A stretch of DNA of 64,000 nucleotides from Arachidicoccus sp. (lineage in GTDB: Bacteria > Bacteroidota > Bacteroidia > Chitinophagales > Chitinophagaceae), in NCBI GenBank assembly GCA_028283605.1, contig JAPWKH010000035.1, forward strand, positions 1-64,000. The letters are read 5' to 3'. Both the position numbers and the translations under genes were made by a program. The notes below the pieces were generated by a model. The model saw nothing but the letters and a program-made list of their open reading frames with translations, was not told the DNA's origin and did not search any database. The number at the start of each line of letters is the position of its first letter. Within the stretch, counting starts at the first letter, position 1. Positions 1-64,000 of the stretch are shown one piece after another.

Positions 1-309
1 GCCGGCAAAGATGTTTGTGAAGCAACCATAGAAGAAGTGTGGAAAGAAGCGAAAATTTTGCGCGAAGAACTGATCAACGAAGAAGAATTTGATCTTGTAC
101 GAAATTATATGATCGGCAGTATTCTCGGTACTTTGGACGGGCCTATTCAAATCATTAATCGCTGGAAAAGCTATGTGTTGCACAACTTGGATGAAAACTT
201 TTTTTACAAAAGCATTCAAACCATTAAGACTATATCTGCGGAAGAACTGAGGGATTTGGCAAATAAATATTTAAACGAAGAAGATTTTTATACACTTATC
301 GTTTATTGA
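1..309 (+). CDS. M16 family (insulinase-like) peptidase, C-terminal fragment
   Basis: The reading frame is open from the first base, so this is the 3' end of a gene that begins outside the window; about 102 residues are visible. The segment has the helix-rich look of the C-terminal part of Bacteroidota M16 zinc-peptidase subunits (an EEFDLVRNYMIGS-type helix, then a stretch ending KTISAEELRDLANKYLNEED and a terminal beta-strand LIVY). The HxxEH zinc motif would be upstream and cannot be checked, so whether this is the active or inactive subunit is unknown. A GTG at 37 is inside the frame and is not a real start. It is convergent with the minus-strand gene ending at 312, only 2 bp away. Family call is from pattern recognition on a short fragment. 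Confidence 0.7.
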   Translation, partial: AGKDVCEATIEEVWKEAKILREELINEEEFDLVRNYMIGSILGTLDGPIQIINRWKSYVLHNLDENFFYKSIQTIKTISAEELRDLANKYLNEEDFYTLIVY

Positions 310-311
310 TT

Positions 312-1568
312 TTATAGGCCGAATTTTATGCGCACACCTGCATTGGTTAAATGAATATTTTGCCTGTTAAAATTTCCATTCATGGGAACACTTACAAATG
401 GTTCTATAGAGAAATTTGTGTTTGTTCCTAATTTTTGTTTCATTCCTACCGAGAAATTAAAAAAACCTGCCATATTCTGATTTGCATTCTTTGTTTGTGA
501 TCCCGCAACGGTATTTGATACCGGCTTGTCAAGCACAGTTGAGGCAGCAACAGTAATTCCATTGCGGGCTGTAAAAGCATCTGATACAATATTGGCGGCT
601 ACAAAATTTGTTTGTTGTTTATTGCTCAAAACAGCGAGCGCCGAAGCGCCTGCATTGATATAAATTTTTTGAGAAAGATGGTATCTAATTTCAAGCGGTA
701 TACTAATGCCGGTAACATTTGCCTGCACGCTGGAATTGCCGCCGGAAGATGTGTTGCTATAGCCTGTCAATTGCAAATAAGATGCCCCTGAATTTACCGA
801 TACTTTTTTAGTAACATTATACCCAACGGCAACACCGTATCCCATATTTACTTTATTGGAATTATTGCTTACGGATGGCGAAAGTACGGCATCAACAGAC
901 CAATGGCGAAAATCTGCTGCGGTTTTTTCATCAGGATTTTCCATTGCATCTTTCGGGAAATACGTCATCTTAGCGGTATCCGTTTTTTTCTCTGATTGAA
1001 CTGTGTTTGTATCTGCGATATTTTGGTAAGTTTTAGATTGATTTTGCATATTATTATTAATGGCAACATTATTATTCAACTTGTTTGCAGAATCTGAATG
1101 AATGATTCCGCCTGTTGTGGAACGCATATTATCATCAAGCGTATTTGTTTTAAAATCATCAATTATATTATTGGAAATGAAATGCGGATAAGATGATTTA
1201 TTTGCAGCAAATCCCTGATTTCCGGTTGCGTTCGCAGAAGAAATATTTAGAGAATTAATATTTGTATTGCCGGTTATATTATCAGCTACAATGTGTGAAC
1301 TGTCATGTGAAGCGATATTTTTTTGAGGAGAATAATCCTTGACAAGTAATGATTGATTTAGTAATGAATGATGTTCATGCAGATAATAAAATATTCCCGA
1401 GCCAAACAATAGTATTATACATGCAGCCGCGGTCCAGAAAAGCGGAAGTATTTTTCTGTCTTTCTTTTCGTGTGCAACAAAATTTTCCCAAGCGCCGTCC
1501 ACGTATTCTTCTTCGTGTTCACGGAGCTGCTCGGCAATATGTTTTATCAGTTCTTCTTTATCTTTCAT
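312..1568 (-). CDS. Outer membrane beta-barrel protein with N-terminal transmembrane anchor
   Basis: 418 residues with an unusual build. Residues 1-40 are charged and would be cytoplasmic, residues about 41-62 form one clear transmembrane helix (ILPLFWTAAACIILLFGSG), residues about 63-210 are a low-complexity Asn/Ser/Thr-rich linker, and residues about 213-418 alternate hydrophobic and polar positions like a small PorT/OmpA-type beta-barrel domain ending in a KFGL strand. There is no cleavable signal peptide. It lies 36 bp downstream of the ECF sigma-factor gene on the same strand, so the two are probably co-transcribed. That neighbourhood and the short acidic N-terminus suggest an anti-sigma-like role (inference). 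A plain structural envelope protein is the alternative. Confidence 0.7.
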   Translation of the reverse strand: MKDKEELIKHIAEQLREHEEEYVDGAWENFVAHEKKDRKILPLFWTAAACIILLFGSGIFYYLHEHHSLLNQSLLVKDYSPQKNIASHDSSHIVADNITGNTNINSLNISSANATGNQGFAANKSSYPHFISNNIIDDFKTNTLDDNMRSTTGGIIHSDSANKLNNNVAINNNMQNQSKTYQNIADTNTVQSEKKTDTAKMTYFPKDAMENPDEKTAADFRHWSVDAVLSPSVSNNSNKVNMGYGVAVGYNVTKKVSVNSGASYLQLTGYSNTSSGGNSSVQANVTGISIPLEIRYHLSQKIYINAGASALAVLSNKQQTNFVAANIVSDAFTARNGITVAASTVLDKPVSNTVAGSQTKNANQNMAGFFNFSVGMKQKLGTNTNFSIEPFVSVPMNGNFNRQNIHLTNAGVRIKFGL

Positions 1569-1604
1569 TTTTAATACTTAATTGATGAAAGAAATTTTTG
1601 TTTT

Positions 1605-2186
1605 TCATTTCTTAGTTACTTCCTTAAATGTTGTTGTATATAATTCTCTTAATTTATTTTTTGCCCTACCCAAAAAAACTCTCGAAGTGCTTGAAGGAAT
1701 GCGCAACATTTTTGCAATTTCATCGTGCGAAAAACCTTCCACCTCATATAAATTAAAAATCAGTTTATGAATTTCAGGCAATTTATTTAACAGCTTCATC
1801 ATCTCCTGCACTTCCATTTTGTGCGATATAAAAGTGGACGACAACTGATTATAATTCTTCTCTAAATCATCTGTCGGGAATTTCTTTTTTTCTTTTCGAA
1901 GATGATCGATAGCTGTACGCGAAGCTATCTTGCCAAGCCAACCTTTGAATGTTTTCAGATATGTATCATCTGTAAGCGCAGCGCTTTCAAATGAATTTAT
2001 ATGCTTGAATATTTTTATAAAAGAATCATTTACCAGTTCCTGCAGGTCTTGTTCATTACTGATGTATCTTAAGATTACGCCTGTTACATAACCATAAAAA
2101 GATTTATACATCAGCTCTTTAAAGCCGATGCTGTTTTGCTGACATCCTATTACCAGTTCTTTAATTCCCGCTATGTTCTTTGTCAT
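1605..2186 (-). CDS. ECF-type RNA polymerase sigma-70 factor
   Basis: 193 residues, the usual size for an extracytoplasmic-function sigma factor. Residues about 20-90 match region 2 (core binding and -10 recognition; DLQELVNDSFIKIFKHI), residues about 90-120 carry the GWLGKIASRTAIDHLRKEK helix that ends region 2, and residues about 130-185 match region 4 with a helix-turn-helix (LPEIHKLIFNLYEVEGFSHDEIAKML). It heads a two-gene minus-strand unit with the membrane-anchored barrel protein at 312-1568. That is the common Chitinophagaceae arrangement of a sigma factor with a barrel protein, not the FecI-FecR pair. It is over 11 kb from the PUL and oppositely oriented, so nothing ties it to the glycan genes. 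Confidence 0.93.
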   Translation of the reverse strand: MTKNIAGIKELVIGCQQNSIGFKELMYKSFYGYVTGVILRYISNEQDLQELVNDSFIKIFKHINSFESAALTDDTYLKTFKGWLGKIASRTAIDHLRKEKKKFPTDDLEKNYNQLSSTFISHKMEVQEMMKLLNKLPEIHKLIFNLYEVEGFSHDEIAKMLRIPSSTSRVFLGRAKNKLRELYTTTFKEVTKK

Positions 2187-2273
2187 CCCTTTGGCAACTC
2201 GTCAATCCGGTGTTGATTTTTCTATTAAAATTTTTATTATACGAGAATCAATTTAGCGAATACTTTTCTAATC

Positions 2274-3011
2274 TTATTGTTCCCATGAAGATTGTTTTTT
2301 AGCCGATTCATTATTTTGCACTTCTTTTAGTCCTATTTTTAAACTATCCGCGTTTGTATTCTCATAACCTCTTGCCCATAATGTGTAGATGCCTCCTTTC
2401 TTAAGTTCAACGCTGTCAATAGTGGCTATTGCTGTATTCTGGCCATTTTCGCTGATGGTAAAAGATGCGCTGCTTACAGGAGCGATTGCCGTAAATTCCG
2501 TGCCTTTGCCATAAACTATATTGCTGAATATCTTGTTTGCGCCTGCACTTAAATCGAGGCTTACGCTATTGGGCGACATATTGATAAAACGTATAAATGC
2601 CATATTCGAAGAGTCTGCTATGCTAAGGCTGTCTTCGAAAGAAAACATTTTTGCTTCACCGGCGGTATCGGCAATAAATATTGAATATGCATTGCCCGGT
2701 TTCAGGTAAAATTGTTGTGATGCAATCAGATCATGCGAATTGTGGTGCGCAAAACCAAAAACACGATATCCGGGATAAGCAAGTAAATACCCAACCGAAG
2801 AATCATACGCAAATGGCGCAGGCAGTGGTTTATATATTCCGTCTGCAATTAATTTTAAATCAGGAGATCCGGGAGAAGCATTGATAAATGCAACGCCTGC
2901 GCCCTGAACATTATAGTAATCGCGGTCGTGATCCAGACACGAAGAGAAGGTGGCTGCTAATGTGATTGCCACAAAAAAACTTGTGATATTTTTTAATCTA
3001 TTCTTAAACAT
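2274..3011 (-). CDS. DUF4397 domain lipoprotein
   Basis: 245 residues. The N-terminus is a lipoprotein signal peptide (ITLAATFSSC, lipobox Cys near residue 25). The rest has two repeats of the DUF4397 beta-sandwich: residues about 38-135 start with VAFINASPGSPDLKL and residues about 137-230 start with AFIRFINMSPNSVSLDL, each with the N-SPGS/SPNS turn typical of the family. It should sit in the periplasm or outer membrane. DUF4397 proteins have no established biochemical role. The gene stands 87 bp upstream of the sigma factor on the same strand and could be read with it, although the gap is wider than inside the sigma/barrel pair. Confidence 0.85.
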   Translation of the reverse strand: MFKNRLKNITSFFVAITLAATFSSCLDHDRDYYNVQGAGVAFINASPGSPDLKLIADGIYKPLPAPFAYDSSVGYLLAYPGYRVFGFAHHNSHDLIASQQFYLKPGNAYSIFIADTAGEAKMFSFEDSLSIADSSNMAFIRFINMSPNSVSLDLSAGANKIFSNIVYGKGTEFTAIAPVSSASFTISENGQNTAIATIDSVELKKGGIYTLWARGYENTNADSLKIGLKEVQNNESAKKQSSWEQ

Positions 3012-3245
3012 AATCCTTGTATTTTAGTATTGTATTAAAAACAATTATATAACGCTTACTTTCATTCAAACGTTACAAAAGTTATCTACCTTTTAAGATT
3101 TTTTTATAACGGACTGTTTTGCGGGGAATAAGAAGAAAAATCCGGTTAGTAAAAAATATGAATAATATTTCTACCTTGGCATTCATTATTTTCTTTCAGA
3201 TAGGATTAATAAATATTTCTACATTACTTTAAGGAATAAAAAGAT

Positions 3246-4766
3246 ATGTATAGCAATCGGCGTTTTATAAAAAGCATTCGTTTCGGGATTATGCCCATGT
3301 TTTTACCCTTCATTTTGATTGTAAGTTTAAGAGCGCAGGAAGCAATTGTTCGTACCGAAAACGGCTATATCAAAGGAGTACGTGAGTATAATTGTTTTGT
3401 TTTTAAAGGTGTGCCTTATGCACAACCGCCAATCGGCCTATTACGTTTTAAAGCACCTGTAGAATTAAAAAAAAGAAGTGATACGCTGGATTGTACAAAG
3501 TTCGGTTCGGCTGCCGCTCAATCGGGGTCAAATAATTCCGTTGCAGGAGATGAAAATTGTTTGTTCCTGAATGTGTACACAAATAATATTAAACCTGCAA
3601 AATTGCAACCTGTAGCAATTTGGATTCATGGCGGAGGGATGACAGGCGGTTCCGGATCCGGAACAAATGGGCATGCATTTGCAGATAATGACAGTATTGT
3701 TACTATTACCATTAATTATCGTTTAGGGGCATTCGGCTTTTTAGAGTTGAATGATTTGGGTAAAGATTATGCTTCGTCCGGCAACAATGCCGTATTGGAT
3801 TGCATTGAAGCATTAAAATGGATAAAACGGAATATAAAAAAATTTGGTGGCGACCCGGATAATATAACCGTCATGGGGCAATCTGCCGGCGCTAAATTGG
3901 CAAGCGCCGTTTTGGTAACACCGCTATCGAAAGGACTGATAAATGCGGCAATATTGGAAAGCGGCGCTGTACAATGTATTCGCGATACAGTTACGGCAAA
4001 GGCAATACGTAAAAGGTTGTTTGATAAACTTAAGATAAATAATCCTTCGGATATTATGTCGATTCCAACCGATGAAATTATCCGTGCACAGTCAGAGGTT
4101 TTAAAAGGAGCTCAAGGTACAAATTATTTCGGGCCGGTAATTGACGGAGTGGTTTATAAAGACATGCCTTTGCATTATATTTCGGAAAAGCATCCGGATA
4201 ACATCAGGCTCCTTATTGGAACGAATAAAAGTGAAGCAGCATTTTTTATGAATATCGATAGAAGACTTTATCGCCCTACAAAAGGAGCATTATATGATTG
4301 GTTTGGCAACAATAGTACGATCATCTATGATAAATTTAAGGAAGAATTAAAAATTAATAATGATACCGATGCAGTAACAGTTCCGTTATTGACACAATAC
4401 ATGTATCAAATGCACTCATACAGATTGGCAAATGCTTTTGCAAAAGCAGGATATCGCGTACATATTTATCGCTTTGATTACGGCAAAGGCAGATTTGGCG
4501 CAACGCACGGAGATGAGTTAAAATATGTGTGGTATTTTCCACATAATCATTCCAATGAAAATAATACCGATGAAGAATTAGTAAATGCCGTTCACGGAGA
4601 TTGGGTACATTTTATTAAAAACGGAAAATTGCAGAACGATAAATGGCCTTTATATAATCCCGATGATCCTGTAATAAAAGTATATAAAAATGCACCTGAA
4701 TACGATACTTTAAAAAATATATATAACGATGAAAAATTTCCTTCATCCTGTTTTCTATTGAAATAG
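3246..4766 (+). CDS. Secreted type-B carboxylesterase
   Basis: 506 residues, standard for the carboxylesterase/lipase type-B family (alpha/beta hydrolase). A hydrophobic leader covers residues about 11-30 and ends near SLRAQE, so export is likely. Visible family marks are FKGVPYAQPPIG, the EDCLFLNVY equivalent (ENCLFLNVYTNN), the oxyanion-hole HGGG, and the nucleophile elbow GQSAGA. The usual motif is GESAGA, so Glu is replaced by Gln next to the Ser. A THGDELKYVW segment supplies the catalytic His, and NKSEAAFF lies where the acidic residue is expected. It stands alone, divergent from the DUF4397 gene with 234 bp between them. The natural ester substrate cannot be told from sequence. Confidence 0.9.
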   Translation: MYSNRRFIKSIRFGIMPMFLPFILIVSLRAQEAIVRTENGYIKGVREYNCFVFKGVPYAQPPIGLLRFKAPVELKKRSDTLDCTKFGSAAAQSGSNNSVAGDENCLFLNVYTNNIKPAKLQPVAIWIHGGGMTGGSGSGTNGHAFADNDSIVTITINYRLGAFGFLELNDLGKDYASSGNNAVLDCIEALKWIKRNIKKFGGDPDNITVMGQSAGAKLASAVLVTPLSKGLINAAILESGAVQCIRDTVTAKAIRKRLFDKLKINNPSDIMSIPTDEIIRAQSEVLKGAQGTNYFGPVIDGVVYKDMPLHYISEKHPDNIRLLIGTNKSEAAFFMNIDRRLYRPTKGALYDWFGNNSTIIYDKFKEELKINNDTDAVTVPLLTQYMYQMHSYRLANAFAKAGYRVHIYRFDYGKGRFGATHGDELKYVWYFPHNHSNENNTDEELVNAVHGDWVHFIKNGKLQNDKWPLYNPDDPVIKVYKNAPEYDTLKNIYNDEKFPSSCFLLK

Positions 4767-4859
4767 TTTGAGGTAGCGGAATTATCTGCGTTTTGTTTAA
4801 AGATGATGTCTTAAATTATTGCTTCTAACGATGTAATAATTACCAACTCATGCATATTA

Positions 4860-5273
4860 TTAAAAAATCAAAACTATCGTTCCTGCAATAATCAGTAATG
4901 CGCCTATTGCAGTTTTCAATGCCAATGTTTCCCCTAAAAATAATACGGACAAAATAATTGCAAGTGCAACACTTAATTTGTCAACAGGCGCCACTTGCGA
5001 TACTTTGCCAAGTTGTAAAGCCTTGAAATAGAAAATCCATGACAAACCTGTTGCTACGCCCGAAAGTATAAGAAAAGTAATATTGGACTTTGAAAGCGTA
5101 GATATTCCTTTTGTCTCGCCTCTGAAAAATACAATGCCCCAAGCAATAAACAATATCACAATTGTTCTTATGGCTGTTGCCAAATCTGAGTTCACATTTT
5201 TAACGCCAACTTTTGCAAAGATAGCTGTGAGCGCAGCGAAAAAAGCCGACAGTAAAGCATATATCCACCACAT
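4860..5273 (-). CDS. Small EamA-family transporter (half-size, DMT superfamily)
   Basis: 137 residues with four to five transmembrane helices and a single EamA repeat, including the family-type stretches ILSGVATGLSWIFYFKALQLG and KLSVALAIILSVLFLGE. Most EamA transporters carry two repeats and ten helices; this half-size class is presumed to dimerise. It would act in the inner membrane as a drug/metabolite exporter, substrate unknown. It begins 3 bp after the stop of the TonB-dependent receptor on the same strand, so the two are very likely one operon. Confidence 0.85.
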   Translation of the reverse strand: MWWIYALLSAFFAALTAIFAKVGVKNVNSDLATAIRTIVILFIAWGIVFFRGETKGISTLSKSNITFLILSGVATGLSWIFYFKALQLGKVSQVAPVDKLSVALAIILSVLFLGETLALKTAIGALLIIAGTIVLIF

Positions 5274-5276
5274 ATT

Positions 5277-7463
5277 TTATAATTTTAATTTTATCGACAA
5301 ATTTATAACCCTTCCGTCAATCGGTGCCCAAAGCGGCACAAATTGCGGATCGGAAATTGAGCCAGTATACAACGCTTCATTGTTGCTCTGTTTAAAGTTG
5401 AGTAAATTTTCGCAATTCAAAACGAGCGTAAAATGCTTGCCGAAATTTTCAGAAATCATCGCAGCCATAAACATCCAACCCGCTGTATTGCTGTAATCCA
5501 ATCTTTTTTGCGAACCAGTGTAAGAACCTTCTAAGCCTGCATGAAATCCGATTTTATCAATATCTCTCACAATGGTAAAGGCTATTCTGTTTTTCGGTGC
5601 ATAAGGCATGAATTGATTTTGATTTAAATAATTTCGCTTTACAATCGTGAATGTATAACCCGCATACAATTCCCAATCATCGACCGTTGCTTTGATGTAT
5701 GTGTCGAAACCCTTGCTCACAACGGATTTGCCGGCATTCGCATAATATAAATTTTCGTTGTCGTCAGCAGTACCTACAATCGGATGATTGATTTGTGTCA
5801 AAAAAAATGCCTGGTTAATAAAGATTTTATTTCCGTTATCAAAATCCTTTTTGTAATTCACTTCGGCATTATAGCCAATAGATTTTTCTGCGCTGCTATT
5901 TGCCGGCAACGCAACGATTTTGTCGGGCGTATAATCGGTATAATATGGCGTATAAGGGTCGGGCGTTTTGTATCCGAATCCCACGCCAAGTCTTGCTGCC
6001 CAATGTTCATCAAAGCGATTAAAGAAAGCTATTCGCGGCAAAAAGAAGTTACCGTATTTATCGTGAATATCATCTCTCAAACCTAATTCCAAAGTAGTTC
6101 CGTTTTTGATTTGCCAGGTGTTTTGCGCAAAGAAGCCGATTGTATTGTTGTGCAAAGAATCATTCGGAATAATTTCATTTGCATTTATCAGCCTTACTTT
6201 ATTACCAACATCATTAATGCCGCCGACAAAGCTACTCCCGTTTCCATAATTAATTAAGGTTGAAAGCTCGGTATAATAATCCAATTGCTTGCCGTAATAA
6301 TTTAATATATTGCTTGTATAGTTATCATTAAACCAACTCGCACTGTTTTTAAAATACAATTTAAAATTATTGTTGAATGTTTGTTCAATATTAAATTCTC
6401 CTGTGTGTCGGTTTGTGTGATTGTCTTCAAAATATTGATGTGCGCCTTGTGCTTCATTATTCAAAACCAGCATATCGCCGCCGTTTCGTTTTTCAAAAGT
6501 TCCGTTGTATCCAATCGTAACAGTTGTTTGATTTTTATAATAAAAAAATCTTGGGTGAATATTGAAAGAACTAAGATTTGGCAAGTCAGAGAATCCGTCT
6601 TTATTTACATCTTCTTGTTTTTGATGCGTGTATCCTGCAAAAAATGTATAACCGAAATGCTTATAACGCTTTGCAGCAAATCCGTTTACATCTGTTTCGC
6701 CCAAAGAAGTTTGATTGATAACAAATGTCGCATCTTGAGTTGTTGTCGGTTTGCGCGAAATTAAATTTATCAATCCGCCGATAGCACCGCCGCCATACAA
6801 AGTGGACGCAGAACCTTTGACCAATTCTATTTGCTGTAAGTCCAAAGGGGGGATAGATAGTATTCCAAAATTACCGCTGAATCCGTCATACAAAGGAATG
6901 CCGTCTTTTAATATCTGCGTGTAACGCCCGTCCAAACCCTGAATATGCACATTCACATTTCCGGAAATTACAGACGATTGTACAACCTGAACACCACTTA
7001 CATCTCCAAGAATGCTTGCAATGCTTGCAGGCTTAATCGTGCTCTCTTCGGTCATTTCTTCTTTGCCTAAAATTTCTACTTTAATTGGTGCATTTTCAAT
7101 CGGCTGGTTGTTGCGCGTAGTCGATACGATTTCTACTTCGTTTAAATCCCCTTCACTTTGTTTCATCAAAATATTGACGATGATATCTTTAGTTATTTGA
7201 ATATCAATTGTTTGATTTTCGTAATTTATATAACTAAACGAAAACCGGTAATTCCCATTTTTCAAAACAATCGTTGCTTTACCGGAATCATTTGCAATGC
7301 CAATAATTTTATTATTCACGGTAATGGAAACTTTCGGTAAGGATTGGCTGGATAAGCTATCCATAAATTCAAAACCGACTTTGTTTTGTGCAACGGAAAA
7401 ACTAAGTGCGCCAATAAAAAACAAAAGTGTTAAACAACATTTCATAATGCAAATGTTGGACAT
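5277..7463 (-). CDS. TonB-dependent outer membrane receptor
   Basis: About 728 residues. The track frame opens at a GTG; the first ATG is at 7463 and a second at 7445 gives the neatest signal peptide (MKCCLTLLFFIGALSFSVAQ). After the signal comes a carboxypeptidase-regulatory-like beta-sandwich (to about residue 105), then a plug domain (VEILGKEEM through the GSASTLYGGGAIGGLINLISRKP block) and a 22-strand barrel with a C-terminal aromatic-rich strand. This is a siderophore/cofactor-type receptor and not a SusC. It is divergent from a VIT/CCC1 metal transporter and its two-component system, so iron, haem or another metal chelate is a reasonable guess, but ligand identity is inference only. Confidence 0.93.
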   Translation of the reverse strand: MSNICIMKCCLTLLFFIGALSFSVAQNKVGFEFMDSLSSQSLPKVSITVNNKIIGIANDSGKATIVLKNGNYRFSFSYINYENQTIDIQITKDIIVNILMKQSEGDLNEVEIVSTTRNNQPIENAPIKVEILGKEEMTEESTIKPASIASILGDVSGVQVVQSSVISGNVNVHIQGLDGRYTQILKDGIPLYDGFSGNFGILSIPPLDLQQIELVKGSASTLYGGGAIGGLINLISRKPTTTQDATFVINQTSLGETDVNGFAAKRYKHFGYTFFAGYTHQKQEDVNKDGFSDLPNLSSFNIHPRFFYYKNQTTVTIGYNGTFEKRNGGDMLVLNNEAQGAHQYFEDNHTNRHTGEFNIEQTFNNNFKLYFKNSASWFNDNYTSNILNYYGKQLDYYTELSTLINYGNGSSFVGGINDVGNKVRLINANEIIPNDSLHNNTIGFFAQNTWQIKNGTTLELGLRDDIHDKYGNFFLPRIAFFNRFDEHWAARLGVGFGYKTPDPYTPYYTDYTPDKIVALPANSSAEKSIGYNAEVNYKKDFDNGNKIFINQAFFLTQINHPIVGTADDNENLYYANAGKSVVSKGFDTYIKATVDDWELYAGYTFTIVKRNYLNQNQFMPYAPKNRIAFTIVRDIDKIGFHAGLEGSYTGSQKRLDYSNTAGWMFMAAMISENFGKHFTLVLNCENLLNFKQSNNEALYTGSISDPQFVPLWAPIDGRVINLSIKLKL

Positions 7464-7517
7464 AATTCTGCACAAAATCTGAATTTAAACCTTCAATTTA
7501 TCTTCAGAATTAGAAAG

Positions 7518-7525
7518 TACTTTTG
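7518..7525 (+). promoter_or_regulatory. Bacteroidota -7 promoter box (TACTTTTG)
   Basis: The octamer TACTTTTG matches the Bacteroidota -7 consensus TAnnTTTG and lies 49 bp before the ATG of the VIT-family gene. No clear TTG-type -33 element is at the usual 19-21 bp spacing, so the call rests on the -7 box and position. It would drive the metal transporter and probably the two-component genes after it. Confidence 0.5.
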
Positions 7526-7573
7526 CGTGCCTTGTCATTATTGTATTAATTTTATACAATAACAACATTGATT

Positions 7574-8263
7574 ATGGCAGCACATTTGGAAAAACATTTT
7601 ACCTCTTCACAATTCATCGGCGATATCATAATTGGATTGTCCGATGGCTTGACCGTTCCATTTGCGCTGGCTGCGGGTTTAAGCGGAGCTGTTGCTCATA
7701 ACAATATTATTATTACAGCTGGAATTGCGGAGCTTGTTGCAGGTTCAATCTCAATGGGGCTTGGAGGTTATCTTGCAGGGAAAACGGAACAGGAACATTA
7801 TGCTTCCGAATATAAAAGAGAAAATGATGAGGTTGATAAGGTTCCCGATGTTGAAAAAGAAGAAGTTAAGCAAGTATTTGCAGAATACGGCATCAGCAAA
7901 AAACTACAGGATGAGTTTGCGGACGAATTAAGTAAAAACAAAGAACGTTGGGTTGATTTTATGATGCGTTTTGAACTCGGCATGCAAAAGCCCGATGAGC
8001 GCATTGCGACAAAAAGCGCACTTACAATCGGATTGTCTTATTTGGTGGGCGGCATGGTTCCTTTGCTGCCTTATTTCATTACTGATAAGCCTTTGACGGG
8101 TTTGAAATGGTCTGTCGTAACAACGCTGTTGTTCTTGTTTTTATTTGGATATGTCAAAACAAAATTTACCGGACAATCGCCTTTTAAGGGCGCGGTGAAA
8201 ACAGTCTTTATCGGCGTAATTGCTGCATTTGCGGCATATTATATTGCGAAAATCGTAAGTTAA
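7574..8263 (+). CDS. VIT1/CCC1-family metal (Fe/Mn) transporter
   Basis: 229 residues counted from ATG 7574; a TTG at 7568 in frame is less likely. The N-terminal block FIGDIIIGLSDGLTVPFALAAGL and the following GSISMGLGGYLAGKTEQEHYASE are the hallmark first two helices and cytoplasmic extension of VIT1/CCC1 iron or manganese transporters. An acidic cytoplasmic helical region covers residues about 75-140 (several Glu that bind metal in the family), followed by three C-terminal helices. It acts in the inner membrane, probably exporting Fe2+ or Mn2+. The response regulator starts 5 bp downstream, so they share a transcript, and the system may sense metal or envelope stress (inference). Confidence 0.93.
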   Translation: MAAHLEKHFTSSQFIGDIIIGLSDGLTVPFALAAGLSGAVAHNNIIITAGIAELVAGSISMGLGGYLAGKTEQEHYASEYKRENDEVDKVPDVEKEEVKQVFAEYGISKKLQDEFADELSKNKERWVDFMMRFELGMQKPDERIATKSALTIGLSYLVGGMVPLLPYFITDKPLTGLKWSVVTTLLFLFLFGYVKTKFTGQSPFKGAVKTVFIGVIAAFAAYYIAKIVS

Positions 8264-8268
8264 AACAG

Positions 8269-8937
8269 ATGAAAATTTTAATAGTTGAAGATGAGCAAGA
8301 CCTTGCAAGAAGCATTAGGCAATATTTGCAAAACCAAAATTATCTCTGTGAAATTGCAAGCACTGTGCAACAAGGAAGAGAGAAAATAGAGTATTTTGAT
8401 TACGATTGTATTCTGCTCGATATCATGCTGCCCGGGGGAACTGGATTACAATTGCTGGAAGAACTGAAACGTGATAAAAAAACGGACGGCGTAATTGTTA
8501 TCTCTGCAAAAAATTCTCTGGAAGATAAAATCTATTCTCTGAAGTCGGGTGCGGATGATTATCTTTCAAAGCCTTTTCATCTTGCGGAGTTGAGTGCGCG
8601 AGTCGAATCTGTGATAAGAAGAAGGCAATTAAACGGGAGCAATGATATTCATTTTCAAGATATAAAAATTGATATTCAGGCAAAGACCGTTTCCATCGAA
8701 AACGGGGAAATTAACCTTACAAAAACAGAATACGATTTGCTGTTGTTTTTAATGATGAACAAAGGAAAAGTTATCTCCAAAAATGCAATAGCTGAGCATC
8801 TTTCAGGGCAATCAGCAATGTATTTGGATAACTTTGACATCATCTATGCACACGTAAAAAATCTGAAAAAGAAATTAGGCTTGCAGGGGAATTATATCAG
8901 AACGATTTACGGCACAGGCTATAAACTTTCGGAATAA
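8269..8937 (+). CDS. OmpR/PhoB-family response regulator
   Basis: 222 residues. The receiver domain (1-118) has the acidic pair ED at 7-8, the phospho-acceptor Asp51 in CILLDIMLPG, and Lys101 in the LSKPF motif. A short linker leads to a winged-helix DNA-binding domain (about 125-222) ending in the typical YIRTIYGTGYKL hairpin. It is 5 bp after the metal transporter and 48 bp before the kinase. It should bind DNA upstream of target genes when phosphorylated by the neighbouring kinase; targets are not identifiable here, though its own operon is the obvious candidate. Confidence 0.95.
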   Translation: MKILIVEDEQDLARSIRQYLQNQNYLCEIASTVQQGREKIEYFDYDCILLDIMLPGGTGLQLLEELKRDKKTDGVIVISAKNSLEDKIYSLKSGADDYLSKPFHLAELSARVESVIRRRQLNGSNDIHFQDIKIDIQAKTVSIENGEINLTKTEYDLLLFLMMNKGKVISKNAIAEHLSGQSAMYLDNFDIIYAHVKNLKKKLGLQGNYIRTIYGTGYKLSE

Positions 8938-8985
8938 AAATCCTGACTTCTTTCGGATGACACTGATTAGCGTAAAAATATTGAA

Positions 8986-10254
8986 ATGAAATTACTCAAT
9001 TATACATCCATTCGCTATTTGTTGTTCACAGCATTGCTGCTGCTTATCAGTGGTCCCGTGTTCTACGTTGTACTAGATAAAATATTTATCAGAGCCATTG
9101 ATAAAGATTTGGTACAGCAGGCGAAAGAAATTCCCTTGCATATCAGTTCAATCAATTCAGAAAGAGATTTAGCATTGTGGAAAGCCTTGGATAACGATTT
9201 GGAAATTATAGATGCAGACAGTGTTTTGTTTCACTCAAATCCTTTTACAGAAAAAAAATTGAGAAAGGATAAAAATAAAAAAGGAAACTTTCGCATTCTA
9301 CAAAAGCAAACCAATATTCTCGGTAAAAATTATGTGATTCAGATAGAATCTTCGATGATTGAAAAAGAAGATCTGATAAAAACGATTCTATTTATTCAAT
9401 TAGGATTATTCCTTTTTCTGTTACTCGGTGCGGTAGGCATCAATTATTTTATCAACAAAAATGTGCTGAAGCCGTTTTATGGAAGCCTCACGTTTTTGCA
9501 ACAGTTTAATCTGGAAAGTACAATTGAAGAGCCTTTGGAAATGCCGAAAATAGTTGAGTTTAAACAACTCAACCAATCGATACAACAATTAACGACAAGT
9601 GTGCGAAAGGCTTATTTTTCGCAAAAGGAATTTATCGAAAATGCTTCGCACGAATTACAAACGCCCCTTACTACATTAAAGTTTAAACTGGAGTTGTTAT
9701 TGCAGGAACAAAATCTATCACAGAACCAAAGCTTGTTGATTAGCGATATGTACAAAGTAATTGAGTATATGGATGAATTGAATAAAAATCTTTTGCTATT
9801 GAGTAAAATTGAGAATGGGCAGTTTGCCTCAACAGAAGCAGTGAATATAACTGATGTGGTAAATGAAGTGGAGGAAGATTTATCGTTGATCATTGAATCA
9901 AAATCTCAAAATATAAGAAAAACATTTTCTGCTGAAAATATTTTTCTTAACTCGAACAAAATGTTATTAAAAATTTTAGTTAACAACTTAGTATTGAATG
10001 CACTTCAATATTCAGAAGTGAATGCGATCATTTATATTTCAGCGGATAATAACATGCTGAAAGTTTGTAATCCAGGGAAGCCTATAAATGTAAGCACAGA
10101 TAAAATTTTCAGCCGTTTCAATAAGAAGTTTTCCGGCAAAGGAAGCGGCCTTGGTTTGTCTATCGTTAAAACAATATCTGAATTGTATAATTATAAAGTT
10201 TCTTACGAATATTCTTCCGGTAATCATATTTTCAAATTGGTTTGGAACAATTAA
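8986..10254 (+). CDS. Two-component sensor histidine kinase
   Basis: 422 residues. Transmembrane helices lie at about 11-31 and 133-155, with a periplasmic sensor loop of roughly 100 residues between them. A HAMP-like segment follows, then the HisKA dimerisation helix with the phospho-acceptor His222 in ASHELQTPLTTL. The ATPase domain shows an N box (ILVNNLVLNALQYS) and a G box (GKGSGLGLSIVK). It is the partner of the response regulator directly upstream. The small extracytoplasmic domain matches no ligand fold I recognise, so the signal is unknown; linkage to a VIT transporter hints at metal. Confidence 0.95.
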   Translation: MKLLNYTSIRYLLFTALLLLISGPVFYVVLDKIFIRAIDKDLVQQAKEIPLHISSINSERDLALWKALDNDLEIIDADSVLFHSNPFTEKKLRKDKNKKGNFRILQKQTNILGKNYVIQIESSMIEKEDLIKTILFIQLGLFLFLLLGAVGINYFINKNVLKPFYGSLTFLQQFNLESTIEEPLEMPKIVEFKQLNQSIQQLTTSVRKAYFSQKEFIENASHELQTPLTTLKFKLELLLQEQNLSQNQSLLISDMYKVIEYMDELNKNLLLLSKIENGQFASTEAVNITDVVNEVEEDLSLIIESKSQNIRKTFSAENIFLNSNKMLLKILVNNLVLNALQYSEVNAIIYISADNNMLKVCNPGKPINVSTDKIFSRFNKKFSGKGSGLGLSIVKTISELYNYKVSYEYSSGNHIFKLVWNN

Positions 10255-10281
10255 TGTAATAAAATATTAAATACGCTTAAG

Positions 10282-10289
10282 TATCTTTG
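10282..10289 (+). promoter_or_regulatory. Bacteroidota -7 promoter box (TATCTTTG)
   Basis: TATCTTTG is an exact match to TAnnTTTG, placed 27 bp after the histidine-kinase stop and 106 bp before the chosen ATG of the PAP2 gene. No convincing -33 box is seen. It suggests that the PAP2 phosphatase and sulfatase pair has its own promoter. Confidence 0.45.
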
Positions 10290-10395
10290 AGGTTTAAGAG
10301 GATATCTGTTTACTAATGTCTTGAAGGGTTTCATGAACATGCATGTCATCGTTCAGTTTTTATTCAGAATTTCTTCCCACTTTTGTTTTTTAGAG

Positions 10396-11094
10396 ATGAA
10401 GAAAGCGAGTGTTTTATTATTATTTCTTTGTTACTGTTTTATTCTCAAAGCACAACACACGTCCACAGCTCAAGCTGCGCAAGACAGTATTATAGCTGAA
10501 CAAACGCGGTTAAGGTTTACATTTCGACAGCTTTTCGTTCCGGCAGGTTTAATAATTGCCGGGTCTTTGTTCGAATCGTTTAGAGGATTAAAGAATGATC
10601 AATTAAAATTTCACAATAATCATTTTACACATTTTCATACAAATGCGGATAATTATTTACAATATGTTCCGGGGGTAATCCCTTATGCGTTTGACATTGC
10701 AGGGATTCAATCCAAAACTGATGTTGCAAACCGAACCGTTATTCTAATAAAAGCAGAGATTCTTCAATACGCAGTAGGTAATATTCTCAAACATACTGTA
10801 AGAGAATGGCGGCCTGACGGAAGCGACAGAAATGCTTTTCCGTCTGGACATACAGAACAGGCATTTGCAACGGCAACTATTCTTAGCGAAGAATATGGAT
10901 ATAGATTTAAGTGGATGCCGTATGTAGCTTATACATTCGCTTCAGGTGTAGGTGCGCTGCGAATTGCGAATAACAAACATTATATCGGAGATGTATTGGT
11001 AGGTGCCGGTATCGGTATTTTATCTGCGAAACTTGCTTATTGGACACATCGTTACAAGTGGGGCAAAAAGAAACGCCCGGCTTTAGAACCTTAA
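10396..11094 (+). CDS. PAP2-family phosphatase
   Basis: I place the start at ATG 10396, which gives a clean signal peptide (KASVLLLFLCYCFILKAQ); the frame continues upstream to a TTG at 10321 without good leader features. The protein is 232 residues. The acid-phosphatase signature is complete: KHTVREWRP (motif 1, Lys and Arg-Pro), PSGH (motif 2, catalytic His) and LRIANNKHYIGD (motif 3, Arg, nucleophile His, Asp). Family members remove phosphate from lipid phosphates such as undecaprenyl-PP or phosphatidate, or from sugars. Being exported or periplasmic and followed 9 bp later by a membrane sulfatase, a role in envelope lipid recycling is plausible. Confidence 0.92.
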   Translation: MKKASVLLLFLCYCFILKAQHTSTAQAAQDSIIAEQTRLRFTFRQLFVPAGLIIAGSLFESFRGLKNDQLKFHNNHFTHFHTNADNYLQYVPGVIPYAFDIAGIQSKTDVANRTVILIKAEILQYAVGNILKHTVREWRPDGSDRNAFPSGHTEQAFATATILSEEYGYRFKWMPYVAYTFASGVGALRIANNKHYIGDVLVGAGIGILSAKLAYWTHRYKWGKKKRPALEP

Positions 11095-11103
11095 TAAATT
11101 ATT

Positions 11104-13197
11104 ATGTTAGCGCCAAAATTTTGGAAACCTTTTTTATGGTTAATTTATTTCTATTTATGCGTATCTGTTATTTTAAGAATTGTATTGCTGCTGAACCCGA
11201 TAACCACTGCACATTTCAACATTGGTGATTATTTAAAAATTTTTGTAAAAGGAGCTCTAAATGACATTTTAATTTTTATACTCTTAGGCTCATTGTTTTG
11301 GTTATATTATTTATTCTTGTCCAACAATAAATTCAAAAAGCCTCACGGCTATATCATCTTCTGTTCATTGGTATTGCTGTTATGTTATCTCTCTTTTTTT
11401 AATAATATATTGAAGCAATACGGCAATGTGGTTCCGCTAATAGGTATTGTATTTGTGGGTTTCAAAACTTTGATTTTCGGATTAATGCTGTTTTTTCCGA
11501 AACTGCGCAAGCCATTACGAATCACCTTTTATTTTACAACCATTTTTTTATTCGTATCGTTGATTTTGTTAAACGCCCTGAGTGAATATTATTTCTGGAA
11601 TGAATTTGGTATGCGGTACAATTTCATTGCGGTAGATTATTTGATTTATACCAATGAAGTGATAGGCAACATTTTGGAATCTTATCCCGTCGTTCCTTTG
11701 TTCGCAATACTCGGGCTAATTGCATTAACGGCAAGCTGGTTTATAGTGTATAAGACAAAAAATTGCATTATTCAATTACCCGCATTTATTACCAAGATAA
11801 AAATAATAGCTGTATATGGCATTGTAGTCGTATTATGTTTTTGCCTACTGCCTCTGCTGAATAGATACGATCAGGACGAAAATGTGTTTGAAAGTGAGCT
11901 ACAATCCAACGGGGTTTATAAATTCTATATTGCATTTATGAATAATCATCTGGATTATTTTAAATTCTATCCAACCATTGATCAGCGACAAGCCTTTCAA
12001 TTATTAAAGGATCAAATTCCGGGCATTCAAACAGGAAACTCCACACATGACGTGAAAGATTCGCTACCTGAGATACATAAAAATGTTGTACTGATTACAG
12101 TTGAAAGCCTGAGTGAAGATTATCTTGCCCATTTTGGAAATACAAACCATCTAACGCCTTTTTTAGATTCCTTAGCAGATAACAGCATATTCTTTACGAA
12201 TTTGTATGCTACCGGAAATCGAACCGTTCGGGGCTTGGAAGCTGTTACACTTTGCATACCGCCCGCACCAGGTGAAAGTGTTATCAAGCAAAAAAATAAT
12301 AAAGACAAATTCTGCACGGGTTATATTTTTAAACAAAAAGGATATCAGGTAAAATTTTTGTATGGCGGTTACAGTTACTTCGACAATATGAAAGATTTTT
12401 ACGAAGGTAACGGCTATGATATTGTAGACAGAACTGCTTTTGCGCCAAAAGAAATTTCTTTTGCGAATATCTGGGGCGTATGCGATGAAGATATGGCAAA
12501 GAAAGCAGTTAAAATAATACATACCGAGGCCGCTACGGGCAAGCCGTTTTTTAACCATTGGATGACAGTAAGCAATCATCGGCCATTTACTTATCCGAAT
12601 GGGAAAATTGATATTCCAGGCGATTCAAAATCAAGGGAAGGTGGGGTTAAATATACGGATTATGCTTTGAGAAGATTTTTTGAAATGAGTGAAAAAGAAG
12701 CGTGGTTCAATAATACGGTATTCATAATTGTTGCTGACCATTGTGCATCTTCATCCGGTAAGACGGCTTTGCCGATGTCGAAATATCGAATTCCATGTAT
12801 AGTTTATTCTCCAGGATTTATACAACCCCGACAAATAAATAAACTGATGTCTCAGATAGATATTATGCCAACGGTAATGGGGCTTTTGCATTTCAGTTAT
12901 TCATCCAAATTTATTGGGCAAAATATTTTGGATTCAGATTATATACCGCGTGCCTTCATTGCAACATACGAAGATATGGGCTTTATCAAAGATAGTGTAC
13001 TTACCGTCCTCTCTCCGTTGAAGCAGACAAAGCAATATACACTTATCCCGCAAACAATGATAAATGTGGAACCGCAGTTCCAATACCAATACAAAGAATT
13101 GCCAGCGAAAAATTTAAATACAAAACTGAAAGATGAAGCTATAAGTTATTATCAAACTGCTGCTTGGCTATTAAAGAATAATCAATATCAAAAATGA
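11104..13197 (+). CDS. LTA-synthase-like membrane sulfatase/phosphoglycerol transferase
   Basis: 697 residues. Five transmembrane helices occupy residues 1-250, followed by an extracytoplasmic sulfatase-fold domain (about 320-640). Key marks are VLITVESLSEDYL (metal-binding Glu), GNRTVRGLEA (Thr nucleophile as in lipoteichoic-acid synthases, in place of the Cys/Ser of true sulfatases), HWMTVSNHRPF (substrate/metal His), and VFIIVADHC (metal Asp-His). Bacteroidota lack lipoteichoic acid, so related enzymes here transfer phosphoglycerol or phosphoethanolamine to envelope glycans or lipids. It forms a two-gene unit with the PAP2 phosphatase, which could recycle the lipid by-product (inference). 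Confidence 0.88.
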   Translation: MLAPKFWKPFLWLIYFYLCVSVILRIVLLLNPITTAHFNIGDYLKIFVKGALNDILIFILLGSLFWLYYLFLSNNKFKKPHGYIIFCSLVLLLCYLSFFNNILKQYGNVVPLIGIVFVGFKTLIFGLMLFFPKLRKPLRITFYFTTIFLFVSLILLNALSEYYFWNEFGMRYNFIAVDYLIYTNEVIGNILESYPVVPLFAILGLIALTASWFIVYKTKNCIIQLPAFITKIKIIAVYGIVVVLCFCLLPLLNRYDQDENVFESELQSNGVYKFYIAFMNNHLDYFKFYPTIDQRQAFQLLKDQIPGIQTGNSTHDVKDSLPEIHKNVVLITVESLSEDYLAHFGNTNHLTPFLDSLADNSIFFTNLYATGNRTVRGLEAVTLCIPPAPGESVIKQKNNKDKFCTGYIFKQKGYQVKFLYGGYSYFDNMKDFYEGNGYDIVDRTAFAPKEISFANIWGVCDEDMAKKAVKIIHTEAATGKPFFNHWMTVSNHRPFTYPNGKIDIPGDSKSREGGVKYTDYALRRFFEMSEKEAWFNNTVFIIVADHCASSSGKTALPMSKYRIPCIVYSPGFIQPRQINKLMSQIDIMPTVMGLLHFSYSSKFIGQNILDSDYIPRAFIATYEDMGFIKDSVLTVLSPLKQTKQYTLIPQTMINVEPQFQYQYKELPAKNLNTKLKDEAISYYQTAAWLLKNNQYQK

Positions 13198-13592
13198 TAT
13201 TGATGCGATAACAAGAAAGAAATATTAATTTTTGCAAAAATAAAAATGGGTAAAATTGATAATCTCTGGTGCATTATTATTCTTTGTTCTACTCAACGTC
13301 AGGCTCAAGCAGTACTTATTCCACGAGATTTTATGAAATCTGCTGTATTTGTTCTTGAAGATAACTCACTAAAGTTTTTAATTACTGCATTGCGTATGCC
13401 TTAATAATTATAGAATAGAATTTTTTTCCTTTTTAATTTCATGTCACACATTACTGTATAATGCGTGACAAATTCGGCATCGATTGCACAAATTAATAAC
13501 TAATAGTTGTTTTGTATTAAGTAAATTGCAAATTGTAAACTTGACAATTATTGCTATCGGAATCATTTAAAACGAAAAGGCCGTATTCTTTA
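13198..13592 (+). other. Intergenic region ahead of the PUL
   Basis: About 395 bp between the sulfatase and the first PUL enzyme. It holds a 52-codon open frame at 13246-13404 (MGKIDNLWCIIIL start) that resembles no family I know and is probably not a gene. It also contains a T-rich run near 13418-13434 and a strong inverted repeat at 13442-13470 listed separately. No TAnnTTTG box was found. This stretch is the natural place for the promoter and operator of PUL block 1. Confidence 0.6.
13442..13470. promoter_or_regulatory. 12-bp inverted repeat, candidate operator of PUL block 1
   Basis: Two 12-base arms, TGTCACACATTA (13442-13453) and TAATGCGTGACA (13459-13470), are reverse complements except for one position, with a 5-base spacer CTGTA. 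No T-run follows the right arm, so it is a poor terminator. Its place 123 bp before the ATG of the first PUL enzyme fits a binding site for a dimeric regulator. The function is inference. Confidence 0.4.
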
Positions 13593-16367
13593 ATGAAACG
13601 ATTTCATCTGCGCTGCATTTTTTTCTTTCTATTTTTCTTTCTATTTGAAATTAGTTTTGCTTCTTCATTGCAAAATGAAAAAAATATAATTATTGTTTCC
13701 GCGCAAGATGTTGCAGAAAGAGTCCGATTTGGTATTGATTATCTTGATTCCTTACTGGTATTAAAAGGTTATCAGGTGCAAAAGAGCCATCAGATACCGG
13801 AAATAGAAAACTCCAAGATTATATTAATCGGCACAGGTTCAGATAAAATATTTTTTAAGTATTCTGAAGTGCGAAATATATCATTACAAAAAAGCGCACA
13901 TCAAGAAGGATTCTCTTTGAATTCAATAAACAATCAACTGGTCACAATTATCGGCGCAGATAATTCGGGTGTTTTATATGGTTGCCTTGCTTTGGCGGAC
14001 AGTATTGCAATTGACGGAAAATTACCCGAAAATATACATGTTTCTGACAGCCCGCAAATGGTTCTCCGCGGCGCATGTATTGGTTTGCAAAAACCGTATT
14101 TGTTGCCTGAAAGAAGTGTATATGAATATCCGATTACACCCGAAAATTTTTCCTGGTTTTACGACAAAATCTTGTGGATTAAATATCTTGATATGCTCGT
14201 GAATAACAGAATGAACACTTTATATCTTTGGTCCGGTCATCCGTTTGCATCGCTGATTCGGCTAAAAGATTATCCTTATGCAGTAGAAGTGGACAGCGCT
14301 ACCTTTGAAAAAAATAGGGAAATATTTCACTTTATCACGCAAGAAGCGGATAAGCGTGGTATTTGTATAATTCTTTCTTTTTATAATATAATAGTTTCCA
14401 AACCTTTTGCTGAGAAAAACGGTCTTAAAACACAGGATAGAAACCGCCCGATTATTCCTCTTATTGCTGACTATACAAGAAAATCTATTGCTGAATTTGT
14501 AAAAAGTTATCCCAATGTCGGCCTGCTCGTTACTCTTGGGGAAGCCATGCAGGGCGTAGGACGGGACGATATTGATTGGTTTACGAAAACAATTATTCCG
14601 GGTGTGAAAGATGGCTTGGAGGAATCCGGAAGAACTGATCAGCCGCCGGTTATTTTGCGTGCACACGATACCTATGCGCCGGATGATATTGCAGCTGCAA
14701 AGCCGTTATACGGCAATCTTTACACAATGCAAAAATACAATGGTGAAGCGCTTACTACTTATCAGCCAAGAGGAGAGTGGGCAAAGCTGCACAGGATTCT
14801 TGCAAGAATGTCACCTGTACTTGTGGAGAACGTTCATATACTCGCCAATTTGGAACCTTTTCGTTACGGTGCGGACGATTTTATCCAAAAATGTGTTCAG
14901 GCAATGTGTAGCATCGACAGTGCAAAAGCATTGCATATTTATCCGCAGGCTTCTTATTGGGATTGGCCGTATTCCGCAGATAATACAGATCAGAGGGTCT
15001 TGCAAATAAACAGGGATTGGATATGGTATGCCGAGTGGGCGCGCTATGCGTGGAACAGTAACCGCAACCGCAATGAGGAAATTTTGTACTGGTCGAAAAA
15101 ATTAGCTGAAAAATACGGTTGTTCTATCGAAGCTGGAAAACAAATATTGGATGCTTATGAACAGTCAGGCGAAATTGCGCCGAAGCTCTTAAGAAGGTAT
15201 GGCATTACAGATGGCAACAGGCAAACGCTTACGCTCGGCATGTTTATGAGTCAATTCATACATCCTACCAAATACAGCTTATTGAATTTATTGTACGAAT
15301 CGGAATCGCCACCGGGAGAGATGATAACTGAATACGCGAAAAAAGAATGGGATCATCTGCAGCATAGTGGAGAAACACCTACTCAAATCGCAAAGGAAGT
15401 AATTATAAACGGACAGAAAGCGGTTAATTCAATTGATAGCGCTGCATCGTATATAACAAATAACAAGGAAGAATTTCTTCGCCTTAGGAATGACATGTAT
15501 TGTTATAATCTTTTGGCTGATTTTTATAGTGAAAAGGTAACTGCTGCATTGGCTGTTTTGCGATATAAATATTCACTGAAAATCGCAGACCTTGATACCG
15601 CGCTTCCACATTTGGAAAAAAGCGTAGGTTACTTTTATCAATTGGCGGCACGTACAAAAAATACGTATTTGTATGCCAACAGTATGCAGACAAGCCAACG
15701 AAAAATACCTGTATCAGGAAAAGATGGGAAGAATAAAACATGGACGGAATTATTGATACTTTACCAGGATGAATTAAATAATTTTAAAAAGAATCTTAAA
15801 GCTTTAAAAGAAAGAAAAATTTTAGATGTAAATAATAATTCATTAAGACGATTCAAAAATGCCGATGTGACTTTATTGCCTGAAACAGCAAAAAACAAAA
15901 AAGTCAGTTTACAAAAAAACGCGCTGCCCTTTACAGATACTTCGGTACAGATAAAGGAAATTGATTATGAATTATGCGGATTAAACGCTATAATTTATGA
16001 CCGTCAAAAGCAAATTGATTCAGGAACTTTAATTCATTTTAAATGTAATCAGGATGTGAAGTTATTAATAGGATATTTTACGGAGAAAGATAAAAAATAT
16101 TTGTCCGAACCGCAATTAGAAATTGATGCCTCGGCTAATGATTACGATCAGGCAGAAACGAAGATTGCAAACGCAATATTAATACCCGGATTTCCTGCTG
16201 TTAATGTGCATGCCTTTAGTTTTAAAACGGGAGATCATACTTTATCCTTAGGAAAAGGCGAATGTCTTGTATTGGGCTTTATAGATGCCAAAATAGTTTT
16301 ACAACCCTTTGATGCAGCATTGGGAACCAATGGAGAAGATCGTGATATTGATTGGTTATTTCAATAA
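13593..16367 (+). CDS. Putative GH138-like alpha-galacturonidase (GH67/GH115-type architecture)
   Basis: 924 residues from ATG 13593, which starts a strong signal peptide (KRFHLRCIFFFLFFFLFEIS); the frame extends to a TTG at 13551. Residues about 30-160 form the small alpha/beta N-terminal domain seen in GH20, GH67 and GH115 enzymes (NQLVTIIGADNSGVLYG). A (beta/alpha)8 barrel follows, with LLVTLGEAMQG (Glu317) and QKYNGEALTTY (Glu385). Two glutamates 68 residues apart agree with the catalytic pair I recall for GH138, the RG-II alpha-D-galacturonidase family. The C-terminal part (700-924) is beta-rich. It opens the PUL and is followed by the MGH1-like gene after a 119-bp leader. GH67 or GH115 alpha-glucuronidase is the alternative, but their usual signatures are not seen. 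Confidence 0.55.
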   Translation: MKRFHLRCIFFFLFFFLFEISFASSLQNEKNIIIVSAQDVAERVRFGIDYLDSLLVLKGYQVQKSHQIPEIENSKIILIGTGSDKIFFKYSEVRNISLQKSAHQEGFSLNSINNQLVTIIGADNSGVLYGCLALADSIAIDGKLPENIHVSDSPQMVLRGACIGLQKPYLLPERSVYEYPITPENFSWFYDKILWIKYLDMLVNNRMNTLYLWSGHPFASLIRLKDYPYAVEVDSATFEKNREIFHFITQEADKRGICIILSFYNIIVSKPFAEKNGLKTQDRNRPIIPLIADYTRKSIAEFVKSYPNVGLLVTLGEAMQGVGRDDIDWFTKTIIPGVKDGLEESGRTDQPPVILRAHDTYAPDDIAAAKPLYGNLYTMQKYNGEALTTYQPRGEWAKLHRILARMSPVLVENVHILANLEPFRYGADDFIQKCVQAMCSIDSAKALHIYPQASYWDWPYSADNTDQRVLQINRDWIWYAEWARYAWNSNRNRNEEILYWSKKLAEKYGCSIEAGKQILDAYEQSGEIAPKLLRRYGITDGNRQTLTLGMFMSQFIHPTKYSLLNLLYESESPPGEMITEYAKKEWDHLQHSGETPTQIAKEVIINGQKAVNSIDSAASYITNNKEEFLRLRNDMYCYNLLADFYSEKVTAALAVLRYKYSLKIADLDTALPHLEKSVGYFYQLAARTKNTYLYANSMQTSQRKIPVSGKDGKNKTWTELLILYQDELNNFKKNLKALKERKILDVNNNSLRRFKNADVTLLPETAKNKKVSLQKNALPFTDTSVQIKEIDYELCGLNAIIYDRQKQIDSGTLIHFKCNQDVKLLIGYFTEKDKKYLSEPQLEIDASANDYDQAETKIANAILIPGFPAVNVHAFSFKTGDHTLSLGKGECLVLGFIDAKIVLQPFDAALGTNGEDRDIDWLFQ

Positions 16368-16373
16368 AATATA

Positions 16374-16486
16374 AATTATGAAATGGGCCAAAAGAATTTT
16401 TCATGCTTAAAGCAATGATGATTTTAGCGAAGCTGAATTCGGCGAAGCCAATTCCATCTGACAATAAATAAAATAAAAATAAACAG
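16374..16486 (+). repeat. Leader repeat, copy A (upstream of MGH1-like gene)
   Basis: These 113 bp, starting 7 bp after the previous stop and ending exactly at the ATG of the next gene, recur at 28859-28969 in front of susD. By hand alignment about 95 of 111 positions agree, with one 2-bp gap. Shared cores include AAAGCAATG, GAAGCC, ATTCCATCT and AAATAAAAATAAACAG followed by ATG. Copy A also contains a 10-codon frame (ATGAAATGGGCC start) that is broken in copy B, so a leader peptide is unlikely. Confidence 0.85.
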
Positions 16487-18058
16487 ATGAATTATGCAAC
16501 TAAAAAATTAGTTTTTTGTTTTTTATTTCTATTGTTAAATATCTTTTTCTTAAATAAAACAAATGCGCAAAATAATACGATCATACTTCAGCCTTCTATT
16601 ATGAAAGCCGATGTGAGCTATTTTAATCAACTCGATGATTCCGAAGATGTGAAAAATTATGTAACCAATGCGCAATCCTATCAATGGCTTTCGGACAATA
16701 TTCCTTTGTTTGAATGCCCTGATACATTATTGCAAAACAAATATTATTATCGTTGGTGGTGCTTCAGGAAACATTTGGTACAAACGCCAGGGGGCTTCAT
16801 ATTTACGGAGTTTATAACAAATGTAAAATTTGCAGGAAAATATAATACGATCAGTTCTGCCTTAGGTCATCAAGTTAATGAAGGCCGTTGGTTGAGAAAT
16901 TCTCAATATATCGATGATTATATTTCTTTCTGGCTCTTTCACGATAAAGAACAGAAGAAGCCGCACTTTTATGCATTCAGCACATGGATAGATGATGCTG
17001 TTTATAGTTTGTATTTGGTAAATAAGGATAAAAGATTTTTACAAAAGGTTTTACCAGCTTTGGATACAAATTATCAAACATGGGAAAAAACAAATCTTTT
17101 GCCGAACGGGTTGTTTTGGCAATACGATGTACGCGATGCAATGGAAGAATCCATTAGTGGCGGAAGGCATCAGCAAAACATGCGCCCAACCATCAATAGT
17201 TATATGTACGGCAATGCAAAAGCATTAGCCGCAATAAGCAATGTTTTAGGTAACGAGAATCTGAAAAAAAGGTATTATTCAAAATCTATTCTTCTAAAAA
17301 AGCTTATAGAAGATTCTCTTTGGAATGACTCTGCGAATTTTTTTGAAGTAAAATATTCCAACGGCAAATTTGCAGATGTGCGTGAGGAATTAGGCTATAT
17401 TCCTTGGTATTTCAATTTGCCAGAGGATGATGAAAAACATGCAATGGCATGGAATCAATTGATTGATACAACAGGCTTTGACGCGCCTTGGGGAATTACA
17501 ACTGCGGAGCGCAGGCATCCGTTGTTTCGTACACATGGTTCTGGTCATGGTTGCGAATGGGATGGCGCTGTGTGGCCTTACGCTACAGCGCAGACATTGA
17601 AAGGGCTTTCCAATTTGTTGAATAATTATAAGAATCATGCACATGTGGACGCGAATGTATTTTACAATCAATTGCAAAAATATGCGTGGGCACAGCAAAA
17701 AGACGGACAACCTTTTATCGGTGAATATCAGGATGAGAAAAGCGGTTACTGGCTCCGTAATGATCCGCGCGGGAGATTTTACAATCATTCATCATTTGCA
17801 GATTTAATTATTAATGATCTAATTGGAATTAAACCGAGAGAAGATAATGTTTTGGATATAAAACCATTAATTCCGCAAGGAAAATGGAAATGGTTTTGTT
17901 TGGACGGCGTGTTGTATCATGGCCATAATATTACTTTGCTTTGGGATGAATATGGAACGAAATATCACAAAGGCAAAGGCTTTTTTATTTATGATAATGG
18001 CAAACAAATTTTGCAGAAAAAAACGTTGTCCGATACAGAATTGAATTTGAGAAACTGA
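16487..18058 (+). CDS. MGH1-like (alpha/alpha)6-barrel glycoside hydrolase
   Basis: 523 residues with a signal peptide (residues 1-28, ending TNAQ). The whole mature protein looks like a six-hairpin toroid of the trehalase/MGH1/GH63 type: helical repeats with FSTWIDDAVYSLYLV, QYDVRDAMEESISGG (Asp candidates near residues 213-216), and GCEWDGAVWPYATAQ, a typical substrate-ring motif. EYQDEKSGYW lies near the C-terminus of the barrel. A short C-terminal beta-domain closes it. No exact CAZy family can be named. Context (first block of a pectin/RG-II PUL, between GH138-like and GH95) suggests an exo-acting enzyme on a side-chain sugar in the periplasm. Its 5' leader is the duplicated element. Confidence 0.7.
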   Translation: MNYATKKLVFCFLFLLLNIFFLNKTNAQNNTIILQPSIMKADVSYFNQLDDSEDVKNYVTNAQSYQWLSDNIPLFECPDTLLQNKYYYRWWCFRKHLVQTPGGFIFTEFITNVKFAGKYNTISSALGHQVNEGRWLRNSQYIDDYISFWLFHDKEQKKPHFYAFSTWIDDAVYSLYLVNKDKRFLQKVLPALDTNYQTWEKTNLLPNGLFWQYDVRDAMEESISGGRHQQNMRPTINSYMYGNAKALAAISNVLGNENLKKRYYSKSILLKKLIEDSLWNDSANFFEVKYSNGKFADVREELGYIPWYFNLPEDDEKHAMAWNQLIDTTGFDAPWGITTAERRHPLFRTHGSGHGCEWDGAVWPYATAQTLKGLSNLLNNYKNHAHVDANVFYNQLQKYAWAQQKDGQPFIGEYQDEKSGYWLRNDPRGRFYNHSSFADLIINDLIGIKPREDNVLDIKPLIPQGKWKWFCLDGVLYHGHNITLLWDEYGTKYHKGKGFFIYDNGKQILQKKTLSDTELNLRN

Positions 18059-18161
18059 TAATTAAGATAATTAAAATTTTCATACGAGGAATCAACATTA
18101 TAACCTTTATTTCCTTTGCTATTTTGTATGAAATAAAAATTAAATCGCTACATTTTTTCGC

Positions 18162-21017
18162 ATGAATCATTTAAAGCGGCAATATTTTATCTTTCTTCTT
18201 TTTTATTGCGTTCTCCTGCAAGCGAATGCACAATCGTTAAATAACAGCAACTTAAATCTTTGGTATAAATTTCCTGCAAATTCCTGGACAGATGCTCTTC
18301 CAATCGGTAATGGTTTTATAGGTGCTATGATTTATGGAGGAACAGATACAGAACATATACAATTCAACGAAGCAACTTTATGGACGGATGGTCCACGTAG
18401 TTATGCACATCCCAATGCTTATAAATATTTAGATACTATCCGGCAATTATTATTTCAGGGTAAACAAAAACAGGCGGAAGAAATTGCAACAATACATTTT
18501 ATGGGATTAAAAAATCATGACCCGATTGATTATGAAAATAAAAGAAAGTTGTGGCTTGATAATGTTCGAAGAGATGTGTCTTTTGCTCAACCCAATTATA
18601 ATGATTCGGATTGGGAAAAGATGGCTATTCCCTTAACGAATGGTTGGGAAAGCAGCGGCCTTCAAGGGCTTGACGGCGCTGTATGGTTTCGGGTAACATT
18701 TGAAATGCCAAAAGGTTGGGAAGATGAAAATTTATATCTGGATTTAGGAAAAATAAGAGATGAAGATTATACTTACATTAATGGAAAGCTATTGGATTCT
18801 GCTCAAGGTATTAGTACAAAAAGGCATTATCTTATTCCGGCAAATTTTTTGAAAAAAGGGAAAAATATTATTGCTATACAAGTAATTAATTATTTTGATA
18901 AAGGCGGTTTTACCGGCGTGAAAAACAATAATAAAATACTTGTGGTATATCCTGAGAATAAAAATGCTAATGAAGGGATTTCATTAGGCAATGTTTGGAA
19001 ATACAAAATACAAAACGATGCGCCGCCGCCATACCCCCAATTTGAAGCTAGTTATCAACCATTCGGAGATGTTTACATTCTTACAAACCATGCTGATAAT
19101 ATATCAGATTATAAAAGAAACCTTGATCTAAACAATGCAGTTGCAGGTGTATCTTATAAATATAATGGCATATTTTTTAAAAGAACATATTGGGCTAGCG
19201 CGAAAGACAAATTTGTAGCTGTTCATTTTACAGCAAGCAAGAATGGAGCAGTCAGTTTCTCCGCATTTTTTAAAATTGTGCATCAATTTTCTGAGATTAA
19301 AAGAATTGACGATAAAACTATTTCCCTGAAAGTACAAGTAAAGAATGGTGCGTTATATGGAATAAGTTTTTTGTATGCGAAAGTTGACGGGAACAAGGCA
19401 GCCATTAAAACTGATAGAGGTAGATTAATTATTACTAATGCAGACAGCGCCACTTTGTATTTAACGGCTGCTACCAATTTTGTTTCGTATAATGATGTTT
19501 CAGGAAATGCGCAAGCGCGTTGTACAGATCAATTAAAAATGGCAAAGCAAAAAACGTATGATGCATTGTTGAAAGCGCATATAAAAAAATACAAATCATA
19601 CTTCGAAACTTTTTCGATTGACTTTGGTAAATCGCAAAATGAAAACTTACCGACTGACGAAAGAATATTGAATTACAATCCCGGAATAGATGCCTCTTTG
19701 ATTGCATTGTATGTGCAATATGCACGTTATTTACTAATCAGCAGTTCTCCTGCCAATGCACCGTTGCCCGCAAATCTGCAAGGGATTTGGAACGATCAGC
19801 TTACTCCGTCATGGGGAAGTAAATTCACTACCAATATCAATTTGGAAATGAACTACTGGCCCTCGGAAGAATTAAATTTATCTCCATGTGGAAAGCCATT
19901 ATTTAATTTCATAAAAGATATTTCACAAACCGGAGAGTTTACCGCAAAAGAACATTATAATGCACCTGGCTGGGTAGAGCATCATAACACGGATATTTGG
20001 GGCGCGACCGCTCCGATTGATGCATCAGATCATGGCGTTTGGATTACGGGTTCCGCTTGGCTTTGCCATAACCTTTGGGAACATTATCTGTTTACGGGAG
20101 ATGCTGTTTTTCTTAAAACGATTGCTTACCCAATTATGAAAAGCGCTGCCCGTTTTTATATACATTTTTTAATAAAAGATCCGCAAACAGGCTTTTTGAT
20201 AAGTGCGCCTTCTAATTCTCCTGAGCATGGAGGCATGGTTGCAGGGCCGGCAATGGATCATCAAGTTATTCGGGATTTATTTAAAAATTGTGTCACAGCA
20301 GCTCATCTTTTACAAGCTGACGAATCTTTTAGCGATACTTTGAAAAATATGTATGCTCATATTGCGCCCAATAAAATCGGACATTTCGGTCAGTTGCAAG
20401 AATGGATGCAGGACATAGATGATACATCCGATACGCATAGGCATGTATCACATTTATGGGGTGTATATCCTGGAACAGATATTGCTTGGGATAAAGATTC
20501 TGTCATGATGCGCGCTGCATTGCAATCATTATTATACCGCGGCGATGGCGGAACGGGCTGGTCGCTTGCATGGAAAACAAATTTATGGGCGCGGTTTAAA
20601 GCCGGTAATCATGCAATGAAATTATTGAATGAATTATTAAGTTCTGCAGAGCATAACACCGGTAGCGAAAAAGGTGGCATTTACAGGAATATGTTTGATG
20701 CGCATCCTCCTTTTCAAATTGACGGAAACTTCGGTGGTGCGGCTGCTATAGCGGAAATGTTGGTGCAGAGCCAAAATGGATATATTGAATTATTACCTGC
20801 ATTACCTTCTGCATTGCCAAACGGAAATGTAAAAGGAATATGTGCAAGAGGTGGTTTTGTGTTGGATATGAATTGGCGATACGGCAAACTCAATTCGCTA
20901 AAAGTGCATTCAACAATTGGAGGAAAATGTATTATAAAATATAATTCAACAACGATTTCTATACCAACGCAAAAAAACCATGATTATATTTTTAATTCTC
21001 AATTGAAGATATTATGA
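18162..21017 (+). CDS. GH95 alpha-L-fucosidase/alpha-L-galactosidase with inserted jelly-roll domain
   Basis: 951 residues with a signal peptide ending ANAQ at 24. The family N-terminus is clear (WYKFPANSWTDALPIGNG, FNEATLWTDGPRS). The (alpha/alpha)6 barrel carries the Asn pair Asn558/Asn560 (TTNINLEMNYWPS), Glu640 in NLWEHYLFTGD and Asp854 in FQIDGNFGG, matching the GH95 catalytic set. Residues about 116-292 are an insertion that looks like a galactose-binding beta-sandwich (WFRVTFEMP, LYLDLGKIRDEDYTYING), lengthening the protein beyond the usual 750-800. In RG-II loci GH95 removes terminal alpha-L-galactose; elsewhere it removes alpha-1,2-fucose. Substrate preference cannot be fixed here. 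It overlaps the next gene by 4 bp (ATGA). Confidence 0.92.
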   Translation: MNHLKRQYFIFLLFYCVLLQANAQSLNNSNLNLWYKFPANSWTDALPIGNGFIGAMIYGGTDTEHIQFNEATLWTDGPRSYAHPNAYKYLDTIRQLLFQGKQKQAEEIATIHFMGLKNHDPIDYENKRKLWLDNVRRDVSFAQPNYNDSDWEKMAIPLTNGWESSGLQGLDGAVWFRVTFEMPKGWEDENLYLDLGKIRDEDYTYINGKLLDSAQGISTKRHYLIPANFLKKGKNIIAIQVINYFDKGGFTGVKNNNKILVVYPENKNANEGISLGNVWKYKIQNDAPPPYPQFEASYQPFGDVYILTNHADNISDYKRNLDLNNAVAGVSYKYNGIFFKRTYWASAKDKFVAVHFTASKNGAVSFSAFFKIVHQFSEIKRIDDKTISLKVQVKNGALYGISFLYAKVDGNKAAIKTDRGRLIITNADSATLYLTAATNFVSYNDVSGNAQARCTDQLKMAKQKTYDALLKAHIKKYKSYFETFSIDFGKSQNENLPTDERILNYNPGIDASLIALYVQYARYLLISSSPANAPLPANLQGIWNDQLTPSWGSKFTTNINLEMNYWPSEELNLSPCGKPLFNFIKDISQTGEFTAKEHYNAPGWVEHHNTDIWGATAPIDASDHGVWITGSAWLCHNLWEHYLFTGDAVFLKTIAYPIMKSAARFYIHFLIKDPQTGFLISAPSNSPEHGGMVAGPAMDHQVIRDLFKNCVTAAHLLQADESFSDTLKNMYAHIAPNKIGHFGQLQEWMQDIDDTSDTHRHVSHLWGVYPGTDIAWDKDSVMMRAALQSLLYRGDGGTGWSLAWKTNLWARFKAGNHAMKLLNELLSSAEHNTGSEKGGIYRNMFDAHPPFQIDGNFGGAAAIAEMLVQSQNGYIELLPALPSALPNGNVKGICARGGFVLDMNWRYGKLNSLKVHSTIGGKCIIKYNSTTISIPTQKNHDYIFNSQLKIL

Positions 21018-24000
21018 GACATGTAAATGAATTAAAAGCCATTTTTGTAAAATGCTTTCTTTTGACATGTTTAATCACTTTATATTTTAATAAAATATCG
21101 GCGCAGCGAAAAGATATTTTATTAAACGATGATTGGTATATAGCTTGCGATTCTTTGAATGTAAATGCATTCCCTCATTTTGAACAAATTAATTCTAATA
21201 CAAATAATTGGTTAAACGTTTCTGTTCCGCATAATTGGGATGATTATGGTGGTTACATAAGACTATTGCACGGCAATCGTCATGGCTATGCTTTTTATAG
21301 AAAATACTTTACAATAAAAACAGATGCCGATAAAAAAGTTTTTCTTTGGTTTGAAGGTGTAAGTTCGTATGCTACGGTTTGGGTAAACGGTAAAAAAGTT
21401 GCTTATCACGCAGGCGGTAGAACAAGTTTTACAGTTGATATTTCTGATGTGGTTTATAAAGATGGAACAAAAAACATATTATCTGTAAGAGCAGATCATC
21501 CTGCGGAGATAAGCGATTTGCCTTGGGTTTGCGGCGGTTGCTCAGATGAATCTGGTTTTTCGGAAGGCTCCCAGCCTATGGGTATTTTTCGCCCTGTGCA
21601 TTTAATTGAAACGGGCGGAGTAAGAGTACAACCTTTTGGAGTGCATATCTGGAATGATTCAGCTCTGTCAGAAAAAAAAGCATCACTTTATTTAGAAACG
21701 GAGTTAAAAAATTTTGATAACAAGGAAGAAGATGTTGTATTGATTAATCAATTAATTGACAGAAACGGAGAGCTGATTGCCAAAGCGAAAAAACAGATTA
21801 GATTAAATGCCGGCGAAACAAATATTTTACGACAATCTTTTCATGATTTATCCAATATCAAACTTTGGTCTTTGGAGCATCCTTACCTATATCATGTAAT
21901 AACGGAAATAAAGTATGTAAATGGTAAAATATCGGATAATATGTCTACAGCTTATGGGATACGCACAATCAGCTGGCCGGTTGGAAAAAAGAACCCGACA
22001 AATCAATTTTTATTAAATGGCAAGCCGGTTTTTATAAACGGCATTGCAGAATATGAACATGCATTGGGGCAAAGCCATGCATTTTCGAAAGAAGAAATAG
22101 CAAGCCGTGCATTAATGATAAAAAACGTCGGATTCAATGCTTTCAGGGATGCACATCAGCCGCACAATTTATTATATCAAACTTATTGGGATAGTCTTGG
22201 TCTTCTTTGGTGGCCTCAGTTTTCTGCTCATATCTGGTCGGATACTCCTGCTTTCAGAAATAATTTTATTCAGCTTTTAAAAGACTGGATAAAGGAAAGA
22301 CGTAATAGTCCGTCAGTAATTTTATGGGGCTTGCAAAATGAAAGTCATTTACCTGAAGATTTTGCAAAGCAATGTTGTGATACTATTCGAGCACTTGATC
22401 CTACGGCTTCTTCGCAAAGATTAATTACCACATGTAATGGTGGCAAAGGAACAGATTGGGATGTGCCGCAAAACTGGACAGGCACTTATGGCGGAGACCC
22501 GGCAACTTATGCTGAAGATTTGAAGAAACAAATATTGGTAGGAGAATATGGCGGTTGGAGAACCATTGATTTACATGCTGAAGATTCGGATAAACTTGCG
22601 AATAATGAAAATAAGTGGTGTGATCTGATTGAACAAAAAATCAGGTTTGCGCAATCAGTCAAGGATAGTGTGTGTGGGCATTTCTTTTGGTTGTTCAATT
22701 CGCATGATAATCCCGGGCGTGTGCAATCTGGCGAAGGCTATAGAGAATTAGATGCAATAGGGCCTGTTAATTATAAAGGCTTGCTGACCTCCTGGGAAGA
22801 GCCAACGGACGGATATTATTTGTTTAAAGCTAATTATGCTTCGAAGATTACTTCACCTGTAGTTTATATTGTTTCGCACACATGGCCTGATAGATGGTTG
22901 CAATCCGGCATTAAGAATAATATTCAAGTTTACTCCAATTGCGACTCGGTTCAGTTGTTCAACGATATTGATTCTATTTACTTAGGTACAAAAAAGAATA
23001 GTGGAACTGGCAGACATTTTACATGGAATAATGTTTTTATAAAATACAATCTCTTATATGCAATTGGTTATGTGAATGGAAAGCCCGTTACAAAAGATGT
23101 AATTACACTGCATCATTTACCAAATGCGCCGCATATTTTTTCTTTAAAAACCAATAAAAAAATAATAAAGCCGGAGGATGGTTATAATTATATTTATAGA
23201 ATTAATTGTGGCGGCGGAGTCTATAAGGATTCTTACAATAATATTTGGGAAGCAGACAGGCAGTTGATTGATTCTAATTCGCAAGGATCTGTTTCGTGGA
23301 CAAAAGATTATCCTGGTATTCCGTATTTTTTTGCAAGTCAAAGGGAAATATTTGATCCCATAAAGGGTACAAATGATTGGAGGCTCTTTCAAACTTTCCG
23401 GTATGGCCGAGACAAATTAAAATTTATTTTCCCTCTTCCTGACGGCAATTACAGAGTAGAGCTTTATTTTACTGAACCTTGGTGGGGAACAGGAGAAAAT
23501 TATAATTATTCAGGTACAAGATTGTTCAATGTGTCAATTAACGATAGCGTAGTTATTAAAAATCTTGATATTTTTAAGGAATCGGGCGGTGCGCATATCG
23601 CCCTTAAAAAAGTTATAAATGTAAACGTAAAAGGAGGGAAGATGATCGTTTCTTTTCCTAACACGTTGAGTGGAGAGGCAGTTATTTCGGCTATTGCCGT
23701 TGCAAGTATTCGCACATCAATAAAGGCAGCACCGGTGTCGAAACCGGTAATAAATATACTTACTGATAATGCTAATAATGCAAACTTACCAGTCACTGAC
23801 TGGTTAGATACCGGCGATAGTATTTATATCGGAAATAAAACAACTATTGCATCCTTGCCACCGGAGTTGTATGGCGTGCAATGGATATATTCTTCTTATA
23901 ACAAAGATTCTTACAAAATAAATTTTAATCAAAAATCTTGGTTGTATGTAGGAATTGATACCTCCGAAAAAGTAAACCGGAATTTAGTGAACGGCTTTGA

Positions 24001-24547
24001 TAATACAGGCAATTTCATTAAATCCGATAAACCGGAAACCTTTGCGATTTATAAAAAAATATTTAAACAAAATGATACTTTTTTTGTTCCGAACAACGAT
24101 AAAATATTTATTGCTGCAAAACCAGTATTTAATCTCACACCTTCTTATGATTTAAAAAAAGAATTTGTTTACCTCGCTGTTGAATCATCAGATTTTTCAG
24201 GCTTAATTACAGATACTTTATATGGAAATAAAATAATGGCTTATAAAAATGAAAGAAAGCATTATCTTAATTTGACATTTCATACTGGTGTGGCAGATTA
24301 TCACACCATAACATTGAGATATGCAAATCTTTCATTAGAATCCTATGAAGCAATTATTGTTATTACCGATGAAAACACCACACAATTACAACAAGAGAAA
24401 ATTATTTTGAAACCCACTAAAAATGGAAAGTGGGGAAGTGTAACTTTATATACTCCAACTATGATCAATGCAGGTAAATATACGCTGCATTTGCAATTGA
24501 GTGACACAGCAAAAAAAATATATATCCACTCTATTCAAATAAGATAA
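21014..24547 (+). CDS. GH2 family glycoside hydrolase with malectin domain
   Basis: 1177 residues, much longer than a plain GH2. A signal peptide ends near ISAQ (31). GH2 sugar-binding, immunoglobulin-like and TIM-barrel domains run to about residue 620: NVSVPHNWDD, IFRPVHLIETGG, the acid/base Glu443 in ILWGLQNES and nucleophile Glu511 in ILVGEYGG. Residues about 725-890 are a malectin-type carbohydrate-binding domain (YRINCGGGVY, GNYRVELYFTEPWWGTG). The final 290 residues are two further beta-rich modules that I cannot name. It is translationally coupled to GH95 (4-bp overlap). Likely a periplasmic exo-beta-galactosidase, -glucuronidase or -galacturonidase; the sugar is undetermined. It ends PUL block 1. 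Confidence 0.9.
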   Translation: MRHVNELKAIFVKCFLLTCLITLYFNKISAQRKDILLNDDWYIACDSLNVNAFPHFEQINSNTNNWLNVSVPHNWDDYGGYIRLLHGNRHGYAFYRKYFTIKTDADKKVFLWFEGVSSYATVWVNGKKVAYHAGGRTSFTVDISDVVYKDGTKNILSVRADHPAEISDLPWVCGGCSDESGFSEGSQPMGIFRPVHLIETGGVRVQPFGVHIWNDSALSEKKASLYLETELKNFDNKEEDVVLINQLIDRNGELIAKAKKQIRLNAGETNILRQSFHDLSNIKLWSLEHPYLYHVITEIKYVNGKISDNMSTAYGIRTISWPVGKKNPTNQFLLNGKPVFINGIAEYEHALGQSHAFSKEEIASRALMIKNVGFNAFRDAHQPHNLLYQTYWDSLGLLWWPQFSAHIWSDTPAFRNNFIQLLKDWIKERRNSPSVILWGLQNESHLPEDFAKQCCDTIRALDPTASSQRLITTCNGGKGTDWDVPQNWTGTYGGDPATYAEDLKKQILVGEYGGWRTIDLHAEDSDKLANNENKWCDLIEQKIRFAQSVKDSVCGHFFWLFNSHDNPGRVQSGEGYRELDAIGPVNYKGLLTSWEEPTDGYYLFKANYASKITSPVVYIVSHTWPDRWLQSGIKNNIQVYSNCDSVQLFNDIDSIYLGTKKNSGTGRHFTWNNVFIKYNLLYAIGYVNGKPVTKDVITLHHLPNAPHIFSLKTNKKIIKPEDGYNYIYRINCGGGVYKDSYNNIWEADRQLIDSNSQGSVSWTKDYPGIPYFFASQREIFDPIKGTNDWRLFQTFRYGRDKLKFIFPLPDGNYRVELYFTEPWWGTGENYNYSGTRLFNVSINDSVVIKNLDIFKESGGAHIALKKVINVNVKGGKMIVSFPNTLSGEAVISAIAVASIRTSIKAAPVSKPVINILTDNANNANLPVTDWLDTGDSIYIGNKTTIASLPPELYGVQWIYSSYNKDSYKINFNQKSWLYVGIDTSEKVNRNLVNGFDNTGNFIKSDKPETFAIYKKIFKQNDTFFVPNNDKIFIAAKPVFNLTPSYDLKKEFVYLAVESSDFSGLITDTLYGNKIMAYKNERKHYLNLTFHTGVADYHTITLRYANLSLESYEAIIVITDENTTQLQQEKIILKPTKNGKWGSVTLYTPTMINAGKYTLHLQLSDTAKKIYIHSIQIR

Positions 24548-24634
24548 ATAAGTGTTTGTAATTCATTGGCATATATGCTAAGATTGTGTAAATTTTTGCG
24601 AATAATTGACAAAATTATATAGGAATAATAAAGG

Positions 24635-24642
24635 TACTTTTG
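24635..24642 (+). promoter_or_regulatory. Bacteroidota -7 promoter box (TACTTTTG) for the DUF3826-susCD block
   Basis: Exact TAnnTTTG match in the 194-bp gap after the GH2 gene, 99 bp before the GTG of the DUF3826 gene. A TTGAC lies at 24606 but is 26 bp away, too far for a standard -33. It is the best candidate start point for PUL block 2. Confidence 0.45.
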
Positions 24643-24651
24643 ATATGTTAA

Positions 24652-24699
24652 ATATACAAATGTTCGGTAGTTAATAAGTTGTAACAAATGTTTGTATAT
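24652..24699. promoter_or_regulatory. Inverted and direct repeats in the block 2 leader, candidate operator
   Basis: ATATACAAA at 24652-24660 and TTTGTATAT at 24691-24699 are perfect inverted copies 30 bp apart, and ACAAATGTT occurs twice as a direct repeat (24656-24664 and 24684-24692). They sit just downstream of the -7 box and before the DUF3826 start. They could be regulator half-sites or an RNA stem. The region is AT-rich, so chance is not excluded. Confidence 0.35.
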
Positions 24700-24741
24700 G
24701 ATTTTACATTTAATCATTAATTCAAGAAAAATATTATTTGC

Positions 24742-25428
24742 GTGAATCTAAAAAGAATTAAACTAATCGTTACATGTGTTTTTTCGGGTATTATTTTTAT
24801 AGCAAAAGGTCAAACCGGCAGTGGAAAAGATACTGCATATATAAGTTCCATAAATCAGCGCGCTCGAAAGATTGTGGCGAAATTAAATATACAGGATAAA
24901 GAAAAGCAAGCTAAAGTACAATCTGTTGTTGCACGGCAATATTTTGATTTAAATGACATAAGCACCCGACGGGACAGCAGTATAAAAAATATCAAAACAA
25001 AAAATCTTTCCAAAGTTGCGGAAAACGATTCTATAGCTGCCTTCCATTTGATATATGGCGAAGAGACCTATCAGTTGCATTATGCATACATAGCAAAATT
25101 GCAAACTTTATTAACGCTTGAACAGGTAGATGAAATCAAAAACGGAATGACGTATGGCGTATTGCCTTTGACCTATAACGGCTATATGCAAATGTTGCCC
25201 AATCTTACCAATGAACAGAAATACCAAATTATGGCATGGCTTGTAGAAGCACGCGAGCATGCAATAGACGGCGGTACATCCAATGAAAAGCACGCATGGT
25301 TTGGAAAATATAAAGGAAGGATCAACAATTATCTCGCAAAAGATGGCATCGATATGAAAAAGGCCGAAAGTGATTGGATATCTAAAATTAATTCAAATAA
25401 AAAAAATACTTCATCCAATCATCATTAG
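24742..25428 (+). CDS. Secreted DUF3826 protein (first copy)
   Basis: 228 residues starting at GTG 24742, the only codon giving the signal peptide (NLKRIKLIVTCVFSGIIFIAKG). The mature part is helical and matches DUF3826: a repeat-like KIVAKLNIQDKEKQAKVQSVVARQYFDL, a TLEQVDEIKNGMTYG-V helix, then NGYMQMLPNLTNEQKYQIMAWLVEAREHAIDGG. No catalytic motif is apparent. DUF3826 genes are frequent in Bacteroidota pectin loci, but no activity is established. It heads the transcript carrying susC and susD, and a second copy lies at 49144. The two are clearly related but diverged, especially in the N-terminal half. Confidence 0.88.
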   Translation: MNLKRIKLIVTCVFSGIIFIAKGQTGSGKDTAYISSINQRARKIVAKLNIQDKEKQAKVQSVVARQYFDLNDISTRRDSSIKNIKTKNLSKVAENDSIAAFHLIYGEETYQLHYAYIAKLQTLLTLEQVDEIKNGMTYGVLPLTYNGYMQMLPNLTNEQKYQIMAWLVEAREHAIDGGTSNEKHAWFGKYKGRINNYLAKDGIDMKKAESDWISKINSNKKNTSSNHH

Positions 25429-25476
25429 AAGAAAACAATTGCATGTATTGTTCAAATATGAAATAAAAAATGTAAA

Positions 25477-28400
25477 ATGGTAAAACTACAATTAAAAATT
25501 CCTTTTGTACTGTTATTTGTTTTTGCATATAGTTATTTGCTTGCACAGGAACGTACAGTTACGGGAATGGTTATAGACGGCACTAGCGGGGATCATTTGC
25601 CGGGTGCAATTATAAGTATAAAAGGGAAACCAAGTAATGTGAGTACTAATGCTGAAGGAGGATTTAGTATCAAATTACTTCCGGCAGATAGTATACTGGT
25701 AGTTTCTTACATTGGCTACCAACGTAAACAAGTAAATATTGGTAATCAGTCATTTGTTACGATTAAGATGGATTCTACGATTTCAGCAAATTTAGGTGAT
25801 GTAGTGGTAATTGGTTACGGTACTCAGGAGAGAAGGGAAATTACCGGATCTATGGCTACGATTGATTTGAAAAAAGTGGCAGATATACCGGTAGCATCTA
25901 TTACAGAAGCCTTAAGAGGGCAAATACCCGGATTGCATGTTACAGGAGGCAGTACTCGTCCTGGAACCATGGCTTCATTAAACATCAGACAACAATTTAA
26001 CTGGGGTAAAGATGGTGGTGGCAGCATTCCATTAATTATTATTGATGATGTAATTCAAATAGATCCGCAAACCGGATTGCCGTCATTGGACAGATTTAAC
26101 CAATTGGATATGTCTGAAGTAGAAAGTATTACAGTAGTTAAAGATGCGGCTGCAGCAATATATGGTTCACGTGGTTCTCAGGGAGCAATTATAGTAAAAA
26201 CTAAAAGAGGCAGAGCAGGCGCTCCACGTTTGACATATAGTGGAAAGTTTGAAACGAATGATGCTGTAAGTCATGGAAAAGTAATGAATGCAAGGCAATT
26301 TGGAGAATTTTCCAACAAATTCGCCAGAGCAATGGGTTGGGATCAAAATTATCTTTATTCCGATGCGGAATTAGATTCCATGAATTCCTTGAACTATGAT
26401 TGGTTGAAGGCTGCATGGAAATCTGCGAATACGATGCAGCATTCTCTGGATGTAAGTGGTGGATCAGAAAGAGCCACATATTTTACGGGGGCTTCTTATT
26501 ATACGCAAGGTGCTAATTTGGGAGATCAAACTTTTAAACGTTGGACATACAGGGCAGGCGCCGATATAAAACTGCTAAGCGGTTTACATATAAGTTCTAC
26601 GGTTGCAGCTTCCAATACAAATCTTGAACAATCTTACACCAAAATAAATTTCAGCGATGGTTTTGCGACAGGCGGAGAACAGAATGATTACAGTGTTTTA
26701 TTGCACATGCCAAAATACATTCCCTGGGAATATAATATAAATGGCCAAAATGAATATATATCACCGCCGTTGAGCTCAAAAAGTTTAGGAAGCGCATCTG
26801 GCAACAATTCTTTAAGCAACTGGAATTATTTTGCATTATTAAACAACGGATCCCAATCAGTCAATAAAAACTTTAATTACAATGTAAATATTTCTTTGCA
26901 ATACGATGTGCCATATATTAAAGGATTGTCTTTTAAATTAAACTATGGTATATCGCAGCAGACCAGTAATACGGAACAAGATATGTTCCCTGAATTATTA
27001 TATCAGGCTAAAACGCTCACAACTGCCGGCAAGCATTTATTTTCCGAAACATCTCCTTCTGACTGGCAATCTACACTAAACAAATCAAATGCCCGTGTCT
27101 TTTATGAGACTCAAACCGGAAAAAATGAACAGTCGAATTTTTTTATAACATACGACAGAAAATTTGGAGAACATAGTATTTCTGCAATGGCTTCAGTAGA
27201 AAAAGCGACAAATAGTTCGGATGATAAAAGGTTGTTATATACAAATCCCGATCCTAATGTTTATAATGGTACATCAGTTTCTGCAGGTGCTATCGATACT
27301 AGTAATACTATAACATATAAATACGAAGGCGGCAGCCTATCTTATTTAGGACGTATAAATTACAGTTTTAAAAGCAGGTATTTATTGCAATTTGTTTTCC
27401 GCTCAGACGCATCAACTGTTTTTGCACCGGAAAATTATTGGGGGTTTTTTCCTGCTGTTTCTGCCGGTTGGGTAATATCCGATGAAAATTTTTTTAAAGA
27501 CAATGTAAAATGGATTAATTTTTTGAAAATACGTGCAGATTTAGGCCGTACGGGTAATAATAATATTAAACCATGGAAATGGTTGCAAACCTATACTGTA
27601 GATAAAAATAAAGGCTTTGGTTTTGGTAGCAGTGGTGGAAGTTATGTTACTGGACTTACACCTGGAGTTACTCCCAACAGGGATGTAAAATGGGATCAAA
27701 CTACTCAACGTAATTTTGGTATAGATGTGTCTTTCCTTAATAGTCGTTTGTCTGCAACTTTTGATCAATATATTAATTCAACCAGAAATATGCTTACTGA
27801 CATGTCGGGAGCGCTTCTTTCGCCGATATCGGTTGGCGGCGCTTTTGCAGAGCAGAACTTCGCAGGCGTTAATTCATGGGGATCTGAATTATCAATAACA
27901 TGGAAAGATCAGATTCATGATTTTAGTTACTCTATTGGTATTAATACTGGTTTAGACAATTATAAAACTGTTAAATACTATGATCAGGCATTTAATTACC
28001 CCTCTGTTACAACTACAAGAACAGCAGTAGGAAATTACGGCATTGTTCCGGTTTGGGGATTTAAAACATGGAAACAAACTTCCGGGCATGACGGTATACT
28101 ACGTACCGATGCCGATATAGATAATTATTGGAACTATTTAACGCAAAATGCCGCAAATTCAGGTGTAGCAGGCGCTATCCCAACTTATAATCCTAATGGC
28201 AGCTCAAGTCCTATTACTTCAAAATCAGGCCTTAAAAAAGGTATGTTGGCATACGAAGATGTTGCCGGAGATTTAAATTCCTCTGACAAAACGATTGCAG
28301 GACCGAATGGAAGAATAGTAAAGAATGAAGATTTTGTAAAATTAAAAAAATCCAACAGGCAATATGGTATTACAACCAATATTAACTTAAGCTGGAAAAA

Positions 28401-28836
28401 TATCACATTGCTTACACAAATTTCAACTTCTTGGGGAGGCGCAAATTATTTGGATTATATCAAACAAGGAACTTCCAGCACAAATGCTATGTGGTCGCAA
28501 CCGATTTATTTAACAGATATGTACGATTCTGCTACCAATCCAAATGGCAAATACCCGAACTTAGCTTACTATGATAATTTTGGCGGTACTACTTCTGACT
28601 TTTTTCTTTTGCCTACTTTCAGGATGTATATAAGAAATTTGAGTATAGGATATTCTTTACCTTTTGCATGGGTAGAAAAGGCAAAAATTCAAAGCGCAAG
28701 ATTTTATCTCTCCGGAAATAATTTGTGGGACTTTTACAATCCGTATCCAAAAAAATATCGCAATATGTACGATGCGCCAACCGTAGGATATCCTACATTA
28801 CGAACTTGGGCATTAGGAGTTAATATAGGTTTTTAA
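25477..28836 (+). CDS. susC: SusC/RagA-type TonB-linked outer membrane transporter
   Basis: 1119 residues. A signal peptide ends at LLAQE. A carboxypeptidase-like beta-sandwich domain covers residues 26-105 (VTGMVIDGTSGDHLPGAIIS). The SusC signature VVIGYGTQERREITGSM follows near residue 110, then the plug with ITVVKDAAAAIYGSRGSQG-type block and the 22-strand barrel ending WALGVNIGF. There is no N-terminal STN domain, so it is not the class that signals through a FecIR anti-sigma factor. With the SusD 134 bp downstream it forms the glycan importer of this PUL, bringing oligosaccharides into the periplasm with TonB energy. It is the only SusC/SusD pair here. Confidence 0.97.
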   Translation: MVKLQLKIPFVLLFVFAYSYLLAQERTVTGMVIDGTSGDHLPGAIISIKGKPSNVSTNAEGGFSIKLLPADSILVVSYIGYQRKQVNIGNQSFVTIKMDSTISANLGDVVVIGYGTQERREITGSMATIDLKKVADIPVASITEALRGQIPGLHVTGGSTRPGTMASLNIRQQFNWGKDGGGSIPLIIIDDVIQIDPQTGLPSLDRFNQLDMSEVESITVVKDAAAAIYGSRGSQGAIIVKTKRGRAGAPRLTYSGKFETNDAVSHGKVMNARQFGEFSNKFARAMGWDQNYLYSDAELDSMNSLNYDWLKAAWKSANTMQHSLDVSGGSERATYFTGASYYTQGANLGDQTFKRWTYRAGADIKLLSGLHISSTVAASNTNLEQSYTKINFSDGFATGGEQNDYSVLLHMPKYIPWEYNINGQNEYISPPLSSKSLGSASGNNSLSNWNYFALLNNGSQSVNKNFNYNVNISLQYDVPYIKGLSFKLNYGISQQTSNTEQDMFPELLYQAKTLTTAGKHLFSETSPSDWQSTLNKSNARVFYETQTGKNEQSNFFITYDRKFGEHSISAMASVEKATNSSDDKRLLYTNPDPNVYNGTSVSAGAIDTSNTITYKYEGGSLSYLGRINYSFKSRYLLQFVFRSDASTVFAPENYWGFFPAVSAGWVISDENFFKDNVKWINFLKIRADLGRTGNNNIKPWKWLQTYTVDKNKGFGFGSSGGSYVTGLTPGVTPNRDVKWDQTTQRNFGIDVSFLNSRLSATFDQYINSTRNMLTDMSGALLSPISVGGAFAEQNFAGVNSWGSELSITWKDQIHDFSYSIGINTGLDNYKTVKYYDQAFNYPSVTTTRTAVGNYGIVPVWGFKTWKQTSGHDGILRTDADIDNYWNYLTQNAANSGVAGAIPTYNPNGSSSPITSKSGLKKGMLAYEDVAGDLNSSDKTIAGPNGRIVKNEDFVKLKKSNRQYGITTNINLSWKNITLLTQISTSWGGANYLDYIKQGTSSTNAMWSQPIYLTDMYDSATNPNGKYPNLAYYDNFGGTTSDFFLLPTFRMYIRNLSIGYSLPFAWVEKAKIQSARFYLSGNNLWDFYNPYPKKYRNMYDAPTVGYPTLRTWALGVNIGF

Positions 28837-28858
28837 AATTTAATTATAAATTTTTTAG

Positions 28859-28969
28859 AATTATGAAATGAGCCATAAAAATTTTGCATACCCAAAGCAA
28901 TGTTTATTTTGGCGAAACGGAGTTCGGGGAAGCCGATTCCATCTAACAATAAAAAATAAAAATAAACAG
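28859..28969 (+). repeat. Leader repeat, copy B (upstream of susD)
   Basis: 111 bp between the susC stop and the susD ATG, about 86% identical to copy A at 16374-16486. On the reverse strand one frame stays open through both copies and most differences keep or conserve the residue (both begin DGIGF and share FAKI), but no start or protein family supports a gene. Both copies end with the same AAAAATAAACAG directly in front of the ATG. Confidence 0.85.
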
Positions 28970-30976
28970 ATGAAAAATAAAATAGTTTATTTAATAATAA
29001 TCATAGCATTTCAAATTTCTGTCGGTTGCAGTAAAAAGTTTCTGGAGGATATGAAAGATTATAATCAATACGGAGAAGATCAATCTTTTTCAAACGAAAC
29101 CTTAGCGGGCTGGTATATCGACAGGATATACAACTATTACTTTGTATCTTATAATTCTCCAATAAAACAAGTAGTAGGGCAATATAATGATAATAGGTCT
29201 AGAATGACTGAAGAAATGGGCGGAACAATTATTAATTATACAAATCCTTTACTCACGCTGCAAACAACTTCAGATGCGGATGGATATTATGGCACTACTT
29301 CAAGCAGCATTGCGAATAATCCATATACACGAATTCGTTTTTGCAATGATATTATTGAAAAAATGGATGAGTCCATCACTCAAAGCCTGTCAGATTCTTT
29401 TCGCTTAAGAGCCAAAGGTCAGATGTATTTTCTAAGAGCCTTGCAATATTTCGATTTGGTAAGAACTTATGGAGGCGTGCCTATTGTATTAACCGTGCAA
29501 AATAGCAGCACTACAGATCCAACAACACAAATTCCGCGTTCAAAATCTTCGGAATGTTTTACACAAATTATAAGTGACTTGGATTCAGCAGCAATAATGC
29601 TTCCAATGATATGGTCGTCTCTTTCTGCGAATTATGGCAGACCTACTGCCGCTGCAGCTTTGGCAATGAAAAGCCGGGTATTACTTACTGCTGCAAGCCC
29701 TTTGTTCAATACAGACTGGGATAATAGTGGCAGTCCTAAATGGCAGGCTGCTTTACAAGCCGGTTTAGATGCCGAAAATAAATTAACTGCAGCAGGATAT
29801 GGCTTATATGGCTCAACAGCTAAAGAGTGGGCACAAATGACCTATGCTCAAGGTAATGCTACATTTAATAAAGAGGCTATAATGATTTATTTATTAAGTA
29901 CTACTACTAATTCAACTACAGGATATAATAATGCATGGGAAAATTCTTTAAGACCGCCGGATTATAAAGGAACCGGTGGAATTTCTGTACCCAAGGCAAT
30001 GCTTGATTTGTTCCCTATGGCCAATGGAACAAGGCCAACAAAAGATAACGGATATATAGATACATTTTTCTTTGCCAACAGAGATCCTCGCTTTTACCGC
30101 ACATTTGCATTTTCCGGAGCTAAATGGGGCATTGCTTCCAATGCCAACAGAACTACCTGGCTTTACAGATGGAAGGCAAATGCCACTGCCACCACTGCCA
30201 CCTATTACGGAAATAATCAAACTAATAGTCCGGCGCTGGTACGCAAGATGTCCAACCCTGCTGCCGACAGTGCTGTGGGTTATCAATATTCAGGTACCAG
30301 CATTTTTGAATATCGCTATACCGAACTTTTACTGAATATTGCCGAATGCTATGCTGCCACCGGTGATATAGCAAATACAATTGCATATCTTGGTAAAATA
30401 CGTGCAAGAGTTGGCATTCCGGCTACTTCAACCACACCGGATGGCGGGGCAGTATCTAATTACGGTATTGGAACACTTGCTAATAAATATGCTGCCATTG
30501 AAGCTGTTCTATATGAGCGCAGAGTAGAACTGGCTTATGAAGGTAAACGCTTCTGGGATATACAACGCTGGATGTTATACGACAATACATCCAATAGCGG
30601 TAACTCCGTAACAAAATTAGGCCTCGAGCCTATAAATGGAACGATAAGGGACGGATATTACTGGCAATCAAAAACATATACCAATTCAGATCCTTTAACT
30701 GCAGCCGACAGAAATATTCTCATTGATCCTGATGCATCAAACTTTAATGATCAGATTGCTGCATTAAAAACACTTTACCAAAATAAATTCGTTATGACTC
30801 CTTTGGACAAAGCTTGGGATTTGGTAAACGGCACGGCAGTAAATATCTTATTTAGGCCTAATTATTATTTATCAGGCTTGGGTACTACTGTTCTTAGCAG
30901 CAATCCTTGGTTAACACAAAATATAGGCTGGTTAGACTATTCAGGAGGGCAAGGAACGTTTGATTATCAACAATAA
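28970..30976 (+). CDS. susD: SusD/RagB-type glycan-binding lipoprotein
   Basis: 668 residues from ATG 28970, which starts a lipoprotein signal (MKNKIVYLIIIIAFQISVGC); the frame runs 34 codons upstream but that part is the leader repeat. The mature N-terminus (KKFLEDMKDYNQYGED) and the tetratricopeptide-like helices are typical SusD: RLRAKGQMYFLRALQYFDLVRTYGGVPIV-type region (about residues 145-170), and LLNIAECYAATGDIANTIAYLGKIRARVG with YERRVELAYEGKRFWDIQRW near the C-terminus. It caps the SusC barrel on the cell surface and binds the oligosaccharide. At 668 residues it is longer than the common 500-600. Confidence 0.96.
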   Translation: MKNKIVYLIIIIAFQISVGCSKKFLEDMKDYNQYGEDQSFSNETLAGWYIDRIYNYYFVSYNSPIKQVVGQYNDNRSRMTEEMGGTIINYTNPLLTLQTTSDADGYYGTTSSSIANNPYTRIRFCNDIIEKMDESITQSLSDSFRLRAKGQMYFLRALQYFDLVRTYGGVPIVLTVQNSSTTDPTTQIPRSKSSECFTQIISDLDSAAIMLPMIWSSLSANYGRPTAAAALAMKSRVLLTAASPLFNTDWDNSGSPKWQAALQAGLDAENKLTAAGYGLYGSTAKEWAQMTYAQGNATFNKEAIMIYLLSTTTNSTTGYNNAWENSLRPPDYKGTGGISVPKAMLDLFPMANGTRPTKDNGYIDTFFFANRDPRFYRTFAFSGAKWGIASNANRTTWLYRWKANATATTATYYGNNQTNSPALVRKMSNPAADSAVGYQYSGTSIFEYRYTELLLNIAECYAATGDIANTIAYLGKIRARVGIPATSTTPDGGAVSNYGIGTLANKYAAIEAVLYERRVELAYEGKRFWDIQRWMLYDNTSNSGNSVTKLGLEPINGTIRDGYYWQSKTYTNSDPLTAADRNILIDPDASNFNDQIAALKTLYQNKFVMTPLDKAWDLVNGTAVNILFRPNYYLSGLGTTVLSSNPWLTQNIGWLDYSGGQGTFDYQQ

Positions 30977-31032
30977 TCTCATCTCGATATAATTGTCAAT
31001 GAAAAAGCAATTTTTCAAATTAAAAATTAATT

Positions 31033-32727
31033 ATGAAATCCGTAATCAAAAAATTATTATTCCTGTTTTTTTTATTGACGACTGTAGCGGTTACAAATGC
31101 TCAATACCCGGATATTACGGCATCCGTAAAAAGATCTGCCGACTCTTTGTTAAAGGCTGCTCAAAACCATTCTGACTCCGCTTGGGCTGTTGCTTATCCT
31201 ATTGTAGATAGTTTTGCAAGGCATGGAAAACCATTTATCGAATGGGCAGGAAGGCCTACAGATTTACCGCAAGCCAATATCCTGGCATTTCCGGGTGCAG
31301 AAGGTGGCGGAGCTTACAGCTACGGCGGACGGGGCGGTAAAGTATATGTAGTGAAAAGCCTTGCAGACAACGGCCCGGGTACACTGAGATGGGCATGCGA
31401 ACAAGGTGGCCCACGTATAATTGTTTTTAATGTTGCAGGTATTATTCATTTAAACACACCAATTATTTTACGCGCGCCTTACATTAGTATAGAAGGTCAG
31501 ACAGCACCGGGCGATGGCGTGTGTGTAGCAGGAGAATCTTTTTGGATTAATACACATGATGTTATTATCCGTTTCATGCGCTTCCGCAGAGGACAAACTT
31601 GGGTGGGGAGAAGAGATGACGCTTTGGGAGGAAATCCTGTAGGCAATATAATTATCGATCATGTATCCGCAAGTTGGGGATTGGATGAGAACATGTCTAT
31701 ATACCGGCATATGTTTAATCCTCAAGACGGAAGCAAAGATGAGAAACATGGTACAGTAAATGTTACAATACAAAATTCAATTTCATCTGAATCATTAGAT
31801 TATTGGAACCATGCATTCGGCAGCACAATGGGTGGCGAAAATTGTATGCTTACAAGAAATCTTTGGGCGGATAATACAGGTAGAAATCCGTCTATCGGAT
31901 GGAATGGTGTATTCAATTTTGTCAATAATGTAGTTTTTAATTGGCATCATAGATCTACCGACGGAGGCGATTATACAGCACTATATAATATCATTAATAA
32001 TTATTACAAACCTGGTCCTGTTACGGATGTAAATGACAGAATTGGCCATAGGATTCTTAAACCCGAATCTGGCAGAAGCAAGTTGCCTTATAAAGTTTTC
32101 GGCAGAGCGTATGTTCAAGGAAATATTATGTATGGTAATGATAGTGTTACCAAAGATAATTGGGATGATGGTGTGCAAATAGCCGGCATTAATGATGATG
32201 TAATGCCTTTAGATTCGGCAATACGTTATTTTCAATATATGAAATCAGATGATCCATTTCCCATGGCACACGTAACATTGTTGTCGGCACAAGAAGGATT
32301 TAATTATGTCTTGAAAAATGTAGGAGCTACATTACCTCATCGCGATGCAGTAGACAATCGTGTTATTGAACAAGTACGCACGGGCAAAATAACCTATAAA
32401 GAAATGGAGACAGATACCGATTTTCAATTCAAAGTGCGCAAACTTCCTAAAGATTCTTATAAATTAGGAATTATTACAAATATCAATCAAGTTGGCGGTT
32501 ATCCAAATTATTCAGGTACGCCTTATAAAGATTCAGACAGTGACGGCATTCCGGATAGTTATGAAAAAAGTCATGGTTTAAACTCCAATAATGCTTCCGA
32601 TGCATCGGCTTATGCAAAAGATGGCAGCGGATATACCAATATCGAAGTGTATTTAAACAGCATAGTTCCTGTAGATATAGTACGCCCATCAAGCGGAACA
32701 GCTATAGGCAGGGAGATGAGGCCTTAA
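31033..32727 (+). CDS. PL1-family pectate lyase (first of a tandem pair)
   Basis: 564 residues with a signal peptide ending TNAQ. A right-handed parallel beta-helix of the PL1 type runs from about residue 85 to 470: FPGAEGGGAYSYGGRGG, GTLRWACEQGGPRIIVFNVAG, APYISIEGQTAPGDGV, RFMRFRRG and IIIDHVSASWGLDENMS, which holds Ca-binding and catalytic-face residues. The C-terminus has a thrombospondin-type-3/EF-hand-like calcium loop (DSDSDGIPDSYEK, about residue 498) common in these lyases. It should cleave de-esterified homogalacturonan by beta-elimination. The next gene is a close paralogue, so a tandem duplication happened here. It follows susD by 56 bp. Confidence 0.92.
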   Translation: MKSVIKKLLFLFFLLTTVAVTNAQYPDITASVKRSADSLLKAAQNHSDSAWAVAYPIVDSFARHGKPFIEWAGRPTDLPQANILAFPGAEGGGAYSYGGRGGKVYVVKSLADNGPGTLRWACEQGGPRIIVFNVAGIIHLNTPIILRAPYISIEGQTAPGDGVCVAGESFWINTHDVIIRFMRFRRGQTWVGRRDDALGGNPVGNIIIDHVSASWGLDENMSIYRHMFNPQDGSKDEKHGTVNVTIQNSISSESLDYWNHAFGSTMGGENCMLTRNLWADNTGRNPSIGWNGVFNFVNNVVFNWHHRSTDGGDYTALYNIINNYYKPGPVTDVNDRIGHRILKPESGRSKLPYKVFGRAYVQGNIMYGNDSVTKDNWDDGVQIAGINDDVMPLDSAIRYFQYMKSDDPFPMAHVTLLSAQEGFNYVLKNVGATLPHRDAVDNRVIEQVRTGKITYKEMETDTDFQFKVRKLPKDSYKLGIITNINQVGGYPNYSGTPYKDSDSDGIPDSYEKSHGLNSNNASDASAYAKDGSGYTNIEVYLNSIVPVDIVRPSSGTAIGREMRP

Positions 32728-32752
32728 ACAGTTACTTAATAAAAATCTTCGA

Positions 32753-32785
32753 TGTGTCTCTTCATTTAAAAATGGAAGGGACACA
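32753..32785 (+). terminator. Hairpin between the two pectate lyase genes
   Basis: TGTGTCTCTTCATTT (32753-32767) pairs with AATGGAAGGGACACA (32771-32785) over about 14 positions, with one G-U pair and one bulge around a 3-base loop. The bases after it (TTCTTTCATT) are only a weak T-tract. It may be an attenuator or partial terminator, or a stem that sets relative mRNA levels of the two lyases. Confidence 0.5.
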
Positions 32786-32834
32786 TTCTTTCATTAAACA
32801 TTCGGCACAATTTTATATTTATAAAAATTAAGTA

Positions 32835-34472
32835 ATGAGGAAAATCGGACTATTTATAATAATATTCTCCGGAAAAATATTTTCACCAAATCAAGCAAAA
32901 GCGCAATACCCAATTATTCCGCCGGCAGTACAAGCCGTAGCGGATTCGGCTTTAGCTGTGGAACAAGATTCTTCTGATAAAGCATGGAAAATGGCTTTGC
33001 CAATTATTGAAAGAGATGAGAAAAACGGTAAGCCTTATGTGCCATGGGCTGCAAAACCTTCCGATTTACCGCAGGCAAAAATCCCCGTTTTTCCGGGCGC
33101 GCAAGGCGGTGGAGCATATATTTTCGGAGGCCGTGGTGGCAAGGTATATGAAGTTACAAGTTTGGAAGACAGAGGGCATGGCACTTTGCGCGAGGCTTGT
33201 GAGCAAGGAGGTGCACGTATTATTGTTTTTAATGTTGCCGGCATTATTCATTTAAAAAGTCCCATTATTATTCGCGCGCCTTATATATCCATTGAAGGGC
33301 AAACGGCGCCTGGTGATGGTATTTGTATAGCTGGCGAATCTCTTTGGATCAATACGCATGACGTGCTGATTCGTTTTATGCGTTTTCGTAGAGGTGCAAC
33401 AGATGTCGCTCGCCGTGATGATGCTGTAGGCGGAAATCCTGTCGGAAATATTATGATTGATCATGTATCCACAAGTTGGGGATTGGATGAAAATATGTCA
33501 ATATACAGGCATGTATATGACAGAGGAACCGCTAAGCAGGAAAAATTACCCACCGTCAATGTTACCATCCAGAATTCTATCTTTGCTGAAGGTTTGGATA
33601 CATATAATCATGCCTTCGGCAGTACAATCGGCGGATTGAACAGTACATTTATGAGAAATCTCTGGGCCAATAATGTTGCGCGAAATCCTTCCGTTGGAAT
33701 GTATGGTGATTTTGGTTTTGTAAATAATGTCATTTTCAATTGGTGGAATCGCAGCGCAGATGGTGGCGACAATCGATCCTTCTTTAATTTTATAAATAAT
33801 TATTACAAACCCGGCCCTATTACTCCAAAAGGCAAACCCATATCTCACCGTATTTTAAAACCCGAAGCAGGACGTACCAAGACAAAAGAAAAACAGTACG
33901 GAAAAGCGTATGTAAACGGCAATATTATGGAAGGCAACGATCCGGTTACAAAAGATAACTGGAACGGAGGCGTTCAAATTGAAGATATGGATAATGCAGG
34001 AGAATATACCGACAGTATTCGTGTAGCCAACCCTTTTCCTTTAAAAGGAAATGTCAGTATTATTCCTGCGTCAGATGCATATCGGTATGTATTGAAAAAT
34101 GTAGGAGCAATATTACCGAGTCGTGATCCTGTTGATAGCCGGATTGTGCGTGAAGTAAGTACGGGTATAATAGAATATAAAGATGGCGGTAAGTCCGGTG
34201 TTACAAAATATATTAAACGTCGTTTACCTGCGGATTCATATAAAAACGGCATCATTAGCGATATCAGTCAGGTCGGTGGTTATCCGGAATATAAAGGTAC
34301 GCCTTATAAAGATTCAGATAAAGATGGAATGCCTGATGAGTATGAAAAGAAGCATCATCTGAATCCGAAAGACGCTTCTGATGCATCGGCTTATCAGAAA
34401 GACGGAAAAGGATATACCAATATTGAAGTATATCTTAATGGTGTTGTACCACAAAATATTGTTCAACCTTAA
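32835..34472 (+). CDS. PL1-family pectate lyase (second of a tandem pair)
   Basis: 545 residues, signal peptide ending KAQYP. It aligns with the upstream lyase along its whole length; the core beta-helix motifs (FPGAQGGGAYIFGGRGG, GTLREACEQGGARIIVFNVAG, APYISIEGQTAPGDGI, DHVSTSWGLDENMSIYRH) are nearly the same, while residues 15-60 and the region near 390-440 differ. The same C-terminal calcium loop is present (DSDKDGMPDEYEKKHHLNPKD). Both copies keep the surface motifs, so both are likely active, perhaps with different preference for chain length or methylation. It is 107 bp after the first copy, with a hairpin between, and 30 bp before the beta-helix/barrel gene. Confidence 0.92.
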   Translation: MRKIGLFIIIFSGKIFSPNQAKAQYPIIPPAVQAVADSALAVEQDSSDKAWKMALPIIERDEKNGKPYVPWAAKPSDLPQAKIPVFPGAQGGGAYIFGGRGGKVYEVTSLEDRGHGTLREACEQGGARIIVFNVAGIIHLKSPIIIRAPYISIEGQTAPGDGICIAGESLWINTHDVLIRFMRFRRGATDVARRDDAVGGNPVGNIMIDHVSTSWGLDENMSIYRHVYDRGTAKQEKLPTVNVTIQNSIFAEGLDTYNHAFGSTIGGLNSTFMRNLWANNVARNPSVGMYGDFGFVNNVIFNWWNRSADGGDNRSFFNFINNYYKPGPITPKGKPISHRILKPEAGRTKTKEKQYGKAYVNGNIMEGNDPVTKDNWNGGVQIEDMDNAGEYTDSIRVANPFPLKGNVSIIPASDAYRYVLKNVGAILPSRDPVDSRIVREVSTGIIEYKDGGKSGVTKYIKRRLPADSYKNGIISDISQVGGYPEYKGTPYKDSDKDGMPDEYEKKHHLNPKDASDASAYQKDGKGYTNIEVYLNGVVPQNIVQP

Positions 34473-34502
34473 TTTATTTTCAAAGTATAAAATTTATTTA
34501 TT

Positions 34503-37500
34503 TTGTTTTCCAACAATTCTCATATCTTTTTAATAAGATTTTACTTTAAATATTTCTTTATAGGTTTTGCCTTGCTTTATTCGGATATTATTTTTTCTCA
34601 GAAAAAAAATGTCCGTAGAGAGCCGCCGGCTCCGGTTGTAAGAGATAAAAATGGAAGTCTTATTTACACGCCCGATTCTTTAGGTAATCGCATTATCGAT
34701 TTTTCTTATTGCGGATATATGCAATCGGATAAAGCAATTCCTTATGTACCGGTTAAAATACGTGTTCCATTATCATCAGGCGATGCTACTTTAAGAATCC
34801 AATCCGCGATTAACTATATATCAAAACTTCCTATAACCCCGGAAGGATTCAGAGGGGCGATCTTATTGGACAAAGGTGTTTATCACATCAGCGGAAGTTT
34901 GAAAATTAATACATCAGGCATTGTATTACGAGGAAGCGGAATGGATAAAAATGGTACAACATTATTAGCAGATGGAACAGATAGAAATACATTAATAGTT
35001 ATTGCAGGTAAAGACGATAAAGCAATTGGAGAAGAAAAGAAAATAACTGATGATTACGTTCCCGTAAATGCTTTTAAAATAAATGTTGAGAACGGAAGTA
35101 TTTTTAAAGTTGGAGACAATGTAATTATTCATAGACCAAGTCCCCAAGAATGGATTGATGATTTAGGAACAAGAACTTTCGGTGGAGGCGTTTCTGCATT
35201 GGGTTGGAAGCCGGGCCAAAGGGATTTGTTCTGGGATAGAAAAGTTGCTGCCGTTGAAGCAAATACAATCACCTTAGACGCGCCAATTACAACTGCTTTG
35301 GACAGAAAATACGGAGGCGGAACTATTGCAAAATATTTGTGGCAGGGACGTATCCAACAAGTAGGTGTAGAAAATTTAAGATGTGTGTCGGCGTATGACA
35401 CACACAATCCCAAAGATGAAGATCATCGTTGGATGGCAATTACGATGGACAATATACAAGATGCCTGGGTAAGAAGAATTGTATTTGAACATTTTGCAGG
35501 TTCAAGTGTTGATGTATTATCAGGTTCAAAAAGAGTTACGATAGAAGACTGTGAATCGATAGCTCCTGTTTCTGAAATCGGTGGGCAGAGACGTTATACC
35601 TTTTGGACATGGGGGCAGCAAACATTATTTCAACGGTTATACAGCGAGCATGGTTATCACGATTTTTCTGTAGGCTACTGCGCAGCAGGGCCCAATGCTT
35701 TTGTACAATGTGAAGCAGAAGAATCTTTGGGTTACAGCGGTTCGGTAGATAGTTGGGCGCCCGGTATTTTATTTGATGTAATTAGAGATGATGGCCAGGA
35801 ATTAAGTTTTAAAAATCTTGGGCAAGATGAGCAAGGCGCAGGATGGAATACTGCAAATAGTGTATTTTGGAATTGCTATGCGGCATTGGTAGATTGTTAC
35901 AAGCCACCGACCGCACAGAATTATGCTTTCGGTACATGGTCGCAATTTCAAGGAGACGGATATTGGACTGAATCAAACAACTGGATTGAGCCAAGAAGTT
36001 TTTTTTATGCCCAATTAAAACAAAGACTAAATAAAAATGTAGATGATCGGGCGGGAATACTGCCGGAAGAAAGTGAAGCAAGCAGCAGCCCTACAGTAGA
36101 AGCTGCAGCGGAACTTACGAAAGAAGCATATCAACCCAGAACTACAATGCAAGATTGGATTGAAGAATTAATCCAAAAAAATCCTGTCGTTTTAAATTCC
36201 GACAGGGCAAAAACAATCGATGAAATTGGTGTTGAAAAAAAATTGCCCTTTATTAAAGCGGCACCAATGATCATTAAAAACGGATGGTTGGTAAGAGGTG
36301 ATTTTGTATTAACCGGAAATAGAAATTATGCTCCATGGTGGAATGGAACAGTAAAGCCGGATTATATCAACAACATTGCCGTACCTGCCGTCACACGATT
36401 TGTACCGGGAAGAACAGGGACGGGATTGACAGACGATCTTGATTCTGTTACAAATAATATGTTGAAGAAACATGTAGAGGTGATGGAGCAAAATTATGCA
36501 TTATGGTATGATCGTCGCCGTGATGATCATGAGCGTGTCCATAGAATTGACGGTAACGTGTGGCCTCCGTTTTATGAAGTCCCTTTTGCAAGAACAGGGC
36601 AGGGAATTGCTTGGGATGGATTAAGTAAATATGATTTGACAAAGTATAATAAATTCTATTGGGGTAGATTGAAACAATTTGCAGATTTGGCAGATGAAAA
36701 AGGATTGGTATTGATTCATCATAATTATTTTCAGCATAATATTATAGAAGCCGGCGCACATTATGTAGATTTTCCTTGGCGTCCTGTGAATAATATTAAT
36801 AATACGGAGTTTCCTGAACCGATTCGCTTTGCTGGTGATAAGCGTTTATTTATGGCAGATCAATTTTATGATGAGGTAAATCCTGTAAGACGCCCGTTAC
36901 ATGTGGCTTTCATCAGGCAATGTTTAAATAATTTCAAGGACAACAGCGGCGTAATTCAGTTTATTTGTGAAGAGTACACAGGGCCTTACCATTTCGCAAA
37001 ATTTTGGGTAAATACAATTGGTGATTGGGAAAAAGAAACCGGAAAAAAAGAAATGATAGGGCTAAGCACAACTAAAGATGTTCAAGACAGCATCTTGGCA
37101 AATCCTGAAACAGCCTCAGTAATTAATGTAATTGATATCCGTTACTGGTATTATCAGGCAGACGGAAAAGTCTATGCTCCCTTAGGAGGACAAAGCCTTG
37201 CGCCTCGTCAGCAGGAACGCCAGTTTAAGCCAAAGAAAACTTCTTTTGAACAGGTATATCGTGCGGTAAAAGAATACAGGGATAAATTTCCTGATAAAGC
37301 AATTATGTATTCCGGAGATGCTTATGATGATTTATGTTGGGCGGTATTTATTGCAGGAGGTTCTTTAGCGCCCTTGCCGGCCGGCATTCCTCAAAAGTTG
37401 CTTAATGATGCATCTGCTATGCTGCCTGTATCTTTGCCGGATAATCCGCAACAAGTATATGCATTAGGCAATGCAAGCAAGGGTTATATTATTTATGAAA

Positions 37501-37688
37501 GCAATGCAAAGCCCGTTACTTTAAAAGTAAGCGAGAAAGAAAATTATCTTTTAACCTGGGTTAATCCTGTGGATGGTAGCATTGTCGGAAAGCAGAAGTC
37601 TGTTTCCGGGAGCAATCAAATAACCATTTCAGATATTCCTGAAATATCGGGTGCAGTCGTGTTATGGTTAAGTAAATCATCTCAATAA
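34503..37688 (+). CDS. Secreted beta-helix plus barrel protein, DUF6298-like
   Basis: 1061 residues starting at TTG 34503; an in-frame stop lies just upstream and no ATG exists before the mature region, so a non-ATG start is required for the signal peptide (residues about 8-33, ending IIFSQ). Residues about 55-530 read as a pectate-lyase-like parallel beta-helix (GILLDKG-type coil, GIVLRGSGMDKNGT, DAWVRRIVFEHFAG). Residues about 590-970 look like a (beta/alpha)8 hydrolase barrel (YALWYDRRRDDHERVHRI, GVIQFICEEYTGP with Glu823/Glu824, RYWYYQADGK), followed by an Ig-like C-terminal strand domain. I associate this layout with the DUF6298 group. No CAZy family can be named. It sits between PL1 and GH140 genes, so an RG-II or homogalacturonan linkage is the likely target. 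Confidence 0.6.
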   Translation: MFSNNSHIFLIRFYFKYFFIGFALLYSDIIFSQKKNVRREPPAPVVRDKNGSLIYTPDSLGNRIIDFSYCGYMQSDKAIPYVPVKIRVPLSSGDATLRIQSAINYISKLPITPEGFRGAILLDKGVYHISGSLKINTSGIVLRGSGMDKNGTTLLADGTDRNTLIVIAGKDDKAIGEEKKITDDYVPVNAFKINVENGSIFKVGDNVIIHRPSPQEWIDDLGTRTFGGGVSALGWKPGQRDLFWDRKVAAVEANTITLDAPITTALDRKYGGGTIAKYLWQGRIQQVGVENLRCVSAYDTHNPKDEDHRWMAITMDNIQDAWVRRIVFEHFAGSSVDVLSGSKRVTIEDCESIAPVSEIGGQRRYTFWTWGQQTLFQRLYSEHGYHDFSVGYCAAGPNAFVQCEAEESLGYSGSVDSWAPGILFDVIRDDGQELSFKNLGQDEQGAGWNTANSVFWNCYAALVDCYKPPTAQNYAFGTWSQFQGDGYWTESNNWIEPRSFFYAQLKQRLNKNVDDRAGILPEESEASSSPTVEAAAELTKEAYQPRTTMQDWIEELIQKNPVVLNSDRAKTIDEIGVEKKLPFIKAAPMIIKNGWLVRGDFVLTGNRNYAPWWNGTVKPDYINNIAVPAVTRFVPGRTGTGLTDDLDSVTNNMLKKHVEVMEQNYALWYDRRRDDHERVHRIDGNVWPPFYEVPFARTGQGIAWDGLSKYDLTKYNKFYWGRLKQFADLADEKGLVLIHHNYFQHNIIEAGAHYVDFPWRPVNNINNTEFPEPIRFAGDKRLFMADQFYDEVNPVRRPLHVAFIRQCLNNFKDNSGVIQFICEEYTGPYHFAKFWVNTIGDWEKETGKKEMIGLSTTKDVQDSILANPETASVINVIDIRYWYYQADGKVYAPLGGQSLAPRQQERQFKPKKTSFEQVYRAVKEYRDKFPDKAIMYSGDAYDDLCWAVFIAGGSLAPLPAGIPQKLLNDASAMLPVSLPDNPQQVYALGNASKGYIIYESNAKPVTLKVSEKENYLLTWVNPVDGSIVGKQKSVSGSNQITISDIPEISGAVVLWLSKSSQ

Positions 37689-37702
37689 AAAGCTTTTTTA
37701 TA

Positions 37703-39112
37703 ATGCATTTACACAGACATGTTGATAGATTGCGTGTTTTTTTATTAATTCCAATATGCGGTTTTTTATATTGTGTAAGTAAGCCTTATGAAAAGAAACC
37801 GGCGAGTGAAATTTATCCTCTTCTTATTTCGGATAACCATCGTTTTTTTAAAACAAAAAACGGGGATCCGTTTTTTTGGATGGGTGATACAGGCTGGCTG
37901 TTGTTTACTAATCTGAACGATGAAGAAACCAAAATCTATTTGGATGACAGAAAGAAAAAAGGTTTTAATGTAATACAGGTAATGTTGCTGCACGGTTTGT
38001 CCGACAAAAATATTTACGGAAGGTATGCATTGATCAATAGCAATTTATCACAACCGGATATAAACAATAATGATGCTCATAATTATTGGAAACGCATTGA
38101 TAATATTATTGATCTTGCGGCAAAAAAAGGCATGTATATAGCCATGGTTCCTGTCTGGGGCAATGTGATCAAGTCCGGTAAAGTATCGGAAATACAAGCA
38201 AAATCGTATGCAAGTTTTTTGGCATTACGTTATAAAAACAAACCGAATATTATTTGGATGAATGGCGGAGATATCAAAGGCTCCGATTCATTGAATATTT
38301 GGAATATTATCGGAGAAACATTGCATAAAGAAGATCCGAATCATCTCATAACGTTTCATCCGCGCGGCCGGGCAATTTCTTCTTTATGGTTTCAAAATGC
38401 AGATTGGATGAGCTTTAATGTTTTTCAATCCGGGCATCGTCGCTATGATCAGGATACTTCAGCGGATGATTTGCATTACGGAGAAGATAATTACAAATAC
38501 GTTCAAGCGGCATATAATTTAAAACCCATTAAGCCTGTTCTTGATGCCGAACCTTCTTATGAAAATATTCCGCAAGGTTTGCACGATACTTCGCAACCGA
38601 AATGGAAAGCCGCAGACGTGAGACGTTACGCTTATTGGTCGGTATTTGCAGGCGCATGCGGATTCACTTACGGAAACAATTCCATCATGCAGTTTCATAA
38701 CGGCGCAGATAAGCCCGGCGCTTATGGCGCCACCAAAGATTGGCGCAAAGCCCTCAATGACAGCGGTGCATTGCAAATGATTTATTTAAAAAATTTAATG
38801 CATAGAAATGATTATTTCTCAAGGATACCCGATCAGTCAGTCGTTGTCGACCAAGGAGAAAAATATAAATACATAGCCGTTACAAGAAGCAATGCATATT
38901 TACTTGCGTATGATTATACCGGTAGAAAATTTTCTTTAAACTTAGAAAATATAAAAGTAAAAAGTGTAGTTGCTTCTTGGTACAATCCACGTAATGGAAG
39001 TAAAACAGCGATCGGTAAAATTCTTTCTAATGGAATAGTAAATTTCAATCCTCCAGGTGAAGAGAAAAATGGAAATGACTGGGTGTTAATATTGGATTAC
39101 ATAAAATCTTAA
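37703..39112 (+). CDS. GH140-like apiosidase (DUF4038 family)
   Basis: 469 residues. The N-terminus is a probable lipoprotein signal (LRVFLLIPICGFLYC). The barrel begins with FFKTKNGDPFFWMGDTGWLLF, the DUF4038 hallmark. Asp190 in NIIWMNGGDIKG and Glu283 in PVLDAEPSYE fall within a few residues of the catalytic Asp187/Glu284 I recall for the Bacteroides GH140 endo-apiosidase. A C-terminal collagen-binding-like beta-domain follows (about 385-469). GH140 cuts the apiose-galacturonate bond that ties RG-II side chains A and B to the backbone, which makes it the best single pointer to RG-II as the substrate. It is the last gene before a hairpin terminator. Confidence 0.85.
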   Translation: MHLHRHVDRLRVFLLIPICGFLYCVSKPYEKKPASEIYPLLISDNHRFFKTKNGDPFFWMGDTGWLLFTNLNDEETKIYLDDRKKKGFNVIQVMLLHGLSDKNIYGRYALINSNLSQPDINNNDAHNYWKRIDNIIDLAAKKGMYIAMVPVWGNVIKSGKVSEIQAKSYASFLALRYKNKPNIIWMNGGDIKGSDSLNIWNIIGETLHKEDPNHLITFHPRGRAISSLWFQNADWMSFNVFQSGHRRYDQDTSADDLHYGEDNYKYVQAAYNLKPIKPVLDAEPSYENIPQGLHDTSQPKWKAADVRRYAYWSVFAGACGFTYGNNSIMQFHNGADKPGAYGATKDWRKALNDSGALQMIYLKNLMHRNDYFSRIPDQSVVVDQGEKYKYIAVTRSNAYLLAYDYTGRKFSLNLENIKVKSVVASWYNPRNGSKTAIGKILSNGIVNFNPPGEEKNGNDWVLILDYIKS

Positions 39113-39132
39113 ATTCTTTTTTGATAAATATT

Positions 39133-39157
39133 AATATTATCACTTAATGATAATATT
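39133..39157 (+). terminator. Intrinsic terminator candidate after the GH140 gene
   Basis: A perfect 10-bp inverted repeat (AATATTATCA / TGATAATATT) with a 5-base loop CTTAA, followed after CTACAA by a run of six T. It starts 21 bp after the stop codon. The stem is AT-rich and so weak, but position and T-run fit the end of PUL block 2. Confidence 0.55.
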
Positions 39158-39205
39158 CTACAATTTTTTGGGAAATATCCGGGAATAATAAAGCACAAAT
39201 AAATG

Positions 39206-39213
39206 TATTTTTG
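39206..39213 (+). promoter_or_regulatory. Bacteroidota -7 promoter box (TATTTTTG) for PUL block 3
   Basis: Exact TAnnTTTG match 75 bp before the lipoprotein start at 39281 and 49 bp after the hairpin terminator. No -33 box at standard spacing. A short palindrome (TACAA, GGCT, TTGTA at 39233-39246) lies between it and the ATG and could be an operator half-site pair. Confidence 0.45.
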
Positions 39214-39280
39214 ACTACTAACAATAATTAGTTACAAGGCTTTGTATCAAAACCGTAACAATGCATTTATGGTAGTCCCG

Positions 39281-40210
39281 ATGAGAAGAATTGCGGCAAT
39301 TATACAAATTCTGGTTACAGGATTAATATTTACTTCCTGTTCTTCATCGGCTTGGATATACACTTCTTTTCACGAACCGGCAAATGAAGGTTTGCGGCTA
39401 TTGTACAGTTACGATGCTTATCACTGGAACGATTTCGGTAAGATATTTTTAAAGCCTGAAATAGGTAATCAAAAAATTATGCGAGATCCATCTGTTGTTT
39501 TTGGTAACGATAAAACATTTCATCTTGTGTGGACCACTGAATGGAAAGGAGGCAAAGGTTTTGGTTATGCATCCTCTTCCGACTTAATTCACTGGTCGCA
39601 GGAAAAATATATTTCTGTAATGGCAGATGAGCCAACGGTAAAGAATGTTTGGGCGCCGGAAATTTTTTATGATGACAATACAGAACAATACATTATTATT
39701 TGGGCTTCCGATGTGCCATTTCGTTTTGCCAAAGGAACAGAAGATGAAGATAATAATCATCGTCTGTATTATGTTACCACAAAAGATTTTCATACTTTTT
39801 CTAATGAAAAATTGTTCTTCGATCCCGGTTTCAGTTGTATAGATGCAACAATTATAAAAAGAGGTAAAAACGATTATGTTTTGGTATTTAAAGATAATAC
39901 GCGTTCGAATAGAAATATAAAAGTGGCATTCGCCAATACACTTCTCGGTCCATATCAAGGTGTTTCGAATGCAATTACACCCGGTTATTCCGAAGGTCCT
40001 TCAGTTGCCCATACAGGAAATAATTATCTTATTTATTACGATTGGTACAATCATAAAAGTTTTGGCGCCCTAATGACAAAGGACTTTCATTCTTTCAGAA
40101 ATATTACAGATAAAATAAGTATTCCGAAAGGGCATAAGCACGGAACAATTATTAAAGTAAAAAAGAAGCTTGTGCAACATGTATTAAAAGAGGTTGCCAT
40201 ACAAGATTAA
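39281..40210 (+). CDS. GH43-family glycoside hydrolase lipoprotein
   Basis: 309 residues from ATG 39281, giving a lipoprotein signal with Cys20 (GLIFTSC); a TTG at 39242 extends the frame without leader features. The five-bladed propeller of clan GH-F is clear, and all three catalytic acids are visible: Asp69 in IMRDPSVVF (base), Asp188 in SCIDATIIK (pKa modulator) and Glu238 in SEGPSVAH (acid). Repeated blade strands such as YASSSDLIHWSQ and YVTTKDFHTFS support it. GH43 members remove alpha-L-arabinofuranose, beta-xylose or beta-galactose. In this pectin locus alpha-arabinofuranosidase is most likely. It opens a run of densely packed genes reaching the window end. Confidence 0.88.
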   Translation: MRRIAAIIQILVTGLIFTSCSSSAWIYTSFHEPANEGLRLLYSYDAYHWNDFGKIFLKPEIGNQKIMRDPSVVFGNDKTFHLVWTTEWKGGKGFGYASSSDLIHWSQEKYISVMADEPTVKNVWAPEIFYDDNTEQYIIIWASDVPFRFAKGTEDEDNNHRLYYVTTKDFHTFSNEKLFFDPGFSCIDATIIKRGKNDYVLVFKDNTRSNRNIKVAFANTLLGPYQGVSNAITPGYSEGPSVAHTGNNYLIYYDWYNHKSFGALMTKDFHSFRNITDKISIPKGHKHGTIIKVKKKLVQHVLKEVAIQD

Positions 40211-40217
40211 TTGAACA

Positions 40218-42065
40218 TTGATGATACTATCAAAAAAAATATTATTGTTATTTATTGCCATTGTAATAGCTGCAAAACTATCTGCTCAAGATACAGTTCA
40301 TTACAGCGGCAGTACATTGGTTAATGCGGATTATTCCGACGGTCGTTTACATCCCGTTGTCGGCGTTCACAGCATAGAGATTTTAAGGGCAAATAGGCAG
40401 CATCCTGAAACTTCAGAGAATTTCGGTTGGACATACAATCACCAGCCGATGCTCGCATATTGGCACAATAAATTTTATTTGGAATATTTAAGTGATAGCG
40501 TAGGGGAAAGTGTTCCACCCGGACATACATTGCTTACAACTTCTGAAGACGGGTATCATTGGCAAAAGCCTGCAGAGATTTTCCCGCGTTACAAAATTCC
40601 GGACGGGACTACAAAGGCCGGGGTGCAAGGGGTTGCAAATAATTTATATTCCGTCATGCATCAAAGAATGGGATTTTATACTTCAAAATCAGGGAGGCTT
40701 TTGGTACTCGGGTTTTACGGAATTGTATTGGCGCCGCACGATGATCCGAATGATGGTAAAGGAATCGGTCGCGTAGTGAGGGAAATTTATTCCGATGGAA
40801 AGATGAGCCCGATTTATTTTATCCACTACAACCCTGCATGGAATACTACAAATACGCTGTACCCTTTCTATACAAAAAGTAAAGACAAAGGTTTTATAGA
40901 TGCTTGTAATGAATTGATGAATACACCTTTGATGATGATGCAATGGGTAGAAGAAACGGATAAAAAAGATTCATTGATCCCATTACATAAAGATTACAAG
41001 GCCTTTAATTTTTATCATCTTCCTGACGGGCGAGTAGTAGGATTATGGAAGTATGCGCTCACGAGTATCAGTAAAGATGAATGTAAAACATGGGGCGCTG
41101 TTACTCGCGCGCCACATTTTGTGAATAGCAATGCAAAAATATGGGGACAAAAAACTTCGGATGGGAAATATGTTACTGTTTATAATCCTTCAGAGTTTCG
41201 TTGGCCTTTGGCGTTATCTGTCAGCAAAGATGGATTGAATTATACTAATCTCTTATTGGTAAATGGTGAGATTCCTCCCATGCGTTATGGCGGCGCTTAT
41301 AAGTCTTATGGGCCGCAATATACGCGCGGAATTATTGAAGGCAATGGCATTGTTCCGGATGGAAATCTTTGGGTTACCTACAGCATGAATAAAGAAGATA
41401 TTTGGATTTCGGAAATTCCGGTGCCGATAACGGATACGGCATATTCATATCCCGACGATGATTTTAATAAACTCCCTGATGGTAAGGAACTATTGAAATG
41501 GAATTATTATAGTCCGCAATGGTGTCCTGTTGAAATTACCAAAATGCCTGATGGCGAAAAAGCTTTGACACTCAAAGATTGGGATCCGTTTGATTATGCA
41601 AAAGCTGAACGGATTTTTCCCGAAACAAAAAACTTATCGGCGTCGTTTACAATAATTCCCGGGCAAAATAATCACGGACAATTGGACATTGAATTTCAAA
41701 ATGCAGAAGGAACAGCTTGTATTCGATTAACATTTGATTCTATGGGAAATCTGAAAGCCAAGTCGGGGTATCGCGATAAAAATATTTTAAAGTACGAAGC
41801 AGGAAAAACTTATACGATTGATATGACATTGAATACCGATAACCGTTTTTATAGTGTTAGCGTAAATAGTGGTGATCATAAAATGAACAACCTATTTTTT
41901 GCACCTGTGCATTCTGTTGAACGCATTGTTTTCCGAACAGGTAGTGTGCGCCGTTTCCCAAACATTGATACGCCAACAGATCAAGATTATGATTTGCCAA
42001 ATGCAGGCGAAAAAACAGACACAGCAATTTATTATATTAAAAATTTAAAAACAGATGCATTGTGA
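40218..42065 (+). CDS. Secreted sialidase-like (BNR) beta-propeller with C-terminal lectin-like domain
   Basis: 615 residues with a signal peptide ending KLSAQ. Residues about 30-410 form a beta-propeller with BNR-like repeats (LTTSEDGYHWQKP, LTSISKDECKTWGA, LSVSKDGLNYTNL). Residues about 425-610 are a concanavalin/LamG-like sandwich (ALTLKDWDPFDYAKAE, LDIEFQNAEGTACIRLTF). Histidines in HPVVGVHSIEILRA and TYNHQPMLAYWHNK stand near the propeller entrance. Propellers of this kind in plant-glycan loci include rhamnosidases and Rha-GlcA lyases as well as sialidases, and plant pectin contains no sialic acid, so I do not assign an activity. It overlaps the next gene by 4 bp. Confidence 0.7.
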   Translation: MMILSKKILLLFIAIVIAAKLSAQDTVHYSGSTLVNADYSDGRLHPVVGVHSIEILRANRQHPETSENFGWTYNHQPMLAYWHNKFYLEYLSDSVGESVPPGHTLLTTSEDGYHWQKPAEIFPRYKIPDGTTKAGVQGVANNLYSVMHQRMGFYTSKSGRLLVLGFYGIVLAPHDDPNDGKGIGRVVREIYSDGKMSPIYFIHYNPAWNTTNTLYPFYTKSKDKGFIDACNELMNTPLMMMQWVEETDKKDSLIPLHKDYKAFNFYHLPDGRVVGLWKYALTSISKDECKTWGAVTRAPHFVNSNAKIWGQKTSDGKYVTVYNPSEFRWPLALSVSKDGLNYTNLLLVNGEIPPMRYGGAYKSYGPQYTRGIIEGNGIVPDGNLWVTYSMNKEDIWISEIPVPITDTAYSYPDDDFNKLPDGKELLKWNYYSPQWCPVEITKMPDGEKALTLKDWDPFDYAKAERIFPETKNLSASFTIIPGQNNHGQLDIEFQNAEGTACIRLTFDSMGNLKAKSGYRDKNILKYEAGKTYTIDMTLNTDNRFYSVSVNSGDHKMNNLFFAPVHSVERIVFRTGSVRRFPNIDTPTDQDYDLPNAGEKTDTAIYYIKNLKTDAL

Positions 42066-43531
42066 TACAACTTCGTAATTATATATGCTTTGTCTTTTGT
42101 TTATTCTTTATCTCGGTAAATAAAAACCATGCACAAATAATATTACCGCAAATTATCGGTAACGATATGGTATTACAAAATAATGCACCTGTTCCCATTT
42201 GGGGTAAAGCCACAAATGGCGAAAAAATAATTGTATCATTTGCAGGACAAACAAAGCAAGTAACTGCAGATGCTTCAGGTAATTGGAAAGTTGTATTGGA
42301 TAAATTAAAAATTTATTCTTCTCCCCGGGATTTAATCATTAAAGGAGATAAAGACAAAAATACTATCATACTTCATAATGTTTTGGTTGGTGAAGTATGG
42401 CTTTGCTCCGGACAATCTAACATGGAATATACCATGAGGAAAAATAGTAAAGTTGCAAAACTTTACAATGTAAAAGGTTTTGAGCATTCTCCGGTAGATG
42501 AGTTGAAATATGCGCACAATAAAAACATACGGATATTTTTAGGAGACAGAAAGCAATTGGCAAAAGATCATCCTTTACATGATGGTTGGAGTGTTGCGGA
42601 AGATTCTGCATTAAGATCATTTTCTGCAGCAGGGTATTTTTTTGCAAGAGAATTATACAGGAATTTAAACATTCCGATTGGTATTATTTCTTCTTCTGTT
42701 CCCGGAAGTGCGATAGAACCTTGGTTTGCAGGTGAATTGACAGACTCGCCATATGTTGGTCACACCGCAACTTTTGACATGAGCAATCCCGGCAAATTTT
42801 ATACATCCTTAATTGAACCATTATCGCCATTTGCAATAAAAGGGTTTTTATGGTATCAAGGCGAAACAAATTGTTTTCAAAACGAGAGCATTGGTTATAC
42901 ATATAAAATGAAAGCGTTGATTGAACAATGGAGAACATTATGGAATAATCAAACACTGCCGTTTTACTGTGTCCAGATAGCGCCATACTATTATTCCAAA
43001 GCAAAAGGAAAATATTCCTTGAATAAAGAAACACTACCGAAATTTTGGGAAGCTCAATCTATGATAACAAAAGTACCTTATGCTGATTTCATAACCGGAA
43101 CGGACTTGCCCGATGACGTAAGCAATCTGCATCCTTCAGGAAAATGGGAAATTGGAAGAAGGCTGGCATATCTGGCATTGGCGCATGATTATCATAAAAA
43201 AGTTATTGCACACGGGCCTGCATATAAATCGATGTCGGTTAAGAAAAATAAATTGATATTGAAATTCAACACAGAAAACAGTAAGCTCATTAGTAAGAAT
43301 AACAAGCCTTTGATAAATTTTGAAATATCGGATAAATCAGGAAAGTATTACAAAGCAGATGCAAAAATAATATCAGACAATACAATTGAATTAACTTCTA
43401 TAAACGTTGATAAGCCAGTAAATGCTCGCTTTGCTTGGGATGAAGCGGCGCAGCCGAATTTATTCAACGAAGCAGGCTTGCCGGCAATACCATTCAGAAC
43501 AGATAATCCTTATGCCGATATTAAACTTTAA
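42062..43531 (+). CDS. SASA-type carbohydrate acetylesterase (sialate O-acetylesterase-like)
   Basis: 489 residues starting at GTG 42062, overlapping the previous stop (GTGA). A signal peptide ends NHAQ (25). A small beta-domain (NDMVLQNNAPVPIWGKA) precedes the SGNH hydrolase domain with nucleophile Ser119 in CSGQSNMEY, the Gly/Asn oxyanion residues (SSVPGSAIEPW, KGFLWYQGETNC) and catalytic His357 in SNLHPSGKWEIGRRLA. The galactose-binding insert common in longer homologues is absent. In pectin loci these proteins remove O-acetyl groups from rhamnogalacturonan or RG-II sugars so that exo-glycosidases can act. It should be periplasmic. Confidence 0.9.
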   Translation: MIQLRNYICFVFCLFFISVNKNHAQIILPQIIGNDMVLQNNAPVPIWGKATNGEKIIVSFAGQTKQVTADASGNWKVVLDKLKIYSSPRDLIIKGDKDKNTIILHNVLVGEVWLCSGQSNMEYTMRKNSKVAKLYNVKGFEHSPVDELKYAHNKNIRIFLGDRKQLAKDHPLHDGWSVAEDSALRSFSAAGYFFARELYRNLNIPIGIISSSVPGSAIEPWFAGELTDSPYVGHTATFDMSNPGKFYTSLIEPLSPFAIKGFLWYQGETNCFQNESIGYTYKMKALIEQWRTLWNNQTLPFYCVQIAPYYYSKAKGKYSLNKETLPKFWEAQSMITKVPYADFITGTDLPDDVSNLHPSGKWEIGRRLAYLALAHDYHKKVIAHGPAYKSMSVKKNKLILKFNTENSKLISKNNKPLINFEISDKSGKYYKADAKIISDNTIELTSINVDKPVNARFAWDEAAQPNLFNEAGLPAIPFRTDNPYADIKL

Positions 43532-43543
43532 TGATTTTACTGC

Positions 43544-46336
43544 ATGCAGAAATTAAGCCGAAATATCATCTTGTTTATCATCAATATTTTCTTATTGAAT
43601 TTTTTACAAGCGCAACAGACCGAAAAAATATTTCTTTCGGGTACTGGCAGTGACAATGTAGTTAAGTGGCAATTCTATTGTACTGCGGGGAGAAATTCCG
43701 GTAAATGGACAACAATTAATGTTCCTTCAAATTGGGAGTTGCAGGGGTTCGGCACATATAATTACGGATTAGATAAAGATTCGATGCGTACGAATGAAAA
43801 AGGGATGTATAAATATCGTTTTCAAGTGCCGGACAGTTGGAAAAATAAAGATGTAAATATTGTTTTCGATGGGTCGATGACAGATACAAAAGTATTAATA
43901 AACGGTCAATCCGCTGGCGCAATACACCAAGGATCTTTTTATAGGTTTAAATACGATATTAAGAAATTATTGCATTACGGGAAATTGAATTTATTGGAAG
44001 TAATCGTTTCGAAGAATTCTGCCAATGAATCTGTAAATAATGCGGAACGCAAAGGTGATTTTTGGATTTTCGGCGGCATTTATCGACCTGTTTATTTAGA
44101 AGCTTTTCCACAAGAACATATCGAAAGAGTTTCTGTGAACGCTTTAGCAGACGGTCATTTCGATGCTTATGTTTTTACCAAAAAGGCAAACGCTGATAGA
44201 GAAATTACTGCTCAGCTTTACGATATGCATGGAAAAATGTTTGGAGAAGAACTTATTGCTTCGCGAAAAATAAATGATTCTGTTTATGAAATAAATGCGA
44301 ATTTTTCCAATCCGAAATTGTGGTCGCCAGAATTCCCTAATTTATATAAAGTCGTTTTTTCTTTAAAAGAAAACGGAAAAATTGTTCATCATATTGAACA
44401 AAAATTTGGTTTCAGAACAATTGAAGTTCGTTTGCGAGATGGTATTTATGTAAACGGTGTAAAGATTAGATTCAAAGGAGTGAACCGTCATTCTTTTTGG
44501 CCTTCGACAGGAAGAACAACTTCCAAAACATTAAGCATCGCTGATGTGCTGATGATGAAAGACATGAATATGAATGCTGTACGCATGTCGCATTATCCGC
44601 CGGATGACCATTTCCTTGATGTGTGTGATTCATTGGGAATGTTTGTGTTGGATGAACTTACAGGTTGGCATCATGCTTATGATACACAAGTAGGTTCTTT
44701 GTTGGTAAAGGAAATGGTAGAGAAAGATGAAAACCATCCAAGCATAGTGTTATGGGACAATGGTAATGAAGGTGGTTTTAATTTTGAACTTGATTCTCTC
44801 TTTGATGTTTATGATTTACAAAAAAGAGTTGTCATTCATCCTTGGGCTGTTTTCCATGGCTTTGATACGCAGCATTATATCAATTATGATTATGGAAACG
44901 GTACGCATTTACATGGACATAATATAGTTTTTCCCACAGAGTTTTTACATGGATTATATGATGGCGGCGCAGGTGCGGGTTTATATGATTATTGGGAAGA
45001 GATGTGGCGTAATCCTTTATCGGCAGGCGGTTTTATCTGGGCTTTTGCAGATGAAGATGTAGTGAGAACCGATAAGAACAATTCATTAGACAGCGACGGA
45101 GATCATGCACCGGATGGCATCGTAGGCCCTTATCATGAAAAGGAGGGAAGCTATTTGGCGATTAAAGAAATCTGGTCGCCGGTGTATATTGAACATAGGG
45201 AAATCACGCCTGCTTTCAATGGAAATTTTCGTATAGAGAACAGATTTTTTTATACGAATATTAATCAATGTACATTTCATTGGAAACTTTCTAAGTTCTC
45301 ATTAAATAAAAAAACAGATAGCATTTCTGGTACAATAATTTCGCCTGATATTGCAGCCGGTCAGTTCGGGATGTTAAAAATTTATTTACCTGAAAACTTC
45401 TCAAACTATGATGTGCTTTATGTTTCAGCAGATGATCCTTACGGAAGGGAAATCTATACATGGAGTTATCCGATAAAAAAACCACAAGAAAAAGTTGCAG
45501 ATTTATTACCCAATACAAAAGATATTTTTTCTAAAATTGAATTAGACAAAAACAGTTCTACGATAAACATTCATGCAGGAGTAATGCAATATTTTTTCAA
45601 TCGATCAAATGGAGTATTGGAAAAAGTTTTGAAAGAAAATGTTGAAATTCCTTTTAATAACGGGCCAATATTATGTGAAGGAAATAGCGATGTTACTTCT
45701 TTCAATATCAAAGATTTGAAAGACTCTATAGTATTGACTGCTTCTTTTTCCAAACAAAGCGACATGTCTCATTTGTCATGGACAATTTATTCCAATGGTA
45801 TATTGAAATTGGATATAAAATATTTCCCCGCCCAATATGATTTTGATTTTGCAGGCATAAGCTTTTCTTTCCCGGAAGAGTTATTAAAAGGAATTAGATG
45901 GATAGGCAACGGTCCTTATCGTGTTTGGAAAAACAGAATGCAAGGCACTACACTGGATATATGGAGTAAGACTTATAACAATACAGTGACGGGAAAACCA
46001 CCGATTATTTATCCTGAATTCAAAGGATATTATTCCGGTTTTTATGCGATGGATTTACAAACAACTGCAGGAAAAATAAAGGTAATATGCGCAGATGAAG
46101 ATGTGTTTCTTCGTTTGTTCACGCCCGATACCGTCAAGAAAATGTATAACACTGCGCCTCGTTTTCCTTCAGGCGATATATCGTTTATGCATGCAATTGA
46201 TGCTATCGGCACTAAGTCGCAAACGGCTGAAAATACCGGTCCAGCAGGCAGAAAGAATATGTATTATGATTATGGGAAAGATAAAGATTATGTAAAATCA
46301 TTGACATTGTATTTTGATTTTTCAGGTAAAGAATAA
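43544..46336 (+). CDS. GH2 family beta-glycosidase (second GH2)
   Basis: 930 residues with a signal peptide ending LQAQ. Domain order is the standard GH2 one: jelly roll (TINVPSNWELQGFGTYNYG, DGSMTDTKVLINGQ), Ig-like domain, then the barrel starting RFKGVNRHSFWPSTGRT. Acid/base Glu409 is in VLWDNGNEGG and nucleophile Glu466 in VFPTEFLHG. The nucleophile context differs from LacZ, as in other PUL beta-galactosidase/glucuronidase/galacturonidase groups. RG-II degradation in Bacteroides uses a GH2 beta-galacturonidase, which is one plausible activity. A C-terminal beta-sandwich (680-930) closes it. Only 8 bp separate it from the next rhamnosidase gene. Confidence 0.9.
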   Translation: MQKLSRNIILFIINIFLLNFLQAQQTEKIFLSGTGSDNVVKWQFYCTAGRNSGKWTTINVPSNWELQGFGTYNYGLDKDSMRTNEKGMYKYRFQVPDSWKNKDVNIVFDGSMTDTKVLINGQSAGAIHQGSFYRFKYDIKKLLHYGKLNLLEVIVSKNSANESVNNAERKGDFWIFGGIYRPVYLEAFPQEHIERVSVNALADGHFDAYVFTKKANADREITAQLYDMHGKMFGEELIASRKINDSVYEINANFSNPKLWSPEFPNLYKVVFSLKENGKIVHHIEQKFGFRTIEVRLRDGIYVNGVKIRFKGVNRHSFWPSTGRTTSKTLSIADVLMMKDMNMNAVRMSHYPPDDHFLDVCDSLGMFVLDELTGWHHAYDTQVGSLLVKEMVEKDENHPSIVLWDNGNEGGFNFELDSLFDVYDLQKRVVIHPWAVFHGFDTQHYINYDYGNGTHLHGHNIVFPTEFLHGLYDGGAGAGLYDYWEEMWRNPLSAGGFIWAFADEDVVRTDKNNSLDSDGDHAPDGIVGPYHEKEGSYLAIKEIWSPVYIEHREITPAFNGNFRIENRFFYTNINQCTFHWKLSKFSLNKKTDSISGTIISPDIAAGQFGMLKIYLPENFSNYDVLYVSADDPYGREIYTWSYPIKKPQEKVADLLPNTKDIFSKIELDKNSSTINIHAGVMQYFFNRSNGVLEKVLKENVEIPFNNGPILCEGNSDVTSFNIKDLKDSIVLTASFSKQSDMSHLSWTIYSNGILKLDIKYFPAQYDFDFAGISFSFPEELLKGIRWIGNGPYRVWKNRMQGTTLDIWSKTYNNTVTGKPPIIYPEFKGYYSGFYAMDLQTTAGKIKVICADEDVFLRLFTPDTVKKMYNTAPRFPSGDISFMHAIDAIGTKSQTAENTGPAGRKNMYYDYGKDKDYVKSLTLYFDFSGKE

Positions 46337-46344
46337 AAAGTAAC

Positions 46345-49131
46345 ATGAATAAAATGTATGTTGTAAAGTTTTTTATAATAAGTATTCTTACCAATGTTTT
46401 ATGCCATGTGCAAGCAATGGTAAATACAAATTTACATCTGCAAAATTTGCGTTGCGAGTTATTGAAAAATCCTATAGGAATAGATGTATTGAAGCCTCAT
46501 TTTAGTTGGGAGATTGAAAGTAATCAGTATTCAGTATATCAACAAGCTTATCAAATCATTGCTTCATCTTCTCTTGATAAGCTTAAAAATAATGAAGGAG
46601 ATATTTGGAATTCAGGCAAAATAAATTCCGATAAGTCCATCCAAGTGTTGTATCAAGGAACTTCATTGAAAAGCGGAGAATTTATTTTTTGGAAAGTGAA
46701 AGTTTGGACAAATAAAGGAGAAAGTGGTTGGAGTACAGTAGCAAATTGGTCTATGGGTTTGTTAAACGTAAAAGATTGGAAAGCTCAATGGATTGGGTGC
46801 AATAGGGCTTTTGCTTGGGATCGTATCTCAAAGTTTTCAAGGCTTTCAGCGCGCTATTACAGGAAGGAATTTTTAGTAAATAAAAAAATTAAAAGAGCGG
46901 TAGTTTATATTTCCGGACTTGGTTTATATGAATTATTTATAAATGGAAAAAAAGTCGGGAACAGCGTATTAACGCCTTCTCCAACAGATTACGATAAAAC
47001 GGTTTTGTATAATACTTATGATGTAACAAACGATTTACATATCGATCAAAATGCACTCGCCGTCACGCTTGGAAACGGTCGATACTTTATTATGCGACAG
47101 AATTATAAACCTCAAAAATGGCATGCATTCGGCTTCCCGAAATTATTACTCCAAACAAATATTGAGTTTGAAGACGGATCGCATCAAATAATAGCAAGCA
47201 ACAATACTTGGAAGTTTACGGCTGACGGGCCAATTCGCTCGAACAACGAATATGACGGAGAAGATTATGACGCTCGTAAAGAAATGCCGGATTGGAATAA
47301 TGTAGGATTTAACGATAAAGATTGGTCTTATGCAAAAGTTGTATCCTCTCCTTTAGGAAAGTTGCATGCGCAAATGAATGAGCCTATGTGCGTGATGAAA
47401 ACGTTGCAGCCTGCGGCCATTAATAAATATAAAAACGGAATGTATATATTGGATATGGGACAAAATTTTGCGGGGCGATTGTTTTTGAAATTAAACGGAA
47501 CAAAACATCGCGGAGATACCGTAACCATGCGTTTTGCAGAAAGCTTGCAGCACGACGGGAGTTTATTTACAGCAAATTTGAGAGATGCAAAAGCAACGGA
47601 TCATTATGTTATGAGAGGGGATGTTCAAGAAGAATGGTCACCGCAATTCGTTTATCATGGATTCCGTTATGTAGAAATTAAAGGGTTGCCGAGAGATCCG
47701 TCGTTAGCCGATTTTAGAGGAGAGGTAATTTATGACGATGTAAAAAACGTTGGAAATTTCACTTGCTCCGATTCAACCGTCAATCAAATATATCACAATG
47801 CATATTGGAGCATTATTTCCGATTACAAAGGAATGCCTGTTGATTGTCCGCAACGCAACGAGAGACAGCCTTGGCTTGGTGATAGAAATACAGGCTGTTA
47901 TGGAGAAAGTTTTTTGATAGATAATGCAATGCTATATGCAAAATGGTTGAATGATATACAAGATGCGCAAACGGCTGGAGGAAGTATTCCGCAAGTGGCG
48001 CCAAACTATTGGTTTTATTATAAAGACGATGTTACCTGGCCATCCACTTATTTATCTGTTGTAGATATGCTGTACAATCAATACGGTGATTCTGTTTCAG
48101 TAAGTAAACATTATGCTTCGATGAAAAAATGGATTTTTTATATGCAACAAAAGTATATGAAAAATTATATCATTAATCGTGACAGCTACGGCGACTGGTG
48201 TGTGCCGCCAGAATCGGGGGAACTGATTCACACACATGATTCTTCACGCAATACATCAGGAGGATTGCTTGCTACGGCTACGTTTTACCATGATTTGCTA
48301 TTGATGAAAAAATTTGCTTTTATCGCACAGCACAATGAAGATACGATGCAATACAATTACTTATTAATTCATGTAAAGAAAGCTTTTAACGACACATTTT
48401 ATAATGCCTCTAAGTATTGCTATTCGAACAATTCCGTTACATCAAATCTTTTGCCTTTGGCTTTTGGCATTGTGGACAAAAAAAATGAACAAGCTGTTTT
48501 TGATAATATTATAACCAAAATTAAAAACGATTTTAATAATCATATTCCTACCGGTGTTATTGGTACGCAATGGTTGCTGCGAATGCTCACAAAATTCGGG
48601 CGAGACGATTTAGCATATCAACTGACAGCGAATCGAGATTATCCCGGTTGGGGTTATATGGCTGCAAGTGGGGCTACTACTACATGGGAATTGTGGAATG
48701 GTAATACAGCGAGTGCAAAAATGAATTCTCAAAACCATGTAATGCTTTTAGGAGATTTATTGATTTGGTTGTACCAGAATGAGGCGGGCATTAAATCTGA
48801 TACAAAGGAGGTTGCATTTAAAAAGATAATAATGAAGCCTGAGATTAATTCAAAAATGAAATTCCTCTCTGCTTCTTATCATTCGATATATGGTCAGATA
48901 ATAAGTAATTGGAAAAAAGAAGGAAATAATTTTCAGTGGACAATTCAAGTTCCTTCAAACACTTCTGCAATTGTATATATTCCTGCAAAAACAAATAATA
49001 AAATTCTCGAAAAGGATAAAGACATTTCATTGAATACAAATATAAGTTTTCTGAAAGCTGATGACGGATATAATATTTATAATGTAGGTTCCGGTAAATA
49101 TGATTTTGTTTCGGTAAACATTATTGATTAA
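46345..49131 (+). CDS. GH78 alpha-L-rhamnosidase (first of three)
   Basis: 928 residues, signal peptide to about residue 25. Modules are the rhamnosidase N-terminal fibronectin-like domain (HFSWEIES, IFWKVKVWTNKGESGWS), a beta-sandwich with GLGLYELFINGKKVGNSVLTP, a second sandwich (YILDMGQNFAGRLFLKLNG), and the (alpha/alpha)6 catalytic barrel. General acid Glu506 lies in DCPQRNERQPWLGD, and general base Glu782 in GATTTWELWNG. A C-terminal beta-sandwich with IIMKPEINSKMKFLSASY ends it. It removes terminal alpha-L-rhamnose by inversion. Rhamnose is abundant in RG-I and in RG-II chains A and B. Confidence 0.95.
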   Translation: MNKMYVVKFFIISILTNVLCHVQAMVNTNLHLQNLRCELLKNPIGIDVLKPHFSWEIESNQYSVYQQAYQIIASSSLDKLKNNEGDIWNSGKINSDKSIQVLYQGTSLKSGEFIFWKVKVWTNKGESGWSTVANWSMGLLNVKDWKAQWIGCNRAFAWDRISKFSRLSARYYRKEFLVNKKIKRAVVYISGLGLYELFINGKKVGNSVLTPSPTDYDKTVLYNTYDVTNDLHIDQNALAVTLGNGRYFIMRQNYKPQKWHAFGFPKLLLQTNIEFEDGSHQIIASNNTWKFTADGPIRSNNEYDGEDYDARKEMPDWNNVGFNDKDWSYAKVVSSPLGKLHAQMNEPMCVMKTLQPAAINKYKNGMYILDMGQNFAGRLFLKLNGTKHRGDTVTMRFAESLQHDGSLFTANLRDAKATDHYVMRGDVQEEWSPQFVYHGFRYVEIKGLPRDPSLADFRGEVIYDDVKNVGNFTCSDSTVNQIYHNAYWSIISDYKGMPVDCPQRNERQPWLGDRNTGCYGESFLIDNAMLYAKWLNDIQDAQTAGGSIPQVAPNYWFYYKDDVTWPSTYLSVVDMLYNQYGDSVSVSKHYASMKKWIFYMQQKYMKNYIINRDSYGDWCVPPESGELIHTHDSSRNTSGGLLATATFYHDLLLMKKFAFIAQHNEDTMQYNYLLIHVKKAFNDTFYNASKYCYSNNSVTSNLLPLAFGIVDKKNEQAVFDNIITKIKNDFNNHIPTGVIGTQWLLRMLTKFGRDDLAYQLTANRDYPGWGYMAASGATTTWELWNGNTASAKMNSQNHVMLLGDLLIWLYQNEAGIKSDTKEVAFKKIIMKPEINSKMKFLSASYHSIYGQIISNWKKEGNNFQWTIQVPSNTSAIVYIPAKTNNKILEKDKDISLNTNISFLKADDGYNIYNVGSGKYDFVSVNIID

Positions 49132-49143
49132 AAATTTACAATA

Positions 49144-49839
49144 ATGAAAAACTATTTTTTGAAAAATATAATTACAATTTTCACGGGAATTATTCTTTTA
49201 AATTATTCAGCCGTAAATGCACAATCGTCAATTGCTGATAGCGCCGATGCTCAAATTCAACAAAAAGCAACAAGCTGGGTACAAGCATTAAACCTCAATG
49301 ATGATGCAAAAGCAATGCGTGTGGAAAAAGTAGTTGCAGCACATTTGATTTCAGTGCGCGATTGGCACAACAGCCATCCCTACACGTTGGTTCCCGAAGG
49401 AATTAATCCTGTTACAGGAAATAAATTAACGCAACTTGACAGACAGCTTATCGTAAGTTCTACAATTCCATCATCTGTTCATAACAGCCTGATGACAGGA
49501 CTTCGTGAAAATTTGAATGAAGAACAAGTGGAAGCTATATTAGATAAATACACGGTAGGTAAAGTTGCTTTTACCATGAAAGGTTACGAAGCAATCGTGC
49601 CGAATCTTACAGACACGGAAAGAGCAGTTATCATGACCAATCTTAAAAATGCGAGAGAGCAAGCCATTGATTATAAAAACATGAAAGAAATATCAGCCAT
49701 ATTTGATATTTATAAAACGAAGAATGAACAGTATCTGAATGAGCATGGCCGTAATTGGAGACAGTTGTTTAAAAATTATGTAAATAAAGTAAAAGCGGAA
49801 AAAGCGGCGAAAGACAATGAAGGCAAACATGCGAACTAA
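49144..49839 (+). CDS. Secreted DUF3826 protein (second copy)
   Basis: 231 residues, signal peptide ending AVNAQ. DUF3826 features are stronger here than in the first copy: TSWVQALNLNDDAKAMRVEKVVAAHL, LNEEQVEAILDKYTVGKVAFTMKGY, IVPNLTDTERAVIMTNLKNAREQAID, and a charged helical tail rich in Lys/Glu. No catalytic residues can be named. It lies between a rhamnosidase and a propeller protein in the tight block 3 array. Two DUF3826 genes in one PUL, one at the head of each of two groups, suggests a real part in the pathway rather than chance. Confidence 0.92.
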   Translation: MKNYFLKNIITIFTGIILLNYSAVNAQSSIADSADAQIQQKATSWVQALNLNDDAKAMRVEKVVAAHLISVRDWHNSHPYTLVPEGINPVTGNKLTQLDRQLIVSSTIPSSVHNSLMTGLRENLNEEQVEAILDKYTVGKVAFTMKGYEAIVPNLTDTERAVIMTNLKNAREQAIDYKNMKEISAIFDIYKTKNEQYLNEHGRNWRQLFKNYVNKVKAEKAAKDNEGKHAN

Positions 49840-49862
49840 ATCTACTCAAAAAAAATTACCTG

Positions 49863-51017
49863 ATGAAACAAAAAATCATCATTCTCTTATTCATGATTTC
49901 TTTATCATTTATTTCGCTCAATTTACCGGCGCAAAAACAAAATTATTGGAAAGATGGAATTGTGAAGGATGAATTTATATATGATAGTGCGCCATTTCCT
50001 CAATGCCATTCTGCTACGATTGCGGAAACACCCAAAGGATTGGTAGTCGCATTTTTTGGTGGAACAAAAGAGCGAAATCCCGATGTTGAGATCAAAGTTT
50101 GCAGATTGATAAATGGCAAATGGACGGCGCCGGTATCTGTTGCCGATGGGATTCAAAACGATACGCTTCGTTATCCCACATGGAATCCTGTTTTATATCA
50201 AATTCCACACGGAGATTTATTATTGTTTTATAAAATTGGTCCAAAGCCAGCTGTATGGAAAGGCTGGATGATTCGCTCCCATGATAATGGTATTAATTGG
50301 TCTGCGCCCGAAGCTCTGCCGGATGGATTTCTAGGCCCTGTTAAAAATAAACCAATTGCGCTTGCCGACGGCTCCTTACTTTTTCCTTCAGGTGTAGAAA
50401 GCGGCAAAACGGCTATTCATTTTGAACTGTATAATATCAGGCAAAATACATGGAAAATGATGCAATTGCCGCCAAATGATTCAAATTATAAAAGCCCTAT
50501 ACAACCAACAATTATTCTGCATGGAAAAGATACTTTGCAAGCACTATGCAGGAGCAAAGAAGAAAGAATTTTACAAACATGGTCTTATGATAATGGTAAA
50601 ACATGGACAAGCTTGTCTAAAACAAACTTGCCCAACAACAACTCGGGAATCGATGCAGTTACTTTAAAAGATGGCAGATATCTGCTGGCTTACAATCACG
50701 CGATTCCGGATTCTACATGGAAAAACGGAAAGGGGTCACGCACACCTTTGAATTTAGCTGTATCCAAAGATGGTAAAAACTGGTATGCAGCTTTGATTTT
50801 GGAGGATTCTCCTGTCAGTCAATATTCTTATCCTTCGATAATCCAAACAAACGATGGAAAAATTCAACTTGTATATACGTGGCGTAGAGCAAGAATTAAA
50901 TATGTAGAGGTGGATTTATCAAAACTGAAGCCTATAAAAATAACAAACGGATTATGGCCAAAGCTGAAAGGCTATCGCACACCTGTAATTACTAATTATA
51001 AGTCTGAAGAAGATTAA
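49863..51017 (+). CDS. Secreted BNR/sialidase-fold beta-propeller protein
   Basis: 384 residues with a signal peptide ending LPAQ. The mature protein is a single six-bladed propeller of the BNR_2 kind: HSATIAETPKGLVVAFFGG at the first blade, MIRSHDNGINWSAP and TWSYDNGKTWTSL as Asp-box-like turns, and KNKPIALADGSLLFPSG plus LAVSKDGKNW later. This type is widespread in plant-glycan loci of Bacteroidota and is usually labelled exo-sialidase from fold alone; the sialidase arginine triad cannot be confirmed by eye and the substrate here is probably not sialic acid. It differs from the propeller at 40218 in size and lacks the lectin-like tail. Confidence 0.8.
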   Translation: MKQKIIILLFMISLSFISLNLPAQKQNYWKDGIVKDEFIYDSAPFPQCHSATIAETPKGLVVAFFGGTKERNPDVEIKVCRLINGKWTAPVSVADGIQNDTLRYPTWNPVLYQIPHGDLLLFYKIGPKPAVWKGWMIRSHDNGINWSAPEALPDGFLGPVKNKPIALADGSLLFPSGVESGKTAIHFELYNIRQNTWKMMQLPPNDSNYKSPIQPTIILHGKDTLQALCRSKEERILQTWSYDNGKTWTSLSKTNLPNNNSGIDAVTLKDGRYLLAYNHAIPDSTWKNGKGSRTPLNLAVSKDGKNWYAALILEDSPVSQYSYPSIIQTNDGKIQLVYTWRRARIKYVEVDLSKLKPIKITNGLWPKLKGYRTPVITNYKSEED

Positions 51018-51026
51018 ACGAAACCA

Positions 51027-52457
51027 ATGCACAACATTTCATTTATAAAAAGAAGCCTGTTTTTTCTGTTTGCTTTTATCGCATTGCAAAATGTAATTTA
51101 TGCGCAGTATTTTGACACTGATAATAAATACGCCATGTCATTGTCAGAAGTTTTAGATAAGATAGAGCAACGCTATCATATAGTCATAAAGAGAAAACCA
51201 AAAATGGAAGAAGGCAAAATAGTAGACTATGCCTTGTGGAGATTTAAAAGCAATGTAGACAGTACATTGGCATCTGTTTTAAACAATTTAGATATAAATG
51301 CAATCAAAATTGATTCTGCCCATTATGAATTGAAAGAATACCAATATTATCGTTGGAATGTACAAGACGGTTGGAATGAGCTGGATAGGATTTCTTCTCA
51401 GTATCATAATAAACAACAATGGGAATTAAGGAAAGATTCTTTACGAGAAGAATTGTATCAGGCATTGGAATTATCGCCTTTACCGGCAAAGCCCAATATG
51501 CAACCTGTCGTTACGAAAGAAAGAATTTATAATGGCTATTCGGTACAAAATATTGCTATAGAAATTTTACCGGGACTGTATATTAATGGCTCTTTGTATA
51601 AACCATTACGAATACATGGAAAAATACCAATAATGCTTTCTCCGGATGGGCATTGGGATCAACAGCGTTATCGTCCGGATTGTCAAATTCGTTGTGCAAC
51701 ATTGGCACGAATGGGTTGTATGGCTTACAGTTATGATTTGTTTGCATGGGGAGAATCTTTGTTGCAATTTAAAACGGAAGACCATCGCAGGAGTCTTTCG
51801 CAAGTAGTGCAAACTTTAGGCGCGATTCGCATTCTTGATTATGTATGCTCCTTGAAAGAAACAGATACAAGCAGAATCGGTATCAGCGGCGGCTCCGGGG
51901 GAGGCAGTCATACAGTATTGATGGCAGCGCTCGATAAAAGAATAAAATTGAGTGCGCCGGTTGTTTCGGTTTCTTCGTATTTCTATGGTGGTTGTCCTTG
52001 CGAAAGTGGCATGCCTATCCACTTTTGTGCCGGCGGTACTGATAATGTAGAGCTTGCAGCTATGGCTGCTCCAAATCCGCAACTCTTAATATCTGATGGA
52101 AAAGACTGGACTCAGCACATGCCCGAGCACGATTTTCCTTATCTCAAAAAAATGTATGGTTATTATAATGCAGAGAGTAATGTTGAAAATGTTCACTTGC
52201 CTATTGAGGGGCATGATTACGGCATTTCAAAACGAGCGGCTTTATATCATTTCGTGGCAAAATATTTTGGCTTGGATATTCGTAAAATCGAAAAAGACGG
52301 TACAATAGATGAGTCAAAAGCAACAATAGAAAAAGAAGCTGAAATGTATGTATTCGGCGACAAGGGTCAATATTTGCCCAAAGATGCTATTAAAGGATTT
52401 GATAATTTGGAAAAAGTCTTTAACAAAGCCATTGGAAAAAATTATAATGAGCAATAA
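51027..52457 (+). CDS. Secreted alpha/beta-hydrolase esterase with N-terminal STN-like domain
   Basis: 476 residues, signal peptide ending IYAQ (27). Residues about 35-103 look like the STN/DUF4974 module of SusC and FecR proteins (SLSEVLDKIEQRYHIVIK, then a second half TLASVLNNLDINAIKID ending in a beta-strand). A helical linker leads to an alpha/beta hydrolase related to acetylxylan esterases (about 165-420): nucleophile Ser290 in ISGGSGGGSH, an oxyanion region near SPDGHWDQQ, and catalytic His396 in IEGHDYG. It probably removes acetyl or methyl esters from pectin oligosaccharides in the periplasm. The stop overlaps the next start by 11 bp. Confidence 0.8.
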   Translation: MHNISFIKRSLFFLFAFIALQNVIYAQYFDTDNKYAMSLSEVLDKIEQRYHIVIKRKPKMEEGKIVDYALWRFKSNVDSTLASVLNNLDINAIKIDSAHYELKEYQYYRWNVQDGWNELDRISSQYHNKQQWELRKDSLREELYQALELSPLPAKPNMQPVVTKERIYNGYSVQNIAIEILPGLYINGSLYKPLRIHGKIPIMLSPDGHWDQQRYRPDCQIRCATLARMGCMAYSYDLFAWGESLLQFKTEDHRRSLSQVVQTLGAIRILDYVCSLKETDTSRIGISGGSGGGSHTVLMAALDKRIKLSAPVVSVSSYFYGGCPCESGMPIHFCAGGTDNVELAAMAAPNPQLLISDGKDWTQHMPEHDFPYLKKMYGYYNAESNVENVHLPIEGHDYGISKRAALYHFVAKYFGLDIRKIEKDGTIDESKATIEKEAEMYVFGDKGQYLPKDAIKGFDNLEKVFNKAIGKNYNEQ

Positions 52458-53376
52458 GATAATGCATGCGATAAAAAATGATGTTTCAAGAAGAAATTTT
52501 TTGAAGTCGGGCGGAAAATTTTTAGGAGGGCTGATGCTTGCTCCGAAACACATTTGGATAAAAGACTTAATACCCGATGGGTCCTGCAGATACAAAATTG
52601 CAGTCGCAGATATTATGATTTTAAAAAGACAAAAAATTGGAGCATTTGATCTCACAAAAGAAATAGGTGCAGATGGCGTAGAGATTGATATGGGCGGATT
52701 GGGCAACCGAGAAAGTTTTGAGAATAAATTGAATAATTCCGTCGTACGACAAGAATTCCTATCAAAATCAAAAGAGACAAACGTAGGAATTTCTTCACTT
52801 GCTATGACCGGTTTTTATTCGCAATCATTCGCGACAAGAGCTACCTGGCAAAAAAATATTTCTGATTGTATTACTACCATGAAGGCGATGAAAATCAAGG
52901 CGGCATTCCTTCCTTTAGGTGTAAACAGCGATTTAAAAAAGTATCCGGAATTAAGGCCTTCATTGGTGCAAAGATTAAGGGTAGCTGGTAAGTTGGCGCA
53001 CGATATGAAAATGGTAATCGGTATTGAAACTTCTTTGGATGCAGCAGATGAAGTGAAATTTTTACGAGACATAAATTCACCGGGTATCAAGAGCTATTTC
53101 AATTTTGCGAATGCTTTGGATGCCGGAAGAAATGTAAGTGAAGAATTGAAAATTTTAGGGAAAGAAAACCTTTGCCAGATACATTGTACCGATACCGATG
53201 GCGTATGGTTACAGAACGATGCCAAAATAAATATGAAAGAGATTAAAAATACTTTAGACAAAATGCATTGGTCTGGCTGGTTGGTTATTCAACGTTCTCG
53301 TGATATGAACGATGTGCATAATGTAAAATATAATTTTTCAGCGAATACAAAATATATGAAAAGTATATTTCAATAA
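52447..53376 (+). CDS. Tat-exported xylose-isomerase-like TIM-barrel protein (sugar isomerase/epimerase family)
   Basis: 309 residues from ATG 52447, 11 bp inside the previous gene; ATG 52462 is possible too. The N-terminus carries a twin-arginine signal (DVSRRNFLKSGG, then a hydrophobic stretch), so the folded protein goes to the periplasm. The rest is an AP-endonuclease-2/xylose-isomerase barrel: EIGADGVEIDMGG, VGISSLAMTG, MVIGIETSLDAADE, LCQIHCTDTDGVW, GWLVIQRSRD. Where the family usually has Asp and Glu metal ligands it shows Asn (SYFNFANAL) and Gln (VIQRS). Relatives include isomerases, the periplasmic 3-keto-glucal hydratase and apionate-pathway enzymes. Its neighbour set (oxidoreductase, symporter) supports sugar processing, but the reaction is unknown. 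Confidence 0.8.
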   Translation: MSNKIMHAIKNDVSRRNFLKSGGKFLGGLMLAPKHIWIKDLIPDGSCRYKIAVADIMILKRQKIGAFDLTKEIGADGVEIDMGGLGNRESFENKLNNSVVRQEFLSKSKETNVGISSLAMTGFYSQSFATRATWQKNISDCITTMKAMKIKAAFLPLGVNSDLKKYPELRPSLVQRLRVAGKLAHDMKMVIGIETSLDAADEVKFLRDINSPGIKSYFNFANALDAGRNVSEELKILGKENLCQIHCTDTDGVWLQNDAKINMKEIKNTLDKMHWSGWLVIQRSRDMNDVHNVKYNFSANTKYMKSIFQ

Positions 53377-53389
53377 AGGGTTTAATTAT

Positions 53390-55384
53390 ATGGCTAATCG
53401 AGAAATATATAGTATTTACAAGGCATTTAGAGGAATATCATTTGTGATATTTATACTTGTTTGTTCAAATGCTAATGCATTTTCATTCCATAATAATAGT
53501 CATAATGATACAGCATTTATCTATGTTTCATTGCGCGGGAATGATACAAATACGGGAACGAGGAATTATCCTTTGGCATCGCTGGCAATAGCATTGAGAA
53601 AAGCAAGAGAAATGCGCAGATTGAATAATCCGTTGATAAAAAATGGCATACATATTTTACTTGAAAAAGGAATTTATAATGCAGGCGAAACTTTATTTAT
53701 TCGTCCTGAGGATTCCGGAACACCTGAAAGTCCTACGGTTATTGAATCGGAAGAAAATACAGCAGCCGTCATAAGTGGGGGTATTAACATATATGGTTGG
53801 GAAAAGATACATGAACATATTAAGGGAATACCTGATGCTGCCCAAGGTAAACTGTATGTTGCCAATGCACAAATGATGGATGGCCGGCTGCTGGAATTTC
53901 GTCAACTATGGGTAAATGGCAATAAAGCTGTCCGCGCAAAAGCTTTCAATGGCGATAGCATGATGAGGATATTAAATTGGAATTTTAATAATCAAACTTG
54001 TATCATCCCTGCTATCAAAAATTTTAATCCAAGTAATGTTGTGGGTTTGGAAATGTTGATACATCAATGGTGGGCAATTGCAATATTGCGAATTAGGGCT
54101 GTAAAAATGGAAAGAGATAGTATAATACTATCTTTTTATCAACCCGAATCTCGCATTGAATCTGAGCATCCGTGGCCTGCACCTTGGCTGTCGAAAGAAA
54201 CGGGCAATTCAGCTTTTAATTTGATCAATTCTTTACAATTTCTCGATGAGCAAGGAGAATGGTATCTTGATAAAGAAAACAAAAAGATATATTATTGGCC
54301 GCGCGACGGAGAAGATATGGTCAGTGCAAATGTTGTTGCGCCTGCTCTTACAACGCTTGTTAAAATAGAAGGAACGGCAGACAGGCCGGTTACAAATATT
54401 GTTTTTAAAAACATATCTTTTAATTATAGTACCTGGATGCGTCCATCTTTGCAAGGTCATGTGCCGTTACAGGCAGGCATGTATTTATTGGATGCATATA
54501 AATTAAATCCGCAGGATACAAAAGAAAAGAAAGGACTGGAAAATCAAGCGTGGATTGGAAGGCCGCCAGCTGCTGTTGAAGTATGCTATGCAAATCATTT
54601 AAAGTTTGAAAGATGCAAATTTAAACATCTTGCTTCAACGGGATTAGATTTTGTCCGCGGCACTCATGATGATGTACTGGAGGGTAATTTATTAAAAGAT
54701 ATTGGCGGCACAGGTATTCAAATAGGTGTATATTCCGATAAACCAATTGAAACACACTTGTCTTACAATCCTTCAGATAAAAGAGATGTATGTACAAATG
54801 AATTAATTAAAAACAATCTTGTTACTGACATTGCAAACGAAGATTGGGGTTGTGTCGGCATCAGCGCTGGTTATGTAAAAAATATTCAGATTGAACACAA
54901 TGAAGTTAGTGATGTCTCTTATTCGGGGATATGTGTGGGTTGGGGATGGACGAAAAATATAAACGCCATGTCCGGTAACCGAATATATGCTAATAAAGTA
55001 ACTCATTATGCAAAGCGCATGTACGATGTTGGCGGCATCTATACATTATCCGCACAGCCTCAAAGCATCATAGAAAATAATTATATAGATAGTATATATA
55101 AAGCGCCATATCCGCACGATCCCAAACACTGGTATTATTTTTATTTGGATGAAGGTTCATCTTATATCACTTTGAAGAATAATTGGTCTCCTGAAATTAA
55201 AGTGATGAAAAATTCTAATGGTCCGGGCAATCAATGGATAAATAACGGGCCAAGTGTGATTAAAGAAATTCGTGATGCGGCTGGCTTGGAACCCCAATAC
55301 AAATATTTATTACAAGAAAAAACTGTTGACAATCATTGGCCGATTAATCATGCTGATAAAAAAATAGAAATAGATGGAAAGTAA
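53390..55384 (+). CDS. Right-handed beta-helix protein, GH141-like
   Basis: 664 residues; an N-terminal hydrophobic helix (FRGISFVIFILVCSNANAF) is a signal peptide. The mature part starts FIYVSLRGNDTNTGTRNYPLAS and continues as a parallel beta-helix with an inserted sandwich (EFRQLWVNGNKAVRAKAF), a layout shared with GH141 enzymes. Helix coils with KFERCKFKHLASTGLDFVRG, NEVSDVSYSGICVGWGW and YDVGGIYTLSAQPQS line the putative cleft, where Asp residues sit. GH141 contains the RG-II alpha-L-fucosidase and a xylanase. In this locus alpha-fucosidase on RG-II chain A is the favoured reading. It overlaps the oxidoreductase gene by 11 bp. Confidence 0.72.
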   Translation: MANREIYSIYKAFRGISFVIFILVCSNANAFSFHNNSHNDTAFIYVSLRGNDTNTGTRNYPLASLAIALRKAREMRRLNNPLIKNGIHILLEKGIYNAGETLFIRPEDSGTPESPTVIESEENTAAVISGGINIYGWEKIHEHIKGIPDAAQGKLYVANAQMMDGRLLEFRQLWVNGNKAVRAKAFNGDSMMRILNWNFNNQTCIIPAIKNFNPSNVVGLEMLIHQWWAIAILRIRAVKMERDSIILSFYQPESRIESEHPWPAPWLSKETGNSAFNLINSLQFLDEQGEWYLDKENKKIYYWPRDGEDMVSANVVAPALTTLVKIEGTADRPVTNIVFKNISFNYSTWMRPSLQGHVPLQAGMYLLDAYKLNPQDTKEKKGLENQAWIGRPPAAVEVCYANHLKFERCKFKHLASTGLDFVRGTHDDVLEGNLLKDIGGTGIQIGVYSDKPIETHLSYNPSDKRDVCTNELIKNNLVTDIANEDWGCVGISAGYVKNIQIEHNEVSDVSYSGICVGWGWTKNINAMSGNRIYANKVTHYAKRMYDVGGIYTLSAQPQSIIENNYIDSIYKAPYPHDPKHWYYFYLDEGSSYITLKNNWSPEIKVMKNSNGPGNQWINNGPSVIKEIRDAAGLEPQYKYLLQEKTVDNHWPINHADKKIEIDGK

Positions 55385-56459
55385 CAAATTAAATTTAGGA
55401 ATCTTAGGCTTAGGAGAAGGGAGGAGTACTATGTCAGCCGCCCTGAACAGTAATTTGTGGAACTTGAAAACAATATGTGATGCAAATGAAAATGTTTGTA
55501 AACAAAGAGCTGAAGAATTCAATTTTCATCATTATGTAACAGATTATAACCTAATGTTAAATGATGATAAAATTGATGCTATAAGCATATATACTCCCGA
55601 TCATTTACACGAGGAACATGTGAAGCTTGCATTGCTGCACGGCAAGCATGTAATTTGTACAAAACCTTTTATTGATGATTTGTCGAAGGCTAGAGAATTG
55701 ATTTTGCTTTCAGAACAGACTCATAAAAAAGTTTTCATAGGCCAAAGTTCTCGTTTCTTCGAACCTGCAAAGCGTCAAAGAAAAGATTTTGATGCCGGGG
55801 AAATAGGAGATCTGATTACGATCGAGGCAAACTACAATGCAGATCATCGTTGGTTTTTAGAGAAGCCATGGTCGCTGCAGCAAGCGTTCAAGTGGTTGTA
55901 TGGTGGCTTAAGTCATCCGGTAGATTTTGTACGTTGGTATTTGCCTGATATTGAAGAAGTGATGGGTTATGGTATCCTAAGTCCAAACGGATTAAAAGGC
56001 GGATTGAAACATGAAGACACGATGCATTTTATTTTTAAATCAAAAGACGGAAAGATAGCAAGTGTGAGCGGTTCTTATACCGGGCCTGTACAGCCGGCTG
56101 CGCGTGATAGTGAAATGACGTGCATTCTGCGAGGAACGGAAGGTTGTAGTCAAGCAGATTATCATGAGTTGCGTTATTCCATTACAGATAAAAATGGCGA
56201 GGAAAAAATCGTAACATGGGGAGATAAATATTTGAAATACTACTTCCGTTTCGAAGGTCAGACGCATCATGCCGGCGAGTATCAGAATTATCTTGAATAT
56301 TTTGCTGAAAGTATCATCAATAACACAACAGCTTTTCCTGATATTAAGGAGGGTATTGGTACGGTTGCTGTGCTGCAGGCTATGGATGAATCTTTAAGAA
56401 TAGGACTGCCGGTAAAGATAGACAGCATATTGAAAAGATATGGCCTTGAGAGATTATAA
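55374..56459 (+). CDS. Gfo/Idh/MocA-family NAD(P)-dependent oxidoreductase
   Basis: 361 residues without signal peptide, so cytoplasmic. The Rossmann domain opens NLGILGLGEGRS; the family EKP lysine is present as ICTKPF, and the catalytic-face block GGLSHPVDFVRWYLPD carries the expected His and Asp. The C-terminal domain is the usual mixed beta-sheet. Members oxidise sugar or inositol hydroxyls; D-apiose dehydrogenase belongs here, as do the 3-keto-sugar dehydrogenases. It begins 11 bp inside the beta-helix gene and precedes the sodium symporter, so it likely acts on a sugar the symporter brings in. Substrate not determinable by eye. Confidence 0.9.
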   Translation: MESNKLNLGILGLGEGRSTMSAALNSNLWNLKTICDANENVCKQRAEEFNFHHYVTDYNLMLNDDKIDAISIYTPDHLHEEHVKLALLHGKHVICTKPFIDDLSKARELILLSEQTHKKVFIGQSSRFFEPAKRQRKDFDAGEIGDLITIEANYNADHRWFLEKPWSLQQAFKWLYGGLSHPVDFVRWYLPDIEEVMGYGILSPNGLKGGLKHEDTMHFIFKSKDGKIASVSGSYTGPVQPAARDSEMTCILRGTEGCSQADYHELRYSITDKNGEEKIVTWGDKYLKYYFRFEGQTHHAGEYQNYLEYFAESIINNTTAFPDIKEGIGTVAVLQAMDESLRIGLPVKIDSILKRYGLERL

Positions 56460-56471
56460 TAAAATTAGATC

Positions 56472-58061
56472 ATGAATTCAATTTACAATTCTTTACAACC
56501 TATAGATTTTGCAATAGTAATTATCTATCTTATTGTTCTATTTGCATTAGGCTATTGGATAAGTTTTGTAAAGAAAAAAGATAAAAATGAAAATCTTTTT
56601 CTGGCGCAACATTCACTCAAGTGGATGAGTATCGGATTGAATATGTGGGGCACAAATGTTGGGCCTTCTATGCTAATTGCTTCTGCAAGTATTGGCTATT
56701 CAACAGGTATAGTAGCAGGTAATTTTGCATGGTACGCTTTTCTTTTTATTTTTTTATTGGCAGTTGTATTTGCACCAAAATATCTGGGCGCGAAAGTAAC
56801 TACTTTGCCTGAGTTTATGGGCAAGCGCTTCGGGGATAAAACACGCAATATTCTTGCTTGGTATACTTTAATTACAATTCTTATTTCATGGCTCTCACTT
56901 GGTTTATTTGCAGGAGGTGTGTTGGTAAATCAGTTATTGAATATTCCTATGTGGCAATCTGTAATAGCTATGATTTTATTAGCTGCCTTTTTTGCCGCTT
57001 CAGGTGGATTAAAAACGATAGCTTATACAAATGTTTTTCAAATGATTTTATTGATTGGTGTATCATTAACTCTGACGATTATAGGCATTGAGAAAGTTGG
57101 AGGTATTTCCTCTTTATATCATAATGTACCTTCGAAATACTGGAATTTATTTTTATCAGTGCATGATAAAAATTATCCGTGGATAGCTATTGTACTTGGA
57201 TATCCGGTTATGGGTATTTGGTTTTGGTGTACGGAACAATCTATGGTGCAATCCGTTCTTGGTGCAAAAAATTTAGAACAAGGTCAGCTTGGGGCAAACT
57301 TTATAGGCTGGTTGAAAATACTCGATGTACCTCTGTTCATCATACCGGGAGTGTTGTGTTTTATTTTGTTTCCTCACCTGAAAAATCCGGATGAAGCTTA
57401 TTTGGTAATGGTAACAAATCTTTTTCCTGAAGGAATGAAAGGTTTGATCATCGTGGTATTGATAGCTGCGTTAGTTAGCAACATCAGTTCATCGCTCAAT
57501 TCTGTAAGTACGGTTTTTACAATGGATATTTATATGAAAAAATACAATCAAAATACAACAACGAGAAAAATTATTAAAACAGGAAGATGGGTTATAGTAG
57601 TAAGTGCACTGGTTTCAGTGTTGATTGCATTAGCAATCAACTCAATCAAAGGTTTAAATCTGTTCGACGTTTTCCAATCAGTACTCGGATTTCTTGCTCC
57701 GCCAATGTCGGTTGTGTTTCTGTTCGGCATACTTTGTAAAAGGACAACGCCGCGCGCAGTCAATTTTGTTCTTTTATGGGGAACGTTATTTTGTTTATTG
57801 ACAGCAGTATTTTATTTATGGATTTTCCCGGCAAAAGATTATCCTCAGTGGCCGCACTTTTTGTTATTGTCGTTTTATTTGTTCATGCTTCTGTCATTAA
57901 CAACAATTATTATTTCTTATTCTGATAAAAGTCGTGCTGCGATTACACTATACGATTATCCCCCAATTTCAAATTATACAATTTCTAAAAAGGTAAAAAT
58001 AAGTTGGGCACTATTGATTATTGTAATGATTGGTTTATATATATTTTTTAACGGGCATTGA
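56472..58061 (+). CDS. Sodium:solute symporter (SSS/SGLT family)
   Basis: 529 residues with 13-14 transmembrane helices. Family marks are the N-terminal FAIVIIYLIVLFALGYWIS helix, LNMWGTNVGPSMLIASASIGYSTG (substrate/Na+ site region), TTLPEFMGKRFGDKTR, and AFFAASGGLKTIAYTNVFQ. It sits in the inner membrane and couples Na+ to sugar uptake from periplasm to cytoplasm. In this locus it would carry a monosaccharide released by the exo-enzymes, or the product of the periplasmic TIM-barrel protein. It lies 12 bp from genes on each side. Confidence 0.95.
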   Translation: MNSIYNSLQPIDFAIVIIYLIVLFALGYWISFVKKKDKNENLFLAQHSLKWMSIGLNMWGTNVGPSMLIASASIGYSTGIVAGNFAWYAFLFIFLLAVVFAPKYLGAKVTTLPEFMGKRFGDKTRNILAWYTLITILISWLSLGLFAGGVLVNQLLNIPMWQSVIAMILLAAFFAASGGLKTIAYTNVFQMILLIGVSLTLTIIGIEKVGGISSLYHNVPSKYWNLFLSVHDKNYPWIAIVLGYPVMGIWFWCTEQSMVQSVLGAKNLEQGQLGANFIGWLKILDVPLFIIPGVLCFILFPHLKNPDEAYLVMVTNLFPEGMKGLIIVVLIAALVSNISSSLNSVSTVFTMDIYMKKYNQNTTTRKIIKTGRWVIVVSALVSVLIALAINSIKGLNLFDVFQSVLGFLAPPMSVVFLFGILCKRTTPRAVNFVLLWGTLFCLLTAVFYLWIFPAKDYPQWPHFLLLSFYLFMLLSLTTIIISYSDKSRAAITLYDYPPISNYTISKKVKISWALLIIVMIGLYIFFNGH

Positions 58062-58073
58062 CATTATTTTAAA

Positions 58074-60251
58074 ATGAATAAAAATTTCAGAAATATCTTT
58101 TTAATAACAACATTTTTATTTGTTTTAAGCCGGTTATACGCACAATCAAAAGCTACGTGGATATGGTATCCCGGAGATTATGAAATATGGCTGGCAAATA
58201 AAATGCAAAACAGAAGAACCGACAGAGGCACTTTCTTGCCGGTTTTTTGGAAAATGGATAGCCATTATGTTTTGGTCGAATTTCATAAAGATGCATACTT
58301 TGCAAATGCAGATACGGTAAGCATTTTCGTAGAAGGATTATATAATATAAAAATAGACGGCCAAGCACAAACCGGACTACCGGACAAAATCATTGTTCCG
58401 AAAGGAAATCACAGAATTAGTCTGAAAGTGTATAATCAGGCAAATACGCCTTCGGTATTTGTAAAAGGAAAATATATTGTTTCCGATACAAGTTGGTTGG
58501 TAACATTTGAAGACAAAGAATGGATAGATGCATCGGGGAAAGCATCAGATAAATCCGGAACTGCTTATAAAAATGCCGGCGCATGGAATTTTTATAGTCC
58601 GCAATCGCCACCGTCTTTTTTTCATTTACCCACAATTCCTGTAAATGCCGTGTATACTATGTCTCAGAAGAATAAAACGCTTCTCGACTTTGGCAAAGAA
58701 ACATTCGGATTTGTAAAATTTCATGGACTTGCAGGAAAAGGGAATATACATATTTACTATGGTGAATCAAAAGAAGAATCATTAAATACAGATAGTTGCG
58801 AAACATTGGATCAATTGTATATTGATAATAAAATAAAAAATGATTCAACAATGCCATTGTCCAAAGCTTTTCGTTATGTAAATATTGTATATGATAATGC
58901 TGTACATTTTGATTCAGTTTCCATGCTTTACGAGTATTCTCCTGTAGAACAGAAAGGTAATTTTCATTGTTCCGATTCGCTAATCAATAGAATCTGGGAT
59001 GTTTCTGCATATACATTGCATTTAAATACACGTGAATTTTTTATTGACGGCATTAAGCGAGATCGCTGGATATGGTCAGGCGATGCAGCACAAAGTTACC
59101 TGATGAATTATTATTTATATTTCGATGAGCCGACTGTAAAACGTACCCTATATGCCTTGCGGGGTAAAGATCCTGTTACGAGCCACATCAATACTATTAT
59201 GGATTATACGTTTTATTGGTTCCTAAGTATTGAAAATTATTATTTGTATAGTGGAGATGCATCTTTTATTCAACAGATATATCCAAGCATGAAAACATTG
59301 ATGGATTTCTGTTTGTTGCGCAGAGATAAAGATGGTTTTATGGAGGGGAAGCCCGGCGATTGGATTTTTATAGATTGGGCTGAAAACCTTAATAAACAAG
59401 GTGCGGCGAGTTTTGAACAAATATTATTCTGCAAAAGTTTGGAAACAATGGCAGATTGTGCAGGTTTGATGAAAGATACTAACGCACAAAAAGAATACGC
59501 ATCTATCGCTAAAAATTTAAAGGAAAAAATATTTAAATTTTTTTGGAATGATTCTTTACATGCTTTTGTTCATAACGAAATTAGCGGTAAAGCTATACGG
59601 AATGTAAACAGATATGCAAACATGTTTGCACTCTTATTAAATTATCTAAATCCTCAACAGCAACAAGATGTGAAGCAGCATGTTTTATTGAATGACAACA
59701 TACAAAAGATCACTACGCCTTATATGCGCTTTTATGAATTGGAAGCATTGTGTAATATGAGCGAACAAAAATATGTGTTACATCAAATGAAAAATTATTG
59801 GGGTGGCATGTTGTCGCGAGGGGCAACTTCCTTTTGGGAAGAATATAACCCGTCCGAGAAAGGGGCTGCACAATTCGCCATGTACGGAAGACCTTATGGA
59901 AAAAGCCTTTGCCATGCGTGGGGAGCAAGCCCTATTTATTTATTAGGTAAATATTTTTTAGGTATAAAACCTACAATGCCTGGATATAAGGAATACATTA
60001 TAGAGCCGAATTTAGGCGGACTTGATTGGATAGAAGGAGATGTGCCAACGCCTGATGGAAACATACATGAATATTGCAGCACGAAAAAAATTTCTGTTTA
60101 TTCAAATAGGGGAAACGGGATCTTACGTTTTAAAAGTTTATACACTCCATCATGTAAGCAAGGAGTTGTTCGCAAGATAACGGAGAAAGTTTATGAATTG
60201 AATGTGAAAGAAAATATTCATTACGAGGTTGAATATAAATCTATTGATTAA
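58074..60251 (+). CDS. GH78-like alpha-L-rhamnosidase (second of three, divergent acid motif)
   Basis: 725 residues, shorter than the other two. Signal peptide ends LYAQ (23). N-terminal beta-domains start TWIWYPGDYEIWLANKMQ, then LDFGKETFGFVKFHG and the catalytic (alpha/alpha)6 barrel. The acid motif reads IDGIKRDRWIWSGD: where most GH78 enzymes have RxER, this one has Asp330 and is one residue shorter. The base region is kept (GATSFWEEYNP, Glu589). IIEPNLGGLDWIEGDVPTPDG forms the C-terminal sandwich. It may be a GH78 subgroup with Asp as acid, or a related family acting on another 6-deoxy sugar. It overlaps the next start by one base. Confidence 0.8.
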   Translation: MNKNFRNIFLITTFLFVLSRLYAQSKATWIWYPGDYEIWLANKMQNRRTDRGTFLPVFWKMDSHYVLVEFHKDAYFANADTVSIFVEGLYNIKIDGQAQTGLPDKIIVPKGNHRISLKVYNQANTPSVFVKGKYIVSDTSWLVTFEDKEWIDASGKASDKSGTAYKNAGAWNFYSPQSPPSFFHLPTIPVNAVYTMSQKNKTLLDFGKETFGFVKFHGLAGKGNIHIYYGESKEESLNTDSCETLDQLYIDNKIKNDSTMPLSKAFRYVNIVYDNAVHFDSVSMLYEYSPVEQKGNFHCSDSLINRIWDVSAYTLHLNTREFFIDGIKRDRWIWSGDAAQSYLMNYYLYFDEPTVKRTLYALRGKDPVTSHINTIMDYTFYWFLSIENYYLYSGDASFIQQIYPSMKTLMDFCLLRRDKDGFMEGKPGDWIFIDWAENLNKQGAASFEQILFCKSLETMADCAGLMKDTNAQKEYASIAKNLKEKIFKFFWNDSLHAFVHNEISGKAIRNVNRYANMFALLLNYLNPQQQQDVKQHVLLNDNIQKITTPYMRFYELEALCNMSEQKYVLHQMKNYWGGMLSRGATSFWEEYNPSEKGAAQFAMYGRPYGKSLCHAWGASPIYLLGKYFLGIKPTMPGYKEYIIEPNLGGLDWIEGDVPTPDGNIHEYCSTKKISVYSNRGNGILRFKSLYTPSCKQGVVRKITEKVYELNVKENIHYEVEYKSID

Positions 60252-63010
60252 TGAAGAAAATAATTATTGTTATATTATTTTTAGTTTTAGTTGAAATACT
60301 TTCTGCACAAGGATTACATGTGATTCATTTGCAATGTGACGGCAATGAAAATCCAATTGCAACAGCAACGAATATTCCCCATTTTAGTTGGCAATTATCA
60401 TCGGAAGAAAATTATGTTTTACAACAATCATATAGAATTTTGGTCTCTGATAATATAGATGCTTTGAAGCAGGATATAGGTAATATGTGGGATTCGAAAA
60501 CTATAAATAGTGCGGCATCCTTAAATATTGCTTATGAAGGAAAGGCATTGCAAAGCAGCAAAGAATATTATTGGAAGATTAGAATTTTAGATAATAAAAA
60601 TAAATCTTCACAATGGAGTGATATTAATACTTTCCGTATTGGATTATTATCTCCAAAAGATTGGAACAATGCGCGGTGGATTGCTTATCAAACGATGCAT
60701 GATTCATCGCGAATACTTCCCAGCGACAAGCACGAAAAGGGTAAATCTTATGGTACTGAAAATGATACGCTGCCATTATTCAGAAAAGTATTTTTTATAA
60801 ATAGAAAAGTGAAACAAGCCATTTTATATATCAGCGGGCTGGGGCATTTTGATGCTTATATGAATGGAAGAAAAATCGGCGATCATTTTTTAGATCCCGG
60901 TTGGACAGATTACGAAAAAGAAAAATTGTATGTTGCATTAGATGTTACAAAACAATTGCAAGATGGCGAAAACGCTTTAGGCATTATGCTTGGTAATGGT
61001 TTCTATTATATACCGCAAGTGAAAAAACGCTATAAAAAATTAACTGTTCAGTATGGTTATCCAAAAATGATTTGTCGTCTCGCAATTGAATATGTGAATG
61101 GTTCGAATGAAAATATTATATCCAATAATTCTTGGAAAGCTGCAGCTTCTCCCATTATTTTTTCAAGTATATATGGTGGCGAAGATTATGATGCTACGAA
61201 AGAACAAGAAGGCTGGAACAGGGTTTCTTTTAATGATAAAAATTGGCGAAATGCAATAGAGGTAAATACTTCAGGGAATGTATCTCTTCAGCAGGAAAAA
61301 TCACTTAAAGTAATCGAAAGTTTTACGCCAAAAAATATTTTCGCATTGAGAGATAGCTGGGTATATGATTTGGGGCAAAATTTTTCTGGTATCTGTCAAA
61401 TATCAGTTCAAGGAAATAAAGGAGACACCATTACCATAGTTCCTTCGGAATTATTGAAAAATGATAGTTCTGCCAATCAGAATGCAACCGGCAAACCTTA
61501 TCTTTTAAAGTATATTTTAAAAGGAAAAGGAATAGAATCATGGCAGCCACAATTTACTTATTATGGGTTCCGTTATTTGGAAATATATGGAATTGTTCCG
61601 GAAGGAAAACCGAACTCGAAACATGTACCTGTTTTAAAAAGGGTCGTTGGTTTGCATACCAGATACAATGCAGACGTAGCGGGCAGTTTCAGTTGCTCAT
61701 CTGAATTATTTAATAAAATTTTCAATCTCATTAATTGGTCTATCAAAAGCAATATGGCAAGCGTTTTAACCGACTGCCCTCATAGGGAAAAATTGGGCTG
61801 GTTGGAACAATTGCATCTTATGGGTAACTCCATAAAATACAATTGGCAGATAGAATCGTTGTTTAAAAAAAGTATTAATGACATGAAGGTAGCGCAAACA
61901 CAGTCAGGACTTATTCCTGAAATTGCACCGGAATTTACGGTCTTTACTTATGGTGGAGATATTTTCCGCGATTCCCCGGAGTGGGGCAGCAGCTGTATTA
62001 TTGTTCCCTGGTATGTTTATCGTTGGTATGGCGATTCTTCGGTTCTAAATACTAATTACGATATGATGAAGCGTTATGTAAATTATTTATCGGGCAAAGC
62101 ACAAAATAATATCGTATATCAGGGGTTAGGAGATTGGTATGATTTGGGTCCCAATCCGCCGGGAGTTTCACAACTCACACCGCAGGGTTTAACTGCAACT
62201 GCAATTTATTACTATGACTTAACCTTACTTCAAAAAATTGCCACGTTATTATATAAAAATGATGATGCGGCTGCTTATAAAAAATTGGCTTATGCAGTAA
62301 AAGATTCTTTTAATAAAAAGTATTTCAAAAAAGATAGCATGTATTATGGTACATGCAGCCAAACAGCAAATGCCATGGCACTTTATATGCAGCTTGTTCC
62401 TGATGATTACATTCAAAACGTTTTTGATAATTTGGTAAAAGATATTGAAAAACACAGTTATGCTTTAACTGCCGGGGATATTGGTTATCGATATGTGTTG
62501 AAAGTATTGCAGGATAATAATCGCTCAGATATTATTTATAAAATGAACAATAGAAGCGATGTTCCGGGTTATGGCTATCAATTGGCAAAAGGTGCAACAT
62601 CTTTAACTGAATCATGGCAAGCATTGTCTTCGGTTTCAAATAATCATTTGATGTTGGGGCATTTTATGGAGTGGCTTTATGAAGGGCTCGCAGGTATAAG
62701 ACAAGCAAATGACGATGTCGCTTTTAAGCACATTATTATTAAACCGGAACTTGTAGGAAATCTTTCTTGGGCAAAAGCTTCTTATCAATCGCCTTATGGT
62801 TTAATTGTTTCTTCCTGGAAGAAGAAAGATTCAGAAACATTGATGGATATTGATATTCCGCCTAATACGTCCGCAGATGTATGCGTTCCTGTAAAAGGAA
62901 AATTTGAATTAAAAGAATCGGGAAAAAACATTTATTATGATCTAAAAGAAAATCGTGCAGTTGTGCATATCGGTTCCGGAAGTTATCATTTTGCAGTACA
63001 CTATTTATAA
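60251..63010 (+). CDS. GH78 alpha-L-rhamnosidase (third)
   Basis: 919 residues, signal peptide ending LSAQ. It has the same module order as the copy at 46345: N-terminal domain (NIPHFSWQLSS), sandwich with GLGHFDAYMNGRKIGDHFLDPGW, second sandwich (WVYDLGQNFSGICQISVQG), and catalytic barrel. General acid Glu513 is in TDCPHREKLGWLEQ and general base Glu787 in GATSLTESWQALSS. The DCPHREKLGW form marks another subgroup from the copy at 46345 (DCPQRNERQPW), so the enzymes probably meet different rhamnose linkages. ATG overlaps the previous stop (TAATG). Confidence 0.95.
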   Translation: MKKIIIVILFLVLVEILSAQGLHVIHLQCDGNENPIATATNIPHFSWQLSSEENYVLQQSYRILVSDNIDALKQDIGNMWDSKTINSAASLNIAYEGKALQSSKEYYWKIRILDNKNKSSQWSDINTFRIGLLSPKDWNNARWIAYQTMHDSSRILPSDKHEKGKSYGTENDTLPLFRKVFFINRKVKQAILYISGLGHFDAYMNGRKIGDHFLDPGWTDYEKEKLYVALDVTKQLQDGENALGIMLGNGFYYIPQVKKRYKKLTVQYGYPKMICRLAIEYVNGSNENIISNNSWKAAASPIIFSSIYGGEDYDATKEQEGWNRVSFNDKNWRNAIEVNTSGNVSLQQEKSLKVIESFTPKNIFALRDSWVYDLGQNFSGICQISVQGNKGDTITIVPSELLKNDSSANQNATGKPYLLKYILKGKGIESWQPQFTYYGFRYLEIYGIVPEGKPNSKHVPVLKRVVGLHTRYNADVAGSFSCSSELFNKIFNLINWSIKSNMASVLTDCPHREKLGWLEQLHLMGNSIKYNWQIESLFKKSINDMKVAQTQSGLIPEIAPEFTVFTYGGDIFRDSPEWGSSCIIVPWYVYRWYGDSSVLNTNYDMMKRYVNYLSGKAQNNIVYQGLGDWYDLGPNPPGVSQLTPQGLTATAIYYYDLTLLQKIATLLYKNDDAAAYKKLAYAVKDSFNKKYFKKDSMYYGTCSQTANAMALYMQLVPDDYIQNVFDNLVKDIEKHSYALTAGDIGYRYVLKVLQDNNRSDIIYKMNNRSDVPGYGYQLAKGATSLTESWQALSSVSNNHLMLGHFMEWLYEGLAGIRQANDDVAFKHIIIKPELVGNLSWAKASYQSPYGLIVSSWKKKDSETLMDIDIPPNTSADVCVPVKGKFELKESGKNIYYDLKENRAVVHIGSGSYHFAVHYL

Positions 63011-63025
63011 ACTATATTTTTTATT

Positions 63026-64000
63026 ATGAATAAAAGAAAAATCGTTATTATTTTTTTAATCAGCATCATTATCTCAAAAGAAAATTTTGCTCAAACTAAA
63101 GTTGATTCTATACCCCAATCGGAAATGTATAAAATTTATGAACAGGTTAAAACACCTTATAAGTATGGCCTTGTCATTGCACCATTGGATAATGATAAAA
63201 AAGTAGATTGTCCCAGTGTATTTCGTTCACATGACAAGTGGTTTATGACATATTTGATTTTTAATGGCAGAGGCTATGAAACATGGTTAGCTCAAAGTGA
63301 TGACCTGCTTCATTGGCAGACCAAAGGCTGCATTATGAGTTTCAGCGATACTGCCGATTGGGACTGTAATCAAAAAGCAGGTTATGTGGCATTAGAAAAT
63401 TTTAATTGGGGAAGCGATTATAAATGGCAAAAATATAGCGGCAGATATTGGATGTCTTATTTTGGTGGCCCATCAAGAGGATATGAAAAAAATCCATTGT
63501 ATTTGGGAATGGCATATACAAGTAAAGACCCTTCGATTGCACATGAATGGACAAGGCTGCCGAAACCTATTTTAACAACGAAAGATTCAAACGTAAGCTG
63601 GTGGGATAATCATACACAATACAAAAGCACAGTAATATGGGATAAGAAAAAATTGACCGGTTACTCATTTATAATGTATTACAATGCTAATGGCGACAGC
63701 CTCAATGAAAAGAGAGGTGCAGAGCGTATAGGTATGGCTGTTTCGGACGATATGCTTCATTGGAAACGTTTTGGTAAAGATCCTGTACTTAATCATGGCG
63801 CCGGAATTACTGGCGACCCGCAAATTCAAAAAATCGGCGATGTGTACGTGATGTTTTATTTTGGTGCATTTTGGAATCATAGTGGCCAGGTGTTCAACAC
63901 ATTTGCATGTTCTTACGATTTAGTACATTGGACAGATTGGAAAGGCACACATTTGATTGAAGCTTCCGAGCCTTATGATAATATGTTTGCGCACAAATCC
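63026..64000 (+). CDS. Secreted five-bladed beta-propeller glycosidase (GH43/GH130-like), partial
   Basis: 325 residues are visible from ATG 63026; the frame is still open at the window end. A signal peptide covers residues 1-23 (IVIIFLISIIISKENFAQ). Blade repeats VDCPSVFRSHDKWFMTY, WLAQSDDLLHWQTKG, MAVSDDMLHWKRFG and TGDPQIQKIGDVYVMFYFG indicate the clan F/J-type propeller used by GH32, GH43, GH62 and GH130. Asp in VDCPSV and in GDPQI are catalytic candidates; the acid is not identifiable yet. It follows the third rhamnosidase by 15 bp and shows that block 3 continues beyond this window. Confidence 0.7.
   Translation, partial: MNKRKIVIIFLISIIISKENFAQTKVDSIPQSEMYKIYEQVKTPYKYGLVIAPLDNDKKVDCPSVFRSHDKWFMTYLIFNGRGYETWLAQSDDLLHWQTKGCIMSFSDTADWDCNQKAGYVALENFNWGSDYKWQKYSGRYWMSYFGGPSRGYEKNPLYLGMAYTSKDPSIAHEWTRLPKPILTTKDSNVSWWDNHTQYKSTVIWDKKKLTGYSFIMYYNANGDSLNEKRGAERIGMAVSDDMLHWKRFGKDPVLNHGAGITGDPQIQKIGDVYVMFYFGAFWNHSGQVFNTFACSYDLVHWTDWKGTHLIEASEPYDNMFAHKS

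Follow-up and report, generated by a model that had tools for sequence, protein, structure and literature searches.

The gene at 34503-37688 (+) of the window, by which we mean the whole stretch of 64,000 nucleotides of Arachidicoccus sp. DNA that was analysed, encodes a beta-helix/barrel protein of Pfam family PF19815 (DUF6298). From its sequence and its surroundings we consider, at about even odds (probability of roughly 0.5), that this protein is a regular periplasmic enzyme of the breakdown of rhamnogalacturonan II (RG-II), the most complex plant pectin, and that it acts on the backbone.

The gene product and its family

The open reading frame comprises 1061 codons from a TTG start, in agreement with the original prediction of a 1061-residue exported protein. 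A signal peptide of about residues 1-32 with no Cys at its end (34503..34598, +) was read from the sequence, and the protein is probably released into the periplasm. A lipobox pattern was found in 6 of 80 relatives; these six matches, located within the hydrophobic core, were judged to be false. In a rough count over the expected interval, 51 of the 80 relatives had an ATG, 27 only GTG or TTG and 2 neither, so that the non-ATG start, which had been singled out as noteworthy, is uninformative. Promoter-like and terminator-like sites at 34350-37800 were about as frequent as in shuffled sequences (10 vs 11.2 expected, and 3 vs 2.8 expected, respectively). A sequence scan yielded at least 582 stretches encoding a relative of the protein (stretches, not genes, as one gene may match two patterns), and 12 relatives in a 13-row alignment were 53-61% identical to the window protein over its entire length. 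Because the relatives are so many and so similar along the full length, the gene is not a product of chance.

The protein had also been described as unclassified. This description did not hold, as residues 486-973 matched the PF19815 profile from end to end (positions 1-487 of 487) and scored 801.6 bits, the curated cut-off being 28.1. Pfam gives the function of this family as unknown, and its model takes in the barrel but only the last part of the helix; no tested feature differed between PF19815 and the window protein. In 13 genomes over the PF19815 cut-off, open frames of 996-1086 aa were found that aligned with the window protein from helix to barrel.

No CAZy family had seemed to fit the protein; in Pfam and NCBIfam, no characterised family matched above its cut-off. 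When the PDB was searched by sequence, neither the protein nor the profiles of its two halves gave a close match; the hits were low-scoring beta-helix proteins (7chu, 3zsc) or due to chance. At E values up to 1, the protein matched neither PF13204 (GH140), nor the GH5 Pfam families, nor NF041900 (pectate lyase PelZ, NCBIfam). Membership of PL29 was ruled out by score, since NF058554 (PL29, BT3328 family, NCBIfam) has a cut-off of 1100 bits and the protein scored 37.2 (E 1e-9), a weak likeness restricted to helix residues 132-331; BT3328 is a chondroitin/hyaluronan lyase and its substrate setting differs. Literature searches for 'DUF6298' and for DUF4955 returned no paper, that for BT0956-0961 returned PMC3878776 as the sole relevant match, and that for BT0978-0980 nothing relevant.

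Gene neighbourhood and co-occurrence across genomes

The neighbourhood is the strongest evidence for the putative role in RG-II breakdown. The gene had been placed between pectate lyases and an apiosidase, and this arrangement was borne out. Two PL1-like genes lie upstream, one at 31033-32727 (+; NCBIfam PelZ E 2.1e-37) and the other, directly preceding the DUF6298 gene, at 32835-34472 (+; E 1.9e-39), both below the curated cut-off and with no Pfam match. Directly downstream is a GH140 apiosidase gene at 37703-39112 (+; PF13204 E 1.3e-112), and a GH43-like gene and a BT_1020-like gene, both RG-II signature genes, lie at 39242..42065 (+).

Relatives of each of the two PL1-like genes occur within the locus in 78 of the 80 relative loci. 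A PL1-like gene lies at most 1.2 kb upstream in 76 of the 77 loci with enough sequence, and GH140 at most 1.2 kb downstream in 68 of the 76 testable ones; with flanks of up to 10 kb, the loci contain BT_1020-like (68/80), GH43 (67/80) and GH2 (56/80) genes. In two loci (L085 and L087) DUF6298 and GH140 are fused in frame as one ORF; L031, flagged as overlapping GH140, was not counted as a third fusion because its DUF6298 frame is not unusually long. The apiosidase link is not obligate, since 8 of 76 testable loci lack GH140, among them both loci of planctomycete type (L090, L093). Seven Bacteroides-like loci, each read over 20 kb, likewise showed no GH140 relative.

In one genus, DUF6298 was present in 24 of 121 sampled genomes, and exactly the same 24 carry the BT_1020 propeller, an RG-II marker, together with a gene that matches BT1022 (DUF3826). 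Among 119 genomes of a Bacteroides-like genus, 33 carry DUF6298 together with a DUF3826 match, one DUF6298 alone and 85 neither. The two genomes nearest to B. thetaiotaomicron by BT1022 identity (G915, 100%; G859, 98%) both have the DUF6298 gene. It is preceded there by a PL1-like gene and by an ORF (about 1470-1500 aa) that occupies the place of the hybrid histidine kinase in L137. An RG-II locus, BT0977-30, with the regulator BT0981 is described in PMC3243724.

Predicted structure and conservation of the two halves

Structure predictions were made of the two halves separately. Conservation is given over 81 rows, the window and 80 relative loci, which are the best-scoring ones, a choice that favours conservation. 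The alignments of the halves contained the window and 49 of the 80 loci (57 were left after removal at 85% identity or more, of which 8 were omitted by choice).

The model of residues 46-560 (pLDDT 84.9, pTM 0.90) and the fold search point to a right-handed parallel beta-helix at residues 46-520 (34638..36062, +), close to the pectate-lyase-like helix that had been expected at about 55-530. Its fold matches were an alginate epimerase/lyase (8ja4, Z 28.0), the mannuronan epimerase AlgE4 (2pyh, Z 27.3) and a polygalacturonase (1bhe, Z 26.5), with many other helix families close behind, and at 12-16% identity the likeness is one of fold. Foldseek itself put phage depolymerases and a lyase of Klebsiella K1 at the top of its list. 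A PF13229 search of the genome itself gave four matches, none of them at the DUF6298 locus.

In the helix half, 117 of 475 positions are conserved at 80/81 or more, compared with 5 of 70 in the linker (residues 521-590; 36063..36272, +). His386-Asp387 (35658..35663, +), which reach this level and are kept in three barrel-less helix relatives (L018, L020, L021), are candidate catalytic residues of the helix. Arg363-Arg364 (35589..35594, +) are conserved to the same extent, with Arg-Arg in two of the barrel-less relatives and Arg-Lys in the third. These comparisons bear on the possibility that the barrel alone is catalytic and that the helix, its own activity lost, is a fixed substrate-holding platform. 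The fused proteins lack a possible catalytic His pair, as they typically have 'DSW' where the three barrel-less relatives have 'HHRW' (L129 has GSW and L017 GRW at this site; L129 stands twice in alignment A6, as two overlapping pieces of one gene), and the helix profile gives 724-950 bits for the DUF6298 proteins and 415 bits for the best other open frame (the other frames may or may not include a barrel). However, Arg363, His386, Asp387, His308, Asp305 and Glu306 of the helix are conserved at 80/81 or more among the fused proteins and are retained by the three barrel-less relatives, and we consider this explanation doubtful.

A hydrolase-like barrel and an Ig-like tail had been proposed for the C-terminal half, and the model of residues 540-1061 (pLDDT 80.7, pTM 0.83) indeed contains a barrel and a beta-sandwich that together span about residues 583-1061. 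The (beta/alpha)8-type barrel is predicted at residues 591-957 (36273..37373, +) and the beta-sandwich tail, weakly conserved and shorter in some relatives, at residues 958-1061 (37374..37685, +); some invariant loops (about 667-690, and 757-773) are of low confidence in this model. Neither of the two outcomes that had been named as refuting the fusion, a missing barrel or, in Pfam, NCBIfam and the PDB, a match to a characterised family, was thus obtained. The best fold matches were GH140 structures, 8t9w (Z 19.6) and 5msy (BT_1012; Z 19.3), over 342-348 residues, with barrel and C-terminal beta-sandwich common to both at 12-14% identity. The GH5-titled 3kzs and 4qfu (Z 18.9) came within 1 Z of the GH140 match, and GH5-type structures together (3kzs, 4qfu, ManDH5 9gpg and fungal mannanases) resembled the barrel with Z 16.6-18.9 at 8-13% identity; Foldseek placed the GH5 mannanase ManDH5 (9gpg) first, with TM-scores of about 0.5 or lower. 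The barrel may be a distant fold relative of the GH140 apiosidase. Membership of GH140 was rejected, given that the fold is common to both and the sequence is not, and a common fold shows no function. Stand-alone barrels of 475-579 aa (alignment A4, from which the GH5-like L023 and L122 and two other-frame ORFs of L119 were excluded) matched barrel and tail by profile with a probability of 99.1 and an E value of 8.8e-19. They have no beta-helix, the one in L145 lies in a sulfatase-rich locus, and an NCBIfam search of them gave no family and one chance match.

The Glu-Glu pair to which attention had been drawn, residues 823-824 (codons GAA GAG at 36969-36974), is present, but only its second member is conserved. 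Glu824 (36972..36974, +), right after a barrel strand, is found in 81/81 rows, whereas position 823 (36969..36971, +) is Ala in 62, Glu in 15 and Ser in 4, which rules out Glu823 as a catalytic residue. Glu824 aligns with the invariant Glu of an 'NNE' motif kept in 11/11 stand-alone barrels and is proposed to be the general acid/base. The best candidate for a second catalytic acid is the invariant Asp878 (37134..37136, +; 81/81), at the second strand after that preceding Glu824.

No acidic residue beyond Asp878 reaches 80/81, so that the usual GH140 retaining pair appears to be absent. In GH140, we take the catalytic roles to belong to an Asp after strand 4 and a Glu after strand 7; this family keeps Asp190 and Glu283, invariant in 26/26 rows of the GH140 alignment (A5, composed of the window, L129, L139 and 23 of 68 matches). 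Profile alignment of the second half of the barrel with GH140 and A4 gave no usable mapping beyond Glu824, and the pairing of Gly938 with Glu283 therefore rests on reading by eye. The region thus equated with that of the GH140 nucleophile, Gly938-Asp939 (37314..37319, +), is not conserved as Glu, position 938 being Gly in 41, Ala in 35, Ser in 3 and Glu in 2 of the 81 rows. Since residue 939 is Asp in 72/81 rows, and in 13/13 of the smaller alignment, a catalytic role of Asp939 may still be entertained.

The converse explanation is that the beta-helix alone is catalytic, as a lyase distantly related to PL29, and that the barrel is degenerate, non-catalytic or binding. It would agree with the low-scoring hit of the helix against the BT3328 model and with the lack of an acid conserved at 80/81 or more beyond Asp878, where clan GH-A places its nucleophile. 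We regard it as distinctly unlikely, as conservation in the barrel equals or exceeds that in the helix (114/367 positions at 80/81 or more, vs 117/475) and Glu824 is invariant, with its equivalent retained in all the stand-alone barrels, the one from the sulfatase locus included.

Proposed role in RG-II breakdown

The conservation of both halves fits two working domains, which need not mean two activities; that a single chain would act on the backbone and also take off a side group, as had been suggested, is conjecture. As a backbone enzyme of RG-II breakdown, the DUF6298 protein would be exported to the periplasm, where its beta-helix would hold, and probably cut or trim, the polygalacturonate backbone, and its barrel, using Glu824 as general acid, would act on a neighbouring bond of the same RG-II fragment. 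The barrel mechanism would not involve the pair of Glu residues by which GH140 and clan GH-A usually achieve retention, and with Asp878 as second acid the enzyme would be inverting. In the most likely order of events, the PL1 lyases would act first, DUF6298 would then open or shorten the backbone, and GH140 would remove the apiose-linked side chains. A version with two active sites, in which a lyase- or epimerase-like helix acts on the backbone and an inverting barrel of a new GH family uses Glu824 and Asp878, two strands apart, is tentative and unlikely.

RG-II breakdown in B. thetaiotaomicron is described as nearly solved (PMC12282258, PMC7939467), and PMC7939467 credits this organism with cleaving 21/22 RG-II linkages, so that by this account hardly any glycosidic step remains to be attributed. 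This, like the absence of GH140 from some loci, weighs against the proposed role. A periplasmic protein that carries or scaffolds RG-II fragments without any catalysis would be compatible with the statements in both sources that all linkages but one are accounted for by B. thetaiotaomicron enzymes; such a function is nevertheless improbable, as both halves are rich in near-invariant charged residues and have enzymes as their best fold matches. That the barrel cleaves 2-O-Me-Xyl-alpha1,3-Fuc, the sole linkage that the text of PMC7939467 names as uncleaved, would suit a protein for which our literature search found no assigned activity, but is highly improbable, as wild-type B. thetaiotaomicron accumulates the 2-O-Me-Xyl-Fuc disaccharide (PMC7939467) though the DUF6298 gene is present in its nearest genomes.

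In two genera, the presence of DUF6298 follows that of RG-II marker genes nearly one to one. The family has 237 near-invariant positions (80/81 or more), and we regard it as a conserved component of an almost complete RG-II pathway, one to which no function seems to have been assigned. A barrel that works without the usual nucleophile would represent a new enzyme family, and if the reading with two active sites were true, DUF6298 would supply a missing RG-II step shared by gut, soil and aquatic bacteria.

The DUF6298 gene and its locus

The gene at 34503-37688 on the forward strand comprises 1061 open codons from a TTG start, and its product has, as read by eye, an N-terminal hydrophobic export signal that lacks a lipobox. 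Although the original prediction regarded it as unclassified, residues 486-973 match the catalogued Pfam family DUF6298 with 801.6 bits. The helix half matched the model of BT3328/PL29, a protein described in sections of PMC6994673 and PMC12877422, only weakly. Sequence searches of the PDB returned no solved structure close to the DUF6298 protein, and the term 'DUF6298' was found in no paper of the literature searched, the coverage of which lay outside subscription journals.

A PL1-like gene (32835-34472) ends 30 bases before the DUF6298 gene, and a GH140 apiosidase gene (37703-39112) starts 14 bases after it. Besides GH140 and two PL1-like enzymes (the other at 31033-32727), the surrounding window encodes GH95, GH2, GH43, rhamnosidases and GH141, together with two DUF3826 proteins, SusC/SusD, a BT_1020-like protein and a SASA esterase. 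Because of these gene families, the locus is probably of the rhamnogalacturonan II (RG-II) type. Also in the window, an esterase-like ORF (51027-52457) shares 110 bases with a xylose-isomerase-like ORF (52348-53376), and the start of the latter may be mis-set.

In B. thetaiotaomicron, BT0977-30 is the RG-II locus, with the HTCS BT0981, according to a table of PMC3243724; PMC3878776 describes the rhamnogalacturonan-induced locus BT0977-1030, with the same HTCS, as not conserved among the genomes analysed there. Passages of PMC7939467 report that this bacterium cleaves 21 of the 22 RG-II linkages, that 2-O-Me-Xyl-alpha1,3-Fuc accumulates in the wild type, and that BT1022 did not bind RG-II, nor did the DUF3826 domain of BT1017. 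An extract of PMC12282258 gives 22 enzymes for RG-II, covering all linkages but one.

Distribution and neighbourhood of the family

A contig scan with two patterns, close together within the barrel, returned at least 582 stretches (stretches, not genes) encoding a relative of the DUF6298 protein, from which the best 80 loci were kept. In all 80 the match began no later than residue 100 and ended no earlier than residue 950; most were from Bacteroidota, and two came from planctomycete-type MAGs (L090 and L093). Neighbours were counted at tblastn E ≤1e-20 with more than half of the query covered, several contigs being short. Relatives of the more distant and the adjacent PL1-like gene were each found near DUF6298 in 78 loci, followed by GH140 and BT_1020-like (68 each), GH43 (67), GH2 (56), SusC (55), SusD (53), SASA (49) and the first DUF3826 gene (43). 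Within 1.2 kb of DUF6298, a PL1-like gene lay on the upstream side in 76 of 77 loci and GH140 on the downstream side in 68 of 76, and two loci carried DUF6298 and GH140 as a single ORF (L085:10001-14296, 1438 aa; L087:10001-14326, 1462 aa).

Both planctomycete-type loci contain PL1-like, DUF3826 and DUF6298 genes, with GH140 absent from the locus stretch read. Relatives (45-56% identity) of a 938-aa ORF of the window (13551-16367), whose sole match was a sub-threshold one to the GH67 N-terminal domain, occurred near 4 of the 80 loci. In locus L139, a RuBisCO-like protein (L139:6450-7721) and a GH127 (L139:7730-9778) accompany DUF6298, GH140 and a stand-alone barrel; since RuBisCO-like proteins occur in apionate breakdown, this one may offer a route for released apiose. 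Another stand-alone barrel relative (L145:6108-7547) lies among five sulfatase genes (L145:2701-12326), a setting that suggests that the barrel family may serve other glycans too.

In the first genus sampled, DUF6298 was present in 24 of 121 genomes, and the same 24 carried both PF24067, the propeller of BT_1020, and a DUF3826 protein matching BT1022, the match being weak in G603 (Fisher p 7e-26, shared ancestry ignored). The second genus, which we call Bacteroides-like because identity to BT1022 reaches 100% in genome G915 and 98% in G859, had DUF6298 in 34 of 119 genomes, 33 of them with a DUF3826 match (exception G939); the match in G867 was weak and may be of the BT1017 type. In 6 of the 7 loci read in this genus, DUF6298 comes after a PL1-like gene and a long ORF (about 1470-1500 aa); in L222 the PL1-like gene was missing before it. 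The long ORF of L137 is a hybrid histidine kinase (NCBIfam), and size and place suggest the same identity for those of the other loci. One copy of DUF6298 is apparently stop-interrupted (G909:C90:17610-19060), and in G047 a second helix-type copy has an internal stop (G047:C1:2331456-2332871).

Conservation and predicted fold of the two halves

The original prediction of a two-domain protein in a pectin locus proved real, given the 1061-codon ORF, the helix and barrel models and the PL1-like and GH140 neighbours. Each half was modelled from a 50-row alignment and submitted to a fold search, and the barrel was present in its model (pLDDT 80.7, pTM 0.83; helix half, 84.9 and 0.90). After realignment, the helix matched best an alginate epimerase/lyase (8ja4, Z 28.0), followed by AlgE4 (2pyg, Z 27.4; 2pyh, Z 27.3), the Klebsiella K1 lyase (Z 27.1) and the polygalacturonase 1bhe (Z 26.5); Foldseek's own ranking was headed by phage depolymerases and the same K1 lyase. 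As the Z scores of many families lie close together, no single one is named for the helix.

For the barrel, the top matches were the GH140 apiosidases 8t9w (Z 19.6) and 5msy/BT_1012 (Z 19.3), then the GH5-titled Bacteroides entries 3kzs and 4qfu (Z 18.9) and GH5 mannanases (Z ≤18.4), rows less than 1 Z apart being taken as tied. Foldseek listed the GH5 mannanase ManDH5 in each of its first five places and GH140 after it, the TM-scores being about 0.5 or below. These tied rows and the Foldseek order point to a predicted GH140/GH5-like fold, with GH140 the slight favourite. The relation to GH140 rests on the fold, since the GH140 profile matched the DUF6298 profile in the tail only (21%).

Of the 475 helix positions, 117 were conserved in at least 80 of 81 aligned rows, as were 114 of the 367 barrel positions; the linker had 5 such positions out of 70 and the tail 1 out of 104. 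The helix profile, run on 198 genomes of the phylum, gave 724-950 bits for nine DUF6298 proteins and 415 for the best of the other frames, which were compared by their helix part only. Judged from sequence, both halves matter. The protein may nevertheless have a single activity, with either the barrel alone or the helix alone being catalytic. Seven helix residues (Asp305, Glu306, His308, Arg363, Arg364, His386 and Asp387) were present in at least 80 of 81 rows and are kept in the barrel-less proteins of L018, L020 and L021, except for Arg364, which is Lys in L020. The barrel-less proteins carry HHRW where fused DUF6298 proteins typically carry DSW.

Candidate catalytic residues

The Glu-Glu pair proposed originally is present at residues 823-824, but only its second member is conserved: Glu824 occurred in 81 of 81 rows and Glu823 in 15, and in a 13-row alignment Glu824 was again invariant and Glu823 variable. 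Stand-alone barrels (11-row alignment) matched the barrel plus tail with a probability of 99.1 and an E-value of 8.8e-19, and their invariant Glu aligned to Glu824.

A retaining enzyme of clan GH-A requires a Glu after strand 7, whereas no Asp or Glu within residues 879-1061 reached 80 of 81 rows; the closest were Asp939 (72/81, and 13/13 in the 13-row alignment) and Glu924 (at least 90% of 50 rows). Hence such a mechanism seems unlikely for the barrel, an argument that is independent of the strand alignment and assumes a nucleophile common to the rows. Asp878, found in 81 of 81 rows on the second strand after that preceding Glu824, is a candidate partner acid.

We infer the activity, the substrate and the second catalytic acid of the DUF6298 protein, which is best read as a backbone-directed RG-II enzyme in whose barrel Glu824 would act as general acid. 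The main new point is the tight link of the catalogued DUF6298 family to RG-II genes.
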